DNA from: a virus
IMG/VR virus record: IMGVR_UViG_3300037297_000056
Coordinates: 1 to 42,534 of that record
DNA: 42,534 nt
Direction: 5' to 3' (one strand)
The position numbers and the translations under genes were made by a program. Under the pieces are notes generated by a model. The model searched no databases and was not told the origin of the DNA. It was given only the letters and a program-made list of their open reading frames with translations. Every line of letters begins with the position of its first letter. Position 1 is the stretch's first letter. This document shows, piece after piece, positions 1 through 42,534 of the stretch.

Positions 1-66
1 GGTTACAAATGCCCACATTGCCATCGATGTATCTGGATTAGTCATTCAGTACCACCAAGAAAGTAA
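1..66 (+). CDS. 3' end of membrane/zinc-ribbon protein (partial; duplicate of 42408-42473)
   Basis: This is the last 21 codons and the stop of the gene at 42237-42473, repeated here because the window ends overlap. The frame opens at base 1 and includes a CPHCHRC cysteine cluster, ending in TAA at 64-66. It is not a separate gene; the complete copy is at the right end. Confidence 0.9.
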   Translation, partial: GYKCPHCHRCIWISHSVPPRK

Positions 67-127
67 GTTGCTCTATCCGTTAAATATCAATACTTTGAGA
101 AAGGACTGAGCGATGGATACATTACGT
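1..127. repeat. Terminal direct repeat, left copy (circular-assembly overlap)
   Basis: The first 127 bases are identical to 42408-42534. A coding sequence reads cleanly across the join, so the sequence is circular or circularly permuted. The length of 127 equals a k-mer size used by common short-read assemblers, so this is more likely an assembly overlap than physical phage ends. Confidence 0.95.
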
Positions 128-373
128 GAAGCATTGGCAGACTTAGCACACGAGCAATGGTCTGGTTGGATGAAGTACCTATTCAGCAAAGGCTACTTTC
201 GCAACATGGAGCTAGATGGCACTACGCAGTGCGTATGGATTATGCCATCTGCATTTCGTGAGCGCTGGGAACGTCAGATGAATACTGACTATGAGCAGCT
301 GCCTGAAGAAGAAAAGGATTCCGATAGGGCAGAGGCTGACCGTGTGATCAAGGTTGTCAGAGAGCATGTATAG
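113..373 (+). CDS. Small RyR-domain-like phage protein, copy 1
   Basis: The 86-aa product contains an HEQWSGWMKY segment followed by YEQLPEEEKDSDRAEA. That pattern resembles the small RyR-type domain found in phage proteins (an HE.W motif, then Y..L.EEEK..DR). Function is unknown; in phages such proteins are uncharacterised. The start is ATG after AAAGGACTGAGCG, the start context shared by many early genes here. A paralogue lies at 4794-5072 and differs mainly at the two ends, with the middle nearly identical in both protein and DNA. The first 15 bases of this gene are repeated at 42520-42534. Confidence 0.7.
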   Translation: MDTLREALADLAHEQWSGWMKYLFSKGYFRNMELDGTTQCVWIMPSAFRERWERQMNTDYEQLPEEEKDSDRAEADRVIKVVREHV

Positions 374-391
374 GCGAAAGGCGATTGAGCG

Positions 392-655
392 ATGAAACCT
401 GATTACAGATGTATCGTGTGCGGCGCAACGGTTTTAGAGGCAGAGTGTCCTAATTGTTCTGGCATTGAAGGATGCACTCAGTGTGATGAGCGTTGCAATG
501 ATGGCTTCATCGATGATTACTTCGAGTGCCAAGCGTGCGGTGAAGTCTTCCATGTAAACGAGTTGATGGCAGATGATGAAGTACGCGACGCAATAGCAGA
601 AGCGTTGATAGATGACTACACCGAGAAGATGCTGGGAAGTGAGGGTGAGCGGTGA
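392..655 (+). CDS. Small cysteine-rich (zinc-ribbon) protein
   Basis: An 87-aa protein with CIVC, CPNC, CTQC and CQAC pairs, so probably two small zinc-binding folds, followed by an acidic helical tail (residues about 60-87). The ATG is preceded by GGCGATTGAGCG, the common early-gene start context. It overlaps the next gene by 4 bases, which implies translational coupling. No specific family is recognised; it could bind nucleic acid or a host protein. Confidence 0.6.
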   Translation: MKPDYRCIVCGATVLEAECPNCSGIEGCTQCDERCNDGFIDDYFECQACGEVFHVNELMADDEVRDAIAEALIDDYTEKMLGSEGER

Positions 656-879
656 AAAGACAACTGACATATGACGAGCGGGCTGTGTGGGGTACGTGCC
701 CGATATGCGGTGCCGAGATGGGGCAGCCATGCGACGGCAGTATAGGTTACTACGTTGGTTGCTTGCCAAACAAGTCGCAGGGTGGCGCTCATATGGGTAG
801 GCTACAGGCTGCACCATTCGAGGTAGAGGTTTCTGGAGTTGTCAATCAACTTATTGACATCCAACAAGGCAGGCAGTAA
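652..879 (+). CDS. Small phage zinc-finger protein
   Basis: A 75-aa protein starting at GTG (652), which overlaps the upstream TGA. Residues 15-50 contain CPICGAEMGQPCDG followed later by a GAHMGR segment. This C..C.A..G..C...H..R arrangement is typical of short zinc-finger modules in phage proteins. The role is unknown, although the fold suggests nucleic-acid binding. Its stop is followed at once by the repeated intergenic element at 889-900. Confidence 0.6.
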   Translation: MKRQLTYDERAVWGTCPICGAEMGQPCDGSIGYYVGCLPNKSQGGAHMGRLQAAPFEVEVSGVVNQLIDIQQGRQ

Positions 880-888
880 GCGATATCA

Positions 889-900
889 CGGTTAGCAGGT
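889..900 (+). repeat. Repeated intergenic 12-mer, copy 1
   Basis: CGGTTAGCAGGT, 10-12 nt after a stop codon and just before the Shine-Dalgarno stretch of the next gene. Near-identical copies occur at 1114-1125, 2254-2265, 3022-3033 and 4487-4498, each in the same position. The preceding bases (GTAAGCGATA or close) are also shared. Confidence 0.75.
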
Positions 901-918
901 GTGAAAGGAGAGTGAGCG

Positions 919-1107
919 TTGAAAATATCGAAAACACAGAGAGAGGTTGTTTATCTGGCTCAAATGATTGTCGATCAGATTGATAGATATATGAATGATG
1001 GGGCTCGTGAGTGCATCTGTGGACACCACCACAACCATGACGAAGAATGTATATACACAATCGCAGAAAAGATTGTCGCTTGGAAGGTATGTGATAATTG
1101 TGAGTGA
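919..1107 (+). CDS. Small histidine/cysteine-rich protein (TTG start)
   Basis: A 62-aa protein with a central CICGHHHNHDEEC cluster and a C-terminal CDNC pair, so likely metal-binding. The start is TTG. It is supported by AAAGGAG upstream and by GTGAGCG directly before it, the same context that precedes ATG in other early genes. The N-terminal half is helical (REVVYLAQMIVDQIDRYM). No family is recognised. Confidence 0.5.
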   Translation: MKISKTQREVVYLAQMIVDQIDRYMNDGARECICGHHHNHDEECIYTIAEKIVAWKVCDNCE

Positions 1108-1113
1108 TAATCT

Positions 1114-1125
1114 CGGTTAGCAGGT
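1114..1125 (+). repeat. Repeated intergenic 12-mer, copy 2
   Basis: An exact CGGTTAGCAGGT between the stop at 1107 and the methyltransferase start at 1144, followed by a GAAAGG ribosome-binding stretch. Confidence 0.75.
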
Positions 1126-1143
1126 ACGAAAGGCGTGTGATCG

Positions 1144-2244
1144 ATGTTTTTAAGTGTGATTTGCGGGAATGCCTTACATATCCCACTGCCGGCAGGATCG
1201 GTGCAGTGTGTCGTTACAAGCCCTCCTTATTGGGGGTTGCGGGACTATGGCGTTGGCGGGCAGCTCGGCCTGGAGCCCACGCCAGAGGAGTATATTGTCA
1301 GCATGGTGGCCGTCTTTCGCGAGGTGTGGCGCGTGTTGCGCGATGATGGGACGTTATGGCTCAATTTGGGCGATAGCTACGCGCGTGAATCTGGAAATGG
1401 CAGCAATGGCGGTGGTGGGAAGAGAGGTGTCTTTCCCGAATACGATAGCGCCCGTCGTATCATGAGCGAATCGCGTGGATCATCCGACGGGTTAGTTGGT
1501 CGAGCAGATAGAGCAGCACGCCGCAATAACTCAGATTGCTTGAAACCGAAGGATATGGTTGGCATTCCGTGGCGTGTGGCTTTTGCACTCCAGGCTGATG
1601 GTTGGTGGTTGCGCTCAGACATTATCTGGCACAAACCCAACCCGATGCCCGAGAGCGTGACGGATAGACCGACATCGGCACATGAGTATCTATTCCTGCT
1701 GAGCAAGTCGAAGCGATACTACTATGATGCCGATGCCATCAAGGAGCCATGCAGCGAAAGCACACACAATCGTATTAGCCAGGATCTTATAAATCAAATT
1801 GGCACTACACGCGCGAACGGTGGCAAAAAGAGTAATGGTAATTTAAAAGCTGTTGTTTCCGGATCAACGGCCTTGCTCAAGGCTGGTGTCAACCCAAAAG
1901 CAATGATGAATAGGGATGGACGTTGTAAGCAAAATTCCAGCTTTTCAAATGCAACGTGCTTGCCTGTGCTGCAGCGGAACAGACGTGATGTCTGGACAAT
2001 TGCAACAGTGTCGTACTCGGAAGCACATTTTGCAACGTTTCCGCCAAAGTTGGTTGAACCATGTATTCTGGCCGGCAGCGGACCCGGTGACACAGTGCTA
2101 GACCCGTTCGCTGGTACAGGTACAGTCGGAGAGGTGGCAGCAAAGCACGGACGAGATTTTGTCGGAGTCGAATTGTCGATGGATTACATCGGGCTGGCAC
2201 AGAAGCGATTGCGAGTGTTGCCGGTGATGTTACCGGGGTTGTAA
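1144..2244 (+). CDS. DNA methyltransferase, beta-class (N4-cytosine or N6-adenine)
   Basis: The 366-aa protein carries catalytic motif IV, TSPPYWG (residues 25-31), near the N terminus and SAM-binding motif I, DPFAGTGT (320-327), near the C terminus. This permuted order defines the beta class of amino-methyltransferases. A conserved WRVLRDDGTLWLNLGDSY segment follows motif IV. Residues about 85-140 and 205-275 look like variable target-recognition or insert regions. The protein transfers methyl groups from SAM to bases in DNA, probably to shield phage DNA from host restriction. SPPY favours N4-cytosine, but N6-adenine cannot be excluded. No restriction-endonuclease partner is visible nearby, so it is an orphan enzyme. 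Confidence 0.92.
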   Translation: MFLSVICGNALHIPLPAGSVQCVVTSPPYWGLRDYGVGGQLGLEPTPEEYIVSMVAVFREVWRVLRDDGTLWLNLGDSYARESGNGSNGGGGKRGVFPEYDSARRIMSESRGSSDGLVGRADRAARRNNSDCLKPKDMVGIPWRVAFALQADGWWLRSDIIWHKPNPMPESVTDRPTSAHEYLFLLSKSKRYYYDADAIKEPCSESTHNRISQDLINQIGTTRANGGKKSNGNLKAVVSGSTALLKAGVNPKAMMNRDGRCKQNSSFSNATCLPVLQRNRRDVWTIATVSYSEAHFATFPPKLVEPCILAGSGPGDTVLDPFAGTGTVGEVAAKHGRDFVGVELSMDYIGLAQKRLRVLPVMLPGL

Positions 2245-2253
2245 GTGATATCA

Positions 2254-2265
2254 CGGTTAGCAGGT
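2254..2265 (+). repeat. Repeated intergenic 12-mer, copy 3
   Basis: An exact CGGTTAGCAGGT after the methyltransferase stop, followed by AAAGGAGAG and the small ORF at 2286. Confidence 0.75.
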
Positions 2266-2285
2266 GCTATCAAAGGAGAGTGAAC

Positions 2286-2456
2286 ATGATAACAATAATG
2301 ATCATTTACTGTGCCTTAAAATATCGCGATTTTTTCTTCAACGTAATGCCGGATTGGGCTGTTATTATGGCGTTTAGTTTTGACTTTATCAATGTCTTGA
2401 TGACAAGTTTGTATAGGCGAGAGATGAATTTTCTAAAGTACGGAAAGCGAGAGTGA
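2286..2456 (+). CDS. Short hydrophobic/aromatic protein (56 aa)
   Basis: ATG at 2286 follows AAAGGAGAGTGAAC with ideal spacing, and the frame stays open for 56 codons to TGA at 2454. The product has a hydrophobic N terminus (MITIMIIYCALKY) and an aromatic middle (DFFFNV, WAVIMAFSFDF), with a basic end (KYGKRE). It may associate with the membrane. No family is recognised. The ribosome-binding site and tight packing, with the next gene starting 3 nt later, are the main support. Confidence 0.5.
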   Translation: MITIMIIYCALKYRDFFFNVMPDWAVIMAFSFDFINVLMTSLYRREMNFLKYGKRE

Positions 2457-2459
2457 GCG

Positions 2460-2756
2460 ATGTTATTTTTCGATCGAATGATGAAAGAAACCCATGATAC
2501 TGCCAGGAAACACAGCGCAACGATGTATCTACACAAGGACTTCCGAGGGTATTTTGTATCTGAACATAGCTGGCCAGACTGGTTGTTCAAGGCAAACCCT
2601 GATGGCACAGGAGAATTGTCGGACCTCGGCAAGCAAATACGCGGCGCGCGTTGGTGCTCCATTTGTGGAAAAACGCTGCGTGGTGGGATAGACACATTTG
2701 GAAGCCATACAACGCCAATGTGTCAAGAATGTGATTCTGAGCTTCAGCAGGGCTAG
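2460..2756 (+). CDS. Zinc-ribbon protein
   Basis: A 98-aa protein. Its C-terminal third has CSIC and CQEC pairs about 22 residues apart, a classic four-cysteine zinc ribbon. The N-terminal 60 residues are aromatic-rich with no recognised domain. The start is ATG preceded by GAGAGTGAGCG, the shared early context. It lies in a run of small early genes. Function is unknown. Confidence 0.55.
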   Translation: MLFFDRMMKETHDTARKHSATMYLHKDFRGYFVSEHSWPDWLFKANPDGTGELSDLGKQIRGARWCSICGKTLRGGIDTFGSHTTPMCQECDSELQQG

Positions 2757-2787
2757 TAATTAAATCACGGAGAGAAAGGAATGAGCT

Positions 2788-3015
2788 ATGGGCGATTATT
2801 TGTACAGAATTCCAGCGAAAGGGTGCAGTTTGACGCCCAGGATAGGAGCTGAACGTTTTGCCGCTGAATATTGGAATGAACCACGCAAAGTTACGGAGAT
2901 GCACGCAGTTGGTGATAAATTCCTGTGGCAGTTTTCCGTGTCTGAATCTGGCGATTATCAGTGTCAGTTTGTTGATGGTTATCTTGTGATCGAGAGGTTG
3001 CCTGATCGTAAGTGA
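2788..3015 (+). CDS. Hypothetical early protein
   Basis: A 75-aa protein preceded by AAAGGAATGAGCT at good spacing. The sequence is mixed alpha/beta with alternating polar and hydrophobic residues near the C terminus (KFLWQFSV, DYQCQFVDGYLVIERL), which suggests a small beta sheet. No family is recognised. The gene is followed by a variant of the repeated intergenic element at 3022. Confidence 0.5.
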   Translation: MGDYLYRIPAKGCSLTPRIGAERFAAEYWNEPRKVTEMHAVGDKFLWQFSVSESGDYQCQFVDGYLVIERLPDRK

Positions 3016-3021
3016 TAAGAA

Positions 3022-3033
3022 GGCTTAGCAGGT
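3022..3033 (+). repeat. Repeated intergenic 12-mer, copy 4 (variant)
   Basis: GGCTTAGCAGGT, two changes from the consensus, in the usual place between a stop (with GTAAGTGATA) and a GAAAGGA ribosome-binding site. Confidence 0.65.
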
Positions 3034-3048
3034 ATGAAAGGATAAAAA

Positions 3049-3189
3049 ATGGAGACTGGAGCATACAAAGGACTGTCGAGATTTCTGTTTGCCGCATGGG
3101 GCTGCATGGGGATAGCTGCTATATTGCTGTTGATTGCTATCGTTATCAGCGCCTTGATGGTTGCGGGGGTGATCTGCATATGCCAATAG
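3049..3189 (+). CDS. Small single-span membrane protein (46 aa)
   Basis: ATG at 3049 follows GAAAGGATAAAAA. The product has a short polar N terminus (METGAYKGLSR), then a long hydrophobic stretch from about residue 12 to 44 (LFAAWGCMGIAAILLLIAIV and on), and ends ICICQ. It is clearly a membrane peptide. It overlaps the next gene by 10 nt. Small early membrane proteins in phages often act in superinfection exclusion or host inhibition, but nothing here specifies the role. Confidence 0.55.
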   Translation: METGAYKGLSRFLFAAWGCMGIAAILLLIAIVISALMVAGVICICQ

Positions 3190-3470
3190 AAGAAAAGGTA
3201 TGTGAAATATGTGGCGCATACCGAACCATTGATATGCTGGGCTTTTGGCACTGTCTGCCGTGCGAATCGGCTTGGGCACATGTTGTCCAGGCAGTAAATC
3301 GTGATTGCAGTTATTGTGGTGAGGCGTTATTGGTTGCCATGACACGGCACCAGCTTGAGTTACACACCTATTCTACTTTTGATAATAATGTAATTGGTGC
3401 GTTGCATTGTCATGGTTGCGATTGCGTTCATCTTGTTGATCGCTGCGGTAAGATTGATTGGGTTGATTGA
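3180..3470 (+). CDS. Multi-zinc-ribbon protein
   Basis: A 96-aa product from ATG 3180, overlapping the preceding membrane-protein gene. It carries CEIC and CLPC pairs (residues about 8-30) and CSYC and CHGC pairs (about 42-80), so it could bind two zinc ions. A longer reading from upstream is open, but it would overlap the whole membrane ORF and lacks a ribosome-binding site. No specific family is recognised. Confidence 0.55.
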   Translation: MPIEEKVCEICGAYRTIDMLGFWHCLPCESAWAHVVQAVNRDCSYCGEALLVAMTRHQLELHTYSTFDNNVIGALHCHGCDCVHLVDRCGKIDWVD

Positions 3471-3522
3471 CGAAATCGTAAGCGATAATCCCGGGAATCG
3501 TCTGTTTTTAGGAGAGTGAGTG

Positions 3523-3831
3523 GTGATTTTTGAAACATTACATGAAAGTGCAAAGCGGGGCGAGCTGATGCTGGTTGATGGCGGATTTTGCCATTGGCAC
3601 CTGCGCCGAGATGGTCAGCTTACTATCAGAGAGATTATCTCCACGCGACCAGGTGCAGGAGTCGAGATGTTGGAAAGACTAAAGCGTGTATCTGGGGCAG
3701 TTTGCATCTTTGCTAAGTGTCCTCGCGATTTAGTGGCAAATGTCTGGTATCAGAATCGCGGCTTTGAGGATGTCGGCAAGGAAGTCACGAAAACAGGGAG
3801 AGAGTTGAGGCTATGGCGGCTCCCACTCTGA
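3523..3831 (+). CDS. GNAT-like acetyltransferase-fold protein
   Basis: About 102 aa. The order of a beta strand (LTIREIIST), an RPGAGVEMLERLK turn and helix, ANVWYQNRGFEDVG and a final strand RELRLWRL fits the GNAT fold: acetyl-CoA loop, then the Y..GF motif. The protein is short, so it may be a minimal or degenerate acetyltransferase. Two GTG codons are possible; the second (3523) sits exactly where other early genes have ATG after GAGAGTGAGNG, so I prefer it. It overlaps the next gene by 19 nt, implying coupled function. Confidence 0.6.
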   Translation: MIFETLHESAKRGELMLVDGGFCHWHLRRDGQLTIREIISTRPGAGVEMLERLKRVSGAVCIFAKCPRDLVANVWYQNRGFEDVGKEVTKTGRELRLWRLPL

Positions 3832-4484
3832 TCTATTGCTCAAATGGCAATCGGCGGTTTGCTGAGATTGCGCTCAGTAACGGCTATCTCTACGGGGCCC
3901 AGCTTCCTGGCACTGTCTATCTAGATCCGTACTTTGTAGATAACAAGTTCAAAGATCCGAATCGTGAGGCGTATATGGCAGCGTTGGCCGAGCATAGACC
4001 ATACATGGCAAGCGTTATAGACTGGATGCCAGGTATTGAGCTATCGGAGGTTGTCAGTTGGGCCGAAGAGGCAGCCTGTTTTGTCGATGTGTTAATGATT
4101 ATCCCGAAAATACAGCATACTGTACACATGATACCAAGGTCTATAGGCGAAAAGCAGGTGAGAATTGGGTATAGCGTTCCGACAAGATACGGGGGCACAG
4201 AGTTGATGGTATCTGAGTTTTACGGATGGCCTGTGCATTTACTTGGTGGCAGCCCAGGCGCTCAAATGAAGCTATGCCAGTATATGAATGTCGTGTCTGC
4301 AGATGGCAACATGGCAAGACTCCAGGCTAACAGGGGGCTTTGGTGGTTGCCTGGGAAAGGCCCATTCACAAATCGTTGGGTAACGTTTCGTGAGATGGGC
4401 GAGGTTGTTGATGGCGATATACCGTATAAGGCTTTCGAGCGTTCATGCGTCAATATGATGGCCGCGTGGAATCGTAAGCGATAA
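3813..4484 (+). CDS. Phage protein with possible TGT/DpdA-like TIM-barrel features
   Basis: A 223-aa protein with distinctive stretches LIYCSNGNRRFAEIALSNGY, RPYMASVIDW, VLMIIPKIQH, IGYSVPTRYGGT and GWPVHLLGGSPGAQM. I recall similar ~220-aa phage proteins that often follow a short GNAT-like gene, as here. The IGYSVP and GWPVHLLGGSP strand-loop pattern looks like the later strands of tRNA-guanine transglycosylase-type barrels, including DpdA enzymes that insert 7-deazaguanines into DNA. That link is inference only. No preQ0 synthesis genes (queC, queD, queE, folE) are visible in the window, so any modified base would have to come from the host. Confidence 0.5.
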   Translation: MAAPTLIYCSNGNRRFAEIALSNGYLYGAQLPGTVYLDPYFVDNKFKDPNREAYMAALAEHRPYMASVIDWMPGIELSEVVSWAEEAACFVDVLMIIPKIQHTVHMIPRSIGEKQVRIGYSVPTRYGGTELMVSEFYGWPVHLLGGSPGAQMKLCQYMNVVSADGNMARLQANRGLWWLPGKGPFTNRWVTFREMGEVVDGDIPYKAFERSCVNMMAAWNRKR

Positions 4485-4486
4485 CC

Positions 4487-4498
4487 CGGTTATCAGGT
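4487..4498 (+). repeat. Repeated intergenic 12-mer, copy 5 (variant)
   Basis: CGGTTATCAGGT, one change from the consensus, preceded by GTAAGCGATAA and followed by ACGAAAGGA before the ATG at 4515. Confidence 0.7.
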
Positions 4499-4514
4499 AC
4501 GAAAGGAATGGACG

Positions 4515-4790
4515 ATGGACAAATACCAAAATGCTTGCAGAAAAAGTATCAGGCAGTGGAGCAAGGAGTTTTTCAGAAAGGGGATTCCTGATGAGATAGT
4601 TAGAGAGTATAAAATAGGTTTGGCTGTGTGTAAAGCAGCGGCAGAAATGGCTACAACACTGAAATCACTGCGTTCAAGAAAGCGACGCATCGGACGTAGA
4701 TATCGATACAAAATCAAGACCAATTCCGTTAAGAAAGCGGAGCCAAGAATTGCCCGACCTGTTGAGGTTGAGATAGAAGGAAAGGAATGA
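4515..4790 (+). CDS. Basic hypothetical protein
   Basis: A 91-aa protein with a helical N-terminal half (residues 1-55) and a strongly basic middle (RSRKRRIGRRYRYKIK, about 58-73) that suggests nucleic-acid or ribosome binding. The start follows GAAAGGAATGGACG. Its stop is 3 nt before the next start. No family is recognised. Confidence 0.55.
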   Translation: MDKYQNACRKSIRQWSKEFFRKGIPDEIVREYKIGLAVCKAAAEMATTLKSLRSRKRRIGRRYRYKIKTNSVKKAEPRIARPVEVEIEGKE

Positions 4791-4793
4791 GCG

Positions 4794-5072
4794 ATGAGTA
4801 AAAAATTCAGAGAGGCATTGGCGGACCTAGAGCACCGTCAGTGGTCAGGATGGATGAAGTACATGTTTAGCAAAGGCCACTTTCGCAATATGGAGCTAGA
4901 TGGCACTGTGCAGTGCGTATGGATTATGCCATCTGCGTTTCGGGAGCGTTGGGAACGTCAGATGAATACTGACTACGAGCAACTTCCTGAAGAAGAAAAG
5001 GATTCCGACAGAGCAGAGGCCGAACGCGTAATTAAGATAATTAGGTCATTTGGTGATTTAGTGAGGTGGTGA
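4794..5072 (+). CDS. Small RyR-domain-like phage protein, copy 2
   Basis: A 92-aa paralogue of the protein at 113-373. Both contain QWSGWMKY, FRNMELDG, QCVWIMPSAFRERWERQMNT and DYEQLPEEEKDSDRAEA; the N-terminal five residues and the C-terminal tail differ. The DNA is also close to identical across the shared part, so the duplication is recent or is maintained by recombination. The start is ATG after AAAGGAATGAGCG. The role is unknown. Confidence 0.7.
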   Translation: MSKKFREALADLEHRQWSGWMKYMFSKGHFRNMELDGTVQCVWIMPSAFRERWERQMNTDYEQLPEEEKDSDRAEAERVIKIIRSFGDLVRW

Positions 5073-5077
5073 GCTAT

Positions 5078-5287
5078 ATGCCATGGACTAACGACGATTA
5101 CTGTTTTTACGTTTGCAATGTCTGTGGCATCACGCAGGACGTTGAGTGTGATGATTACGAGCTGCCCGACGGGTGGATCGTGAAGACATGCAGCATGCTC
5201 GATGTTGTGATGTGCCCAGTGTGCGCGAAGATGGATCTAAAAGTTGACGGACAAGAAAAGGAGTTTAGTGATGAAAAGACTGACTAG
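5078..5287 (+). CDS. Small zinc-ribbon protein
   Basis: A 69-aa protein with CNVC near the N terminus and CPVC about 35 residues later. I chose ATG 5078; an in-frame GTG at 5066 would overlap the preceding gene, but GTGAGCT sits before 5078 as in other early genes. The C terminus is charged (DGQEKEFSDEKTD) and overlaps the next gene by 17 nt. Function is unknown. Confidence 0.5.
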   Translation: MPWTNDDYCFYVCNVCGITQDVECDDYELPDGWIVKTCSMLDVVMCPVCAKMDLKVDGQEKEFSDEKTD

Positions 5288-5669
5288 TAAACTACAACAA
5301 ATTGACTGGTACGATTTGATCTCGACAACTATTCCGCGATTGCTCTTGTTGGCTTTTGTTGTGTTTGTTGTCGCCGTGATTTCAGATTTGTTTTTTTGGC
5401 ATGAGGTTGAAATCGCTGGCAGTGTGGTTGGAAGGAGCTATACGCCATCTTCTGTTCATACCGGTGTAGGGATTACATCGGGCGGCGAATCTGGTGTAGT
5501 AACTGCTATTTCGTCAGACAAGTATATCGTTGCTATCAAGACGCAAGACGGCGTTGACGGATATGAGGTAGACAACGACACCTATTACAGTTATGAGATT
5601 GGAGATTATGCTGTTCTAACGTGTCGAGTGGGCAACGTTTTGGGATTGCGTCTTGGATGTAACAAGTAG
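5271..5669 (+). CDS. Membrane-anchored hypothetical protein
   Basis: A 132-aa product starting at ATG 5271 after AAAAGGAG. A basic N terminus (MKRLTSKLQQ) precedes one transmembrane segment (RLLLLAFVVFVVAVISDLFF, residues about 22-41). The rest, about 90 residues rich in beta-prone and glycine segments, should be outside the cytoplasm by the positive-inside rule. No known domain is recognised. Exported anchored proteins in an early block are candidates for superinfection exclusion. Confidence 0.55.
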   Translation: MKRLTSKLQQIDWYDLISTTIPRLLLLAFVVFVVAVISDLFFWHEVEIAGSVVGRSYTPSSVHTGVGITSGGESGVVTAISSDKYIVAIKTQDGVDGYEVDNDTYYSYEIGDYAVLTCRVGNVLGLRLGCNK

Positions 5670-5684
5670 CTAGGGAAGTGAGCG

Positions 5685-5900
5685 ATGAGTATTTTGACGC
5701 CAGAGACGTTATCAGAAGCAGTGAAAGCATTGAGAAATCATCTATCAACACCTCTTAGCTTTCAGTCTGACATAGTGGTTCTTCCTCCAATGCTCGCAGA
5801 ACTGCTACAGGAAAAGCTAGACGCAGGGCACGAGATTTCTGAAGCGTGGATGTTGGCACTGGAAGAGTACAAAACGATCGTAGAAAAAGGAAGGGAATGA
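5685..5900 (+). CDS. Hypothetical early protein
   Basis: A 71-aa, mostly helical, acidic protein (EAVKALRNHL, MLAELLQEKL, ISEAWMLALEEYKTI). It is preceded by GGGAAGTGAGCG and ATG. No family is recognised. It is tightly packed, with the next gene starting 4 nt downstream. Confidence 0.55.
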   Translation: MSILTPETLSEAVKALRNHLSTPLSFQSDIVVLPPMLAELLQEKLDAGHEISEAWMLALEEYKTIVEKGRE

Positions 5901-5903
5901 GCG

Positions 5904-6191
5904 ATGGAAAAGACAGGGCGTAATAAATTTCTACTATCTTCAGGTCGATTGCTTTACGCTTTTGATTACGTTATCGGCATCGATGACGATCTCAAAATCT
6001 ACGGTGGATATGACAACAATCTCTACCCGGATGATTGGGGCGTCGATGATGGTGATACATACGCTAGAGAATGTAACATGACAGACGAAAGCCATTACAC
6101 ACCAGAAGATGGGATTGAGATTGCTTATTACATGATTGAGTTATGGCAAAAGTTCGCTGTACAGCAGGCGACAAAGAAGAAAGATGAATGA
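5904..6191 (+). CDS. Hypothetical acidic early protein
   Basis: A 95-aa protein preceded by GGAAGGGAATGAGCG. The middle is acidic and aromatic (YVIGIDDDLKIYGGYD, DDWGVDDGDTY), followed by a helix (IEIAYYMIELWQKFAVQQAT). The composition resembles small DNA-mimic-like proteins, but that is weak evidence. No family is recognised. Confidence 0.5.
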   Translation: MEKTGRNKFLLSSGRLLYAFDYVIGIDDDLKIYGGYDNNLYPDDWGVDDGDTYARECNMTDESHYTPEDGIEIAYYMIELWQKFAVQQATKKKDE

Positions 6192-6212
6192 CGAACGAAA
6201 GGGAAGCGAGCG

Positions 6213-6269
6213 ATGAGCGATAAAAACAAGGCGGATGCTAATAGGACTACCCATGATCAGATGCCCTGA
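6213..6269 (+). CDS. Possible 18-codon leader peptide
   Basis: ATG at 6213 follows GGGAAGCGAGCG, the best early-gene start context in this spot, but the frame closes after 18 codons (TGA at 6267). The next real gene starts inside it in another frame. It could be a leader peptide that couples translation, or the decayed start of a former gene. Confidence 0.3.
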   Translation: MSDKNKADANRTTHDQMP

Positions 6270-6531
6270 GTGTGGAGCAAAGCTCGACCTGGCCGAAATC
6301 ATCCTGACAGAGCGTCAGCAGTCCGTGAGAAACGCGATAGAACGGATCCGTCGCGAGACTGGCCGCTGGCCCTATGCCAGAGAGATAGGCGCTATCATCG
6401 GATACACCGACAGGGCTATGCGCTACGAGTTGGCACGCATGGAGTCGCTCGGTGTCGTGTGCCGGCCGTCCGGACCACGTTCCGGATGGGCCCTGAGGCG
6501 GGAACATCTTACTGTGATACGCGCTTCTTGA
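6235..6531 (+). CDS. Zinc-finger plus winged-helix regulator
   Basis: A protein of up to 98 aa; ATG at 6235 or 6253. It starts with a CPECGAKLD half-ribbon and continues into a LexA/MarR-like winged helix: LTERQQSVRNAIERI, then YAREIGAIIGYTDRAMRYEL (helix-turn-helix), then LGVVCRPSGPRSGWAL (wing). It is the last gene of the early block and sits just before the late promoter-like region at 6557-6592, so it could be the early-to-late switch. That role is inference from position. Confidence 0.6.
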   Translation: MLIGLPMIRCPECGAKLDLAEIILTERQQSVRNAIERIRRETGRWPYAREIGAIIGYTDRAMRYELARMESLGVVCRPSGPRSGWALRREHLTVIRAS

Positions 6532-6556
6532 TCTCGTTTCCGTTAGTTGCCGTTAT

Positions 6557-6592
6557 TTGACGCGATCTCTCCTATAGTGTAGGTAGAGATCG
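6557..6592 (+). promoter_or_regulatory. Late-region promoter-like element with inverted-repeat operator
   Basis: TTGACG (6557-6562) is followed 17 bases later by TAGGTA (6580-6585), a weak sigma70-like pair. A perfect 8-bp inverted repeat, CGATCTCT (6563-6570) and AGAGATCG (6585-6592), lies over the spacer and the expected start region. It could be an operator or an RNA hairpin. This is the only sizeable gap (6532-6677) between the early block and the packaging genes. Confidence 0.45.
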
Positions 6593-6677
6593 TTTATTCT
6601 TTTTGCACCATCAAGCGCGATAGACGGATCACAGCGCAACAGGACGCGACTAGCGGATGGTGAACTGATATGCACTA

Positions 6678-7121
6678 ATGGCGAAATATACAGATGAGGA
6701 ACGAGCCGAATCGGTTGCATTGCTGAAGGCCGAGGGATATCCCGGCCGAGTTGGCTCATTGTCTGCTGTGTCTGACGCGACAGGTATTCCATCCCGGACA
6801 CTCTTTCGCTGGTTTCACGCTAAGAGCAATCCCCCTCCCGCCAATGTTGTCCGTCAAAAAACAGGCGACCTGGCGGATATGATGGAAGAGCTGCTAAACA
6901 ATACCCTGAGTCGGATGCAGACTATCATCCCCAGTGAGGACAACCTGCGCAGCCTGTCAGTAACGGCTGGCATCTTGACCGAGAAAATGCGTCTGCTACG
7001 GGATCAGCCAACTGAGAATGTCAACACCGGGACGATGGCGGAATGGAAGAAGCGAGCCAAAGAGCAACTTGGCCAGGTCGCCGAGTTGGAAGACGACGAT
7101 GGACAGGTAGAGGCGAGCTGA
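6678..7121 (+). CDS. terS: Terminase small subunit
   Basis: A 147-aa protein. The N terminus has a helix-turn-helix of the type that recognises phage DNA (ERAESVALLKAEGY, then VSDATGIPSRTLFRWFH, residues about 8-48). A helical oligomerisation region follows (LADMMEELLNNTLSRM, LRSLSVTAGILTEKMRLL) with an acidic tail. It lies directly upstream of the large subunit, 1 nt between stop and start. In this role it binds the packaging site and delivers DNA to the large subunit. No pac or cos site can be assigned from sequence. Confidence 0.75.
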   Translation: MAKYTDEERAESVALLKAEGYPGRVGSLSAVSDATGIPSRTLFRWFHAKSNPPPANVVRQKTGDLADMMEELLNNTLSRMQTIIPSEDNLRSLSVTAGILTEKMRLLRDQPTENVNTGTMAEWKKRAKEQLGQVAELEDDDGQVEAS

Positions 7122-7122
7122 T

Positions 7123-8586
7123 GTGCAGTTGCAGACACTTAAGGCACTATTTGCTGTAGAAAACATCGACCTCCCAGCGGCATCGGGAACTGAGACGGCC
7201 GTCTGGGAGACGTTTCAAGTTGGGCTCCTTAACAATGATACACGCTTCGGGGTTGACACCAAGGCCAGGCAGATCGCCTGGAGCTTCACGGCTGCGCTTG
7301 ACAGCGTGGCCGATGCATGCTTGAACCCAGGCCACCCGCACGTCTTCGTCTCCATCAACTTGGAGGAGGCGAAGGAGAAGATCCGTTACACTCGATCGAT
7401 CATAGAGGCCACCCATCCCAGCTTCCGGCCCCGGCTCGTCCGGGACAGTCTGACCGAGATGGAGACAGCCGACGGCACGCGCTGGATCAGCCACCCGTGC
7501 CGGCCTCCAAGAGGAAAGCCGGGGGCGCGGATCTATCTGGACGAGTTTGCTCACTACCCGGAGGGCCTGGACCGCGACATCTACGTGGCCGGATTGCCGG
7601 CGACCACCAAGCACGGCGGCTACATCCGCATCGGGTCGTCGCCGCTTGGCGGGCGGGGAATGCACTGGGAGATCCAGACCGAGACCCTGCGCCAGTACCC
7701 CGGCTACGACGGACGGCGCCGTCTGATCCCATGGTGGCAAGTCAGGGCGCTATGTAATGACGTGCCTACAGCCCGCCAGGATGCGCCGCTGATGAGCACT
7801 GATGAGCGGGTCTACGCTTTCGGTCGTCAGTCGATCATTGACATCTTCGAGAACATGTTCCTCGAAGACTTCCAGCAGGAGTACGAGTGTGCATGGGTCG
7901 ATGAGGCCAGCGCCTGGATTGACTGGGCACTGATCAAGCGCAACCAGCCACAAGACGGCCAGGACCTCTATCACTTCCACGCCAGGAGCGTGGACGAGGC
8001 GCTGGGGATGGTGCCAGATATTCAGGCAGCCATCAAAACAGGAGCAATGGAGGGGGCGCTATGTGCTGGTATCGATATTGGCCGAAAGCGGCACCTGACG
8101 GAGTTTGTTGCACTGGGGCGCAGCTCGACCACCAAGCAGCTGCCGGTGCGGCTGATGGTGAGCCTGGACCGGGTGCATTACGACGACCAGCAGCGATGCT
8201 TCGCGGAGATGCTGCATCTGTTGCCGATTACTCAATGCCTGATCGACCAGAATGGGATCGGAGCACAACTGGCGGAGAACCTTGGGAAGACATACCCGGA
8301 GCGTGCACAGGGAGTGGCGTTTACAAATCCATCTAAAGAGCTGTGGGCCGTCGAGGCCAGGATCCAGGCCGAACGGGGCAACACCCCGCTGCCATTCAAT
8401 CGGGACCTGGCCTACCAGATCCACAGCATCAAGAAGAAGGTAACGGCGGCTAAGAATAACGTGTTCGACACGGAAGGCAACGAGAAACACCACGCTGACA
8501 AGTTCTGGGCGTGGGCGCTTGCAATCTGGGCAAGCGGAAGCAACGGGCCTCAGTACGGCCCTCCAAGAGTAGAGAGATATGCTTAA
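7123..8586 (+). CDS. terL: Terminase large subunit
   Basis: A 487-aa packaging motor. A degenerate Walker A-like region (DTKARQIAWSF, residues 45-55) precedes Walker B ARIYLDEFAH (catalytic D140/E141). The RNase H-like nuclease half shows GIDIG (D318), CLIDQNG (D375) and HHADKFWAWALA (D459), the three acidic metal-binding positions. KARQI in place of a textbook GKT occurs in many phage terminases. The start is GTG at 7123, since no ATG follows in the right place. Its end overlaps the portal gene by 8 nt. It pumps DNA into the prohead through the portal and cuts genome units. Confidence 0.92.
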   Translation: MQLQTLKALFAVENIDLPAASGTETAVWETFQVGLLNNDTRFGVDTKARQIAWSFTAALDSVADACLNPGHPHVFVSINLEEAKEKIRYTRSIIEATHPSFRPRLVRDSLTEMETADGTRWISHPCRPPRGKPGARIYLDEFAHYPEGLDRDIYVAGLPATTKHGGYIRIGSSPLGGRGMHWEIQTETLRQYPGYDGRRRLIPWWQVRALCNDVPTARQDAPLMSTDERVYAFGRQSIIDIFENMFLEDFQQEYECAWVDEASAWIDWALIKRNQPQDGQDLYHFHARSVDEALGMVPDIQAAIKTGAMEGALCAGIDIGRKRHLTEFVALGRSSTTKQLPVRLMVSLDRVHYDDQQRCFAEMLHLLPITQCLIDQNGIGAQLAENLGKTYPERAQGVAFTNPSKELWAVEARIQAERGNTPLPFNRDLAYQIHSIKKKVTAAKNNVFDTEGNEKHHADKFWAWALAIWASGSNGPQYGPPRVERYA

Positions 8587-10126
8587 CTCACTTCAGACTG
8601 CGCCAGGATACGGCGTCATAAACAAGGCACTGAGCGGATACGTGCCAGCCACTGGCAATATTGTTGCCTCCAGCTATCTTGCCAGCCTGACAAACGCTGA
8701 GATAGATCGGCAAACCTCCTATCTCCACTATCGCGAATATTACGACGGCGAGCATGATACGATGCTCACCGAGCGCATGAGATCGTTCCTGCAGGTCAAG
8801 GACAGTCAAGAGTTCAACTACAACCTGTGCCCCATCGTGGTCGACGCTCTGGCCGAGCGGCTCAAGGTGACCGGGCTGGATGCTGGCGAGCAGGGCGAGT
8901 TGTTCTGGGGATGGTGGGATGCCAACCGATTGGATGGTATCCAGGGCATCGTCCATACCGCAGCCATCCGCGACGGCGATACCTACGTGATGGTCGAGTG
9001 GGATGCTGTTAACGCCAGGCCACGAATTGTGCACGAGATGGCATGTGCCGGCGGCGACGGCATCAAGGTGCACTACAGCCAGGAACATAGAGGCGAGATC
9101 GAGTATGCATCGAAGCGCTGGGTGGTCGAGCGCAATGGAGCAAAGAGCCGCCGGCTAAACCTGTACTACGCCGATCACATCGAAAAGTACGTTACCAGCG
9201 ACTACGAGAGCAACTATCAGCCTTATCTTGATGGTTCTCCGACCGGTCTTATCCTTCCAGGGCAATTAGGCAAATGCGGTTGGTACTGGTGGACGGACAG
9301 CGGAGCGCAGGGCGGCAGGCCGCTTGGTGTACCGGTGGTTCACTTCAAGAACAAGGACCAGGGCTATGACTGGGGGCAGTCGGAGCTGCATGACGTCATT
9401 CCGCTGCAGAATGCCCAGAACAAAGCGTTGATTGATTTGATCGCATCTAGCGATACGGCAGGCTTCCGGGTATACGTCGCGCTTGGCGACAAATGGGCGG
9501 GGATGAAGATATTCCCAGGAGCCATCTGGATGTCTGAAAGACCGCCAACCGAGGCAGATCTCAAGGCCATCGAGGGAGAAGACCCATCGAATCTCATCGC
9601 CGTAGTCGATAAGTTCGTGACGGCCATCGCCCAGGTGAGCCGGACGCCGATATCGTACTTCCAGGTCAGCAAGCAGCGCCCTGCTGAGGGCACGCTCCAG
9701 CAGGAGGAGAGCGGCCTGGTTGCTAAGACGGAGAAGTGCCAGACCGACTTCGGTAACTCGTGGGAGAACGCTTTTGCCATCGCCAGGCGGCTGGCCAATG
9801 CTTTCGGCGGCCAGAAGCTGGACGAGAAGCAGAGCATCGACTGCCAGTGGAAAGAGGCCCAGACGCGCAACGAGGTGCAGCATCTTGAAACGTTGGTGCT
9901 CAAGAAGCAGCTCGGCGTGCCGGACAAACAGATCTGGCGAGAGATGGGCTATGACGACAAGAAGATCGCCGAATTCCAGAAGCTGAAGCTGAAAGCGGCG
10001 GCCCAGTCCGTCAGGATGTTCCAGGGAGCGGGTCAGGCAGCAAGCATGAAAACGGGAAGTGACAATGGGAACGAGGAACCAGGAACAGAGAACAGACCAG
10101 CAGTCCCGTTCGGACAATCGTCGTGA
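8579..10126 (+). CDS. Portal protein (SPP1 gp6-like)
   Basis: A 515-aa protein with the hallmarks of the SPP1-type portal family: early RQTSYLHYREYYDGEH, then NYNLCPIVVDALAERLKVTGL (about residues 80-100), VHFKNKDQGYDWGQSELHDVIPLQNAQNKALIDL (about 245-278) and a C-terminal helical crown. It forms the dodecameric ring at one capsid vertex through which DNA passes and to which the connectors attach. Position directly after the terminase agrees. The C-terminal 40 residues are low-complexity and overlap the next small gene. Confidence 0.9.
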   Translation: MLNSLQTAPGYGVINKALSGYVPATGNIVASSYLASLTNAEIDRQTSYLHYREYYDGEHDTMLTERMRSFLQVKDSQEFNYNLCPIVVDALAERLKVTGLDAGEQGELFWGWWDANRLDGIQGIVHTAAIRDGDTYVMVEWDAVNARPRIVHEMACAGGDGIKVHYSQEHRGEIEYASKRWVVERNGAKSRRLNLYYADHIEKYVTSDYESNYQPYLDGSPTGLILPGQLGKCGWYWWTDSGAQGGRPLGVPVVHFKNKDQGYDWGQSELHDVIPLQNAQNKALIDLIASSDTAGFRVYVALGDKWAGMKIFPGAIWMSERPPTEADLKAIEGEDPSNLIAVVDKFVTAIAQVSRTPISYFQVSKQRPAEGTLQQEESGLVAKTEKCQTDFGNSWENAFAIARRLANAFGGQKLDEKQSIDCQWKEAQTRNEVQHLETLVLKKQLGVPDKQIWREMGYDDKKIAEFQKLKLKAAAQSVRMFQGAGQAASMKTGSDNGNEEPGTENRPAVPFGQSS

Positions 10127-10259
10127 TTTCGGCGAGATGCCCGACATGGACGACCTGCTGATACTGGCGGAGATTGATGAGGACGATGTCATCGAGGCCG
10201 AGGCGTGGCTTGAGGACGTCGCGCCTGAGATAGCGGCGAAGATAGGCAACGACAAATGA
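10065..10259 (+). CDS. Small acidic head-region protein
   Basis: About 64 aa from ATG 10065, preceded by CGGGAAG; a GTG at 10059 is an alternative. It overlaps the portal 3' end in another frame by 62 nt and runs to 10259. The C-terminal half is acidic and helical (MDDLLILAEIDEDDVIEAEA). No family is recognised. The 4-nt overlap with the following gene supports its being expressed. Confidence 0.45.
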   Translation: MGTRNQEQRTDQQSRSDNRRDFGEMPDMDDLLILAEIDEDDVIEAEAWLEDVAPEIAAKIGNDK

Positions 10260-10801
10260 GTGTTGAGCCGCTTGCTACAATCGCAAACGCAACAAACGAA
10301 GTGTTGAAGGCGCTGACGGAGAGATTGTATTCCGGACAGATCAACCTGGTTCAATGGTCACTAGGTGTGGCCGGCGAGTTGAAGGACGCACATGTAGCCA
10401 GCGCATTAGTCGGAACAGGAAGCAACAGCCTAAACTTACAACAACTGGCGCGAGTTGGTGGCACATTGGCAGACGAGTATCGGCACTTATTTGACTTTGC
10501 GGTAGGAATTGCAAGAGGCGATGTGAGCGAGGCACAGGCGCTAGCCAGGATTTCGCAGTACGGCAAAGCGAGCCAACAGGAATACTGGCGCGAGTATGCA
10601 AAAGCGCAGGAGAAGGTAGACGCCTGGGCCGCGCTCCCTATACTGTCGCAATCTCCAGGAGACGGCAAGACGCGGTGCAGAGGAAATTGCAACTGCACGC
10701 TCAGTAGTAAAGAGGACGGCATACATTGGGAAATAAACCCCGGCGAGAGCTGCGAAGATTGTGAAGCACTTGCCGCCGGCGGGCCCTACAGACCGAGGTA
10801 G
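10256..10801 (+). CDS. MuF-like minor head protein
   Basis: A 181-aa protein. It is helical over residues 1-130. The C terminus, TRCRGNCNCTLSSKEDGIHWEINPGESCEDC, matches the cysteine-rich end seen in minor head proteins of the MuF/SPP1 gp7 type. These proteins attach to the portal and travel with DNA in some phages. The position after the portal and before the scaffold is as expected. The protein is shorter than typical MuF proteins (about 250-400 aa), so the N-terminal domain may be reduced. Confidence 0.6.
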   Translation: MSVEPLATIANATNEVLKALTERLYSGQINLVQWSLGVAGELKDAHVASALVGTGSNSLNLQQLARVGGTLADEYRHLFDFAVGIARGDVSEAQALARISQYGKASQQEYWREYAKAQEKVDAWAALPILSQSPGDGKTRCRGNCNCTLSSKEDGIHWEINPGESCEDCEALAAGGPYRPR

Positions 10802-10803
10802 AT

Positions 10804-11007
10804 ATGCCATCAGTACCTGACATTCCGACCGACATGCACCTGCCCTATGGCCAGGCCCCAACGCCAACCTTCAAGGTTGCTCACTGCAAGGTCTGCAAGG
10901 CGCAGTGGGAGGTGAAGTCAGAGGACAATACGGACGCTAAAGGGTGTAATTTCTGCGGGGCAGACAAAACCGCAGTGACGATTACGAGTGAAAGACCTAG
11001 TTATTAA
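10804..11007 (+). CDS. Small zinc-ribbon protein in the head operon
   Basis: A 67-aa protein with CKVCKAQW and GCNFCGAD, a compact four-cysteine zinc ribbon (residues about 28-53). It lies between the minor head protein and the scaffold and overlaps the scaffold start by 20 nt. No family is recognised; a capsid-assembly or DNA-associated role is possible. Confidence 0.55.
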   Translation: MPSVPDIPTDMHLPYGQAPTPTFKVAHCKVCKAQWEVKSEDNTDAKGCNFCGADKTAVTITSERPSY

Positions 11008-11704
11008 GGGCGAGATGCCCACAGGAGACGGCGAGATGCCACCAGAAGGACAACCACAAGTACAACCAACGACAGACACGGGCGCGATGCCCCCAGCAAC
11101 ACCCCCGGCGGGAGATCCGCCCCCAGCGGCGCCACCTGCTGACGATATGCAGGCCGAGTTAGAGCGGACACGAGCCGCCCTGAAGGCTGCTAATGCCGAG
11201 GCGGCAGATCGGCGCAAGAAGCTGGACGCATACGAGAAGGCCGAGCAGGAACGCAAGCAGGCCGAGATGACCGAGCTTGAGAAGCTGCAGGCGGCCAAAG
11301 AAGAGGCTGACAAGCGGGCCGCTGATGCCGAGGCGCGCGCCAACCAACGTCTCATCGAGGCTGCATTCGTCTCCGAGGCAAGCAAGCACGGGGCAAAGTT
11401 CCCCGAAGATGCTTATGCCCTGGCCGACAGAAGCGGTGTCGCGATTGGAGAGGACGGCAAGGTAGTTGGTGTAGCCGAGGCGGTCAAGGCGCTGGTAGCA
11501 GGCGGGCGTTTGCCAATGGGTACCCCACCGGCGCCAGGTCTAGACGGCGGATCCGGAAGTGGGCAGCCACCAACCCGCGTTACTCTGACGGCTGAAGAAG
11601 AGACCATTGCAAAGAAGATGGGCATCTCGCCAGAAGACTATGCGGCAAGCAAGCAGGTGAAGTCAGCGCACCAACCCGGTAAGACTGACGATCGCCGAAC
11701 ATAG
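10988..11704 (+). CDS. Capsid scaffolding protein
   Basis: A 238-aa protein. A proline-rich N terminus is followed by a long, highly charged coiled coil (residues about 55-120: AELERTRAALKAANAEAADR onwards) and a C-terminal region with TLTAEEETIAKKMGISPEDY. This is the usual plan of phage scaffolding (GP20-like) proteins, which guide capsid assembly and are then lost. It lies just upstream of decoration and major capsid genes. GTG at 10988 is the likely start; ATG 11015 is an alternative. Confidence 0.8.
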   Translation: MKDLVIKGEMPTGDGEMPPEGQPQVQPTTDTGAMPPATPPAGDPPPAAPPADDMQAELERTRAALKAANAEAADRRKKLDAYEKAEQERKQAEMTELEKLQAAKEEADKRAADAEARANQRLIEAAFVSEASKHGAKFPEDAYALADRSGVAIGEDGKVVGVAEAVKALVAGGRLPMGTPPAPGLDGGSGSGQPPTRVTLTAEEETIAKKMGISPEDYAASKQVKSAHQPGKTDDRRT

Positions 11705-11717
11705 AAAGGGGTAGCAT

Positions 11718-12167
11718 ATGGCTACTAGAGGATTTGAATTCGCGTATTCGTTCGACGGCAGCACGCCGACCATCCTGGACTTTCCTGTTGATGGGACAGG
11801 CGCTTTTGCCGTCGGCGATTTGGTCTTGGTGAACTCTGACGGACAACTGGCAAGGGTCACCGGATCGACAACTGAGGTGACAGCTATCATCCAGGAAGCC
11901 CGCGCCAGCGGTTCAGATGGTGACCTGCTCAAAGCAGCCGTCATCAGCAGCCAGCAGGTGTGGAAGTGCTCGATGGATGACACTTCGACCGCTGCGGTGG
12001 CGTTCTACACCAAGACGCTGGACACCGTTGACCACAACACTATCGATGCTGACGACGTGACCAATGGGCGCATGATGCCAGTGGACGTGTCTCAGCTTGA
12101 CGACGAGGGGAACGTGTTGGCCTACGTGGTCTTCCGCGTACCTTCTCTCGGTAACGCGCTGAGCTAA
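11718..12167 (+). CDS. Head decoration / capsid-stabilising protein
   Basis: A 149-aa protein rich in beta segments (FPVDGTGAFAVGDLVLVNSD, LARVTGSTTEVTAIIQEA). The VGDLV...DG.L..V motif is shared by small capsid decoration proteins encoded between scaffold and capsid. The ribosome-binding site is AGAAAGGGGTAGC. It probably binds the outer capsid surface at three-fold sites. The assignment is by position and general features, without a diagnostic motif. Confidence 0.55.
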   Translation: MATRGFEFAYSFDGSTPTILDFPVDGTGAFAVGDLVLVNSDGQLARVTGSTTEVTAIIQEARASGSDGDLLKAAVISSQQVWKCSMDDTSTAAVAFYTKTLDTVDHNTIDADDVTNGRMMPVDVSQLDDEGNVLAYVVFRVPSLGNALS

Positions 12168-12184
12168 GCAAAAGGAGCTAAATC

Positions 12185-13087
12185 ATGGCTATCTCAGAAC
12201 AATGGCCCTATCTCCTGGAGCCGGGGCTTCGCAGAATTTTCTTCAATCAAACCATGGCGTTGGCCGCCCGCTCGGTGCGTCCACTGATTTTTAACGTCAT
12301 GACTAGCCAGAAGGCGCAGGAGCACTTCCTGGGAGCCGGAGGCATGGGAGACGTGCCTGAGTACAAAGGCACTATCGAGTATGACGATCTTGAGCAGTTG
12401 TACAAAACAACCCTCACCTTCAAGCAATGGGTCAAAGGGTTCAAGATCGAGCGACAGTTGGTCGATGACGACATGTACAACATCATCAACGCTCGTCCCG
12501 CTCAGCTGGCAATTGCCTACGAACGCACCAAGGAAAAACACGCGGCCAGCGTGTTCAACAATGCGTTCTCCTCGTCCTACGTTGGCGGGGACAGCGTGGC
12601 GCTGTGCTCGGCATCCCATCCGTACAGCCCAGGCAACTCGGCCGTTCAGAGCAATCTGGGTACGTCGGCACTGTCCTATGACACTGTCATCGCCACCCGC
12701 AAGCTGATGCGCGCCTTCGAGGACGACCGTGGCGAGCTGATGCCAGTTGTTCCTGATCTTATCGTCCACCCTCCTGAGTTGGAGGACACGGCCAATAAGA
12801 TCGTCAACACCGCCAACAAGCCATCGACCGGCGACTTCGAGGACAACTTCGTCAGGAGATCCAACATGAAGGCGATGTCCTGGGACTACCTGACCGACAG
12901 CAACAACTGGTTCCTGATCGACAGCGCGATGGCTGCTCTGCACCTGTTGTGGATCGACAGGGTAGCCACCGAGTTCGCGGCCGACCCGACCGGCGACTTC
13001 AACCTTGAGGGCAGGTACCGCGGGTACGCTCGTTGGGCATATGGCTGGAGCGACTGGCGGTTCGTGTACGGCCACAGCGTGACTTAA
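12185..13087 (+). CDS. Major capsid protein
   Basis: A 300-aa protein in the major-capsid position with a strong ribosome-binding site (AAAAGGAGCTAAATC). Features fit an HK97-fold protein of the Mu gpT type: a segment near residues 70-90 (LTFKQWVKGFKIERQLVDDD), a C.SASHPY-type loop (about 140), PDLIVHPPELEDTANKIV (about 195-212) and a C-terminal NWFLIDSAMAAL strand. It assembles the icosahedral shell. There is no separate prohead protease nearby, so maturation may not need cleavage. Confidence 0.82.
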   Translation: MAISEQWPYLLEPGLRRIFFNQTMALAARSVRPLIFNVMTSQKAQEHFLGAGGMGDVPEYKGTIEYDDLEQLYKTTLTFKQWVKGFKIERQLVDDDMYNIINARPAQLAIAYERTKEKHAASVFNNAFSSSYVGGDSVALCSASHPYSPGNSAVQSNLGTSALSYDTVIATRKLMRAFEDDRGELMPVVPDLIVHPPELEDTANKIVNTANKPSTGDFEDNFVRRSNMKAMSWDYLTDSNNWFLIDSAMAALHLLWIDRVATEFAADPTGDFNLEGRYRGYARWAYGWSDWRFVYGHSVT

Positions 13088-13100
13088 GGGAGAGCATAAC

Positions 13101-13997
13101 ATGACTACTACGAGTGAAATGCTCTACCAGCTCGGTGGCGTTCCTGTCGGGGGTGGTATTCCGATCTTCTTCGGGAGCTCGAATTACTACTTTGTTGATG
13201 GGACCAACGGCAGTGACGGCAACGATGGCAGGACGGCTGATCATGCATTTGAATCTATCGAACAGGCCATCACGGTCGTGAACGCTCGTATTGACTGGAC
13301 CGTTTCGCGCTGGGCAAATAACGATGTCATCGTTATTGCTCCCGGCACGTATGCCGAGAACCTGACATCGCTCCCGTATGGGGCGACTGTGATCGGGTTG
13401 GGCTACGATCTTCGAGACGCCCAGAACGGCGTGAAGATCAAGCCCGCAACAGGGGCAGCCGTAGACGTTGGTGCCTGCATCAATGCGACGTTTATCAACA
13501 TCCACTTCGAGACGGCTGAAACAGATGCTGGCGATCCCGCGTTTGACGCAGACATCTGCAACAACAACCAGTTCATCCGCTGCCGGTTTTCTGGACCAGC
13601 GGAGACGGCAACGGCGGTTGGATTTGTTACGAAGGATGCAGTTGGCAACAAGTGGCTGGATTGCGAGTTCGATTGCTGCGACAAGGGACTCGACGTCAAC
13701 TACGCGGATGCCAACGACAGCTTCAGCCACAATCTGATCCGTGACTGCCGCTTTACGCAGATCGACACGGCCGGCATCGAAATCAGCACTAATCTAGTTG
13801 GTCCGTCGAGCATTGTCGAGCGCTGCGTGTTTGTTGGCGCTGGTCAAACGATGGCCATTGGCATCGATGACAACTCCGGCATTTTGGATCTGGTTGACTG
13901 CTATATAACAGCAACCGATCCAGTTCAGGGTTGCCGGGCCGCTAACGGCTGCTATGGCAACGGTGTGTTGCTAGTTGGTACTGGCGAGACGTCATAA
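13101..13997 (+). CDS. Parallel beta-helix virion protein (pectate-lyase-like fold)
   Basis: A 298-aa protein beginning with YYFVDGTNGSDGNDGRTADH, the classic entry to right-handed parallel beta-helix proteins, followed by repeated short rungs (FINIHFETAE, FIRCRFSG, WLDCEFDCCD, IRDCRFTQID, VERCVFVG, LVDCYITA). No clear catalytic lyase residues are visible. Such folds usually bind or cut polysaccharides in tail spikes, but this gene sits between the major capsid protein and the connectors. It may therefore be a capsid-surface fibre or decoration that binds glycans. Confidence 0.65.
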   Translation: MTTTSEMLYQLGGVPVGGGIPIFFGSSNYYFVDGTNGSDGNDGRTADHAFESIEQAITVVNARIDWTVSRWANNDVIVIAPGTYAENLTSLPYGATVIGLGYDLRDAQNGVKIKPATGAAVDVGACINATFINIHFETAETDAGDPAFDADICNNNQFIRCRFSGPAETATAVGFVTKDAVGNKWLDCEFDCCDKGLDVNYADANDSFSHNLIRDCRFTQIDTAGIEISTNLVGPSSIVERCVFVGAGQTMAIGIDDNSGILDLVDCYITATDPVQGCRAANGCYGNGVLLVGTGETS

Positions 13998-13999
13998 CG

Positions 14000-14203
14000 A
14001 TGGCAGACAAATTTCGCTTCTATATACTGTGTCCAAGTTGTTCTGGTACTGGGCTGCTGACATGGGGAACAGACCCACAAACGCCAGGTACGACGGAATG
14101 CCCGACGTGTAAAGATGATATCGGCAATCCTCTCGCCCCAGTAGTTTATGATGGATTGCGGCACGTTTACGGCGGACGATTTGAGGAAGTGGAAGACGAA
14201 TAG
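14000..14203 (+). CDS. Small DnaJ-like zinc-finger protein
   Basis: A 67-aa protein with CPSCSGTG and CPTCKDD, the pattern of DnaJ-type cysteine repeats (C..C.G.G). It starts 2 nt after the stop of the beta-helix gene. It may help fold or fix a virion protein, by analogy with DnaJ cysteine modules, but the function is unknown. A similar motif occurs at 42017-42217. Confidence 0.55.
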   Translation: MADKFRFYILCPSCSGTGLLTWGTDPQTPGTTECPTCKDDIGNPLAPVVYDGLRHVYGGRFEEVEDE

Positions 14204-14208
14204 AAACT

Positions 14209-14228
14209 GGGGAGAGGCAACTCTCCCC
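14209..14228 (+). terminator. Hairpin, weak terminator or processing site
   Basis: A perfect 7-bp stem, GGGGAGA (14209-14215) and TCTCCCC (14222-14228), followed by TCTTCT. It sits within the late operon between head genes, where partial termination could set gene dosage after the capsid genes. Confidence 0.45.
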
Positions 14229-14245
14229 TCTTCTAGGAGGGGCTT

Positions 14246-14650
14246 ATGTACAGAGTGAACAAAACTATCGTCAGCCTTGCGCATGGCAAGGAGTTTGCTG
14301 CCGGCGGCCGTCTGTATGGCAACGAGTTTCAAGACTACGCTTTCGCCGCGATGCTGGCGGACGGCACCATCGAGGAGATCGGAGCCAAGCCGGAGGTGGA
14401 AGAACCGCTTCCGGAGGTCGAGGCTGTTGGGCCTATCATGATTGGCGAAGCCAAAGCGCAGGACGAACCTGAGCAGGATGAACCAGCGCTGGACGAGCCG
14501 GATCTGGATGAGCCCGTCAGCGATGAGGACGAGGCAACCGAGCCGGAGGTGGAAGAACCGGACGACGATGCAGAGCCTGTCGATGCAGATGCGGATGATG
14601 GCGAGCCGTCAGATGACGAAAAGCCTCGCAAGAAAGGGCGCAAGAAATGA
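14246..14650 (+). CDS. Head-region protein with long acidic tail
   Basis: A 134-aa protein. A folded N terminus (residues 1-46, VNKTIVSLAHGKEFAAGGRL) is followed by about 75 residues of acidic repeats around DEP (EQDEPALDEPDLDEP) and a basic end (KPRKKGRKK). It starts after CTAGGAGGGG. Small head proteins with acidic extensions occur near capsid genes in other phages. The tail may bind a basic partner during assembly. No specific family is recognised. Confidence 0.5.
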   Translation: MYRVNKTIVSLAHGKEFAAGGRLYGNEFQDYAFAAMLADGTIEEIGAKPEVEEPLPEVEAVGPIMIGEAKAQDEPEQDEPALDEPDLDEPVSDEDEATEPEVEEPDDDAEPVDADADDGEPSDDEKPRKKGRKK

Positions 14651-15126
14651 TCCCAAACTGGCGCTTTAAGATCATCGAGGTTCCCATCACTGTCACGTTG
14701 GACGCCTATACCGCCGGCGATGTAATAGGCGGTACGCTGACCAGTGGCGAGATACCGCAGTACTCTGGTGGCGGCGAGTTGGCCTGGGTGCGCGTCGTTG
14801 ATGACGCCGATCAATCTGAGCCATTCCTTCTATACGTGTACAATGCTGCTCCATCGACGATTGCTGACAGTGCGGCATTTGCACCGACGGAGGCAGACTG
14901 GCTCAAAACGCTTGGGTGTATTGACATCCCGGCGGTGAACTATGACACGAGCGGCTCAGACTGCTGTGCATTTGCGGCAGCGCGCGATCGCAAGACGCTG
15001 GACGGTATCGGCTTCGACAATTTGGCCGGCGGACGGCTGTACTTCCGCCTGGTGGCGAACGGCAGCACGCCAGACTATGCCGACGCTGACGACCTGACGA
15101 TCCACATTGGGTTGTGGGTGGCTTAA
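14647..15126 (+). CDS. Putative virion (head or neck) protein
   Basis: A 159-aa, beta-rich protein with a VTLDAYTAGDVIGGTLT opening, similar in style to structural proteins of other siphophages, and a C-terminal DDLTIHIGLWVA strand. It overlaps the preceding gene by 4 nt. The position between capsid and connectors suggests a head-surface or neck role. Family not certain. Confidence 0.5.
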   Translation: MIPNWRFKIIEVPITVTLDAYTAGDVIGGTLTSGEIPQYSGGGELAWVRVVDDADQSEPFLLYVYNAAPSTIADSAAFAPTEADWLKTLGCIDIPAVNYDTSGSDCCAFAAARDRKTLDGIGFDNLAGGRLYFRLVANGSTPDYADADDLTIHIGLWVA

Positions 15127-15127
15127 C

Positions 15128-15520
15128 ATGGCATTTACTTACCTGGGCACGCTAGCTACCGATCTTGACAAGGTCAGATTCTACTCTGGTGACAGTTCCA
15201 ACGCGCCAGACGCCGGGATTAAGCCCGGCGGGTACAACTTCCAGGACGCGGAGTTGAATGGGCTGATCTCAGCAGAGGGCACCTGGCAGCGCGCAGTCGC
15301 AGCCGTCTATGAGACTCTGGCAGCATTGTTTGCTCAGGAAGTGGATGAAAAACACGACAAGGTAAGCATGGCGTACAGCCAGAAGGCAGAGCGGTACCAG
15401 GCACTCGCTGAGAAGTGGCGCAAGGATTACGGGCGCTCTGTGGGTGGTGGCACGGTTGCTACTTTGGCACTGACGCGCGTTGATGGCTACTCGGATGACA
15501 TAGCGGCGGACGAAACATGA
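15128..15520 (+). CDS. Head-tail connector-type protein
   Basis: A 130-aa protein from ATG 15128, which begins just after the previous stop. Mostly helical, with YLGTLATDLDKVRFYSGDSS, a DAELNGLISAEG turn and a long helix (WQRAVAAVYETLAALFAQEV). It resembles gp6/gp15-type adaptor proteins that dock on the portal. The 4-nt overlap with the next gene supports co-translation. Confidence 0.6.
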   Translation: MAFTYLGTLATDLDKVRFYSGDSSNAPDAGIKPGGYNFQDAELNGLISAEGTWQRAVAAVYETLAALFAQEVDEKHDKVSMAYSQKAERYQALAEKWRKDYGRSVGGGTVATLALTRVDGYSDDIAADET

Positions 15521-15993
15521 GCATAGAGATCGAAGTGTTTGGTTTGCCAGAGTTAACAGCCAGATTCAACAAGATTGCTGAGTGGATGAACAAGGGCATC
15601 GAAAGCACGATGCAAGAAGCGGTCAAGATTGTATACGATCAGCTTCCTCCAGATCCACCGCCGTCGGGAAGATCGATGCTACCGTTCATCAAAACGGAAC
15701 TTCAGCGTCGTTGGCTCATGTGGGCCATCAACAGTGGCGCGATAACGGTGCCATACCCCAGGACCGGGGAACTGAGAGGAAGTCTGCGGCAAGAGGTACG
15801 AAGCGTAGGCGGGCAGTGGGTTGGCTCGATTGGATCAGACAGTCCGAAGGCAATCTATGTGATAGACGAGAAGCGACAGGCAGCCTATCACAGAGGCACG
15901 TGGTGGACACTGCAAGCTGAGTTTAGGAAAGTCAAGAACAGCATGCTTGTTGTGTTTTCTAGGGCGTTAGCGAAGGTGGTACATGGCCGCTAA
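15517..15993 (+). CDS. Neck / HK97 gp10-like protein
   Basis: A 158-aa protein starting IEIEVFGLPELTARFNKIAE, a typical opening of HK97 gp10-like neck proteins, followed by a helix (MNKGIESTMQEAVKIVYDQL), a PPPSGRSMLPF linker and a beta half with TGELRGSLRQEV and GSIGSDSPKAIYV. These proteins help join the head to the tail. The order fits: adaptor, then this, then the next connector. It overlaps the next gene by 11 nt. Confidence 0.65.
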   Translation: MSIEIEVFGLPELTARFNKIAEWMNKGIESTMQEAVKIVYDQLPPDPPPSGRSMLPFIKTELQRRWLMWAINSGAITVPYPRTGELRGSLRQEVRSVGGQWVGSIGSDSPKAIYVIDEKRQAAYHRGTWWTLQAEFRKVKNSMLVVFSRALAKVVHGR

Positions 15994-16633
15994 TGATTAC
16001 TGCACACACGCAGATATAGAGGCAGCAAACCCTGATGTTACATGGGGCACAACTTACGACGCACTCGGCGCCCTGCTTGCCACTCGTGCCAGCCGTCTGA
16101 TCGATCGCCATGCAAAGGTTGAGCCTGGATTCTTCTCCGTGTCTGAAGACACTACACGTTGGTTCGCGGGTACTGGTGGGTCATCGTTGTGGATAGGACG
16201 GCTAGCTGCCGCGCCAACAACTGTTTCGGTTGCATTGACTGGCGTCGTTGACGGCCCGGCGGGTACGGGCGGCACCTATACGGCTTATGCCGCGACTGAT
16301 TATCAGCTGTGGCCAGCTAATGCACTTCTGGTTGGTGAGCCATACCAGCGTATCGATGCGGCCGGAAGTACCTACACCACATGGGTTGCAGGAGAGAAAA
16401 CGGTTAAGATCGTCGGCAAGTTCGGCTGGTCAACAACCACACCGACCGAGGTACTTCAGGCTGCTGTTATTCAGGCGACAAGATGGCTTCAGCGAGGCAG
16501 GCAGGCATATCAGGATACAGGAGCAGTTATCGAACTTGGACAGTTGACATATACCAAGGCTCTCGACCCTGACGTGGTTGTCATACTAGATTCTTTTATG
16601 GATAGACTGAAGCCAAGAAAGGGCTCGCAATGA
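15983..16633 (+). CDS. Head-tail adaptor
   Basis: A 216-aa protein. The opening DYCTHADIEAANPDVTWG and the helix ALGALLATRASRLIDRH match the start of phage gp6-like adaptor proteins. The middle is a beta domain inserted after the first helices. The C-terminal helix EVLQAAVIQATRWLQRGRQA is typical of the same family. It probably forms a ring below the portal. Confidence 0.6.
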   Translation: MAANDYCTHADIEAANPDVTWGTTYDALGALLATRASRLIDRHAKVEPGFFSVSEDTTRWFAGTGGSSLWIGRLAAAPTTVSVALTGVVDGPAGTGGTYTAYAATDYQLWPANALLVGEPYQRIDAAGSTYTTWVAGEKTVKIVGKFGWSTTTPTEVLQAAVIQATRWLQRGRQAYQDTGAVIELGQLTYTKALDPDVVVILDSFMDRLKPRKGSQ

Positions 16634-17052
16634 CACAGGGTGTCGAGGAAGCAATCGCCAATCTGCAAACGAAGTCAAAGGCTGCTGGGTGTGCGGATGC
16701 GCCAGAGTATGCAATTAGCGCCATGGGGCCTTCGCCGTTCTCTCTTGCTTTCGAGGGAAGCGGCGAGACGGAACTGATAAGCGCTGGGTTTGCAAAAGAC
16801 TTCCCTACTCTGATTGTGCAGCATCATGTATCTGCCAACATGCTGCCAAAGGACATCGAGAAGGCAGCTGGGTTGCGTGATACGTTTCTGAAGTCACTGC
16901 GAGACGATCCGACGCTGGGCGGCGCAGTTGACACCATTGTATCGATACGTCGAAAGTTCGGGGAAATGGCGTTCGGAACTGGAACAGGCGCATTCAGGAC
17001 GGTCGGCTATCAATACGAGATCAGGGTCAAGATAGCGCTTGAACAAACGTGA
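16630..17052 (+). CDS. Tail completion / tail terminator protein
   Basis: A 140-aa protein with helix EEAIANLQTKSKAAGCADAP, a FPTLIVQHHVSANMLPKD segment and a C-terminal strand set ending YQYEIRVKIALE. The size, position before the tail tube gene and mixed fold fit tail-terminator proteins that cap the tube where it joins the head. There is no unique motif. Confidence 0.55.
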   Translation: MTQGVEEAIANLQTKSKAAGCADAPEYAISAMGPSPFSLAFEGSGETELISAGFAKDFPTLIVQHHVSANMLPKDIEKAAGLRDTFLKSLRDDPTLGGAVDTIVSIRRKFGEMAFGTGTGAFRTVGYQYEIRVKIALEQT

Positions 17053-17059
17053 GGTGAGT

Positions 17060-17257
17060 ATGCTGAGGTATACGGGTGGTGGATGCGGTGGCAGTTTGCC
17101 AGGCATCCCGGCAAGAGATTTGACGGATCAAGAGGTTGATCGACTGGGCGGCGAAACTTCGCTGCTCGCAACCGGACTGTACGAGAAAGACAAACACGAG
17201 AAGCCGCCCAAGAATAAAGCGGCAGAAACGACCGATGAGTATGACGAAGCAGAGTGA
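17060..17257 (+). CDS. Small phage protein in the tail operon
   Basis: A 65-aa protein (ATG 17060, after GAGGTGAGT) with an RYTGGGCGGSLPGIPARDLT opening and a GLYE segment before a charged tail. Similar short proteins occur next to tail genes in other phages, but the function is unknown. It overlaps the glycosyltransferase gene by 23 nt. Confidence 0.5.
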   Translation: MLRYTGGGCGGSLPGIPARDLTDQEVDRLGGETSLLATGLYEKDKHEKPPKNKAAETTDEYDEAE

Positions 17258-17945
17258 GCCCTGGCCACGCGTTTTGGTCGGAATGCCACGCGAGCGCACG
17301 ATGCCCAACTGTGGGCACGTCAGCATGTTGAAGATCGCCCAGCGCGGATATCCGATCATCGACCTGCCATACTCACGCACGGATGTGGCACGCAACAAGT
17401 TTGCTGAGCACCTGTTGGCAAGTGATTTCACGCACTTGCTGATGTTGGACTGCGATCACGATCATCCTGATGACATTGTTGCAAGATTGGCGCGGTGGGT
17501 CGTGGACGATCCGGACAGAAAGGTAATAGCAGGCAAGGTGCGGCGCCGTGGTGCACCGTTCGACCTGTTAATGTTTCTCCCAGACGGCGAGGGAGCTTAT
17601 TATAGCCCTGCCGATCTTCCGGAAGGACTGATCAAGGTAGTCAACGGCAACGGGCCTGGATACGTAGCCACGTCGGCGATATTGATAGCCCGTGAGGTAT
17701 TCGAAACGATACCGTGGCCTTGGTTCAAGTATGAATATCCAGAACCAGGATACTATCCGACTGAGGATATCTGGTTCTGCAAGCAGTGCACAGAGAACGG
17801 GATCGATATCTGGATGGATACAACATTTATCAGTCCACACCTGATGGAGAATTTTGTAACGGATGAAACCTATCACAATTACGCCATGGTTCATCCCGAG
17901 ATAGTGCAGAAGATAGAGGAAACGGAGGCTGTCAATGGCAGTTAA
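17235..17945 (+). CDS. Glycosyltransferase-like protein (GT-A fold)
   Basis: About 236 aa from ATG 17235 (ATG 17241 is an alternative). The first strand (PRVLVGMPRERTMP) and helix, then FTHLLMLDCDHDHPDDIV, give a GT-A nucleotide-sugar domain with a D72-X-D74 metal-binding pair. Later, GYYPTEDIWFCKQCTENGI resembles the acceptor-side ED motif. It probably transfers a sugar from a nucleotide-sugar donor. Its location between the tail terminator and tail tube genes points to glycosylation of a virion protein, but modification of a cell-surface glycan is possible. The substrate is unknown. Confidence 0.7.
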   Translation: MSMTKQSEPWPRVLVGMPRERTMPNCGHVSMLKIAQRGYPIIDLPYSRTDVARNKFAEHLLASDFTHLLMLDCDHDHPDDIVARLARWVVDDPDRKVIAGKVRRRGAPFDLLMFLPDGEGAYYSPADLPEGLIKVVNGNGPGYVATSAILIAREVFETIPWPWFKYEYPEPGYYPTEDIWFCKQCTENGIDIWMDTTFISPHLMENFVTDETYHNYAMVHPEIVQKIEETEAVNGS

Positions 17946-18930
17946 AGCGCTTAGATCAATACAGATCGGTGCGGAAACCACGGCCGGAACCGAGGTGGAT
18001 GCTACCACGATTCTGAGAGGAACGGGAACCATTGAAGACCTGGGCGTTCCTGTCCTGGCTGATGAGGACGTCGGCTATATGATGGGAACAGATCGAACCT
18101 ATATCCCCAAACTGGAAGGGGCACTGACGTTTGAGTGTGACGCCACTTACGAGCAGCTGCCAATCATACTCGATGCTGGGATCAAGACTGTCAGCCCAAC
18201 CACTGTTGGATCCGGGAGCGGGTATATCTATACGTATCCATTTCCGACGACCGCTGCGGGGGCAATCCAAACTCGCACCATCGAGGCCGGCGACGACGCT
18301 GGAGACGAAATCATGCTGTATTCGTTCGTTAAGAGCTTCAAACTGTCCGGCAAATCCGGCGAGGCGATCATGCTGTCGGCGGATTGGGTTGGCCGAGACG
18401 TCAATCCTACCACGGCAACGACAGATGCCGCGCTTCCGACCGTTTCCACGATCCTCTTTGGTCATTGCTACCTGTACATCGATACAGCCGGAGGGACGGC
18501 TGGAGACACAGTAAAAAGCAACACGCTTCTGGCGTTCGATCTCGATGTAAAGACTGGGCAGATGCCTGTATACACTGCGGACGGCAATCTGTACTTTGGC
18601 TTCGTCAAGCAGGTGCAGCCTGAGATCGAGTTAAAAGTAACGTTTGAGAACGACGCCACCAGCATTGCCCAGCACGCAGCGATGAAAGCCCAGACGGCAC
18701 AGCAGGTAAGGCTCAAGGTGATGGGCCCAGCACTGGAGACGACCGGAACAGCGTACACCACCAAGACGCTGATCATCGATGTAGTGGGCAAGTGGACAAA
18801 GTTTGACAAGATTGGCGAAGAAAACGGGAACGATGTCCTCTCTGGAACACTGGCAGGAAGATATAACGCCACCGCAGCGACCGCCGGGCAGATCATCGTT
18901 GTCAACGAATTGGCAGCCCTGGCGGGCTAG
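17935..18930 (+). CDS. Major tail (tube) protein
   Basis: A 331-aa protein, beta-rich, with LRSIQIGAETTAGTEVDATTIL at the N terminus and repeated threonine/alanine-rich strands. It lies directly upstream of the frameshifted chaperone genes and tape measure, the standard place for the tube protein. Its length allows an added immunoglobulin-like domain, but I cannot define one. It polymerises as hexameric rings around the tape measure. Confidence 0.75.
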   Translation: MAVKALRSIQIGAETTAGTEVDATTILRGTGTIEDLGVPVLADEDVGYMMGTDRTYIPKLEGALTFECDATYEQLPIILDAGIKTVSPTTVGSGSGYIYTYPFPTTAAGAIQTRTIEAGDDAGDEIMLYSFVKSFKLSGKSGEAIMLSADWVGRDVNPTTATTDAALPTVSTILFGHCYLYIDTAGGTAGDTVKSNTLLAFDLDVKTGQMPVYTADGNLYFGFVKQVQPEIELKVTFENDATSIAQHAAMKAQTAQQVRLKVMGPALETTGTAYTTKTLIIDVVGKWTKFDKIGEENGNDVLSGTLAGRYNATAATAGQIIVVNELAALAG

Positions 18931-18943
18931 AAAGCAGCAGTCG

Positions 18944-19267
18944 ATGGATATCAATATCGTCGTGACTGACGAGCGGAAAGAAGAGCTTACGATCGGAGCC
19001 CGGATTGCATTGGAAGATGCATTGAAAGGCGTTGAACCGGATGTTCGATCTATGCGTGAACTGATCGCCACCTTCATGCAGACCAAGGATGGGGAGTGGA
19101 TGCCAGACGATGAAGCGTTTGCCGTCCTTGACAGAGTCAAGCAAAAGGATTTTGGCGATGTTTTTCGACCGTTCATAGAAGCTTTTATTGAGAGCATGAT
19201 CCCAAAAGAGAACGGGAACAGCTCATCATCTGCGTCTACCACGGAGGCGCAGCCCCTTGGTGGGTAG
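18944..19267 (+). CDS. Tail assembly chaperone, short form (G-like)
   Basis: A 107-aa protein from ATG 18944, mostly acidic and helical (EELTIGARIALEDALKGV, VRSMRELIATFMQTKD). It ends GNSSSSASTTEAQPLGG. It binds the tape measure during tail assembly. About 19 codons before its stop lies the heptamer CCCAAAA in the slippery register C CCA AAA. A -1 shift there makes the longer fusion described at 19201-19473. Confidence 0.75.
   Translation: MDINIVVTDERKEELTIGARIALEDALKGVEPDVRSMRELIATFMQTKDGEWMPDDEAFAVLDRVKQKDFGDVFRPFIEAFIESMIPKENGNSSSSASTTEAQPLGG
19201..19207 (+). promoter_or_regulatory. Programmed -1 frameshift heptamer
   Basis: CCCAAAA in the register C CCA AAA, a standard X XXY YYZ slippery site. 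Shifting back by one joins the frame of 18944 to the frame that ends at 19473. Both frames are open through this point. Confidence 0.75.
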
Positions 19268-19473
19268 TTGAGCTTGTGCGCTCGAACAAATGGGGCAGGC
19301 CGCCATGGGAGATGGAGTTGTTCCCGGAAGAAGTAACATGGATCGATAAAATGCGCTGGCGCTATCGCTGGCAGTTGTGGATGGAGCATAGGATCAGGTG
19401 GCGCAATACTAGAGACTATTCAGAGCCAGGAACGCTGGAACTGGTCAAACTGGAGCTTATGATCAATGGGTGA
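19201..19473 (+). CDS. Tail assembly chaperone, frameshift extension (T-like)
   Basis: Reading the -1 frame from CCCAAAA (19201-19207) is open to the stop at 19473, with no ATG near its start, so it should be made only as a fusion with the upstream gene (about 176 aa in total). The extension is rich in tryptophan and arginine (RSNKWGRPPW, MRWRYRWQLWMEHRIRWR). This G/GT-type layout is standard for siphophage tail chaperones. The 8-nt overlap with the tape measure start agrees. Confidence 0.72.
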   Translation, partial: PKREREQLIICVYHGGAAPWWVVELVRSNKWGRPPWEMELFPEEVTWIDKMRWRYRWQLWMEHRIRWRNTRDYSEPGTLELVKLELMING

Positions 19474-20992
19474 CGAGGAACTCAGAGTAAAGATAACTGT
19501 GCAAGGTGGCGAGCAGGCAAAAAAGGCGCTCGACTCTGCCACCACGTCATCTAAAACCCTGACAAAGACATTCTCAAACCTCATCCCAGGCGTCAAGGAT
19601 GCGACTAGCAAGATAGACGACCTGGCCGGCATAACGAAGGAACTCGGCCCGACGATAGGAATATCGGCCGAAGCGTCCGCTGGGCTTGCCACGCAAATGG
19701 CAGCCCTTGCGCCTGTCATCGGTGCTGTGGTTGTTGCTATTGGTGTTGCAGTAGCAGCACTTGCCGGCCTGAAGACTGCCATAGATCTCGCAGTTGATGC
19801 TGCGCCACTTGAGAGCATACAACTCGGTTTTGATTTGTCCGCAAAGCGCGCCACAGCTATGGGTGACGACGTGCTGGCAGCCATGCAAAAAGCATCTGGT
19901 GGCACGATTGAAGCCGAAGCACTCATGAAGAAGTTCAACGATGCTTCCATGCTTGTGTCGCCAGATTTTGCGCTGATGCTTACTGATGCGCTTGAGCCGC
20001 TGCAAAAGGTGGCGGCGACGACTGGCGAGAGCATGGATTATCTTACCAGTTCGTTTGTTACCGGTGTCGGTCGCTTATCGAAACCGATTCTTGACAATCT
20101 GCGTATTACAGTAGACACAGAAAAGGCTTATGCCCAGTATGCAAGAACGCTCGGTAAAGCTACTGATGCTCTCACAAAACAAGAGCAGCAAATGGCATTG
20201 GCGAATTACACCATAGAGCAACTGAAGGCCAACACCGCAGGCTTGCCAAGTGTTACTCAGACCGCATCCGGTATCATGCAGAGCTTCGCTGCCTCAGCAC
20301 GAGATCTGCGCAAGGCACTCGGTCTGTCTGTCCTCCCGATATTGACAGAGGTCTTACGTGTGTTTGGTGTTCCTCTACGTACCGCAATGCAGACGGCAGC
20401 GAGAGGTTTTCGTGCTGTCGGCAATGTACTCAAGAACACGCTTAACCAGCCAGAGGTTAGGGAAGCACTCGATGGATTGTCTGCATCGTTGAGCGAGTTG
20501 TTTGGGCAGAGTATGCAGGCCGCTATGAAGACTATTGTCGCTTTGGTGACGAGGTGGGCGCAGAATTGGGCCAGAACTGGACCGCAAACAATAAAGACCA
20601 TCACGGCCATAGTGAATGAATTGAGCACACTGGCCGTCGTGATCAATCGCGTCCTCGATGCCATGAATCAGCTCGGGCTCATCAAGACGACAGCAAAGGA
20701 CTTGACGGCAGCCTCTATTGTGGCCGGCTATACTCCGACAAAAGCCCCGAACTCGGGCGGTATTATGACCTATGCAGGTGGAACAAATTTCCATCCCGGC
20801 GGCCTGGCAATAGTCGGTGATCGTGGACCGGAAGTGGTTAATCTTCCGCGTGGATCTCAGGTTTACCCGAGCGGATCGGCGAATATGGGCGGTATGAGGA
20901 TTTACGGGCCTATCAGCATTACAGCCCCCAGCGATGGCAGTTTGGCGGCACTGATGCACAACATGGAAGCGGCAGCGACGGCTACAGTATGA
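19466..20992 (+). CDS. Tail tape measure protein
   Basis: A 508-aa protein with a long helical region, a hydrophobic segment (LAPVIGAVVVAIGVAVAALA, about residues 83-102) and repeated helices (QQMALANYTIEQLKANT, TAARGFRAVGNVLKNTL). The C terminus, GGLAIVGDRGPEVVNLPRGS followed by QVYPSG, is typical of tape measure proteins. It sets tail length; at roughly 0.15 nm per residue this predicts a short siphoviral tail of about 75 nm. It overlaps the chaperone extension by 8 nt and the Dit gene by 4 nt. Confidence 0.88.
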   Translation: MGDEELRVKITVQGGEQAKKALDSATTSSKTLTKTFSNLIPGVKDATSKIDDLAGITKELGPTIGISAEASAGLATQMAALAPVIGAVVVAIGVAVAALAGLKTAIDLAVDAAPLESIQLGFDLSAKRATAMGDDVLAAMQKASGGTIEAEALMKKFNDASMLVSPDFALMLTDALEPLQKVAATTGESMDYLTSSFVTGVGRLSKPILDNLRITVDTEKAYAQYARTLGKATDALTKQEQQMALANYTIEQLKANTAGLPSVTQTASGIMQSFAASARDLRKALGLSVLPILTEVLRVFGVPLRTAMQTAARGFRAVGNVLKNTLNQPEVREALDGLSASLSELFGQSMQAAMKTIVALVTRWAQNWARTGPQTIKTITAIVNELSTLAVVINRVLDAMNQLGLIKTTAKDLTAASIVAGYTPTKAPNSGGIMTYAGGTNFHPGGLAIVGDRGPEVVNLPRGSQVYPSGSANMGGMRIYGPISITAPSDGSLAALMHNMEAAATATV

Positions 20993-23175
20993 ACTTAAGC
21001 ATTGTCTCGTTTAATGGCACAAGCCTGAATGATAGTAGTTTCGAGGCGTATTTCCCGAATCCGTCCGTGATGGCAGGTCCGGAAGGTGAACCTGGTTTTG
21101 TCGAACGCAGCTATTTCGGACCAGTGTTCACCTACAAGAAGCGCAAGCCGCGAGTGCTGCCAATTCACATCAAAATGAAGGGTACTGTTGCCTCAGACGT
21201 CGATACACTCAAGGCGCTGTTCAATCCATACTCTGACGAGGAGTACAAGTTGCTCGCTGCGGATCTTAACGACAGCAGCAAGCAATATTATGTGTATGGT
21301 ACTCCTATCAGTATCCCTGACGTTGATGGCCAGGAGATGGTGGTCAATCTGTGGGTAGCGGACCCAGTATGGAAAACAGAAACCGAGACAGAGGTGGAAT
21401 GGGCTGTCACGACTGACGGCGATCAGGAAAGTATCACAGTCGGTGGATCGTTCTACAGCGAGCCAACCTTTGAGATCATACCAACCGCAGCAAAGTCAGG
21501 CGGCAAGGCTTACCGTGTTTTCTGCCCAGTATACAACCCATCTACCACAATAACATACACTGATAATCCACTAGACATAGTTGACGATGGGCTTGATACC
21601 GAGGCGCTGATAGCTGACGCTACAACATACGTTCTTATTAACGACGGAAGCGGCATCACAGATGCGGATGTTACCATAGACGTTGATGGGGAGGTTGGCG
21701 ATTTTCCGACCTCCGGCCTGGCCTATGTTGGCACTGAGCAGATTAGCTACACCGGCTATGCTGCTGGACAGCTGACTGGTTGCACGCGTGGGGTTAACGG
21801 CACGTCTGCGGCAGCTCATGGTGACGACGATCCTATCTATGCCTCTAGGATGGAGGCCGACGGCGGCGATATTCAGGTGCTTGTCGATGGCATCGCTGTA
21901 AACTATTGGCTGCAAGACATCAACGACGCTACCACACAGGTGTGGATCAATGCTAATCTATCGCCTGGTTATTCCATGACAAATGGCGTGCTGATTGCGG
22001 ACAGCGGAGATATATCCACCATCACACTGGAAAACACCACCGCAAACATCGACGCGATCAATGCTCTTCCCGGTAATGGCCGATTGTTGATTGACAGCGA
22101 ACTTTTTAGCTACACCGGGAAGAACGTAACAACAAGACAATTCACTGGTGTGACCCGCGAGGCATTCAACACGACGGCTGCAGAACACACCGTTGGTGAT
22201 GATGTGTGGTGGATAGAGCACGAGATTTATATATATCACGGTGTGCACGATCTCCCATCATTTACCGTAGACGATGACTACAAACCGTGTCTCGAACTTG
22301 ACAGCACCAATGCTGAATGGACATATGACAGCACATTTTTCAAAACAGACGCATTGTCTTTGACTACAGGTATTGCGGGATGGTACTATGCAAAAGGAAC
22401 AACGTATTCTACTGGCAGTTCGCCGTACGTCCATCGATATTACGAGTCAATGTCGACCAGCGATCCTGAAACACAGACCGGGACGTCTAACAAGACCTTT
22501 TCTGTCATAGGGGAATGGGCTAAGGACTTAGACTACGCACCACTTAACTATGGGTTTTTAGTTACCATACAGGCAGGGTTTACGCATGTAGCTGCTACTG
22601 GCAAAAAATGGTATTCGTCAACAGCGGGTACAGATTGGTTTGCTGCGCCAACCACGTATGGATCTTTTGGCGCCGATAACGCATGGAAGTTCCACGTTAC
22701 AGCCCCATCAGTTGCAGACACTATAGAGTCATGGTCGCAATCCACGCTAGACCTGGGCGGCACTTTCTATACGATGCATATGGCGTTTTATCGAGATTTT
22801 GGAGACAGGGATCACAAGGCCAGAATAGAAGCTGACACATTTGTTTTTACAATTGACGCAACGCAGGCGCCAGTCGCTGGAGCTGGTGCTTCGAACGAGT
22901 ACTATCACATCAACTCCTCGCTCGTGAATACCACAACTGGCGACTACATCGATATAGATTATTATTGCAATCTCAACGCTGCGCTGATTATCAGCACAGC
23001 AGATCATACAGTAGTCGACAATGATAGCGGGGCCTATGCTCGTGGTGCTATTCAGTTATCGAGCTATCGCCACGATTGGCTCAAGATGATTCCAGGCGCG
23101 AACGTCTTGGAATGGGACGAAACTGGGGCAACCGGCTTGACCATCAATGTAAAAAGACGGGAGCGCAAATTGTGA
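20989..23175 (+). CDS. Distal tail protein (Dit-like) with inserted repeat domains
   Basis: A 728-aa protein. The N-terminal 150 residues (FGPVFTYKKRKPRVLPIHIK, VASDVDTLKALFNPYSDEE) are Dit-like, and the C terminus (WLKMIPGANVLEWDETGATG) is the usual end of such proteins. Between them is a large insert with two copies of a small domain: VGTEQISYTGY...TGCTRGVNGTSAAAHGDD (around residues 245-285) and IDSELFSYTGK...TGVTREAFNTTAAEHTVGDD (around 365-405). The insert probably forms side domains that bind surface sugars. The protein forms the hub ring at the tail tip. Confidence 0.75.
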   Translation: MNLSIVSFNGTSLNDSSFEAYFPNPSVMAGPEGEPGFVERSYFGPVFTYKKRKPRVLPIHIKMKGTVASDVDTLKALFNPYSDEEYKLLAADLNDSSKQYYVYGTPISIPDVDGQEMVVNLWVADPVWKTETETEVEWAVTTDGDQESITVGGSFYSEPTFEIIPTAAKSGGKAYRVFCPVYNPSTTITYTDNPLDIVDDGLDTEALIADATTYVLINDGSGITDADVTIDVDGEVGDFPTSGLAYVGTEQISYTGYAAGQLTGCTRGVNGTSAAAHGDDDPIYASRMEADGGDIQVLVDGIAVNYWLQDINDATTQVWINANLSPGYSMTNGVLIADSGDISTITLENTTANIDAINALPGNGRLLIDSELFSYTGKNVTTRQFTGVTREAFNTTAAEHTVGDDVWWIEHEIYIYHGVHDLPSFTVDDDYKPCLELDSTNAEWTYDSTFFKTDALSLTTGIAGWYYAKGTTYSTGSSPYVHRYYESMSTSDPETQTGTSNKTFSVIGEWAKDLDYAPLNYGFLVTIQAGFTHVAATGKKWYSSTAGTDWFAAPTTYGSFGADNAWKFHVTAPSVADTIESWSQSTLDLGGTFYTMHMAFYRDFGDRDHKARIEADTFVFTIDATQAPVAGAGASNEYYHINSSLVNTTTGDYIDIDYYCNLNAALIISTADHTVVDNDSGAYARGAIQLSSYRHDWLKMIPGANVLEWDETGATGLTINVKRRERKL

Positions 23176-24197
23176 GCACGCTTCGTCTCTTCGACAAAAA
23201 TGGGGTACCTATACCAGGCGGAGACATTGACGCATTGGTTGACAGGTCATGGGTGCTCAATGGCATCGGGCACGCAAACATCACCATAGCCAAGACAGAC
23301 CCAGCATGTACTGCTACGCGATTAAAGTTCGGCAATCGCATCCTGATACAAGAGGACGATATGGGCACATGGGGCGGAATCATTCTGCCGCCTCGCAGCT
23401 GGGCAGCCAGCCCGGTGCAGTTCACCGCATACACAATCGAGCAATTGCTGAAAGATGGCAGATATCCAGCCGCATCGAGTTATTCTGGATATGCGGGCGG
23501 AATATTCGAGGATCTGATTGCGTCTGCTAACGCAACAGAGGATACACTGATAAATTTTGGCTATGCATATGAAGGCGGTGAGAGTTGGACAGAGGAAACA
23601 ACAGAGAGCGTATACAATGCGATGACCTCCATAGCAAAACGCACTGGCCAGGATTGGGAAATCGAGCCCAGTATCGATAGTATAGGCAATATCCAGTGGA
23701 CAGCCTACTGGCGATTATCGCGTGGACAAGACCTGAGCGAAAGCGTAGTGCTTGAAGAAGGTAAGCATTTTGAACTTGCCGGCGGACCACTGCTTGTAGA
23801 GCAAGGGCCGATCTACAATTCGATCAAGCTGGTTGCTTTCGATGGGGTAGGATCGACAACAACCGTGATGGCTGAGGATGAAGACAGCATAGCGCTTTAT
23901 GGAGCCTTGCAGGGCCTCTTTAATAAAACTGTTCCTACCGGATACACAGCGCAAACATACTGCGATCACCTGCTGAGTGTTCACAAACAGCCGCGCAAGA
24001 CCTTCAAACTTGCGGTCATTAACGACGATGTTGATACGCTCGGGAGCATCAGGTTGGGAAACACGGTAACAATTAGGCTCGTCACGTATGGCTTCACTGG
24101 TAACGGGCTGGGGCTTAAAACACAAGTGCGCATCCTGGCGATTGAGGCAGACGAGCGCGATAGTACGTTAACGCTCGTGGTAAATGAGGTGACATAA
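23172..24197 (+). CDS. Tail hub / baseplate (gp27-like or Tal-type) protein
   Basis: A 341-aa protein from GTG 23172, whose GTGA overlaps the Dit stop. The opening STLRLFDKNGVPIPGGDID and DRSWVLNGIGHANITIAKTD, then GIILPPRS..., YTIEQLLKDGRYP and a C-terminal GNTVTIRLVTYGF...VRILAIEADERDSTLTLVV, fit the hub fold seen after Dit in siphophages. No peptidase motif is visible. Confidence 0.7.
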   Translation: MSTLRLFDKNGVPIPGGDIDALVDRSWVLNGIGHANITIAKTDPACTATRLKFGNRILIQEDDMGTWGGIILPPRSWAASPVQFTAYTIEQLLKDGRYPAASSYSGYAGGIFEDLIASANATEDTLINFGYAYEGGESWTEETTESVYNAMTSIAKRTGQDWEIEPSIDSIGNIQWTAYWRLSRGQDLSESVVLEEGKHFELAGGPLLVEQGPIYNSIKLVAFDGVGSTTTVMAEDEDSIALYGALQGLFNKTVPTGYTAQTYCDHLLSVHKQPRKTFKLAVINDDVDTLGSIRLGNTVTIRLVTYGFTGNGLGLKTQVRILAIEADERDSTLTLVVNEVT

Positions 24198-24199
24198 TA

Positions 24200-24445
24200 A
24201 TGGCGAGCGATCTAGTCGACGGAAAGGCGACAGAAAATAACCTGCTGGCGCGATTGGCTAAAATCGAAGAGAGATTAGCCCAGCTGGAAAAAAACCAGCG
24301 CCAGCCGTTAACGCCTCCGACCTATTCAGTGACAAACGTCACAACCGATAGAGCATATAATGCCGATACTGTCGCAATCGCTGAGCTAGCCGATGTTGTT
24401 GGAACTATGATTGCAGACTTGAGAGCCCAGGGGCGATTTCTATGA
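24200..24445 (+). CDS. Short tail fibre-associated protein
   Basis: An 81-aa protein. A coiled coil (NNLLARLAKIEERLAQLEKN, residues about 13-32) is followed by the C-terminal TDRAYNADTVAIAELADVVG block, a motif I associate with the ends of short tail proteins in many phages. It may trimerise and support the fibre. It overlaps the next gene by 4 nt. Confidence 0.6.
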   Translation: MASDLVDGKATENNLLARLAKIEERLAQLEKNQRQPLTPPTYSVTNVTTDRAYNADTVAIAELADVVGTMIADLRAQGRFL

Positions 24446-24897
24446 AACGATACTACTTTCTCATGGTAGTTTTTTTTGCATTTGTAATTGCAGTCGGTGT
24501 TTCTAGCCGTCGCAACCAGTCAAGCCACTCTGCGTCGATAGCAATGGAGCCAACGCTTGAGACTCGCGATTCTCCTGGATACAAATGGGGTGAAATAGAG
24601 ATAGAACCATTCTTGTATGCAGTCCCACTTGGGTCATTTACACCTTACGACGATTTGAGTGTACTTGAGTTGCCTAACGCCAGGGCTGCTATTGTTGGCG
24701 TACTTATTGGTGGTGAAGCGACTGGATACACGTCAGAGTATACATTCGATGGTGAATTATGGCTGTGCGTTGATTGGAATGTTGACGAGGAAGCGATGAG
24801 CTGGGAATGCAAGGGGTGGGTGCCGGCAAAAATGGGTACCGTTGATCGTGATTGGGAATACTCACCAGAAGTTGACGACATAAGGAATGATGCATAA
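24442..24897 (+). CDS. Exported protein with SH3-like domain
   Basis: A 151-aa protein. The basic start MKRYY and hydrophobic segment (FLMVVFFAFVIAVGVSS, residues 6-22) form a signal peptide or anchor. The remainder, rich in acidic and aromatic residues, includes LWLCVDWNVDEEAMSWECKG WVP, similar to bacterial SH3-like domains. No lipobox is visible. It is encoded inside the tail region, so it may be a cell-surface factor or a lysis/exclusion protein instead of a virion part. Role uncertain. Confidence 0.5.
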   Translation: MKRYYFLMVVFFAFVIAVGVSSRRNQSSHSASIAMEPTLETRDSPGYKWGEIEIEPFLYAVPLGSFTPYDDLSVLELPNARAAIVGVLIGGEATGYTSEYTFDGELWLCVDWNVDEEAMSWECKGWVPAKMGTVDRDWEYSPEVDDIRNDA

Positions 24898-26582
24898 TGG
24901 GCGGACGAGGCGCTAGACGGTACTTTTTTCCGACGATTGGTGTTGCGGGCAGCGTGACGAATATTGTCTACTCGCTGCTTGATCTATTTGCGACTTCACG
25001 TGCTGTTGGTGCCGTGAATGGTACATCTTGCGAGCCGGGGCCTGGAACTAGAGCGGTGTCTGACACCGAGAATAAACTGACGATCAGCGGAGGCAAGATC
25101 GTATTTTCTGGAGGGAAGTCCTCCCCCGGATATGGCGATCCAGGTGCCACAATAGGAGCATCTCAAGCACGTAGTGCAGGTCGTGCAATCGTGCTTGACG
25201 TTAGCTATCAGTCCGGGGTTGTCGTGCTTGGCTGGGGGGCATCTGCCGTGTTATGTCGTCATGGGAGCATTGTTACCAATAGTGGGTCAGGTTATATGCG
25301 GCCTAACTTTGGCGTTGCAACCGGCAACTATGATCTTGTGCCTTATACGCTGTCCGTGGCTTATCGATTGCTCCTTGTCCAGCGCAGCACAGGAACATTC
25401 CTCGCAATTCGTGGCGGCACAGAGTTTCCGAACTGGACTCTTGTGTGGGTTGACGATTTGACCACCACAACGCCATTATATGCATCGCTGTCTAATTACA
25501 ATGGCATTTTTGTCGTTGATAACGTCGGGGTTGTCGATCTGTCAGGGGCATTGGCAGCCGATGGCTGGGCGACCAGCAGTATTGCATCGCCGTCGAACCC
25601 GCAGACGGCGACCAGCACAGCAGACGCTATCGTTTCGTTTGTGTGGACCCCGGGAGCCGCCGAGACGCTCAATCTCATGGTTCGCCGCGTCGACGATGAT
25701 AACACGTGGATCGTGCGCTGCGATCAGGCAGCAAGTAAAATCTATCTGTACGAAAAGGAAGAAGGCGCAGAAACAGAGCGGGGTGCCACTGGCGGTCTTT
25801 CGCAAACGTGGACAGTCTCGACAGCCTATCACATTGTTGTCAGGTTTGCCGCCAGCGATATGCGAGTGACTGTTGACAAGACAGCCAAGCAAGCATATAC
25901 GTCAGCATCGTTTCAGAGCTCTGCGACCGGCGTCAAGGTTTCAGGATTTGCAACTGGAGCGGACTTGTTCGCATGGCCCATAGACATCAGCGCAATTGTA
26001 CCTGGTGCCCTGGCGCCTAGCCATACATACTATTTTGTTGTTGGCGACAGCAAATCATTGATCGCCACCTATCCTCCGTATTTGACACAATTGCTGAATG
26101 CGGCATCCGAGAGATTTTGGAGCAATGCGCTCCCGATGGCTGCAACAGGTGGCGCGACAGTTAACAGCAGATCTCTCACCGTTGAGACGGACTTGGCCGC
26201 AAATACATTTGATCCTGATGTAGTTCTGTGCAATCTAGGAACTAACGATCTCGCATCTCTGCCGGCCGAGGCGACGTGGAAGGCTGACTACACAACAATC
26301 ATAACTGCTATCCATGCCAGGTGGCCGAGCGCAAAAATATACGTCAGCAAACCGGTCTTGCTGCAGGCTGTACCGCCATCAACGCCTCACGCTGATACCG
26401 CGACTCTACATGGCTGGGTGGATGACTTGGTAGCGCTTTACAGTTATGTGTATGATGGCATAGACGAAGCAGACCTCGAGGGCGGCGATGGGTACGCTAC
26501 GAACTTTTCCGACACGGCACACCAAACGGAAGCAGGACAAGCCGCGGTAGCTGCGTTGTGGAAGACGGCAATGGGATATTAG
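24897..26582 (+). CDS. Tail fibre with SGNH/GDSL hydrolase domain
   Basis: A 561-aa protein. Residues 1-370 hold beta-rich sections, including a laminin-G-like run (LNLMVRRVDDDNTWIVRCDQ and neighbours). Residues about 380-561 form an SGNH hydrolase: GDSKS (nucleophile S385), CNLGTNDLAS (N450) and FSDTAHQTEAG (D539 and H542). It probably removes acetyl or other ester groups from surface glycans during adsorption. The ATG overlaps the upstream TAA. The position after the hub genes fits a receptor-binding protein. Confidence 0.75.
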   Translation: MGGRGARRYFFPTIGVAGSVTNIVYSLLDLFATSRAVGAVNGTSCEPGPGTRAVSDTENKLTISGGKIVFSGGKSSPGYGDPGATIGASQARSAGRAIVLDVSYQSGVVVLGWGASAVLCRHGSIVTNSGSGYMRPNFGVATGNYDLVPYTLSVAYRLLLVQRSTGTFLAIRGGTEFPNWTLVWVDDLTTTTPLYASLSNYNGIFVVDNVGVVDLSGALAADGWATSSIASPSNPQTATSTADAIVSFVWTPGAAETLNLMVRRVDDDNTWIVRCDQAASKIYLYEKEEGAETERGATGGLSQTWTVSTAYHIVVRFAASDMRVTVDKTAKQAYTSASFQSSATGVKVSGFATGADLFAWPIDISAIVPGALAPSHTYYFVVGDSKSLIATYPPYLTQLLNAASERFWSNALPMAATGGATVNSRSLTVETDLAANTFDPDVVLCNLGTNDLASLPAEATWKADYTTIITAIHARWPSAKIYVSKPVLLQAVPPSTPHADTATLHGWVDDLVALYSYVYDGIDEADLEGGDGYATNFSDTAHQTEAGQAAVAALWKTAMGY

Positions 26583-26657
26583 CAGGAATCAGGCGCATCG
26601 TTTGCACCTGATCAAAACGCGCCGGCGAGCAGGAGGCGGCCGGAGGGGAATAGCACT

Positions 26658-27182
26658 ATGGAATTTTTCGAAGCGTTAGGTAACGCCTGGGCAACAGAAA
26701 GCCCGACCATTATGCTGGTGGTCTTATTTATTGGTTTTGGGGCATATCTGCTAAATTTTATTCGTCCTGTCACCAGACAGGTAGTCGACCTTGGTGACAA
26801 GTTCATTGACGACGTGGCCAAGCCAATGATACCGCTTGCTGTTCAGGCCGTAGGTGCTCTCGATACGCACGGGAAGGCTCTTGAGGCGCAAACCAAGTCC
26901 AATCAACAGTTGGTTGACGCGCTAATGAATCGCAATAGAGACATCCGTGAGCTTTTCGAGATACGTATCAAGCAGGTAGTAACGCGCGTCGGGGAGCTAG
27001 AGGAAGGGATGCAGAAATTGACAGAGGAAAACCTTAACTTGCGAGCTGAGAATCAACAGCTGAAGGCAGAGAACAAGCAGCTAAAAGCCGAGCTAGAACG
27101 AGTCAAGCAAGAAGGCAAGCGGCTCAAAGAAGAACTGGCGAAAGTAAAAAAGGAAATAAGCCGTGATGTTAAGAAAGCGTAG
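26658..27182 (+). CDS. Membrane protein with long coiled coil
   Basis: A 174-aa protein: one transmembrane segment (IMLVVLFIGFGAYLLNFI, about residues 18-35), then helices and a strong coiled coil (residues about 110-170, with repeats of LRAENQQLKAENKQLKAEL). The charge pattern (acidic before, RPVTRQ after the membrane segment) predicts the coiled coil inside the cell. It lies in the lysis region and overlaps the lipoprotein gene. It could be a lysis accessory or a membrane scaffold. I cannot name a family. Confidence 0.55.
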   Translation: MEFFEALGNAWATESPTIMLVVLFIGFGAYLLNFIRPVTRQVVDLGDKFIDDVAKPMIPLAVQAVGALDTHGKALEAQTKSNQQLVDALMNRNRDIRELFEIRIKQVVTRVGELEEGMQKLTEENLNLRAENQQLKAENKQLKAELERVKQEGKRLKEELAKVKKEISRDVKKA

Positions 27183-27675
27183 CGCGATTTTAATAATCCT
27201 GGTTTGTATCCTGGCCTGCAGCACTTATGTCAACCCGCCTTTTCCGACTCCTACAATGGCGACAACTGTCATGCCAGCTGTTGCATTTACGCCCACGCTC
27301 GAGCCGACAGCGACACAAGCGCCAATGGAAACCTGGATACCAACGCCTACACCCAGCATCTACGAGGCCACGCCACTAGGCGGGCAACAGCAAGAGCCAA
27401 TTGCTGATTACTGGCAGGGACTGCCATCTGGGACGCAGTACGAGCTGTGGTTTGTCACCAACATCAGGACCTGCCCGGACAGATCCTGCACCAGCCTCGA
27501 TCGCTATGGCATCGGAAAAACAATCGAGGTCTACGCCAAGTATCATATCTTCGGCAGCGAGGATGAGTGGTTCTGTCTGGAGGAGCTCGACACGGTTGAC
27601 AAGGAAACGCATTGCAACTTGGCTGTTGCCTATAAATACAAAGGCCAGCAGCTCGGTGAGATCATCTGGCCTTAA
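27166..27675 (+). CDS. Phage-encoded lipoprotein with Thr/Pro stalk and SH3-like domain
   Basis: A 169-aa protein from ATG 27166. A basic start, hydrophobic segment and lipobox ILAC (IILVCILACS) indicate a lipid-anchored protein. A Thr/Pro-rich stalk follows (PTPTMATTVMPAVAFTPTLE, then IPTPTPS) and then a beta domain with VTNIRTCPDRSC and EDEWFCLEELDT, similar to bacterial SH3 domains. In phages, lipoproteins often block superinfection or assist lysis. The stalk style is common in Chloroflexota lipoproteins and is my main hint to the host. Confidence 0.65.
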   Translation: MLRKRSAILIILVCILACSTYVNPPFPTPTMATTVMPAVAFTPTLEPTATQAPMETWIPTPTPSIYEATPLGGQQQEPIADYWQGLPSGTQYELWFVTNIRTCPDRSCTSLDRYGIGKTIEVYAKYHIFGSEDEWFCLEELDTVDKETHCNLAVAYKYKGQQLGEIIWP

Positions 27676-27687
27676 CGGAGAACATCG

Positions 27688-28923
27688 ATGACTGAAGGAT
27701 TTTTTGGTATTCACACCGCGGCCGATTTTCCGCGCACCGTAATACGCAACCTGGTGGAGATCTCGTCGGTCGTGAAGTTCTGCATTGGGAACTTCAACGA
27801 CAGCCACGTCCTGCACGAGTGGCGGACATGGAACCCGGACGCTCTGTTCGTCGGGCGCTACATCGACCTCGACATCGAGGAGCAAGACGGCCATGGAGGC
27901 GAGCTCCATCGGCGCTATAACCAGATCAAGACCGAGGAAGAGGCCTACAACCTTGGGGTGTGGTTCGCCACCCAGACGGCACACAACGTTCTGGACCGCA
28001 ACCTAGAATGGGTGGCCTGGGAAGGCGGACCTAATGAGATCAACGACATTTCGGCCAGAAACCCGGCCTACAACCTGGGTTTTGGGCACACCATGCAGGC
28101 CTATGGGCTGAAATTCCTGCTCGGCAACCAATCCTATGGGCGCCCCAGGGTCCCGGAGCTGGACCATGGCGTCGACGAGTGGATCAATTGGGCGCCGGTG
28201 TTCGAATTCATCGACAGAGTGAACCGTGACGGTTCCGGTAAGCCTCTCGCCGAATGGCGGGCTGCTCTGCAGCTGCATGCCTATGGTAACCGGGGCAGCC
28301 TGGTCGCGGATCCCCAATGCACCATCACCCGGCACGAACTGCTGTACAACCGGCATATCCTGCCCATGAACCTCTACGTTCCTCTCGTCTTGGGCGAACT
28401 AGGTTACGCGATGGATAAGCCGGGAGACCACGTTCCAGAGACCTGGCAACTGACCCGGCAGCTGGTCGAGCTCAACGAACTGCTCTCAAAATACTGGTAT
28501 CTGGCCGGCTACTGCTTCTGGGACTTCAGAGAGATAACCGAGGACCAGACTGGATCGGGCTGGAAATACTGCTGGGCAGACATCATCAGGACGCTGAGAG
28601 AGAAGAACTACACCCAGCGCAAGGTTGTTCCTCCGGGAGCCATCGTCCCAGTTCCGCCCGAGCCCGAGCCAGATCCAGGTCCAGAGCCCCTCCAGATACC
28701 CGCTGGAGCAATAGAGGTAGTGACAACGAGCACAACCGGCCAAAATGTGCGTGCCCATCACTCTCTGATCGCTCCCATCGTTGGCGAAATGGATTATGGC
28801 GCATCTGGATATACGAGCGCCGACGAAGCTGCTGTACTGGGCCAGGCCAAGGCCTGGTGTTATGTGAAGTCCGAAAAGGCCGAAGGATGGATGGCGGCCT
28901 GGTTACTCAAGAAGAAAGGATAA
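27688..28923 (+). CDS. Endolysin-like TIM-barrel glycoside hydrolase with SH3b domain
   Basis: A 411-aa protein. Residues 1-310 look like a clan GH-A-type TIM barrel: the strand WVAWEGGPNEIN provides a likely acid/base E117 and the strand VPLVLGELGY a likely nucleophile E237, with the expected spacing of about 120 residues. A proline/glutamate-rich linker (VPPEPEPDPGPEPLQIP, about 323-340) joins a C-terminal SH3b domain (VVTTSTTGQNVRAHHSLIAP...). There is no signal peptide. The catalytic class is unlike the usual lysozyme or amidase. It lies between lipoprotein and holin genes, so a cell-wall-degrading role is likely. Confidence 0.65.
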   Translation: MTEGFFGIHTAADFPRTVIRNLVEISSVVKFCIGNFNDSHVLHEWRTWNPDALFVGRYIDLDIEEQDGHGGELHRRYNQIKTEEEAYNLGVWFATQTAHNVLDRNLEWVAWEGGPNEINDISARNPAYNLGFGHTMQAYGLKFLLGNQSYGRPRVPELDHGVDEWINWAPVFEFIDRVNRDGSGKPLAEWRAALQLHAYGNRGSLVADPQCTITRHELLYNRHILPMNLYVPLVLGELGYAMDKPGDHVPETWQLTRQLVELNELLSKYWYLAGYCFWDFREITEDQTGSGWKYCWADIIRTLREKNYTQRKVVPPGAIVPVPPEPEPDPGPEPLQIPAGAIEVVTTSTTGQNVRAHHSLIAPIVGEMDYGASGYTSADEAAVLGQAKAWCYVKSEKAEGWMAAWLLKKKG

Positions 28924-28931
28924 GGTAGGAC

Positions 28932-29306
28932 ATGGAGATTGCGACAGTTGTAAGCCTGGTGATCATCACCATCATCGTGGCTCTGGCCAATGAGCGCATC
29001 GTCGAGCTTTTGATCAAAGTAGGGCTGATCAAGGGTGAAGGCGAAGCTGCCACCTGGCAGAGTGTTATCGGGGCTCTTGCTATCGGCGCTCTGGCGTTGG
29101 CCAGGCATCTTGGTATCGAGAGCGATGTTACAAACTCAGTGGACGCACTCGTGCAAGCCGCTACAGCTTTTGCGCTACTTATACCGATGTTCGCGCAGGC
29201 CGGCGTTGCAAAGCTCGCTCATGAGGTATGGAAGCGGATCGGGTGGGTGACGCAAGCCAACCAGGTCAAGCAGTTCAACATAAGCGCAGCCCTCGATCGC
29301 GGCTAG
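28932..29306 (+). CDS. Holin-like membrane protein
   Basis: A 124-aa protein with hydrophobic segments at about residues 4-20 (ATVVSLVIITIIVALAN), 45-60 (SVIGALAIGALALARH) and 74-92 (VQAATAFALLIPMFAQAG), and a charged C terminus. Size, topology and position directly after the hydrolase fit a holin that times lysis. It is the last late gene, followed at once by a strong terminator. Confidence 0.68.
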   Translation: MEIATVVSLVIITIIVALANERIVELLIKVGLIKGEGEAATWQSVIGALAIGALALARHLGIESDVTNSVDALVQAATAFALLIPMFAQAGVAKLAHEVWKRIGWVTQANQVKQFNISAALDRG

Positions 29307-29327
29307 TTTGCGGCTAGGGAAACAAAA

Positions 29328-29355
29328 AAAAGACCCGCCCGAAGGCGGGTCTTTT
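29328..29355. terminator. Bidirectional rho-independent terminator
   Basis: A perfect 12-bp stem, AAAAGACCCGCC (29328-29339) and GGCGGGTCTTTT (29344-29355), with a CGAA tetraloop, A-rich on one side and T-rich on the other. It lies between the convergent late (+) and accessory (-) blocks and serves both. Confidence 0.9.
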
Positions 29356-29623
29356 AGTCGTCGTCCGCAAGAGGAGGAAGCCCAAGTAGTTCAACTTCCA
29401 GGCGCTCTACGGTTGCCTCTGCCTGGCCTTGGTATGCCTCACTTTTGCGGTCTCCGCCCCACGCTCCTGTGGTGGGCGGAATTATGCCACTCATTTTGTA
29501 GATGCCAATCGACGCTAAATCGACTAGCGCTGCCGTCCACGACCTCTTGTTCATGGCCTTGCGATAGGATTCTACCGCGGCAACAAACTCTTCGGTCACC
29601 TTTATCGTCTTTTTCTTCGTCAT
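29354..29623 (-). CDS. Ribbon-helix-helix-like small protein
   Basis: An 89-aa protein. The N terminus KKKTIKVTEEFVAAVESYRK plus NKRSWTAALVDLASIGIYKM fits a ribbon-helix-helix type DNA-binding fold. The C terminus has an acidic helix and ends ADDD. I chose the ATG at 29623, preceded by GAAAGGATAAC on the - strand; a longer reading has no ribosome-binding site. It is the last gene of the - strand operon and ends inside the shared terminator. It could regulate the operon. Confidence 0.6.
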   Translation of the reverse strand: MTKKKTIKVTEEFVAAVESYRKAMNKRSWTAALVDLASIGIYKMSGIIPPTTGAWGGDRKSEAYQGQAEATVERLEVELLGLPPLADDD

Positions 29624-29636
29624 TGTTATCCTTTCT

Positions 29637-29954
29637 GCATCTACCCTGCTGGCAGTAGGCATCGCTGATGCCTGACTGCTACGAACTAGTCTGCGAGTAT
29701 GTCTTTGCCAAGCATTGGTGCAAAGATCCAGTTTGCTGGTGCTTCGCCAAGCCGGCCTAGATGCTCATACGCAACCATTGCGCCACAAAAGAAATCGACT
29801 TCGTTGAATTTGTCTCCCAAAGTATTCTTTCTTGCTTTTGCAATTTCAGTCACGAGAATCGCGTATTCTTTTAAGTCAAAAAGTTCATTAGTCATTTCTC
29901 ACTCTCCTATGCTAGTCAGTGGCTCTCGTTGTCCACTGCCAGCAGGGTAGATGC
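29637..29954. repeat. Inverted-repeat cassette 1
   Basis: Arms 29637-29656 and 29935-29954 are perfect 20-bp inverted repeats (GCATCTACCCTGCTGGCAGT and its complement) enclosing one gene, 29686-29895. Just inside the left arm is hairpin A (29652-29679: GCAGT, AGGCATC, loop GCT, GATGCCT, one unpaired G, ACTGC). Just inside the right arm is hairpin B (CAGTGG 29917-29922, CCACTG 29933-29938). The right arm touches the left arm of cassette 2. Confidence 0.8.
29686..29895 (-). CDS. Cassette 1 protein, unknown function
   Basis: A 69-aa protein with a ribosome-binding site AGGAGAGTGAGAA. Helical, with DLKEYAILVTEIAKARKN and a hydrophobic section (VDFFCGAMVAYEHLGRLG). No family is recognised. It is the only gene inside the first inverted-repeat cassette. 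Small, unrelated genes in such units are typical of accessory host-takeover or anti-defence genes. Confidence 0.55.
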   Translation of the reverse strand: MTNELFDLKEYAILVTEIAKARKNTLGDKFNEVDFFCGAMVAYEHLGRLGEAPANWIFAPMLGKDILAD

Positions 29955-30313
29955 TGATGAGCAGTGAGCAGCAGGCCATGCGGCCTGGCTGCGAATGGCT
30001 ATAGGGTTGTGTATGCTGCATTCCATTCCTTCGTGGTATAGAATGCACCATACGCGAGATACTGAACGCCCTTGGCATCTATGCGCTTGATTGTTGGAGA
30101 ATTGGCTACACTGACGAAGCGCTCACTCGTCCAGACTGCACTGCCTGTCTTGAACGAATCGCGAATGTCTTTCGCTTGTTCGTTCGTCAGCAAAACGCCA
30201 AAGTCTTCCTTCGCTGCTTCCTTGATTGCCTTTAAGGTTGTTCGTGAGTTAAACATCGTAATCTCTCCCATGAGCTAAAGCGGCTCTCATCGTCCGCTGC
30301 TCGCTGCTCATCA
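29955..30313. repeat. Inverted-repeat cassette 2
   Basis: Arms TGATGAGCAGTGAGCAGC (29955-29972) and 30296-30313 pair at 17 of 18 positions around one gene, 29999-30256. Hairpin A is at 29968-29992 (GCAGC, AGGCC, loop ATGC, GGCCT, unpaired G, GCTGC). Hairpin B is AGCGG (30279-30283) with CCGCT (30294-30298). Its B loop, CTCTCATCGT, is close to the CTCTCGTTGT of cassette 1. Confidence 0.75.
29999..30256 (-). CDS. Cassette 2 protein, unknown function
   Basis: An 85-aa protein from the ATG at 30256, preceded by GGGAGAGATTACG; an ATG at 30271 would put that ribosome-binding sequence inside the gene. The sequence begins FNSRTTLKAIKEAAKEDFGV and ends with aromatic strands (VQYLAYGAFYTTKEWNAAYT). 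No family is recognised. Confidence 0.55.
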   Translation of the reverse strand: MFNSRTTLKAIKEAAKEDFGVLLTNEQAKDIRDSFKTGSAVWTSERFVSVANSPTIKRIDAKGVQYLAYGAFYTTKEWNAAYTTL

Positions 30314-30316
30314 TGT

Positions 30317-30758
30317 GTACTCTACTCATGGCAGTAGGCATACATGATGCCGTACTGCGCTAGTGCTATTGCTTGACGACATACTGCAATTGGCGACACT
30401 CCGAGGTGGCGATGTATCCGGCGGTGACTACTCGATGAGCGATCGCTACGTCTGGCACGTCAAAGCGCCAGTGAGTGTTACGAGGCCCGTGATGCAATCT
30501 GTATCCAGACGCATAAAGTGCCAGCCCAAGCGCCAATTTGTCGAGGACCTGCTCACTCGTCTCAAATCCGCCCTGTGTGCTCATCCATAACCACTCATTC
30601 ACGCGCCATTCGTCGTCGTGACTCTCGCCCATGTATTCCAGCTCCATACATGCCTGGAACTCGAACAGTGCCTGCATTGCGGCGTTGTCTATCTCAAACA
30701 TTTCACACTCTCCTATTTTAGTCAGCAGACCGAATGTCTACTGCCAGGAGTAGAGTAC
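30317..30758. repeat. Inverted-repeat cassette 3
   Basis: Arms 30317-30337 and 30738-30758 pair at 20 of 21 positions around the gene at 30366-30701. Hairpin A is at 30331-30358 (GCAGTA, GGCAT, loop ACATG, ATGCC, unpaired G, TACTGC). Hairpin B is at 30723-30743 (CAGCAGAC, loop CGAAT, GTCTACTG). The left arm begins 3 nt after cassette 2 ends, and cassette 4 begins 1 nt after this one. Confidence 0.78.
30366..30701 (-). CDS. Cassette 3 protein, unknown function
   Basis: A 111-aa protein with ribosome-binding site AGGAGAGTGTGAA. Acidic and aromatic N-terminal half (FEFQACMELEYMGESHDDEW, then RVNEWLWMSTQGG), then helix SEQVLDKLALGLALYASGYR, then a beta end. No family is recognised. Confidence 0.55.
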   Translation of the reverse strand: MFEIDNAAMQALFEFQACMELEYMGESHDDEWRVNEWLWMSTQGGFETSEQVLDKLALGLALYASGYRLHHGPRNTHWRFDVPDVAIAHRVVTAGYIATSECRQLQYVVKQ

Positions 30759-30775
30759 TGTGACAGCCAGAGAAA

Positions 30776-30794
30776 AGGAGGCGATTAGCCTCCT
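30776..30794 (-). terminator. Terminator-like hairpin, - strand
   Basis: AGGAGGC (30776-30782), loop GATTA, GCCTCCT (30788-30794). Read on the - strand the stem is followed by TTTTCT. It lies just after the stop of the gene at 30802-31170, so termination here may be partial if the downstream cassettes share the promoter. Confidence 0.65.
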
Positions 30795-30801
30795 ATGTGT
30801 A

Positions 30802-31170
30802 CTAGGAATTGTTACGTAGATACAACGCAATCTTGGCGTCAGCTGCTTTTGCAGGACAGAGATAGAAGTCATCCCCTAGTCCCGAGAATGGGTTGTAGCC
30901 CATCTTGTCATCGCCAAAGCAACTCACGTGATTGGTCTGAATGTGATCTCTTGTTACTTTGTTGGCTAGATACCACTTAGGTGGTGAAAAGGTGCTGGCG
31001 GCAATCTTCACAAAATACAACCCCATTTTTGCCAAAATACTCTTGCGCTCTTCCACGCTCATGCTGCTTGCATTGTTGTGAAAGCGGTAATATCCAATCC
31101 TGCAATTCCAATCGATTGCTACATGCTTGCAAACTGTGTGCTTCTTGAAGTAGTAGTTGCTGTTATCCAT
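30802..31170 (-). CDS. Cassette 4 protein, unknown function
   Basis: A 122-aa protein preceded by AGGAGAGAATACG. Histidine and cysteine residues near the N terminus (HTVCKHVAIDWNC) could bind metal. Other parts include SVEERKSILAKMGLYFVKIA, FSPPKWYLANKVTRDHI and DDFYLCPAKAADAKIALYLR. No family is recognised. It is the first gene of the - strand operon, about 145 nt downstream of the predicted transcription start. Confidence 0.6.
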   Translation of the reverse strand: MDNSNYYFKKHTVCKHVAIDWNCRIGYYRFHNNASSMSVEERKSILAKMGLYFVKIAASTFSPPKWYLANKVTRDHIQTNHVSCFGDDKMGYNPFSGLGDDFYLCPAKAADAKIALYLRNNS

Positions 31171-31321
31171 CGTATTCTCTCCTATTGAATGTTTTGATAA
31201 TCGCCTCGTCTTCTCTGACTGTCACTTGCGAAGTGCCCCTTCGCTCTGTTCCTCGCTCCTTGGTTCGCGGTAGCCCCCGCTGGTCTGCTGTCCGGTATTT
31301 GTTTCTCTCAACAATAGATAC

Positions 31322-31350
31322 ATTATACCATGGTCCTACCTTGATGTCAA
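31322..31350 (-). promoter_or_regulatory. Consensus sigma70-type promoter for the - strand block
   Basis: Reading the - strand: TTGACA (31350-31345), a 17-bp spacer, TATAAT (31327-31322), both perfect consensus. Transcription should begin near 31315 and run through the genes at 31170 to 29354. The 5' leader is about 145 nt and contains cassette 4's right arm. Confidence 0.85.
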
Positions 31351-31415
31351 GCAAAATGAGGACCAATTCCTCGATTTCAGACGATCTTTACCTTATGTTC
31401 CGAACACCGACTTAG

Positions 31416-31445
31416 TTGACAAAACCGTAATAGTTTATGTATACT
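31416..31445 (+). promoter_or_regulatory. Sigma70-type promoter, + strand
   Basis: TTGACA (31416-31421), an 18-bp spacer and TATACT (31440-31445). It is divergent from the - strand promoter, 66 nt away, and lies 45 nt upstream of the RHH gene at 31490. It probably starts the early + transcript. The gene-free interval 31171-31489 holds this divergent promoter pair and the long - strand leader. Confidence 0.75.
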
Positions 31446-31489
31446 GTAAGGGACAGAATCACGATTACATCACAGGAAAACCCGAGACT

Positions 31490-31681
31490 ATGGATCAGCT
31501 ATTGACGCTGTGGATCGACAGCAAAACAAAAACAAAAACCCGCATCGCTGCGGCTACCCAGGGCATATCGATGAGCGAGTGGATCAGGAGAGCCATCGAT
31601 GAGCGATTGCGTCTTTTTGATACTGGTGAAGCACAAAGCGTTGATGGTGGCGTCACAGACCCCAGCAGCGGGCAGCTTTAA
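31490..31681 (+). CDS. Ribbon-helix-helix-like regulator
   Basis: A 63-aa protein: beta strand LLTLWIDSKTKTKTRIAAAT and helices GISMSEWIRRAIDERLRLF match the ribbon-helix-helix (CopG-like) fold, with an unstructured C terminus. It sits directly behind the divergent promoter pair, so it is the best candidate for the repressor of the early and - strand transcripts. The upstream sequence CAGGAAAACCCGAGACT offers a ribosome-binding site. Confidence 0.7.
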   Translation: MDQLLTLWIDSKTKTKTRIAAATQGISMSEWIRRAIDERLRLFDTGEAQSVDGGVTDPSSGQL

Positions 31682-31760
31682 GGGGCGAAATTCAACGCAG
31701 CGGAGAGATAGGTAGTTCTATGGGGCTATCAACCCAAAACGCTCACAGGGACGAAATTTA
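31682..31760 (+). repeat. Pair of 13-nt direct repeats
   Basis: GGGGCGAAATTCA (31682-31694) and GGGACGAAATTTA (31748-31760) match at 11 of 13 positions, 66 nt apart, at the beginning of the gene-poor interval. Confidence 0.4.
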
Positions 31761-31797
31761 GAATGATATCCTCGTCACGCTGGGCGAGAAAATCGCA

Positions 31798-31950
31798 ATG
31801 CTCGTCGGGCTCCAAGATGTTATGCCATACGAGCTAACGCCCAAGTGCAAGGATCCGAACTGGGACAAGAAGAAGCGGCGCCGGAAGATTGCAAAGAGGG
31901 ACCGGCGCTTTAATCGGCGAAAGTACAGCCGCAAGCGCAAGTATCGGTAA
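31798..31950 (+). CDS. Short, extremely basic ORF (50 codons), arginine-rich
   Basis: An ATG at 31798 opens 50 codons. The C-terminal 35 residues are dominated by Arg and Lys (WDKKKRRRKIAKRDRRFNRR, then KYSRKRKYR). It lies between the RHH gene and the structured region. The ribosome-binding site is weak (GGGCGAGAAAATCGCA), so expression is uncertain. If made, it should bind RNA or DNA and would be comparable in style to arginine-rich-motif peptides such as lambda N, but no homology is claimed. Confidence 0.4.
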   Translation: MLVGLQDVMPYELTPKCKDPNWDKKKRRRKIAKRDRRFNRRKYSRKRKYR

Positions 31951-31985
31951 CCCTTTAGCCGTGCCCCCTCGAATAGACACGACTC

Positions 31986-32541
31986 GTGGGATAATGGGGA
32001 TAAGCCCACAACATCGGGCGAGACGGCAGCTCGCGACAGATACAATAGATCGGGGAATAAGAAGCAGGGAGCCAGGCCATCGTGTGAGTACCGAGCGAAA
32101 TTGTCCGTGGCCTGGTCATTACTGCGGGGTGTCCAGTGACAGCCAGTCCTCATAAGGCTGGTAGATGGGGCCAGCACCCATCCCCGCTATCGAGAGGGCT
32201 CACTCGTCCATTCTTCCAAGCAGCAGATGTTCTCGATAAACATCGAGCCCTCTCTTTTAACAAGGGTATTCCCCCTCGCACAGGGGCCATACTTCTCTCC
32301 TATGGGTGGGCGGTGTTGCCATCACCGCTCCACCTGGGAGGGCACGACACACGCTATCCGCCAATAAACATCGTACTCATGTCGTGTCTTCCCAGGTGGA
32401 AATATCCACCACGGATCGCCAGTTCCCCACTGGCCACCCCAGCGGCATTCCTGGGGGCTTGACCTCGCAGGAGATTAGGCAGTAGGCAGACAACAAACTG
32501 AATTTGTAGGGTCATCGCTCAGGGGCGCGGATGCCCGCCCC
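31986..32541 (+). ncRNA. Candidate large structured RNA (multi-hairpin intergenic region)
   Basis: This stretch has no convincing gene but many stems: 31986-31990/32005-32009; 32018-32022/32030-32034; 32072-32079/32108-32115; 32140-32144/32156-32160; 32164-32169/32177-32182; 32192-32201/32245-32254; 32272-32276/32282-32286; 32287-32291/32301-32305; 32310-32315/32323-32328; a 20-bp stem 32329-32348/32381-32400 with two G-U pairs; 32418-32423/32429-32434; 32437-32442/32451-32456; and 32522-32527/32536-32541. Four of these are back to back from 32272 to 32400. ATAAACATCG occurs in the loops of two large hairpins (32236-32245 and 32364-32373). The arrangement suggests an ornate phage RNA or a long regulatory leader. 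I do not recognise a known class. Confidence 0.5.
32189..32258 (+). promoter_or_regulatory. Attenuator-like alternative structure
   Basis: GAGAGGGCTC (32192-32201) pairs with GAGCCCTCTC (32245-32254), followed by TTTT, a terminator-like stem. CTCGAT (32232-32237) can instead pair either with ATCGAG at 32189-32194 or with ATCGAG at 32242-32247. Either pairing competes with the terminator stem. Confidence 0.4.
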
Positions 32542-32564
32542 ATCATTTATCAGGAGAGAATAGT

Positions 32565-33830
32565 ATGGCAAGTGCATATACAGGACACAATGAGATGTTT
32601 CGACGCATGGCCAGAGGAGAGAGAGTGCAGTTTGGCCTTGATCACGCCCCCGATAATGTTGATCCCCCAGACAACAGATGTGAGAGATGCAAGAGCGATA
32701 CGGTGCTGACGGTGCCGTCGTGGTTGGGGCGTCTCTGTAAGGAGTGCGAGCACGAGGCGGCAGTCGAGCACTGGCAATCTGTGCTTGCTATGGTCGATGA
32801 CGAGTCGGAATTCATCGTCGGCTACGATGACACCTGCGGAATGCAGAGTAAGCAGGCCTGGGCTCACGATTTCATGATGGCCGTCTGGGAGAACTGGATG
32901 GATGCAGAGGTCCAGTCGTGGCAGCATGCATATGAACATTGGCAGGATGGAGTTGTTGTCTGGGTTCCAGTTGGTAGTATAGGCACGATCGCAGAGATTG
33001 GCCCCAGGGGGTTTATGTGGGCAGTTCATGTGTATCTGGCCGCGATCGGATCCACAAGACTAAGTGGCAAGGTTTCGTCTGTGATGCCTGGCGAGTGGTA
33101 CGCGACCGCCATGCATGACTGGTTTGCGCGTCGGCACTACCCTGTGAAGTTCTCTGCTACGACTCAAGACAAAAAGACAAGCAGCGATTATGACTACGTA
33201 GCAGAGGCTAATCGCACATGCAAAAAAATAGCCAATGACCCGAGAGGATACGAGCGGGCCAAGCAGCGTGAAAAGGCTTGGCTTGATGCACGCAGCAAGG
33301 CACTTGCTGCTCGCGGTGATGTTACCCCTACTCGCTACCAGCCACCCGTTATCACCCCTCAACAGATGCAGAGCAATTCAGAGGTCCTGGAGGCCATCGC
33401 TATGAGCAAGCTGCCCGTAGAGCCCGCCCGAGTTAACGAGATGGAAGACGCCATCGAATTTGCAATCAACAACTGGACAAATATGCAAGCTCGCGTCTTG
33501 TTCGATGGCTACGAACTAAAGCAGACTGGATTTGCAATCCTGCTGAAACATCCCGAGCATCCGAGCGGGGTCACGGTAGGGCTAACCTCTCCGGCAGATC
33601 ACAAGTTGCGTTTCGTTGCGCGACGTGGCGAGATCCGCGAATTCATGCACAAGGTTGCGGCCGGCATGAAGCCGTCTGACAACCCGAAGCTTCCGGGTGT
33701 CATGATGCAGGCCCCCATCCCGGACAACGTAAAGATGAGCCCGCAGCTCCAGACGCTGAAGAACCTCACGGAGAGCACAGAACACTTCATGGCGGTGCTG
33801 CATGACGGCGAGGCAGACGGTACAGCATGA
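32565..33830 (+). CDS. Hypothetical protein with N-terminal zinc ribbon
   Basis: A 421-aa protein after CAGGAGAGAATAGT. A CERC...CKEC zinc ribbon lies at residues about 39-66. A tryptophan-rich region follows (FMMAVWENWMDAEVQSWQHA). The segment at 205-250 is basic and helical. The C-terminal third (residues about 285-365) has AIEFAINNWTNMQARVLFDG and a beta section VTVGLTSPADHKLRFVARRG. No family is recognised. It is the first protein gene after the structured RNA region and overlaps the next gene by 4 nt. A role in early DNA metabolism is suggested only by its neighbours. Confidence 0.6.
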   Translation: MASAYTGHNEMFRRMARGERVQFGLDHAPDNVDPPDNRCERCKSDTVLTVPSWLGRLCKECEHEAAVEHWQSVLAMVDDESEFIVGYDDTCGMQSKQAWAHDFMMAVWENWMDAEVQSWQHAYEHWQDGVVVWVPVGSIGTIAEIGPRGFMWAVHVYLAAIGSTRLSGKVSSVMPGEWYATAMHDWFARRHYPVKFSATTQDKKTSSDYDYVAEANRTCKKIANDPRGYERAKQREKAWLDARSKALAARGDVTPTRYQPPVITPQQMQSNSEVLEAIAMSKLPVEPARVNEMEDAIEFAINNWTNMQARVLFDGYELKQTGFAILLKHPEHPSGVTVGLTSPADHKLRFVARRGEIREFMHKVAAGMKPSDNPKLPGVMMQAPIPDNVKMSPQLQTLKNLTESTEHFMAVLHDGEADGTA

Positions 33831-34054
33831 GCTCATCAACACAGTCGATCACATTTGATGTTGATTGTGCGACCGGTGCGATTCGGTTTGCAGACTATTG
33901 CGACGCAGACGGTCACTGCCACTATTACGGCAAAACGCTGTCGGGAACTTATCTCTGGTGTGACGAGTGCCAGTGCTTTGTGAACACGCCTTGCGACCAC
34001 AGGAAGCGGCTGTGCAGAAACGCGAAGCGATACGCACAAAGGAACCACCAATGA
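33827..34054 (+). CDS. Small cysteine/histidine-rich protein
   Basis: A 75-aa protein. Residues 25-65 hold CDADGHCHYYGK, LWCDECQCF and CDHRKRLC, probably a zinc-binding fold. It overlaps the next gene by 4 nt (ATGA). No family is recognised. Confidence 0.5.
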   Translation: MSSSTQSITFDVDCATGAIRFADYCDADGHCHYYGKTLSGTYLWCDECQCFVNTPCDHRKRLCRNAKRYAQRNHQ

Positions 34055-34266
34055 GTATCAATCCTACACTATACGATGTCCTCGACAGCGGCCGGGAGTT
34101 GCACATCACCGTAAACGGAAACACGTTTGTGATGGTGAAGATTGCCAATCGCGTGGTAGCCGATGCCAATGGTGAGCGGATGTGGTTCGAGGGGTGCAAG
34201 AACAACGAGATCAAGCAGGTCCTGGCCGAATATGAGCCAGGCGCATGGAGGAAGCCATGGGAATGA
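34051..34266 (+). CDS. Hypothetical early protein
   Basis: A 71-aa protein from ATG 34051, preceded by AAAGGAACCACCA. Beta-rich (RELHITVNGNTFVMVKIANR) with a C-terminal helix. No family is recognised. It overlaps the next gene by about 10 nt. Confidence 0.5.
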   Translation: MSINPTLYDVLDSGRELHITVNGNTFVMVKIANRVVADANGERMWFEGCKNNEIKQVLAEYEPGAWRKPWE

Positions 34267-34547
34267 CGATAGCTATGCTGCGGGAGCGTATTCACGAGCG
34301 CAGAGAGCAGCAACTGCGCATCGATGAGCTGGCGCTGGGCAATGGGTTTAGCCTTAAGGCCGATGGCAGCAGACTATTCCTTACCAGCGAGGCCGAACCG
34401 GACGAGCGGGTCCTGTGCGGAATCGTCGAAGATGATCCATGTGGGCCACGCTGGATTCTGTATCGGGAATGGGCTTCGTTGCTGCGCGAGCAGTTCGGTG
34501 AGCTGCCGTCTGAGCTGGTGGTCGACGGCGACCTGGAGGCGGCGTAA
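34257..34547 (+). CDS. Hypothetical early protein
   Basis: A 96-aa protein. GGAGG (34247-34251) sets the start at ATG 34257; an ATG at 34263 is also possible. The N terminus is a charged helix (MLRERIHERREQQLRIDELA), followed by a mixed, acidic region (SEAEPDERVLCGIVEDDPCG). No family is recognised. Confidence 0.5.
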   Translation: MGMTIAMLRERIHERREQQLRIDELALGNGFSLKADGSRLFLTSEAEPDERVLCGIVEDDPCGPRWILYREWASLLREQFGELPSELVVDGDLEAA

Positions 34548-34617
34548 ACACTGCTGTCCAAATCGTACCTTAACAACATATCTCGTGCCGTCTGAGCAAA
34601 ATCGAAAGGAGTTACCT

Positions 34618-34857
34618 ATGGGATTGTCAAAATTTTTTCGCGAACGAGATACGGTAAGCGGAAGAATGTATACGCTTCCGGAGGCCGCCAAGTTGATGGG
34701 GATTACTCGCCAAAGATTACATGTTCTCGTAAAGCAAGGACGAGTGAAGGCCCATCGCCTTGGTCGCATATGGGTGGTGACAGAGGATGCAATCGGGAAT
34801 ATTGCCCCCAGCACAACAAAGAGGGGAAGACCTCGAAAGCATAAGCGCAGAAAGTAG
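34618..34857 (+). CDS. MerR/excisionase-like HTH protein with AT-hook tail
   Basis: A 79-aa protein from ATG 34618 after GAAAGGAGTTACCT. Residues 17-62 (MYTLPEAAKLMGITRQRLHV, then LVKQGRVKAHRLGRIWVVTE) form an excisionase-type winged helix-turn-helix. The tail (KRGRPRKHKRRK) contains an RGRP AT-hook core. It probably bends or marks AT-rich DNA. With no integrase in the window, regulation or replication is more likely than excision. Confidence 0.72.
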   Translation: MGLSKFFRERDTVSGRMYTLPEAAKLMGITRQRLHVLVKQGRVKAHRLGRIWVVTEDAIGNIAPSTTKRGRPRKHKRRK

Positions 34858-34879
34858 GGTATTTACCCATAAATATCTA

Positions 34880-34908
34880 TTGACATATGGCGACAAATCG
34901 AATATCAT
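34880..34908 (+). promoter_or_regulatory. Promoter-like sequence inside the start of a gene
   Basis: TTGACA (34880-34885), a 17-bp spacer and TATCAT (34903-34908). It spans the apparent ATG at 34887, which has no ribosome-binding site, so the gene may begin further downstream. Confidence 0.4.
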
Positions 34909-35576
34909 TAAGGGTAGAGGTTAACAAAAAAAAGGCGCTCCAGGAAGGTGCTATCAACACCGCCCGAGAGCTAACCACCAGAGAAATGGAGCTTCTCGAA
35001 ATGGCTAAAGAAATTATCGCAGTAAATCCCCCAGAAGTCAAGAACAAACACATCGAAGTCGCTGGCCGTCAGTACACCGTCACACGTCTCACCGAGCGCT
35101 GCTGGTTGCTCACGGACGATGTAACGCTGGTGACTCTCCAGTTCCCGAACACCAAGGCATTGTGGGCACACGTCGACAGACTGCGCGCCCCGGCCTTTCG
35201 CGTTCTCGACCTTCCACAGCTCCCGGCCAGGGCACAGAGCTTACAGCAGCGCGAAGATAGGACGCTTCGCCGCAACCGCGTGGAATTCTTCAGCAAGCAT
35301 CCGAAGCGCTACCCAACCCGAGGCGTTATCGCCCTCCCAGCTACACTAAATCCAGAGCCAAAGCCAGAGGCACTACAGCACACCCCGGCCCAGGCCAAGG
35401 CCATCGCCGACTTCCTGAATGAAGCCGAGGCCTACTTCAATCTTTTTAGCCAGGCCGTGAATGGCAGCATGAAGGAATTCAATCTCCAGCGCGGCCAGTG
35501 GAAGCTCCGCAATGCCGAGTTAGCAGCCGGACAGGCAGCGAACAAGTACGTTACTTACTACTCGATGGAGATTTGA
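34887..35576 (+). CDS. Hypothetical protein
   Basis: A protein of up to 229 aa. The N-terminal 35 residues are basic and helical (RVEVNKKKALQEGAINTARE). The central part looks beta-rich (YTVTRLTERCWLLTDDVTLV). The C-terminal 60 residues are helical (AQAKAIADFLNEAEAYFNLF). The ATG at 34887 lacks a ribosome-binding site and overlaps a promoter-like TTGACA; an ATG at 34986 is an alternative. It is encoded between a regulator and the recombination genes. The central section resembles that of the protein at 35643-35960 (CWLLTDDVTLVT and YWVIDSDVILTD), so the two may share a fold. Confidence 0.5.
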   Translation: MATNRISLRVEVNKKKALQEGAINTARELTTREMELLEMAKEIIAVNPPEVKNKHIEVAGRQYTVTRLTERCWLLTDDVTLVTLQFPNTKALWAHVDRLRAPAFRVLDLPQLPARAQSLQQREDRTLRRNRVEFFSKHPKRYPTRGVIALPATLNPEPKPEALQHTPAQAKAIADFLNEAEAYFNLFSQAVNGSMKEFNLQRGQWKLRNAELAAGQAANKYVTYYSMEI

Positions 35577-35642
35577 GTAAACAGGACCAAGGACGGAGTA
35601 CCGGTACCAAGAGGCTAGCAATAACAACAGGAGAGTATGAAG

Positions 35643-35960
35643 ATGGCAGACTACGTGACTTACGACAGCAACAAGAAAAAGCCCACACTCGGAAACGACG
35701 CCTGGGCGAATGAGTGCAGGATGAAGATCCGCGAGGGCCTGCGCTCCCGCAACATGATCGAGCTAGGATTCCGACGCTACTGGGTTATCGACTCCGATGT
35801 GATCCTGACCGATACGGACAACCTACACCCGGTACGTATCCATTGCGAAACCAAGGCCCAAGCTATCGAGAAGCTGGCCAACATCGTCAGCCAGGTTGAG
35901 CTTGGCTTTAGCCTCCAGGACATCCTGGGCACCAACGAAATTCCACCGGAGCTGATATGA
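35643..35960 (+). CDS. Hypothetical protein
   Basis: A 105-aa protein. AGGAGA (35629-35634) favours ATG 35643 over ATG 35637. Mixed alpha/beta: GLRSRNMIELGFRRYWVIDS, DVILTDTDNLHPVRIHCETK, AQAIEKLANIVSQVELGF. The middle resembles part of the preceding protein. No family is recognised. It overlaps the next gene by 4 nt. Confidence 0.5.
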   Translation: MADYVTYDSNKKKPTLGNDAWANECRMKIREGLRSRNMIELGFRRYWVIDSDVILTDTDNLHPVRIHCETKAQAIEKLANIVSQVELGFSLQDILGTNEIPPELI

Positions 35961-36166
35961 TGAACGGATTGAAGAAATGCCCGTACTGCGGCCATGAGTT
36001 GCGCTTTCATGGCAATCAACGGGATGTAATCAGCAAGACCGTTGGTCGCCTTGAGACATGCAGCAATGAGAATTGCCGCAGCACGTTCACCACCGAGATC
36101 CGCCCAATGACGCTAGACGAACTGGCGGATTGTGCAGAGTTACGTTCGCAGATTGGTTTATCGTGA
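35957..36166 (+). CDS. Ogr/Delta-like zinc-finger protein
   Basis: A 69-aa protein with KKCPYCGHELRF and, about 22 residues on, LETCSNENCRSTFTTEI. The CPYC...C.N..C..F pattern matches Ogr/Delta-type zinc fingers, which in P2-like phages activate late promoters by contacting host RNA polymerase. If that holds here it is a candidate late activator, although it lies in the early block. Confidence 0.55.
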   Translation: MMNGLKKCPYCGHELRFHGNQRDVISKTVGRLETCSNENCRSTFTTEIRPMTLDELADCAELRSQIGLS

Positions 36167-36174
36167 GGTGCGAT

Positions 36175-36372
36175 GTGAAGAGACGCTATGCGGTTTGCAC
36201 TGAAGAACGGGAGCTTGGTTTTACCAACTCCCTTGGCGAAGCGGTCAGCATGATCGCCCACGAACCCCGAGCCTACATCGTTGATCGCGATGCTAAGCCT
36301 GGGAAGACACGGAAGTACACGTTCGAATACGGTGCTGCGATTGAGGCCACAAGGAGGCCGCGGCGCCACTGA
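36175..36372 (+). CDS. Hypothetical protein (GTG start)
   Basis: A 65-aa protein from GTG 36175, preceded by GAGGTG. Mixed fold (RRYAVCTEERELGFTNSLGE, YIVDRDAKPGKTRKYTFEYG). It ends with a basic tail. No family is recognised. A strong hairpin follows at 36392. Confidence 0.45.
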   Translation: MKRRYAVCTEERELGFTNSLGEAVSMIAHEPRAYIVDRDAKPGKTRKYTFEYGAAIEATRRPRRH

Positions 36373-36391
36373 GAGGCACGACAAAGCAAAA

Positions 36392-36424
36392 GGCAGGCGG
36401 GAGGGCTCATTCTCCCAGCCTGCC
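36392..36424. terminator. Strong hairpin; terminator in the - direction
   Basis: GGCAGGC plus GGGAG (36392-36403) pairs with CTCCC and GCCTGCC (36412-36424), with one unpaired A: a 12-bp stem. On the - strand it is followed by TTTTGCTTTG, so it may stop antisense transcription. There is no T-tract on the + strand. Confidence 0.55.
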
Positions 36425-36456
36425 ACGTGCACATAAGTGAGGTAAGTGTAGCATCG

Positions 36457-36648
36457 ATGAAGAGAATCTACAAACAGACGGTGCATAGGATGCCCATAAT
36501 GCACGATGTCGGCTGCCCTTTCTGCGAGCGCACAGTAGAAAAAGGCAGATTTGTCTATTGTATCGAGGGCTTCCGGTGGCGCTGCTGGGAGTGTATTCGA
36601 CAGCTGGCGAGAACTATCGCCGAGATGAGACAGGAGAGAGTATCGTGA
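36457..36648 (+). CDS. Small zinc-ribbon protein
   Basis: A 63-aa protein from ATG 36457 with DVGCPFCERTVEKG and WRCWECIRQLA, a compact four-cysteine zinc ribbon. Longer readings enter the hairpin region and lack support. Its TGA overlaps the GTG start of the RecT-like gene, so it is translationally coupled to it. Confidence 0.5.
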   Translation: MKRIYKQTVHRMPIMHDVGCPFCERTVEKGRFVYCIEGFRWRCWECIRQLARTIAEMRQERVS

Positions 36649-38273
36649 GTGAAGAAGCAAAAGCAATTGAAACCGTGCAAGACCAAGACGAACCATTGAA
36701 GACAGAGAAACAGATTTCCCTCTACTACGGCGAACGCAGCGAGATCCGCGAGCTGGTCGACCGCATGCGGGCCGGGCTTCCAAACGCCCTAGCTGTTCCC
36801 GATAGCGGCATCCGCGCCCTGGCCACCGCCGCCTACGCCCATGACCTGGACCCCTGGAACGGGGAGATATGGGTCATCTACAATGAGAACAAGGGCGAGA
36901 CATCTCTTATGGCAGGCGTCAAGGGGCTTCGCAAAGCAGCCAAGCGCCAGTTGGCGGATGGACACCACTACTACCTAGACTTCACACCCATCATGCCGGA
37001 AGAGTATCCCCAGTACGGTCTGGACACCCCGGATGCGAAGGGGCGACCGGTCGAGTTGGCCGAGATATGCCACCTGCGACGAGGCGACGCATGTGAGCAG
37101 TATTCCAAGACTCTGCGCCAGGTTTTCGACATGTGCGGATCGTTCGAGATTGCCAGGGAGATGCTTGGCCCCATGCCGGTATACGTCGGGATCGGCGTGG
37201 TCCGCAAGGGCGAAAAATCGAAAATGGAGCGCTGTCAGCTTGTCAAGAAGCGGGCCGAGAGTGACGCCCTGAAGCGCGCCTTCGATTTGCCATTCTCCGA
37301 TCGGGTGAACGGCAATGGCGGTTCTGTAACCGTTGGCAATGCCGATGACGACTCCATCGAGGGCGAGTTCCAGGTGATGGACGGCGGTGACGGCAGCGGC
37401 GAGCACCGTCCTGCTCTAGCCGCAGCGCCTGAACAACTAAACCTGAAGGATCTCGATCGCCCATTGGATCCGGAGCTCCTCCAGGAGTACGTGCGAAGCA
37501 ATGGCTATCCGCTCTTCCCTGGCGATGGTGCCACCGACAAGCAGCGCAAGGTTCTGACTGGGCTACTCAAAGGCCTGTACAAGGGCAGTGCAACCCAGGA
37601 GAAGGACGCGAAAGCCTACCTTGAGTTCGTAGCTGGAACCGACACAACAGAGAAGCTGAGCAAGAAAACAGCCTCAGTGCTCATTGATCTCGTCAAGGCC
37701 GACGGCGATGACGAATGGGGCCCCAGCGACGAGGCAAAGGAAGAAGCCCAGCGCGTGCTGCGGGAAGTCTACAAGGACCAGGGGCAAATGGACATGTTTG
37801 AAGACGGCGACAATGACGAGGAACCGCCTGCAGATGAGCCGAAGAGCGAGTTGGACCAGGCATTCCCAAGGGATAAAGACGGAAACCTAGTCGAGGACAA
37901 CGCGGATGATAAACCTAAACCCGAGGACAAACCGAAGAAGAAGAAGGCAAAGGCTGCCGTCAAGGCTCAGAGCGTAAAGGCAGAGAAGAAGGTCGCCGTC
38001 AAGCCTGAGACCAATAAGACCGAAGATAAGCCTGCAGAACCAGCCAAGGACAACGGCGAGGATCCTACTATTCTGGCCCTAAAGCGTAGCAAACCGTCGA
38101 GCTGGCTGGTGGCGTCGGAATGGCTCAGAAAGCACTTCAAGGGCTTCAGCATGACGCCTGGGCAGCTCCGTGAGGCAGTGCTCGAAAAGAAGGGAATGAA
38201 GTTCGAGGACAAGCTGGACGTGCTCGACGGCTGGACGGTAGCCATCGAGCTTGGGCAGGCTGCGACGAAGTAA
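36645..38273 (+). CDS. RecT/Red-beta-like single-strand annealing protein with long C-terminal extension
   Basis: A 542-aa protein from GTG 36645, with AGGAGAG 6 nt upstream. Residues about 40-215 contain SGIRALATAAYAHDLDPWNG, then SLMAGVKGLRKAAKRQLADG and ERCQLVKKRAESDALKRAFD. This fits RecT-family annealing proteins, which promote strand annealing in recombination and replication. The remaining 320 residues are unusual: an acidic linker, a lysine-rich stretch (about 425-455: KPKPEDKPKKKKAKAAVKAQ) and a C-terminal domain (LRKHFKGFSMTPGQLREAVL). No partner exonuclease is recognised nearby. Confidence 0.65.
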   Translation: MSEEAKAIETVQDQDEPLKTEKQISLYYGERSEIRELVDRMRAGLPNALAVPDSGIRALATAAYAHDLDPWNGEIWVIYNENKGETSLMAGVKGLRKAAKRQLADGHHYYLDFTPIMPEEYPQYGLDTPDAKGRPVELAEICHLRRGDACEQYSKTLRQVFDMCGSFEIAREMLGPMPVYVGIGVVRKGEKSKMERCQLVKKRAESDALKRAFDLPFSDRVNGNGGSVTVGNADDDSIEGEFQVMDGGDGSGEHRPALAAAPEQLNLKDLDRPLDPELLQEYVRSNGYPLFPGDGATDKQRKVLTGLLKGLYKGSATQEKDAKAYLEFVAGTDTTEKLSKKTASVLIDLVKADGDDEWGPSDEAKEEAQRVLREVYKDQGQMDMFEDGDNDEEPPADEPKSELDQAFPRDKDGNLVEDNADDKPKPEDKPKKKKAKAAVKAQSVKAEKKVAVKPETNKTEDKPAEPAKDNGEDPTILALKRSKPSSWLVASEWLRKHFKGFSMTPGQLREAVLEKKGMKFEDKLDVLDGWTVAIELGQAATK

Positions 38274-38290
38274 TGAGTGAGAAAACAATG

Positions 38291-38310
38291 AGGGCGGGCG
38301 CATCCGCCCT
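38291..38310. terminator. Hairpin after the RecT-like gene
   Basis: AGGGCGG (38291-38297), loop GCGCAT, CCGCCCT (38304-38310), followed by CTAATAG with no strong T-run. It lies between the recombination and replication genes and may act as a weak terminator or mRNA stabiliser. Confidence 0.5.
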
Positions 38311-38371
38311 CTAATAGTCTGGGCATTACAAGGCCATCTTCCACACAGATAGAACTCAAAAGGATTGCGAG

Positions 38372-39106
38372 ATGAGCAATACGACACTTCACTGGCAAAT
38401 GAGAAAGGTTCTACCAGAGTTCCGGGAACGCGGACGGCTCGCCGTCTATATTTGCTACCTTCTGCACGCTAACGAGCGCAACAGGTCATGGCCGTCGGCA
38501 AAACTTATTGCTGCCGAGACTGGATTCGCCAGCGAATCGGTGGCGGCCGCCAAAGCATGGCTCGTTGAACATGGCGCACTCGAGTCTGTGCCATACGACA
38601 AGCGAGAAGGTGCAGCCGAGCTAAATTTGCATCAACGCCAGGACGTCATGCAGATTACTGGGGTGATAACCATAGATGGAATCACGCATCATACCCTCTA
38701 TTTTAATATTTCGCCTAGCGAAATTTCGCCTACCAAAATTTCGCCTAGCGAAATAGAAGATATTACCAATATAGAAGGTATTGACATTATAGAAGATACC
38801 CCCAAACCCCCACGTGGTGGTAATGGTGACAGACCAAAAATCTTTGCCGTCTATGAACAGAACATCGGAATACTGACCCCAATGATAGCAGACGACCTGA
38901 ATGATTGGCTTGACACGGTCCCAGAGAGTTGGATAGAGGCAGCTATCAAGATTGCATCCCAGGCAAACAAGAGAAGCATGCGCTATGTCTCAGGTATTCT
39001 CAGAAGATGCAATAACGAAGGGCGACCTCCGGAGGCGTCCCGCCAGAACGACGGCGACGGCGATGAAGCCCTGCCTGACTTTTCGAAGGGAAGGGTCCGG
39101 GCATGA
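38372..39106 (+). CDS. Replication initiator (winged-helix plus DnaD-like domain)
   Basis: A 244-aa protein after AAAAGGATTGCGAG. Residues 1-80 form a winged helix (WPSAKLIAAETGFASESVAA...), as in many phage initiators. A linker at residues 113-143 is encoded by two sets of DNA repeats (iterons). Residues about 155-215 (MIADDLNDWLDTVPESWIEA, then RYVSGILRRCNNEG) resemble the DnaD/DnaB_2 helicase-loading domain. It overlaps the DnaB gene by 4 nt. It probably binds the origin located in its own gene, like lambda O, and loads DnaB. Confidence 0.75.
   Translation: MSNTTLHWQMRKVLPEFRERGRLAVYICYLLHANERNRSWPSAKLIAAETGFASESVAAAKAWLVEHGALESVPYDKREGAAELNLHQRQDVMQITGVITIDGITHHTLYFNISPSEISPTKISPSEIEDITNIEGIDIIEDTPKPPRGGNGDRPKIFAVYEQNIGILTPMIADDLNDWLDTVPESWIEAAIKIASQANKRSMRYVSGILRRCNNEGRPPEASRQNDGDGDEALPDFSKGRVRA
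38708..38754 (+). repeat. Origin iterons, set 1 (15-bp period, three copies)
   Basis: ATTTCGCCTAGCGAAAT at 38708-38724, ATTTCGCCTACCAAAAT at 38723-38739 and ATTTCGCCTAGCGAAAT at 38738-38754. Copies 1 and 3 are perfect palindromes (ATTTCGC, CTA, GCGAAAT). They lie in the linker of the initiator gene, as in the lambda origin. Confidence 0.85.
38753..38800 (+). repeat. Origin repeats, set 2 (18-bp period, three copies)
   Basis: ATAGAAGATATT at 38753, ATAGAAGGTATT at 38771 and ATAGAAGATACC at 38789, in an AT-rich stretch directly after set 1. They may be a second protein-binding set or part of the DNA-unwinding element. Confidence 0.75.
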
Positions 39107-40596
39107 GCTCAAAAACTGTCACGCTGCGCTCAGATCAACTTGCACCTCAAGATATCGAAGCTGAGCAAGCAACGCTGGGAGCCATTCTCGTCAATCCGAC
39201 CTGCCTGGATGAAGTACTCCAGCGCATATCCCCTGACGACTTCTTCATCATCCGCAATGGCTGGATACTCGATGCTGCACTGAGCCTCAAGGAGCGAGGT
39301 ATCGACATTGATTATCTGACGATCTCTCACGAGCTCGATGTGGCCGGCAGATTGGCGGAATGTGGCGGACAGTCCTATCTGCTTGAATTAGTCAATCGTA
39401 CACCATCGTCACTCAACGCCGGCGGATATGCTCAGTTGGTGGCCGAGATGGCCTACCGCCGACGGCTGATTGACGCTGGGCAGACCATAGCTAGCCTGGC
39501 GCACTCCGACGATACCGGCCTGACGCAGATCCACGAGCAGGTCGGGGCACTGCTCAATCACCTATCCGGAAAGATGATCCGCACCTACCAGCCAGCCGGG
39601 ACGCTCTTCGGCGAGTTTCTCGACGACCTCATGCAGCGTGTACGCGATGCCGAGAACGACCGCCCGCACTTAGGTCTGACGACCGGTCTACCGGAGTGGG
39701 ACCATATCTTCGACGGCGACTTCATGCCCGGTACATACTCAGTTGTTTTTGGTCCGACCGGTATTGGCAAGTCGTGGGCGCTGGTGCAGATGGCGCTGGC
39801 GGCCGCCCAGCAGGTCCCGGTCGTCTACGTCACCCTCGAAAACCTGGAGGAGCGGATCCGCGAGCGCATGGTGGCGGTAACCTCGGGAGTCCCGTTTACA
39901 TTCATTCGTTACGGGATGGTAAATGGCAAGCCCATGGGCAGCGAGATGATGACTCTCTGTATGCAAACGGCATCCGACCTCAGCCACCTGCCGCTGGAGG
40001 TGGTCGGGCATATTAACTCTGCGCAAGAGATTGGCGACCACCTTAAGGCTGCCACTATCCGGCACGGCAGGCCAGGGATCTGCTTCGTCGATACGCTAAA
40101 CGAGTTGGCTGACTCTCAGAGACGCGACACTCGCTATGAGAACCTGACCAAGGCATCGGCGCTGATGTTGCGCACCATGCGCCAAACGGGCTGGGGCATC
40201 ATTGCAGCGGCCCAGCAGCGACTGGAGCTTACTGCCGGCATGAAGTGGAAGGCCGCGAAGAACGCCGCCTATCCCACCAAGCACAGCCTTGAGGGAGCAC
40301 GGACCATCGTCCAGCACGTGGCCAACCTGATCGGCATCTACAGCCCGGACTATGTAGCGCGGGAAATTCATAATGACGATTACGAAGATTTCGAGTGCCC
40401 GCGCGGCCAGGTGCTCTTTGTGAAGGTGAAGGGGCGCGAGACCAGGCCGGACATGGATGGGCTTGTACTCTGGAACAGTGGCATTCCACGATTCGAAAGC
40501 AAGGGCAATGTCGTCAAGGTGGATCTGCCTGACTACATCGGCAGTCATGCCCAGGTGAGCTGCCCAGAGGATGACTTGATTGACATGGAGAGGTGA
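39103..40596 (+). CDS. dnaB: Replicative DNA helicase, DnaB-like
   Basis: A 497-aa protein. The N-terminal domain (residues 14-115, IEAEQATLGAILVNPTCLDE) is that of DnaB. The RecA-like domain carries Walker A GPTGIGKS (217-224), Walker B GICFVDTL (D330) and the arginine-containing region near GKMIRTY. It forms a hexamer that unwinds DNA at the fork. It lies directly after the initiator and probably depends on it for loading. It ends with an acidic tail. Confidence 0.92.
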   Translation: MSSKTVTLRSDQLAPQDIEAEQATLGAILVNPTCLDEVLQRISPDDFFIIRNGWILDAALSLKERGIDIDYLTISHELDVAGRLAECGGQSYLLELVNRTPSSLNAGGYAQLVAEMAYRRRLIDAGQTIASLAHSDDTGLTQIHEQVGALLNHLSGKMIRTYQPAGTLFGEFLDDLMQRVRDAENDRPHLGLTTGLPEWDHIFDGDFMPGTYSVVFGPTGIGKSWALVQMALAAAQQVPVVYVTLENLEERIRERMVAVTSGVPFTFIRYGMVNGKPMGSEMMTLCMQTASDLSHLPLEVVGHINSAQEIGDHLKAATIRHGRPGICFVDTLNELADSQRRDTRYENLTKASALMLRTMRQTGWGIIAAAQQRLELTAGMKWKAAKNAAYPTKHSLEGARTIVQHVANLIGIYSPDYVAREIHNDDYEDFECPRGQVLFVKVKGRETRPDMDGLVLWNSGIPRFESKGNVVKVDLPDYIGSHAQVSCPEDDLIDMER

Positions 40597-40599
40597 GTG

Positions 40600-40815
40600 A
40601 TGAGCGTGCTAACATGTCTTGGCTGCGGGCGTTATACGAACACAGCAGTGTGCGACTACCTTGATCATGATGACTGGAAACCGCGTAAGTGTTACGCTCG
40701 GTATCGAGAGGATAACAGCATGGAGAAGGGGTGCGCGTACGATGAAGCCCCTGGCTACATCAAGCGTTTTATCGATGAAGAGTGTCTTGGAGAAAGCGAG
40801 AGTGAACACCTATAG
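40600..40815 (+). CDS. Small cysteine-rich protein
   Basis: A 71-aa protein after GGAGAGGTGAGTG. CLGCGRY begins it, with further cysteines at CDYL, KCYA and GCAYDE; CLGC plus the later C residues may bind zinc. The C terminus is acidic. ATG 40600 is preferred over the GTG at 40597 because it matches the start context of other early genes. No family is recognised. Confidence 0.5.
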   Translation: MSVLTCLGCGRYTNTAVCDYLDHDDWKPRKCYARYREDNSMEKGCAYDEAPGYIKRFIDEECLGESESEHL

Positions 40816-40824
40816 GAGGTTGAG

Positions 40825-41055
40825 ATGTACACAAAGAAAGACTATGAGAGTTATCTAAGCGAAATTGGCACTGGCAAAATTGAACAAGTTGCGCCAGAGA
40901 CGCCAACGGAACGTTATCAACGAGATCCCGTATTCTTCGCTCTGGTGGAACAGATGTACAGAATGCTTCGCGATAATGAGTTTGGAATTACACTATCTGA
41001 CTTGCTAGATGCAGCTCGAATTGCTGGAGAAAAGCATGATAGGTATTTGAGTTGA
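40825..41055 (+). CDS. Hypothetical protein
   Basis: A 76-aa protein preceded by ATAGGAGGTTGAG, a strong ribosome-binding site. Helical and charged (QRDPVFFALVEQMYRMLRDN, LSDLLDAARIAGEKHDRYLS). No family is recognised. Confidence 0.55.
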   Translation: MYTKKDYESYLSEIGTGKIEQVAPETPTERYQRDPVFFALVEQMYRMLRDNEFGITLSDLLDAARIAGEKHDRYLS

Positions 41056-41093
41056 GAAGACATTTGGCAGTGTCAAAGAGAGGAGAGTGAACG

Positions 41094-41207
41094 ATGATCG
41101 ACAAATTCATAACTGTACTTTCGAGTATGGGATACGCTTTCTTGGTTGTTACGATAATTGCATTGATAGCCGAGCGTCTTGGTTTGACGCACTGGCTAGA
41201 CGATTAG
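41094..41207 (+). CDS. Small single-span membrane protein (37 aa)
   Basis: ATG at 41094 follows AGAGGAGAGTGAACG, a strong ribosome-binding site in the shared start context. The product is a membrane peptide (ITVLSSMGYAFLVVTIIALI, then AERLGLTHWLDD). It fills the gap between two clear genes, and its stop is followed by the AGGAGGTGAGCG of the next gene. Role unknown. Confidence 0.55.
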   Translation: MIDKFITVLSSMGYAFLVVTIIALIAERLGLTHWLDD

Positions 41208-41217
41208 GAGGTGAGCG

Positions 41218-41562
41218 ATGACATTCGAAGAGGCAATTGAGGAAGCACGCAAGCAAGCAGCTAAGCTTAAAAAAAGGATGTACATCTGTCAAGACAAATG
41301 GCACGTCAATGAAGCGTGGTATATATCGCGTACTGATTGTGATAATTGGGTTTACGTTTGTTGGCCTAACGGAGCATGGATTAAGCGCCCTGATCAGTTA
41401 ACTGTTTGCAAACATGATGATAATTGTCAAAAAAGAGAGCAAGTTGCCAGCCCCGTTGGACATCAGCAAGGCTGGGAGTGTCCTAAGTGTGGTGCTGTTA
41501 TGGCACCATGGGTGGCGGAGTGCCCGAATTGCACTCCTTCGCAAAAGGAGTCCAATAAATGA
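41218..41562 (+). CDS. Zinc-ribbon protein
   Basis: A 114-aa protein after AGGAGGTGAGCG. Helical N terminus (EEAIEEARKQAAKLKKRMYI), a middle part with single cysteines (TDCDNWVYVCWPNG) and a C-terminal zinc ribbon (WECPKCGAVMAPW and ECPNC). It overlaps the ASCH gene by 4 nt. No specific family is recognised. Confidence 0.55.
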   Translation: MTFEEAIEEARKQAAKLKKRMYICQDKWHVNEAWYISRTDCDNWVYVCWPNGAWIKRPDQLTVCKHDDNCQKREQVASPVGHQQGWECPKCGAVMAPWVAECPNCTPSQKESNK

Positions 41563-42020
41563 TATTCCAACACACGATTGATGCTGTCTTGAATGGCAGC
41601 AAGACGCAGACGCGGCGAGTGATCAAGGATGGACAAACGGCAGTCTATGAAAATGGGTGGACTAGACATGTTTCTAGAGTGCTGCATGGTGATCCCGGCA
41701 GTCGCGTGAAGTACGAAATAGGACGCACATATGCAGTCCAGCCAGGCCGTGGCAAGAAAGGCATCGCGCGGATTCGCGTGACTGGCATCCGGAGTGAGAG
41801 GGTGCAGGACATCACAGAAGAGGATGCCATAGAAGAGGGTTGCCAACGAGTATTTGAACTTGAATGGTGCGGGTGGGGACGGCGAATTCTGCTGACAGAA
41901 AGTGCTAGAGAACGTTTTTGTAGTCTCTGGGACAGCATCCAGCCACCTGGACGACGCTGGGATGACAATCCGCTCGTGTGGGTGATCGAGTTCGAGCTGG
42001 TGGAGGATGGTGAGCGATGA
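41559..42020 (+). CDS. ASCH-domain protein
   Basis: A 153-aa protein with IFQHTIDAVLNGSKTQTRRV at the N terminus, a signature of ASCH domains in phages (a PUA-like RNA-binding fold). Later parts include YAVQPGRGKKGIARIRVTGI and VQDITEEDAIEEGCQRVFEL, also typical. ASCH proteins may bind RNA or modified nucleotides; the precise role in phages is not established. It overlaps both neighbours by 4 nt. Confidence 0.75.
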   Translation: MIFQHTIDAVLNGSKTQTRRVIKDGQTAVYENGWTRHVSRVLHGDPGSRVKYEIGRTYAVQPGRGKKGIARIRVTGIRSERVQDITEEDAIEEGCQRVFELEWCGWGRRILLTESARERFCSLWDSIQPPGRRWDDNPLVWVIEFELVEDGER

Positions 42021-42217
42021 GAGAATGCGATTGTGTGGTTTGTCTTGAATGCAATGGCTCTGGCACAGTGTGGTATGCCATGAACGGCGAGTATCTTGGC
42101 CCTCATCGCTGTGATGATATGGACGAGCCAGAAACGTGTCCAGAATGCCATGGAAGAGGTATCGAGATATATGGAGATTGTCCTATCCATGGCGATGAAG
42201 ACTATGACGACGAGTGA
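42017..42217 (+). CDS. DnaJ-like zinc-finger protein
   Basis: A 66-aa protein with CLECNGSG and CPECHGRG, two C..C.G.G repeats as in the DnaJ cysteine domain, plus CDCVVC near the N terminus and an acidic tail. The ATG overlaps the preceding stop (ATGA). Probably zinc-binding; function unknown. Confidence 0.6.
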   Translation: MRECDCVVCLECNGSGTVWYAMNGEYLGPHRCDDMDEPETCPECHGRGIEIYGDCPIHGDEDYDDE

Positions 42218-42236
42218 AGGCTACAGGAGATTAATC

Positions 42237-42473
42237 ATGGATAATAACACGGTAATTTTGATAATAGCGATTGTTTTGCTAATCGTAATGGCTTCGATGT
42301 TTGTCATCGGTTGGTTGACGGACAAACGAGAATGGAATGGCGGTGTCTGCCCATGCAATGATGTTTTCGAGTGGGAGTCGTTTGACATGGACAGTAGTGG
42401 GGCCATGGGTTACAAATGCCCACATTGCCATCGATGTATCTGGATTAGTCATTCAGTACCACCAAGAAAGTAA
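42237..42473 (+). CDS. Membrane protein with cytoplasmic-style zinc ribbon
   Basis: A 78-aa protein preceded by AGGAGATTAATC. One transmembrane segment (VILIIAIVLLIVMASMFVIG, residues about 6-25) is followed by a charged spacer (TDKREWNGG) and cysteines VCPCND and KCPHCHRC. Its last 66 bases are repeated at 1-66, and the following gene is the one at 113-373. It shows that the genome is circular or circularly permuted. Confidence 0.6.
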   Translation: MDNNTVILIIAIVLLIVMASMFVIGWLTDKREWNGGVCPCNDVFEWESFDMDSSGAMGYKCPHCHRCIWISHSVPPRK

Positions 42474-42534
42474 GTTGCTCTATCCGTTAAATATCAATAC
42501 TTTGAGAAAGGACTGAGCGATGGATACATTACGT
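42408..42534. repeat. Terminal direct repeat, right copy
   Basis: Identical to 1-127. It includes the 3' end of the membrane/zinc-ribbon gene and the first five codons (42520-42534) of the RyR-like gene that is complete at 113-373. Confidence 0.95.
42520..42534 (+). CDS. 5' end of RyR-like gene (partial; duplicate of 113-127)
   Basis: The first five codons of the gene annotated at 113-373, present again because of the end overlap. Confidence 0.9.

Follow-up and report, generated by a model that had tools for sequence, protein, structure and literature searches.

Four tandem phage cistrons, each predicted to be closed by its own RNA panhandle

Here we describe a tandem array of four small genes, each enclosed by an inverted repeat of its own, in a genome record of 42,534 nucleotides from an uncultured phage (IMG/VR record IMGVR_UViG_3300037297_000056; the whole stretch was analyzed and is called the window below). 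The four units, A to D in the order of transcription, stand head to tail, measure 318 to 466 nt, and carry a single − strand gene apiece. From the modeled pairing, we consider it likely that RNA panhandles close each cistron and that the arms have an RNA-level role of some kind. That the panhandles are processing and end-protection stems, as around bacterial 16S and 23S rRNAs, is an analogy for which we see about as much to be said for as against. Somewhat more tentatively, the phage transcript may be a string of closed loops that are orthogonal to each other, with one loop for each gene and each loop being a unit of processing, of stability, and possibly of translation licensing.

All four units lie on the − strand. 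Unit A (30760-31225, 466 nt) has its 5′ arm at 31198-31225 and its 3′ arm at 30760-30787, which match at 25 of 28 positions; the corresponding arms lie at 30734-30758 and 30317-30341 in unit B (30317-30758, 442 nt), at 30288-30313 and 29955-29980 in unit C (29955-30313, 359 nt), and at 29927-29954 and 29637-29664, with 20 perfect pairs, in unit D (29637-29954, 318 nt). The core repeats reported in the initial annotation were reproduced in position and count (29637-29656/29935-29954, 20/20; 29955-29972/30296-30313, 17/18; 30317-30337/30738-30758, 20/21; and 30760-30787/31198-31225, 25/28), as were the gaps of 0, 3, and 1 nt between neighboring units, and ungapped extension gives arms of 31, 26, 25, and 28 nt in units D, C, B, and A, respectively, with 85 to 92% complementarity. 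The same annotation held that chance would hardly produce this layout, and shuffling bears it out. When ungapped inverted repeats whose arms lie at most 700 nt apart were sought across all 42,534 bases of the record, the units scored 20, 19, 19, and 15 and included the top three matches; besides the units, only one repeat, a short and local hairpin at 32329-32400, reached a score of at least 15, and 13 was the next best score. Dinucleotide shuffles of the record (n = 200) gave a top score of 17 and reached at least 15 only 14 times (0.07 per shuffle), and shuffles of positions 29300-31400 (n = 500) gave a top score of 14. The unit repeats are not due to chance. The hairpin at 32329-32400, with 21-nt arms around a 30-nt loop, is the window's only strong inverted repeat outside the array.

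Units A to D and a fifth gene, E, are predicted from the sequence to form one leftward operon in a single promoter-terminator frame. The predicted array promoter (31322-31350, − strand) is of the sigma-70 type, with TTGACA and TATAAT 17 nt apart (12/12) and a TG ahead of the −10 element. Taking the start site from this promoter, a predicted leader of 90 nt (31226-31315, − strand) with a local GCGAAG/CTTCGC hairpin precedes unit A. The − strand genes encode proteins of 122 (gene A, 30802-31170), 111 (gene B, 30366-30701), 85 (gene C, 29999-30256), 69 (gene D, 29686-29895), and 89 (gene E, 29354-29623) amino acids; gene C has a GGGAGAG ribosome site and a start that we corrected from 30271 to 30256, and gene E, the operon's last, has no panhandle. 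A strong terminator hairpin of 12 pairs at 29328-29355, with a U tract on the − strand, ends the operon, and a shorter terminator-like match is present on the + strand at 29337-29350. The five proteins showed no similarity when compared with each other and gave no family matches, and we found no relatives of genes A, C, D, and E and no convincing ones of gene B. AlphaFold models made without alignments, with mean pLDDT of 34 for gene A and 47 for gene B, were set aside. Back to back with the array promoter stands a near-perfect (11/12) divergent promoter (31416-31445, + strand), followed by a small ribbon-helix-helix gene (31490-31681, + strand), an arrangement that has the look of a control switch of the phage. 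At 36558-39106 (+ strand) lie RecT-like and DnaB_2/HTH replication genes, and the C-terminal part of the DnaB_2/HTH gene is 49% identical over 80 amino acids to a gene on the Anaerolineae contig discussed below.

Measured from the unit ends, the 5′ UTRs of units A, B, C, and D are 55, 57, 57, and 59 nt long and the 3′ UTRs 42, 49, 44, and 49 nt. The original description of one gene inside one inverted repeat per unit was right about the enclosure and understated the anatomy, because each 3′ UTR also holds a local hairpin and the 5′ UTRs of B, C, and D, not that of A, hold a matching one. The inner stretch of the 3′ arm doubles as the downstream side of the 3′ hairpin. Units with both hairpins therefore have two forms open to them, one long helix or two hairpins together with a shorter helix at the outer ends; these are nearly equal in energy in B and C, and the long helix is preferred in A and D. 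Such hairpins raise the question of whether the inverted repeats are a by-product, in which similar palindromic hairpins (terminators or promoters) flank the genes, mimic an inverted repeat, and pair over long range without function. Single hairpin-flanked genes do occur in distant relatives (L057, L053, L068, and L071), and the UTR hairpins of B, C, and D look alike. However, no strong local hairpin takes in the outer 10 to 15 nt of the arms, whose best pairing is across the gene, these outer arms vary between units yet remain paired, and unit A forms its 28-nt helix without any 5′ hairpin, so that we regard a by-product as quite unlikely. The double use of each 3′ arm as one side of a local hairpin would also suit transcription control by long-range antitermination, whereby RNA polymerase terminates or pauses at the 3′ hairpin unless that hairpin is paired with the 5′ arm. 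TTTTCTC does follow the 3′ hairpin of unit A (30776-30794), which is scored as a terminator, but the 3′ hairpins of the other three units lack a U tract and a terminator call, and we think this explanation very unlikely.

The preferred reading, that the arms close each cistron as RNA, draws on predicted pairing. On the transcribed strand, the 5′ UTR of every unit is predicted to pair with its own 3′ UTR, and folding the − strand transcript, a check proposed with the initial annotation, predicted four closing helices. In an unconstrained partition-function fold of the 1994-nt predicted transcript, which leaves out translation and co-transcriptional order and in which local hairpins compete with inner helix parts, the outer closing pairs of all four units have probabilities near 1. 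In this fold, closing pairs range from 0.8 to 1.0 and are mostly at least 0.96, except at mismatched positions and in the inner part of unit B, where long helix and hairpins share the ensemble roughly evenly. Duplex energies between true partners are −45.6 to −64.7 kcal/mol for whole UTRs and −27.6 to −41.5 kcal/mol for the outer 20 nt. Between wrong partners, the outer 20 nt give −3.9 to −11.3 kcal/mol, save for the 5′ arm of B with the 3′ arm of D (−23.0) and the 5′ arm of D with the 3′ arm of B (−16.5), both of which stem from the most similar pair of UTRs. The arms are thus private in these models, wrong partners pairing far less strongly than true ones. Flank duplexes between 5′ and 3′ sides reach −47 to −66 kcal/mol in A to D versus −11 to −30 kcal/mol in sixteen other phage genes, with gene E (−25 kcal/mol) inside the latter range. 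A separate survey of flank duplex energies discriminates poorly, GC-rich coding DNA dominating it, and duplex energy by itself does not set the units apart in GC-rich relatives. Wobble pairs over the full arms, counted by eye, amount to 4 G-U versus 4 A-C; they do not clearly favor the transcribed strand and so do not discriminate between an RNA-level and a DNA-level role.

The placement of the arms is compatible with translation. The long arms end 27 to 32 nt upstream of the AUG and restart 14 to 24 nt past the stop codon, and a ribosome that is starting or stopping covers the stretch just inside the arm ends. The arms thus lie just outside the ribosome footprint, which would allow translation of the loop while the helix stays closed. 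A stronger coupling has been considered, namely translation licensing, in which the 5′ arm and its hairpin partly mask the ribosome site until the 3′ UTR takes the arm, with the result that only complete cistrons are translated. The 5′ hairpins of B, C, and D use arm sequence that the panhandle also uses, and without the 3′ UTR the predicted access to the ribosome site falls from 0.51 to 0.05 in B and from 0.41 to 0.25 in D. The 3′ UTR has no such effect in C (0.18 versus 0.19), however, and a small one in A (0.36 versus 0.31), and A has no 5′ hairpin; licensing is not common to all four units, and we consider it unlikely as the explanation of the array.

Comparison among the units adds a further line of evidence for closure at the RNA level. 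Units B, C, and D have UTRs that fit a common frame of 62 columns that ends in the ribosome site, into which A fits weakly; the 5′ UTRs of D and C are 71% identical over 38 nt and the 3′ UTRs of D and B 83% over 30 nt. When the outer helices of B, C, and D are aligned by hand, right-justified on a common GCAG(T/C) and with separate origins of the arms being possible, 10 of the 13 pairs compared differ between units at both partners, and no pair differs at just one partner; two of the remaining pairs are invariant, and one is mismatched in B and C. In either case, whichever origin the arms had, pairing was maintained or created while arm sequence could vary. The proposal in the initial annotation that each mRNA segment closes as a panhandle is hence favored by the whole-transcript fold, the private pairing, the two-sided changes, the placement just outside the ribosome footprint, and the promoter-terminator frame; its role we infer.

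The initial annotation had offered as an alternative that the units are DNA cassettes, that is, captured or mobile gene modules with terminal inverted repeats, exchanged in an integron-like manner or resembling the tiny mycobacteriophage mobile elements (MPMEs). MPMEs are about 440 bp long, with one small ORF and short inverted repeats, and occur as near-identical copies at scattered sites. The array, by comparison with this description, has four different genes in tandem with private arms. A single gene per unit, units that abut, and related UTR frames of B, C, and D around unrelated proteins would all be compatible with exchange. On the other side, (i) the outer unit ends (GTGACAG, GTACTCT, TGATGAG, and GCATCTA) are unrelated, whereas a recombinase would need a common sequence; (ii) all units share one direction inside one promoter-terminator frame; (iii) our searches of IMG/VR and INPHARED found the units nowhere else, and copies are absent from the rest of the window and from the relatives scanned; (iv) no recombinase or transposase was found among the families tested, the window genes being annotated in part; and (v) a syntenic relative differs by the whole operon rather than by swapped single units. 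Gene capture is rather improbable on these grounds, and we do not retain it.

In our searches of INPHARED, IMG/VR, and related viral DNA, the array was found in one genome only. INPHARED held no DNA match to the array and no tblastn match to gene A, C, or D, and IMG/VR held no true relative of gene A, B, or D; a weak IMG/VR match to gene B (44% over 38 amino acids), which lacks arms, was rejected as a relative. Sequence patterns built on the 3′ hairpin of B and D or on the 5′ frame of C and D returned chance matches only, and a covariance model built on the 5′ frame that B, C, and D share hit 3 of 396 host-class genomes, about the chance level, and nothing in 1.3 Mb of relatives. When 2.46 Mb of viral DNA, most of it related, was scanned for panhandles, no comparable array appeared, just single hairpin-flanked genes and tandem repeats. 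A second, identical fragment (L008) covers just 6841-14514 of the window. Two unrelated viral contigs (L178:4053-4076 and L184:2481-2502) show a hairpin followed directly by CATAGGAGAGT and ATG, the same hairpin and ribosome-site frame as in units B to D. In a distant relative, a lone gene (L057:6760-7140, also L148:4317-4697) sits between near-identical palindromic hairpins, CCGGGCAGGTCC and GGACCTGCCCGG; judged by sequence, this hairpin-flanked gene would be a simpler cousin of the array layout.

Terminase relatives were found in 102 stretches, and the closest in a named genome (86% identity) comes from a contig of 40 kb that was binned with a genome of the Anaerolineae (Chloroflexi). This contig is partly syntenic with the window, with homologues of the window genes at 27688 and 32565 bracketing the array interval. 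The array arms were not found in the relatives scanned, and this syntenic relative has none, with no gene-enclosing inverted repeat scoring at least 13; three of its gene flanks pair at −11.0, −18.0, and −42.4 kcal/mol, the last via interrupted pairing. A relative that lacks both the arms and the array genes at the syntenic site marks the array locus as a variable regulatory or accessory one. The relative's equivalent leftward operon (L188:4388-5495, + strand) consists of two helix-turn-helix (HTH) regulators, and a rightward ribbon-helix-helix gene stands at the place of the window's 31490-31681 gene. The two HTH regulators suggest that the panhandle operon replaced an immunity-type module. 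Directly past a small membrane-protein gene, the same relative has an AT-rich hairpin with 21-nt arms (95%; L188:5563-5630).

Several known systems share parts of this design. The flanking inverted repeats of 16S and 23S pre-rRNA form double-stranded stems, commonly with RNase III sites in bacteria (PMC7038931). Like the array, pre-rRNA stems of bacteria and archaea surround each functional unit with inverted repeats, in a tandem series along a single operon; unlike them, the array encloses phage protein-coding cistrons, and cleavage is here a predicted role. By the measures of a processing stem, every unit is flanked by arms able to pair on the transcribed strand over roughly 20 bp or more, and all units lie in one predicted transcription unit, with its 12/12 promoter and one terminator. 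In the icaR mRNA of Staphylococcus aureus, pairing between the 5′ and 3′ UTRs is cut by RNase III (PMC3868564). There too a gene's own UTRs pair over long range as an RNase III substrate, which for the array is only predicted, but icaR is a single, repressed gene in which a short UCCCCUG motif pairs with the ribosome site, whereas the array has four tandem units with helices of 20 to 28 bp off the ribosome site. An icaR-type block of the Shine-Dalgarno sequence was rejected, given the distance of the arms from the AUG and a 3′ UTR that raises or leaves unchanged the predicted access.

Cluster K mycobacteriophages carry start-associated sequences (SAS) with an ATAGGAG-type ribosome site, about half of which are preceded by an imperfect 17-bp inverted repeat (the extended form, ESAS), so that, as in the array, an inverted repeat and a ribosome site recur at several small phage genes (PMC3203893). 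ESAS repeats contain promoters (PMC11373665) and lie wholly upstream of the gene, whereas the array arms enclose it. The 5′ hairpins of B, C, and D loosely resemble the upstream ESAS repeat, and A has none; an ESAS-like sigma-A promoter in the repeats was rejected, the UTRs of B, C, and D having no promoter call and unit A only a weak 9/12 match. In the 50.0 of 52.8 kb of phage TM4 that were scanned, no array of gene-enclosing repeats was found. No curated Rfam family was matched at its gathering score, and self-cleaving or bulge-helix-bulge circularization was rejected, there being no Rfam match and no such bulges. In line with the initial annotation, which knew of no system built in just this way, a limited literature search found no description of four tandem orthogonal panhandles around protein-coding genes. 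By analogy, the array would work like processing stems or closed-loop mRNAs.

In the mechanism that we propose, the leftward operon transcript would fold into four closed loops in succession; in each, the two ends of the cistron would pair as a 20- to 28-bp panhandle helix that is poorly matched to its neighbors. A helix of 20 to 28 nt, about two turns, suits RNase III. This double-strand-specific host nuclease would trim the paired ends and turn the polycistronic RNA into single-gene mRNAs, whose two ends, staying in a helix, would undergo slower 5′-to-3′ and 3′-to-5′ decay while ribosomes translate the loop; private arm sequences would stop the start of one gene from pairing with the end of another. 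From terminase similarity alone, we infer that the likely host class is Anaerolineae (Chloroflexi). Searches of 41 genomes of this class detected RNase III in 38 of them, RNase Y in 39, RNase J, counted over the cut-off, in 36, and RNase E/G in none. With RNases J and Y present and RNase E/G absent, a free 5′ end would therefore matter. RNase J has 5′-to-3′ exonuclease activity (PMC3937233), and a helix-held 5′ end may slow it in cells of the likely host class.

If real, a phage mRNA architecture of tandem orthogonal gene loops could possibly be one that has not previously been described. In bacterial mRNAs, the known cases of long-range pairing between 5′ and 3′ UTRs are a few single genes. 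Four tandem units with arms that are paired and yet mutually different would show gene-by-gene insulation within an operon at the RNA level. The array would offer a test set for the effects of closed-loop mRNAs on decay and translation in bacteria without RNase E, and a natural design by which several genes under one promoter may have separate expression levels. If this is true, phages use private helix codes to insulate genes inside an operon.
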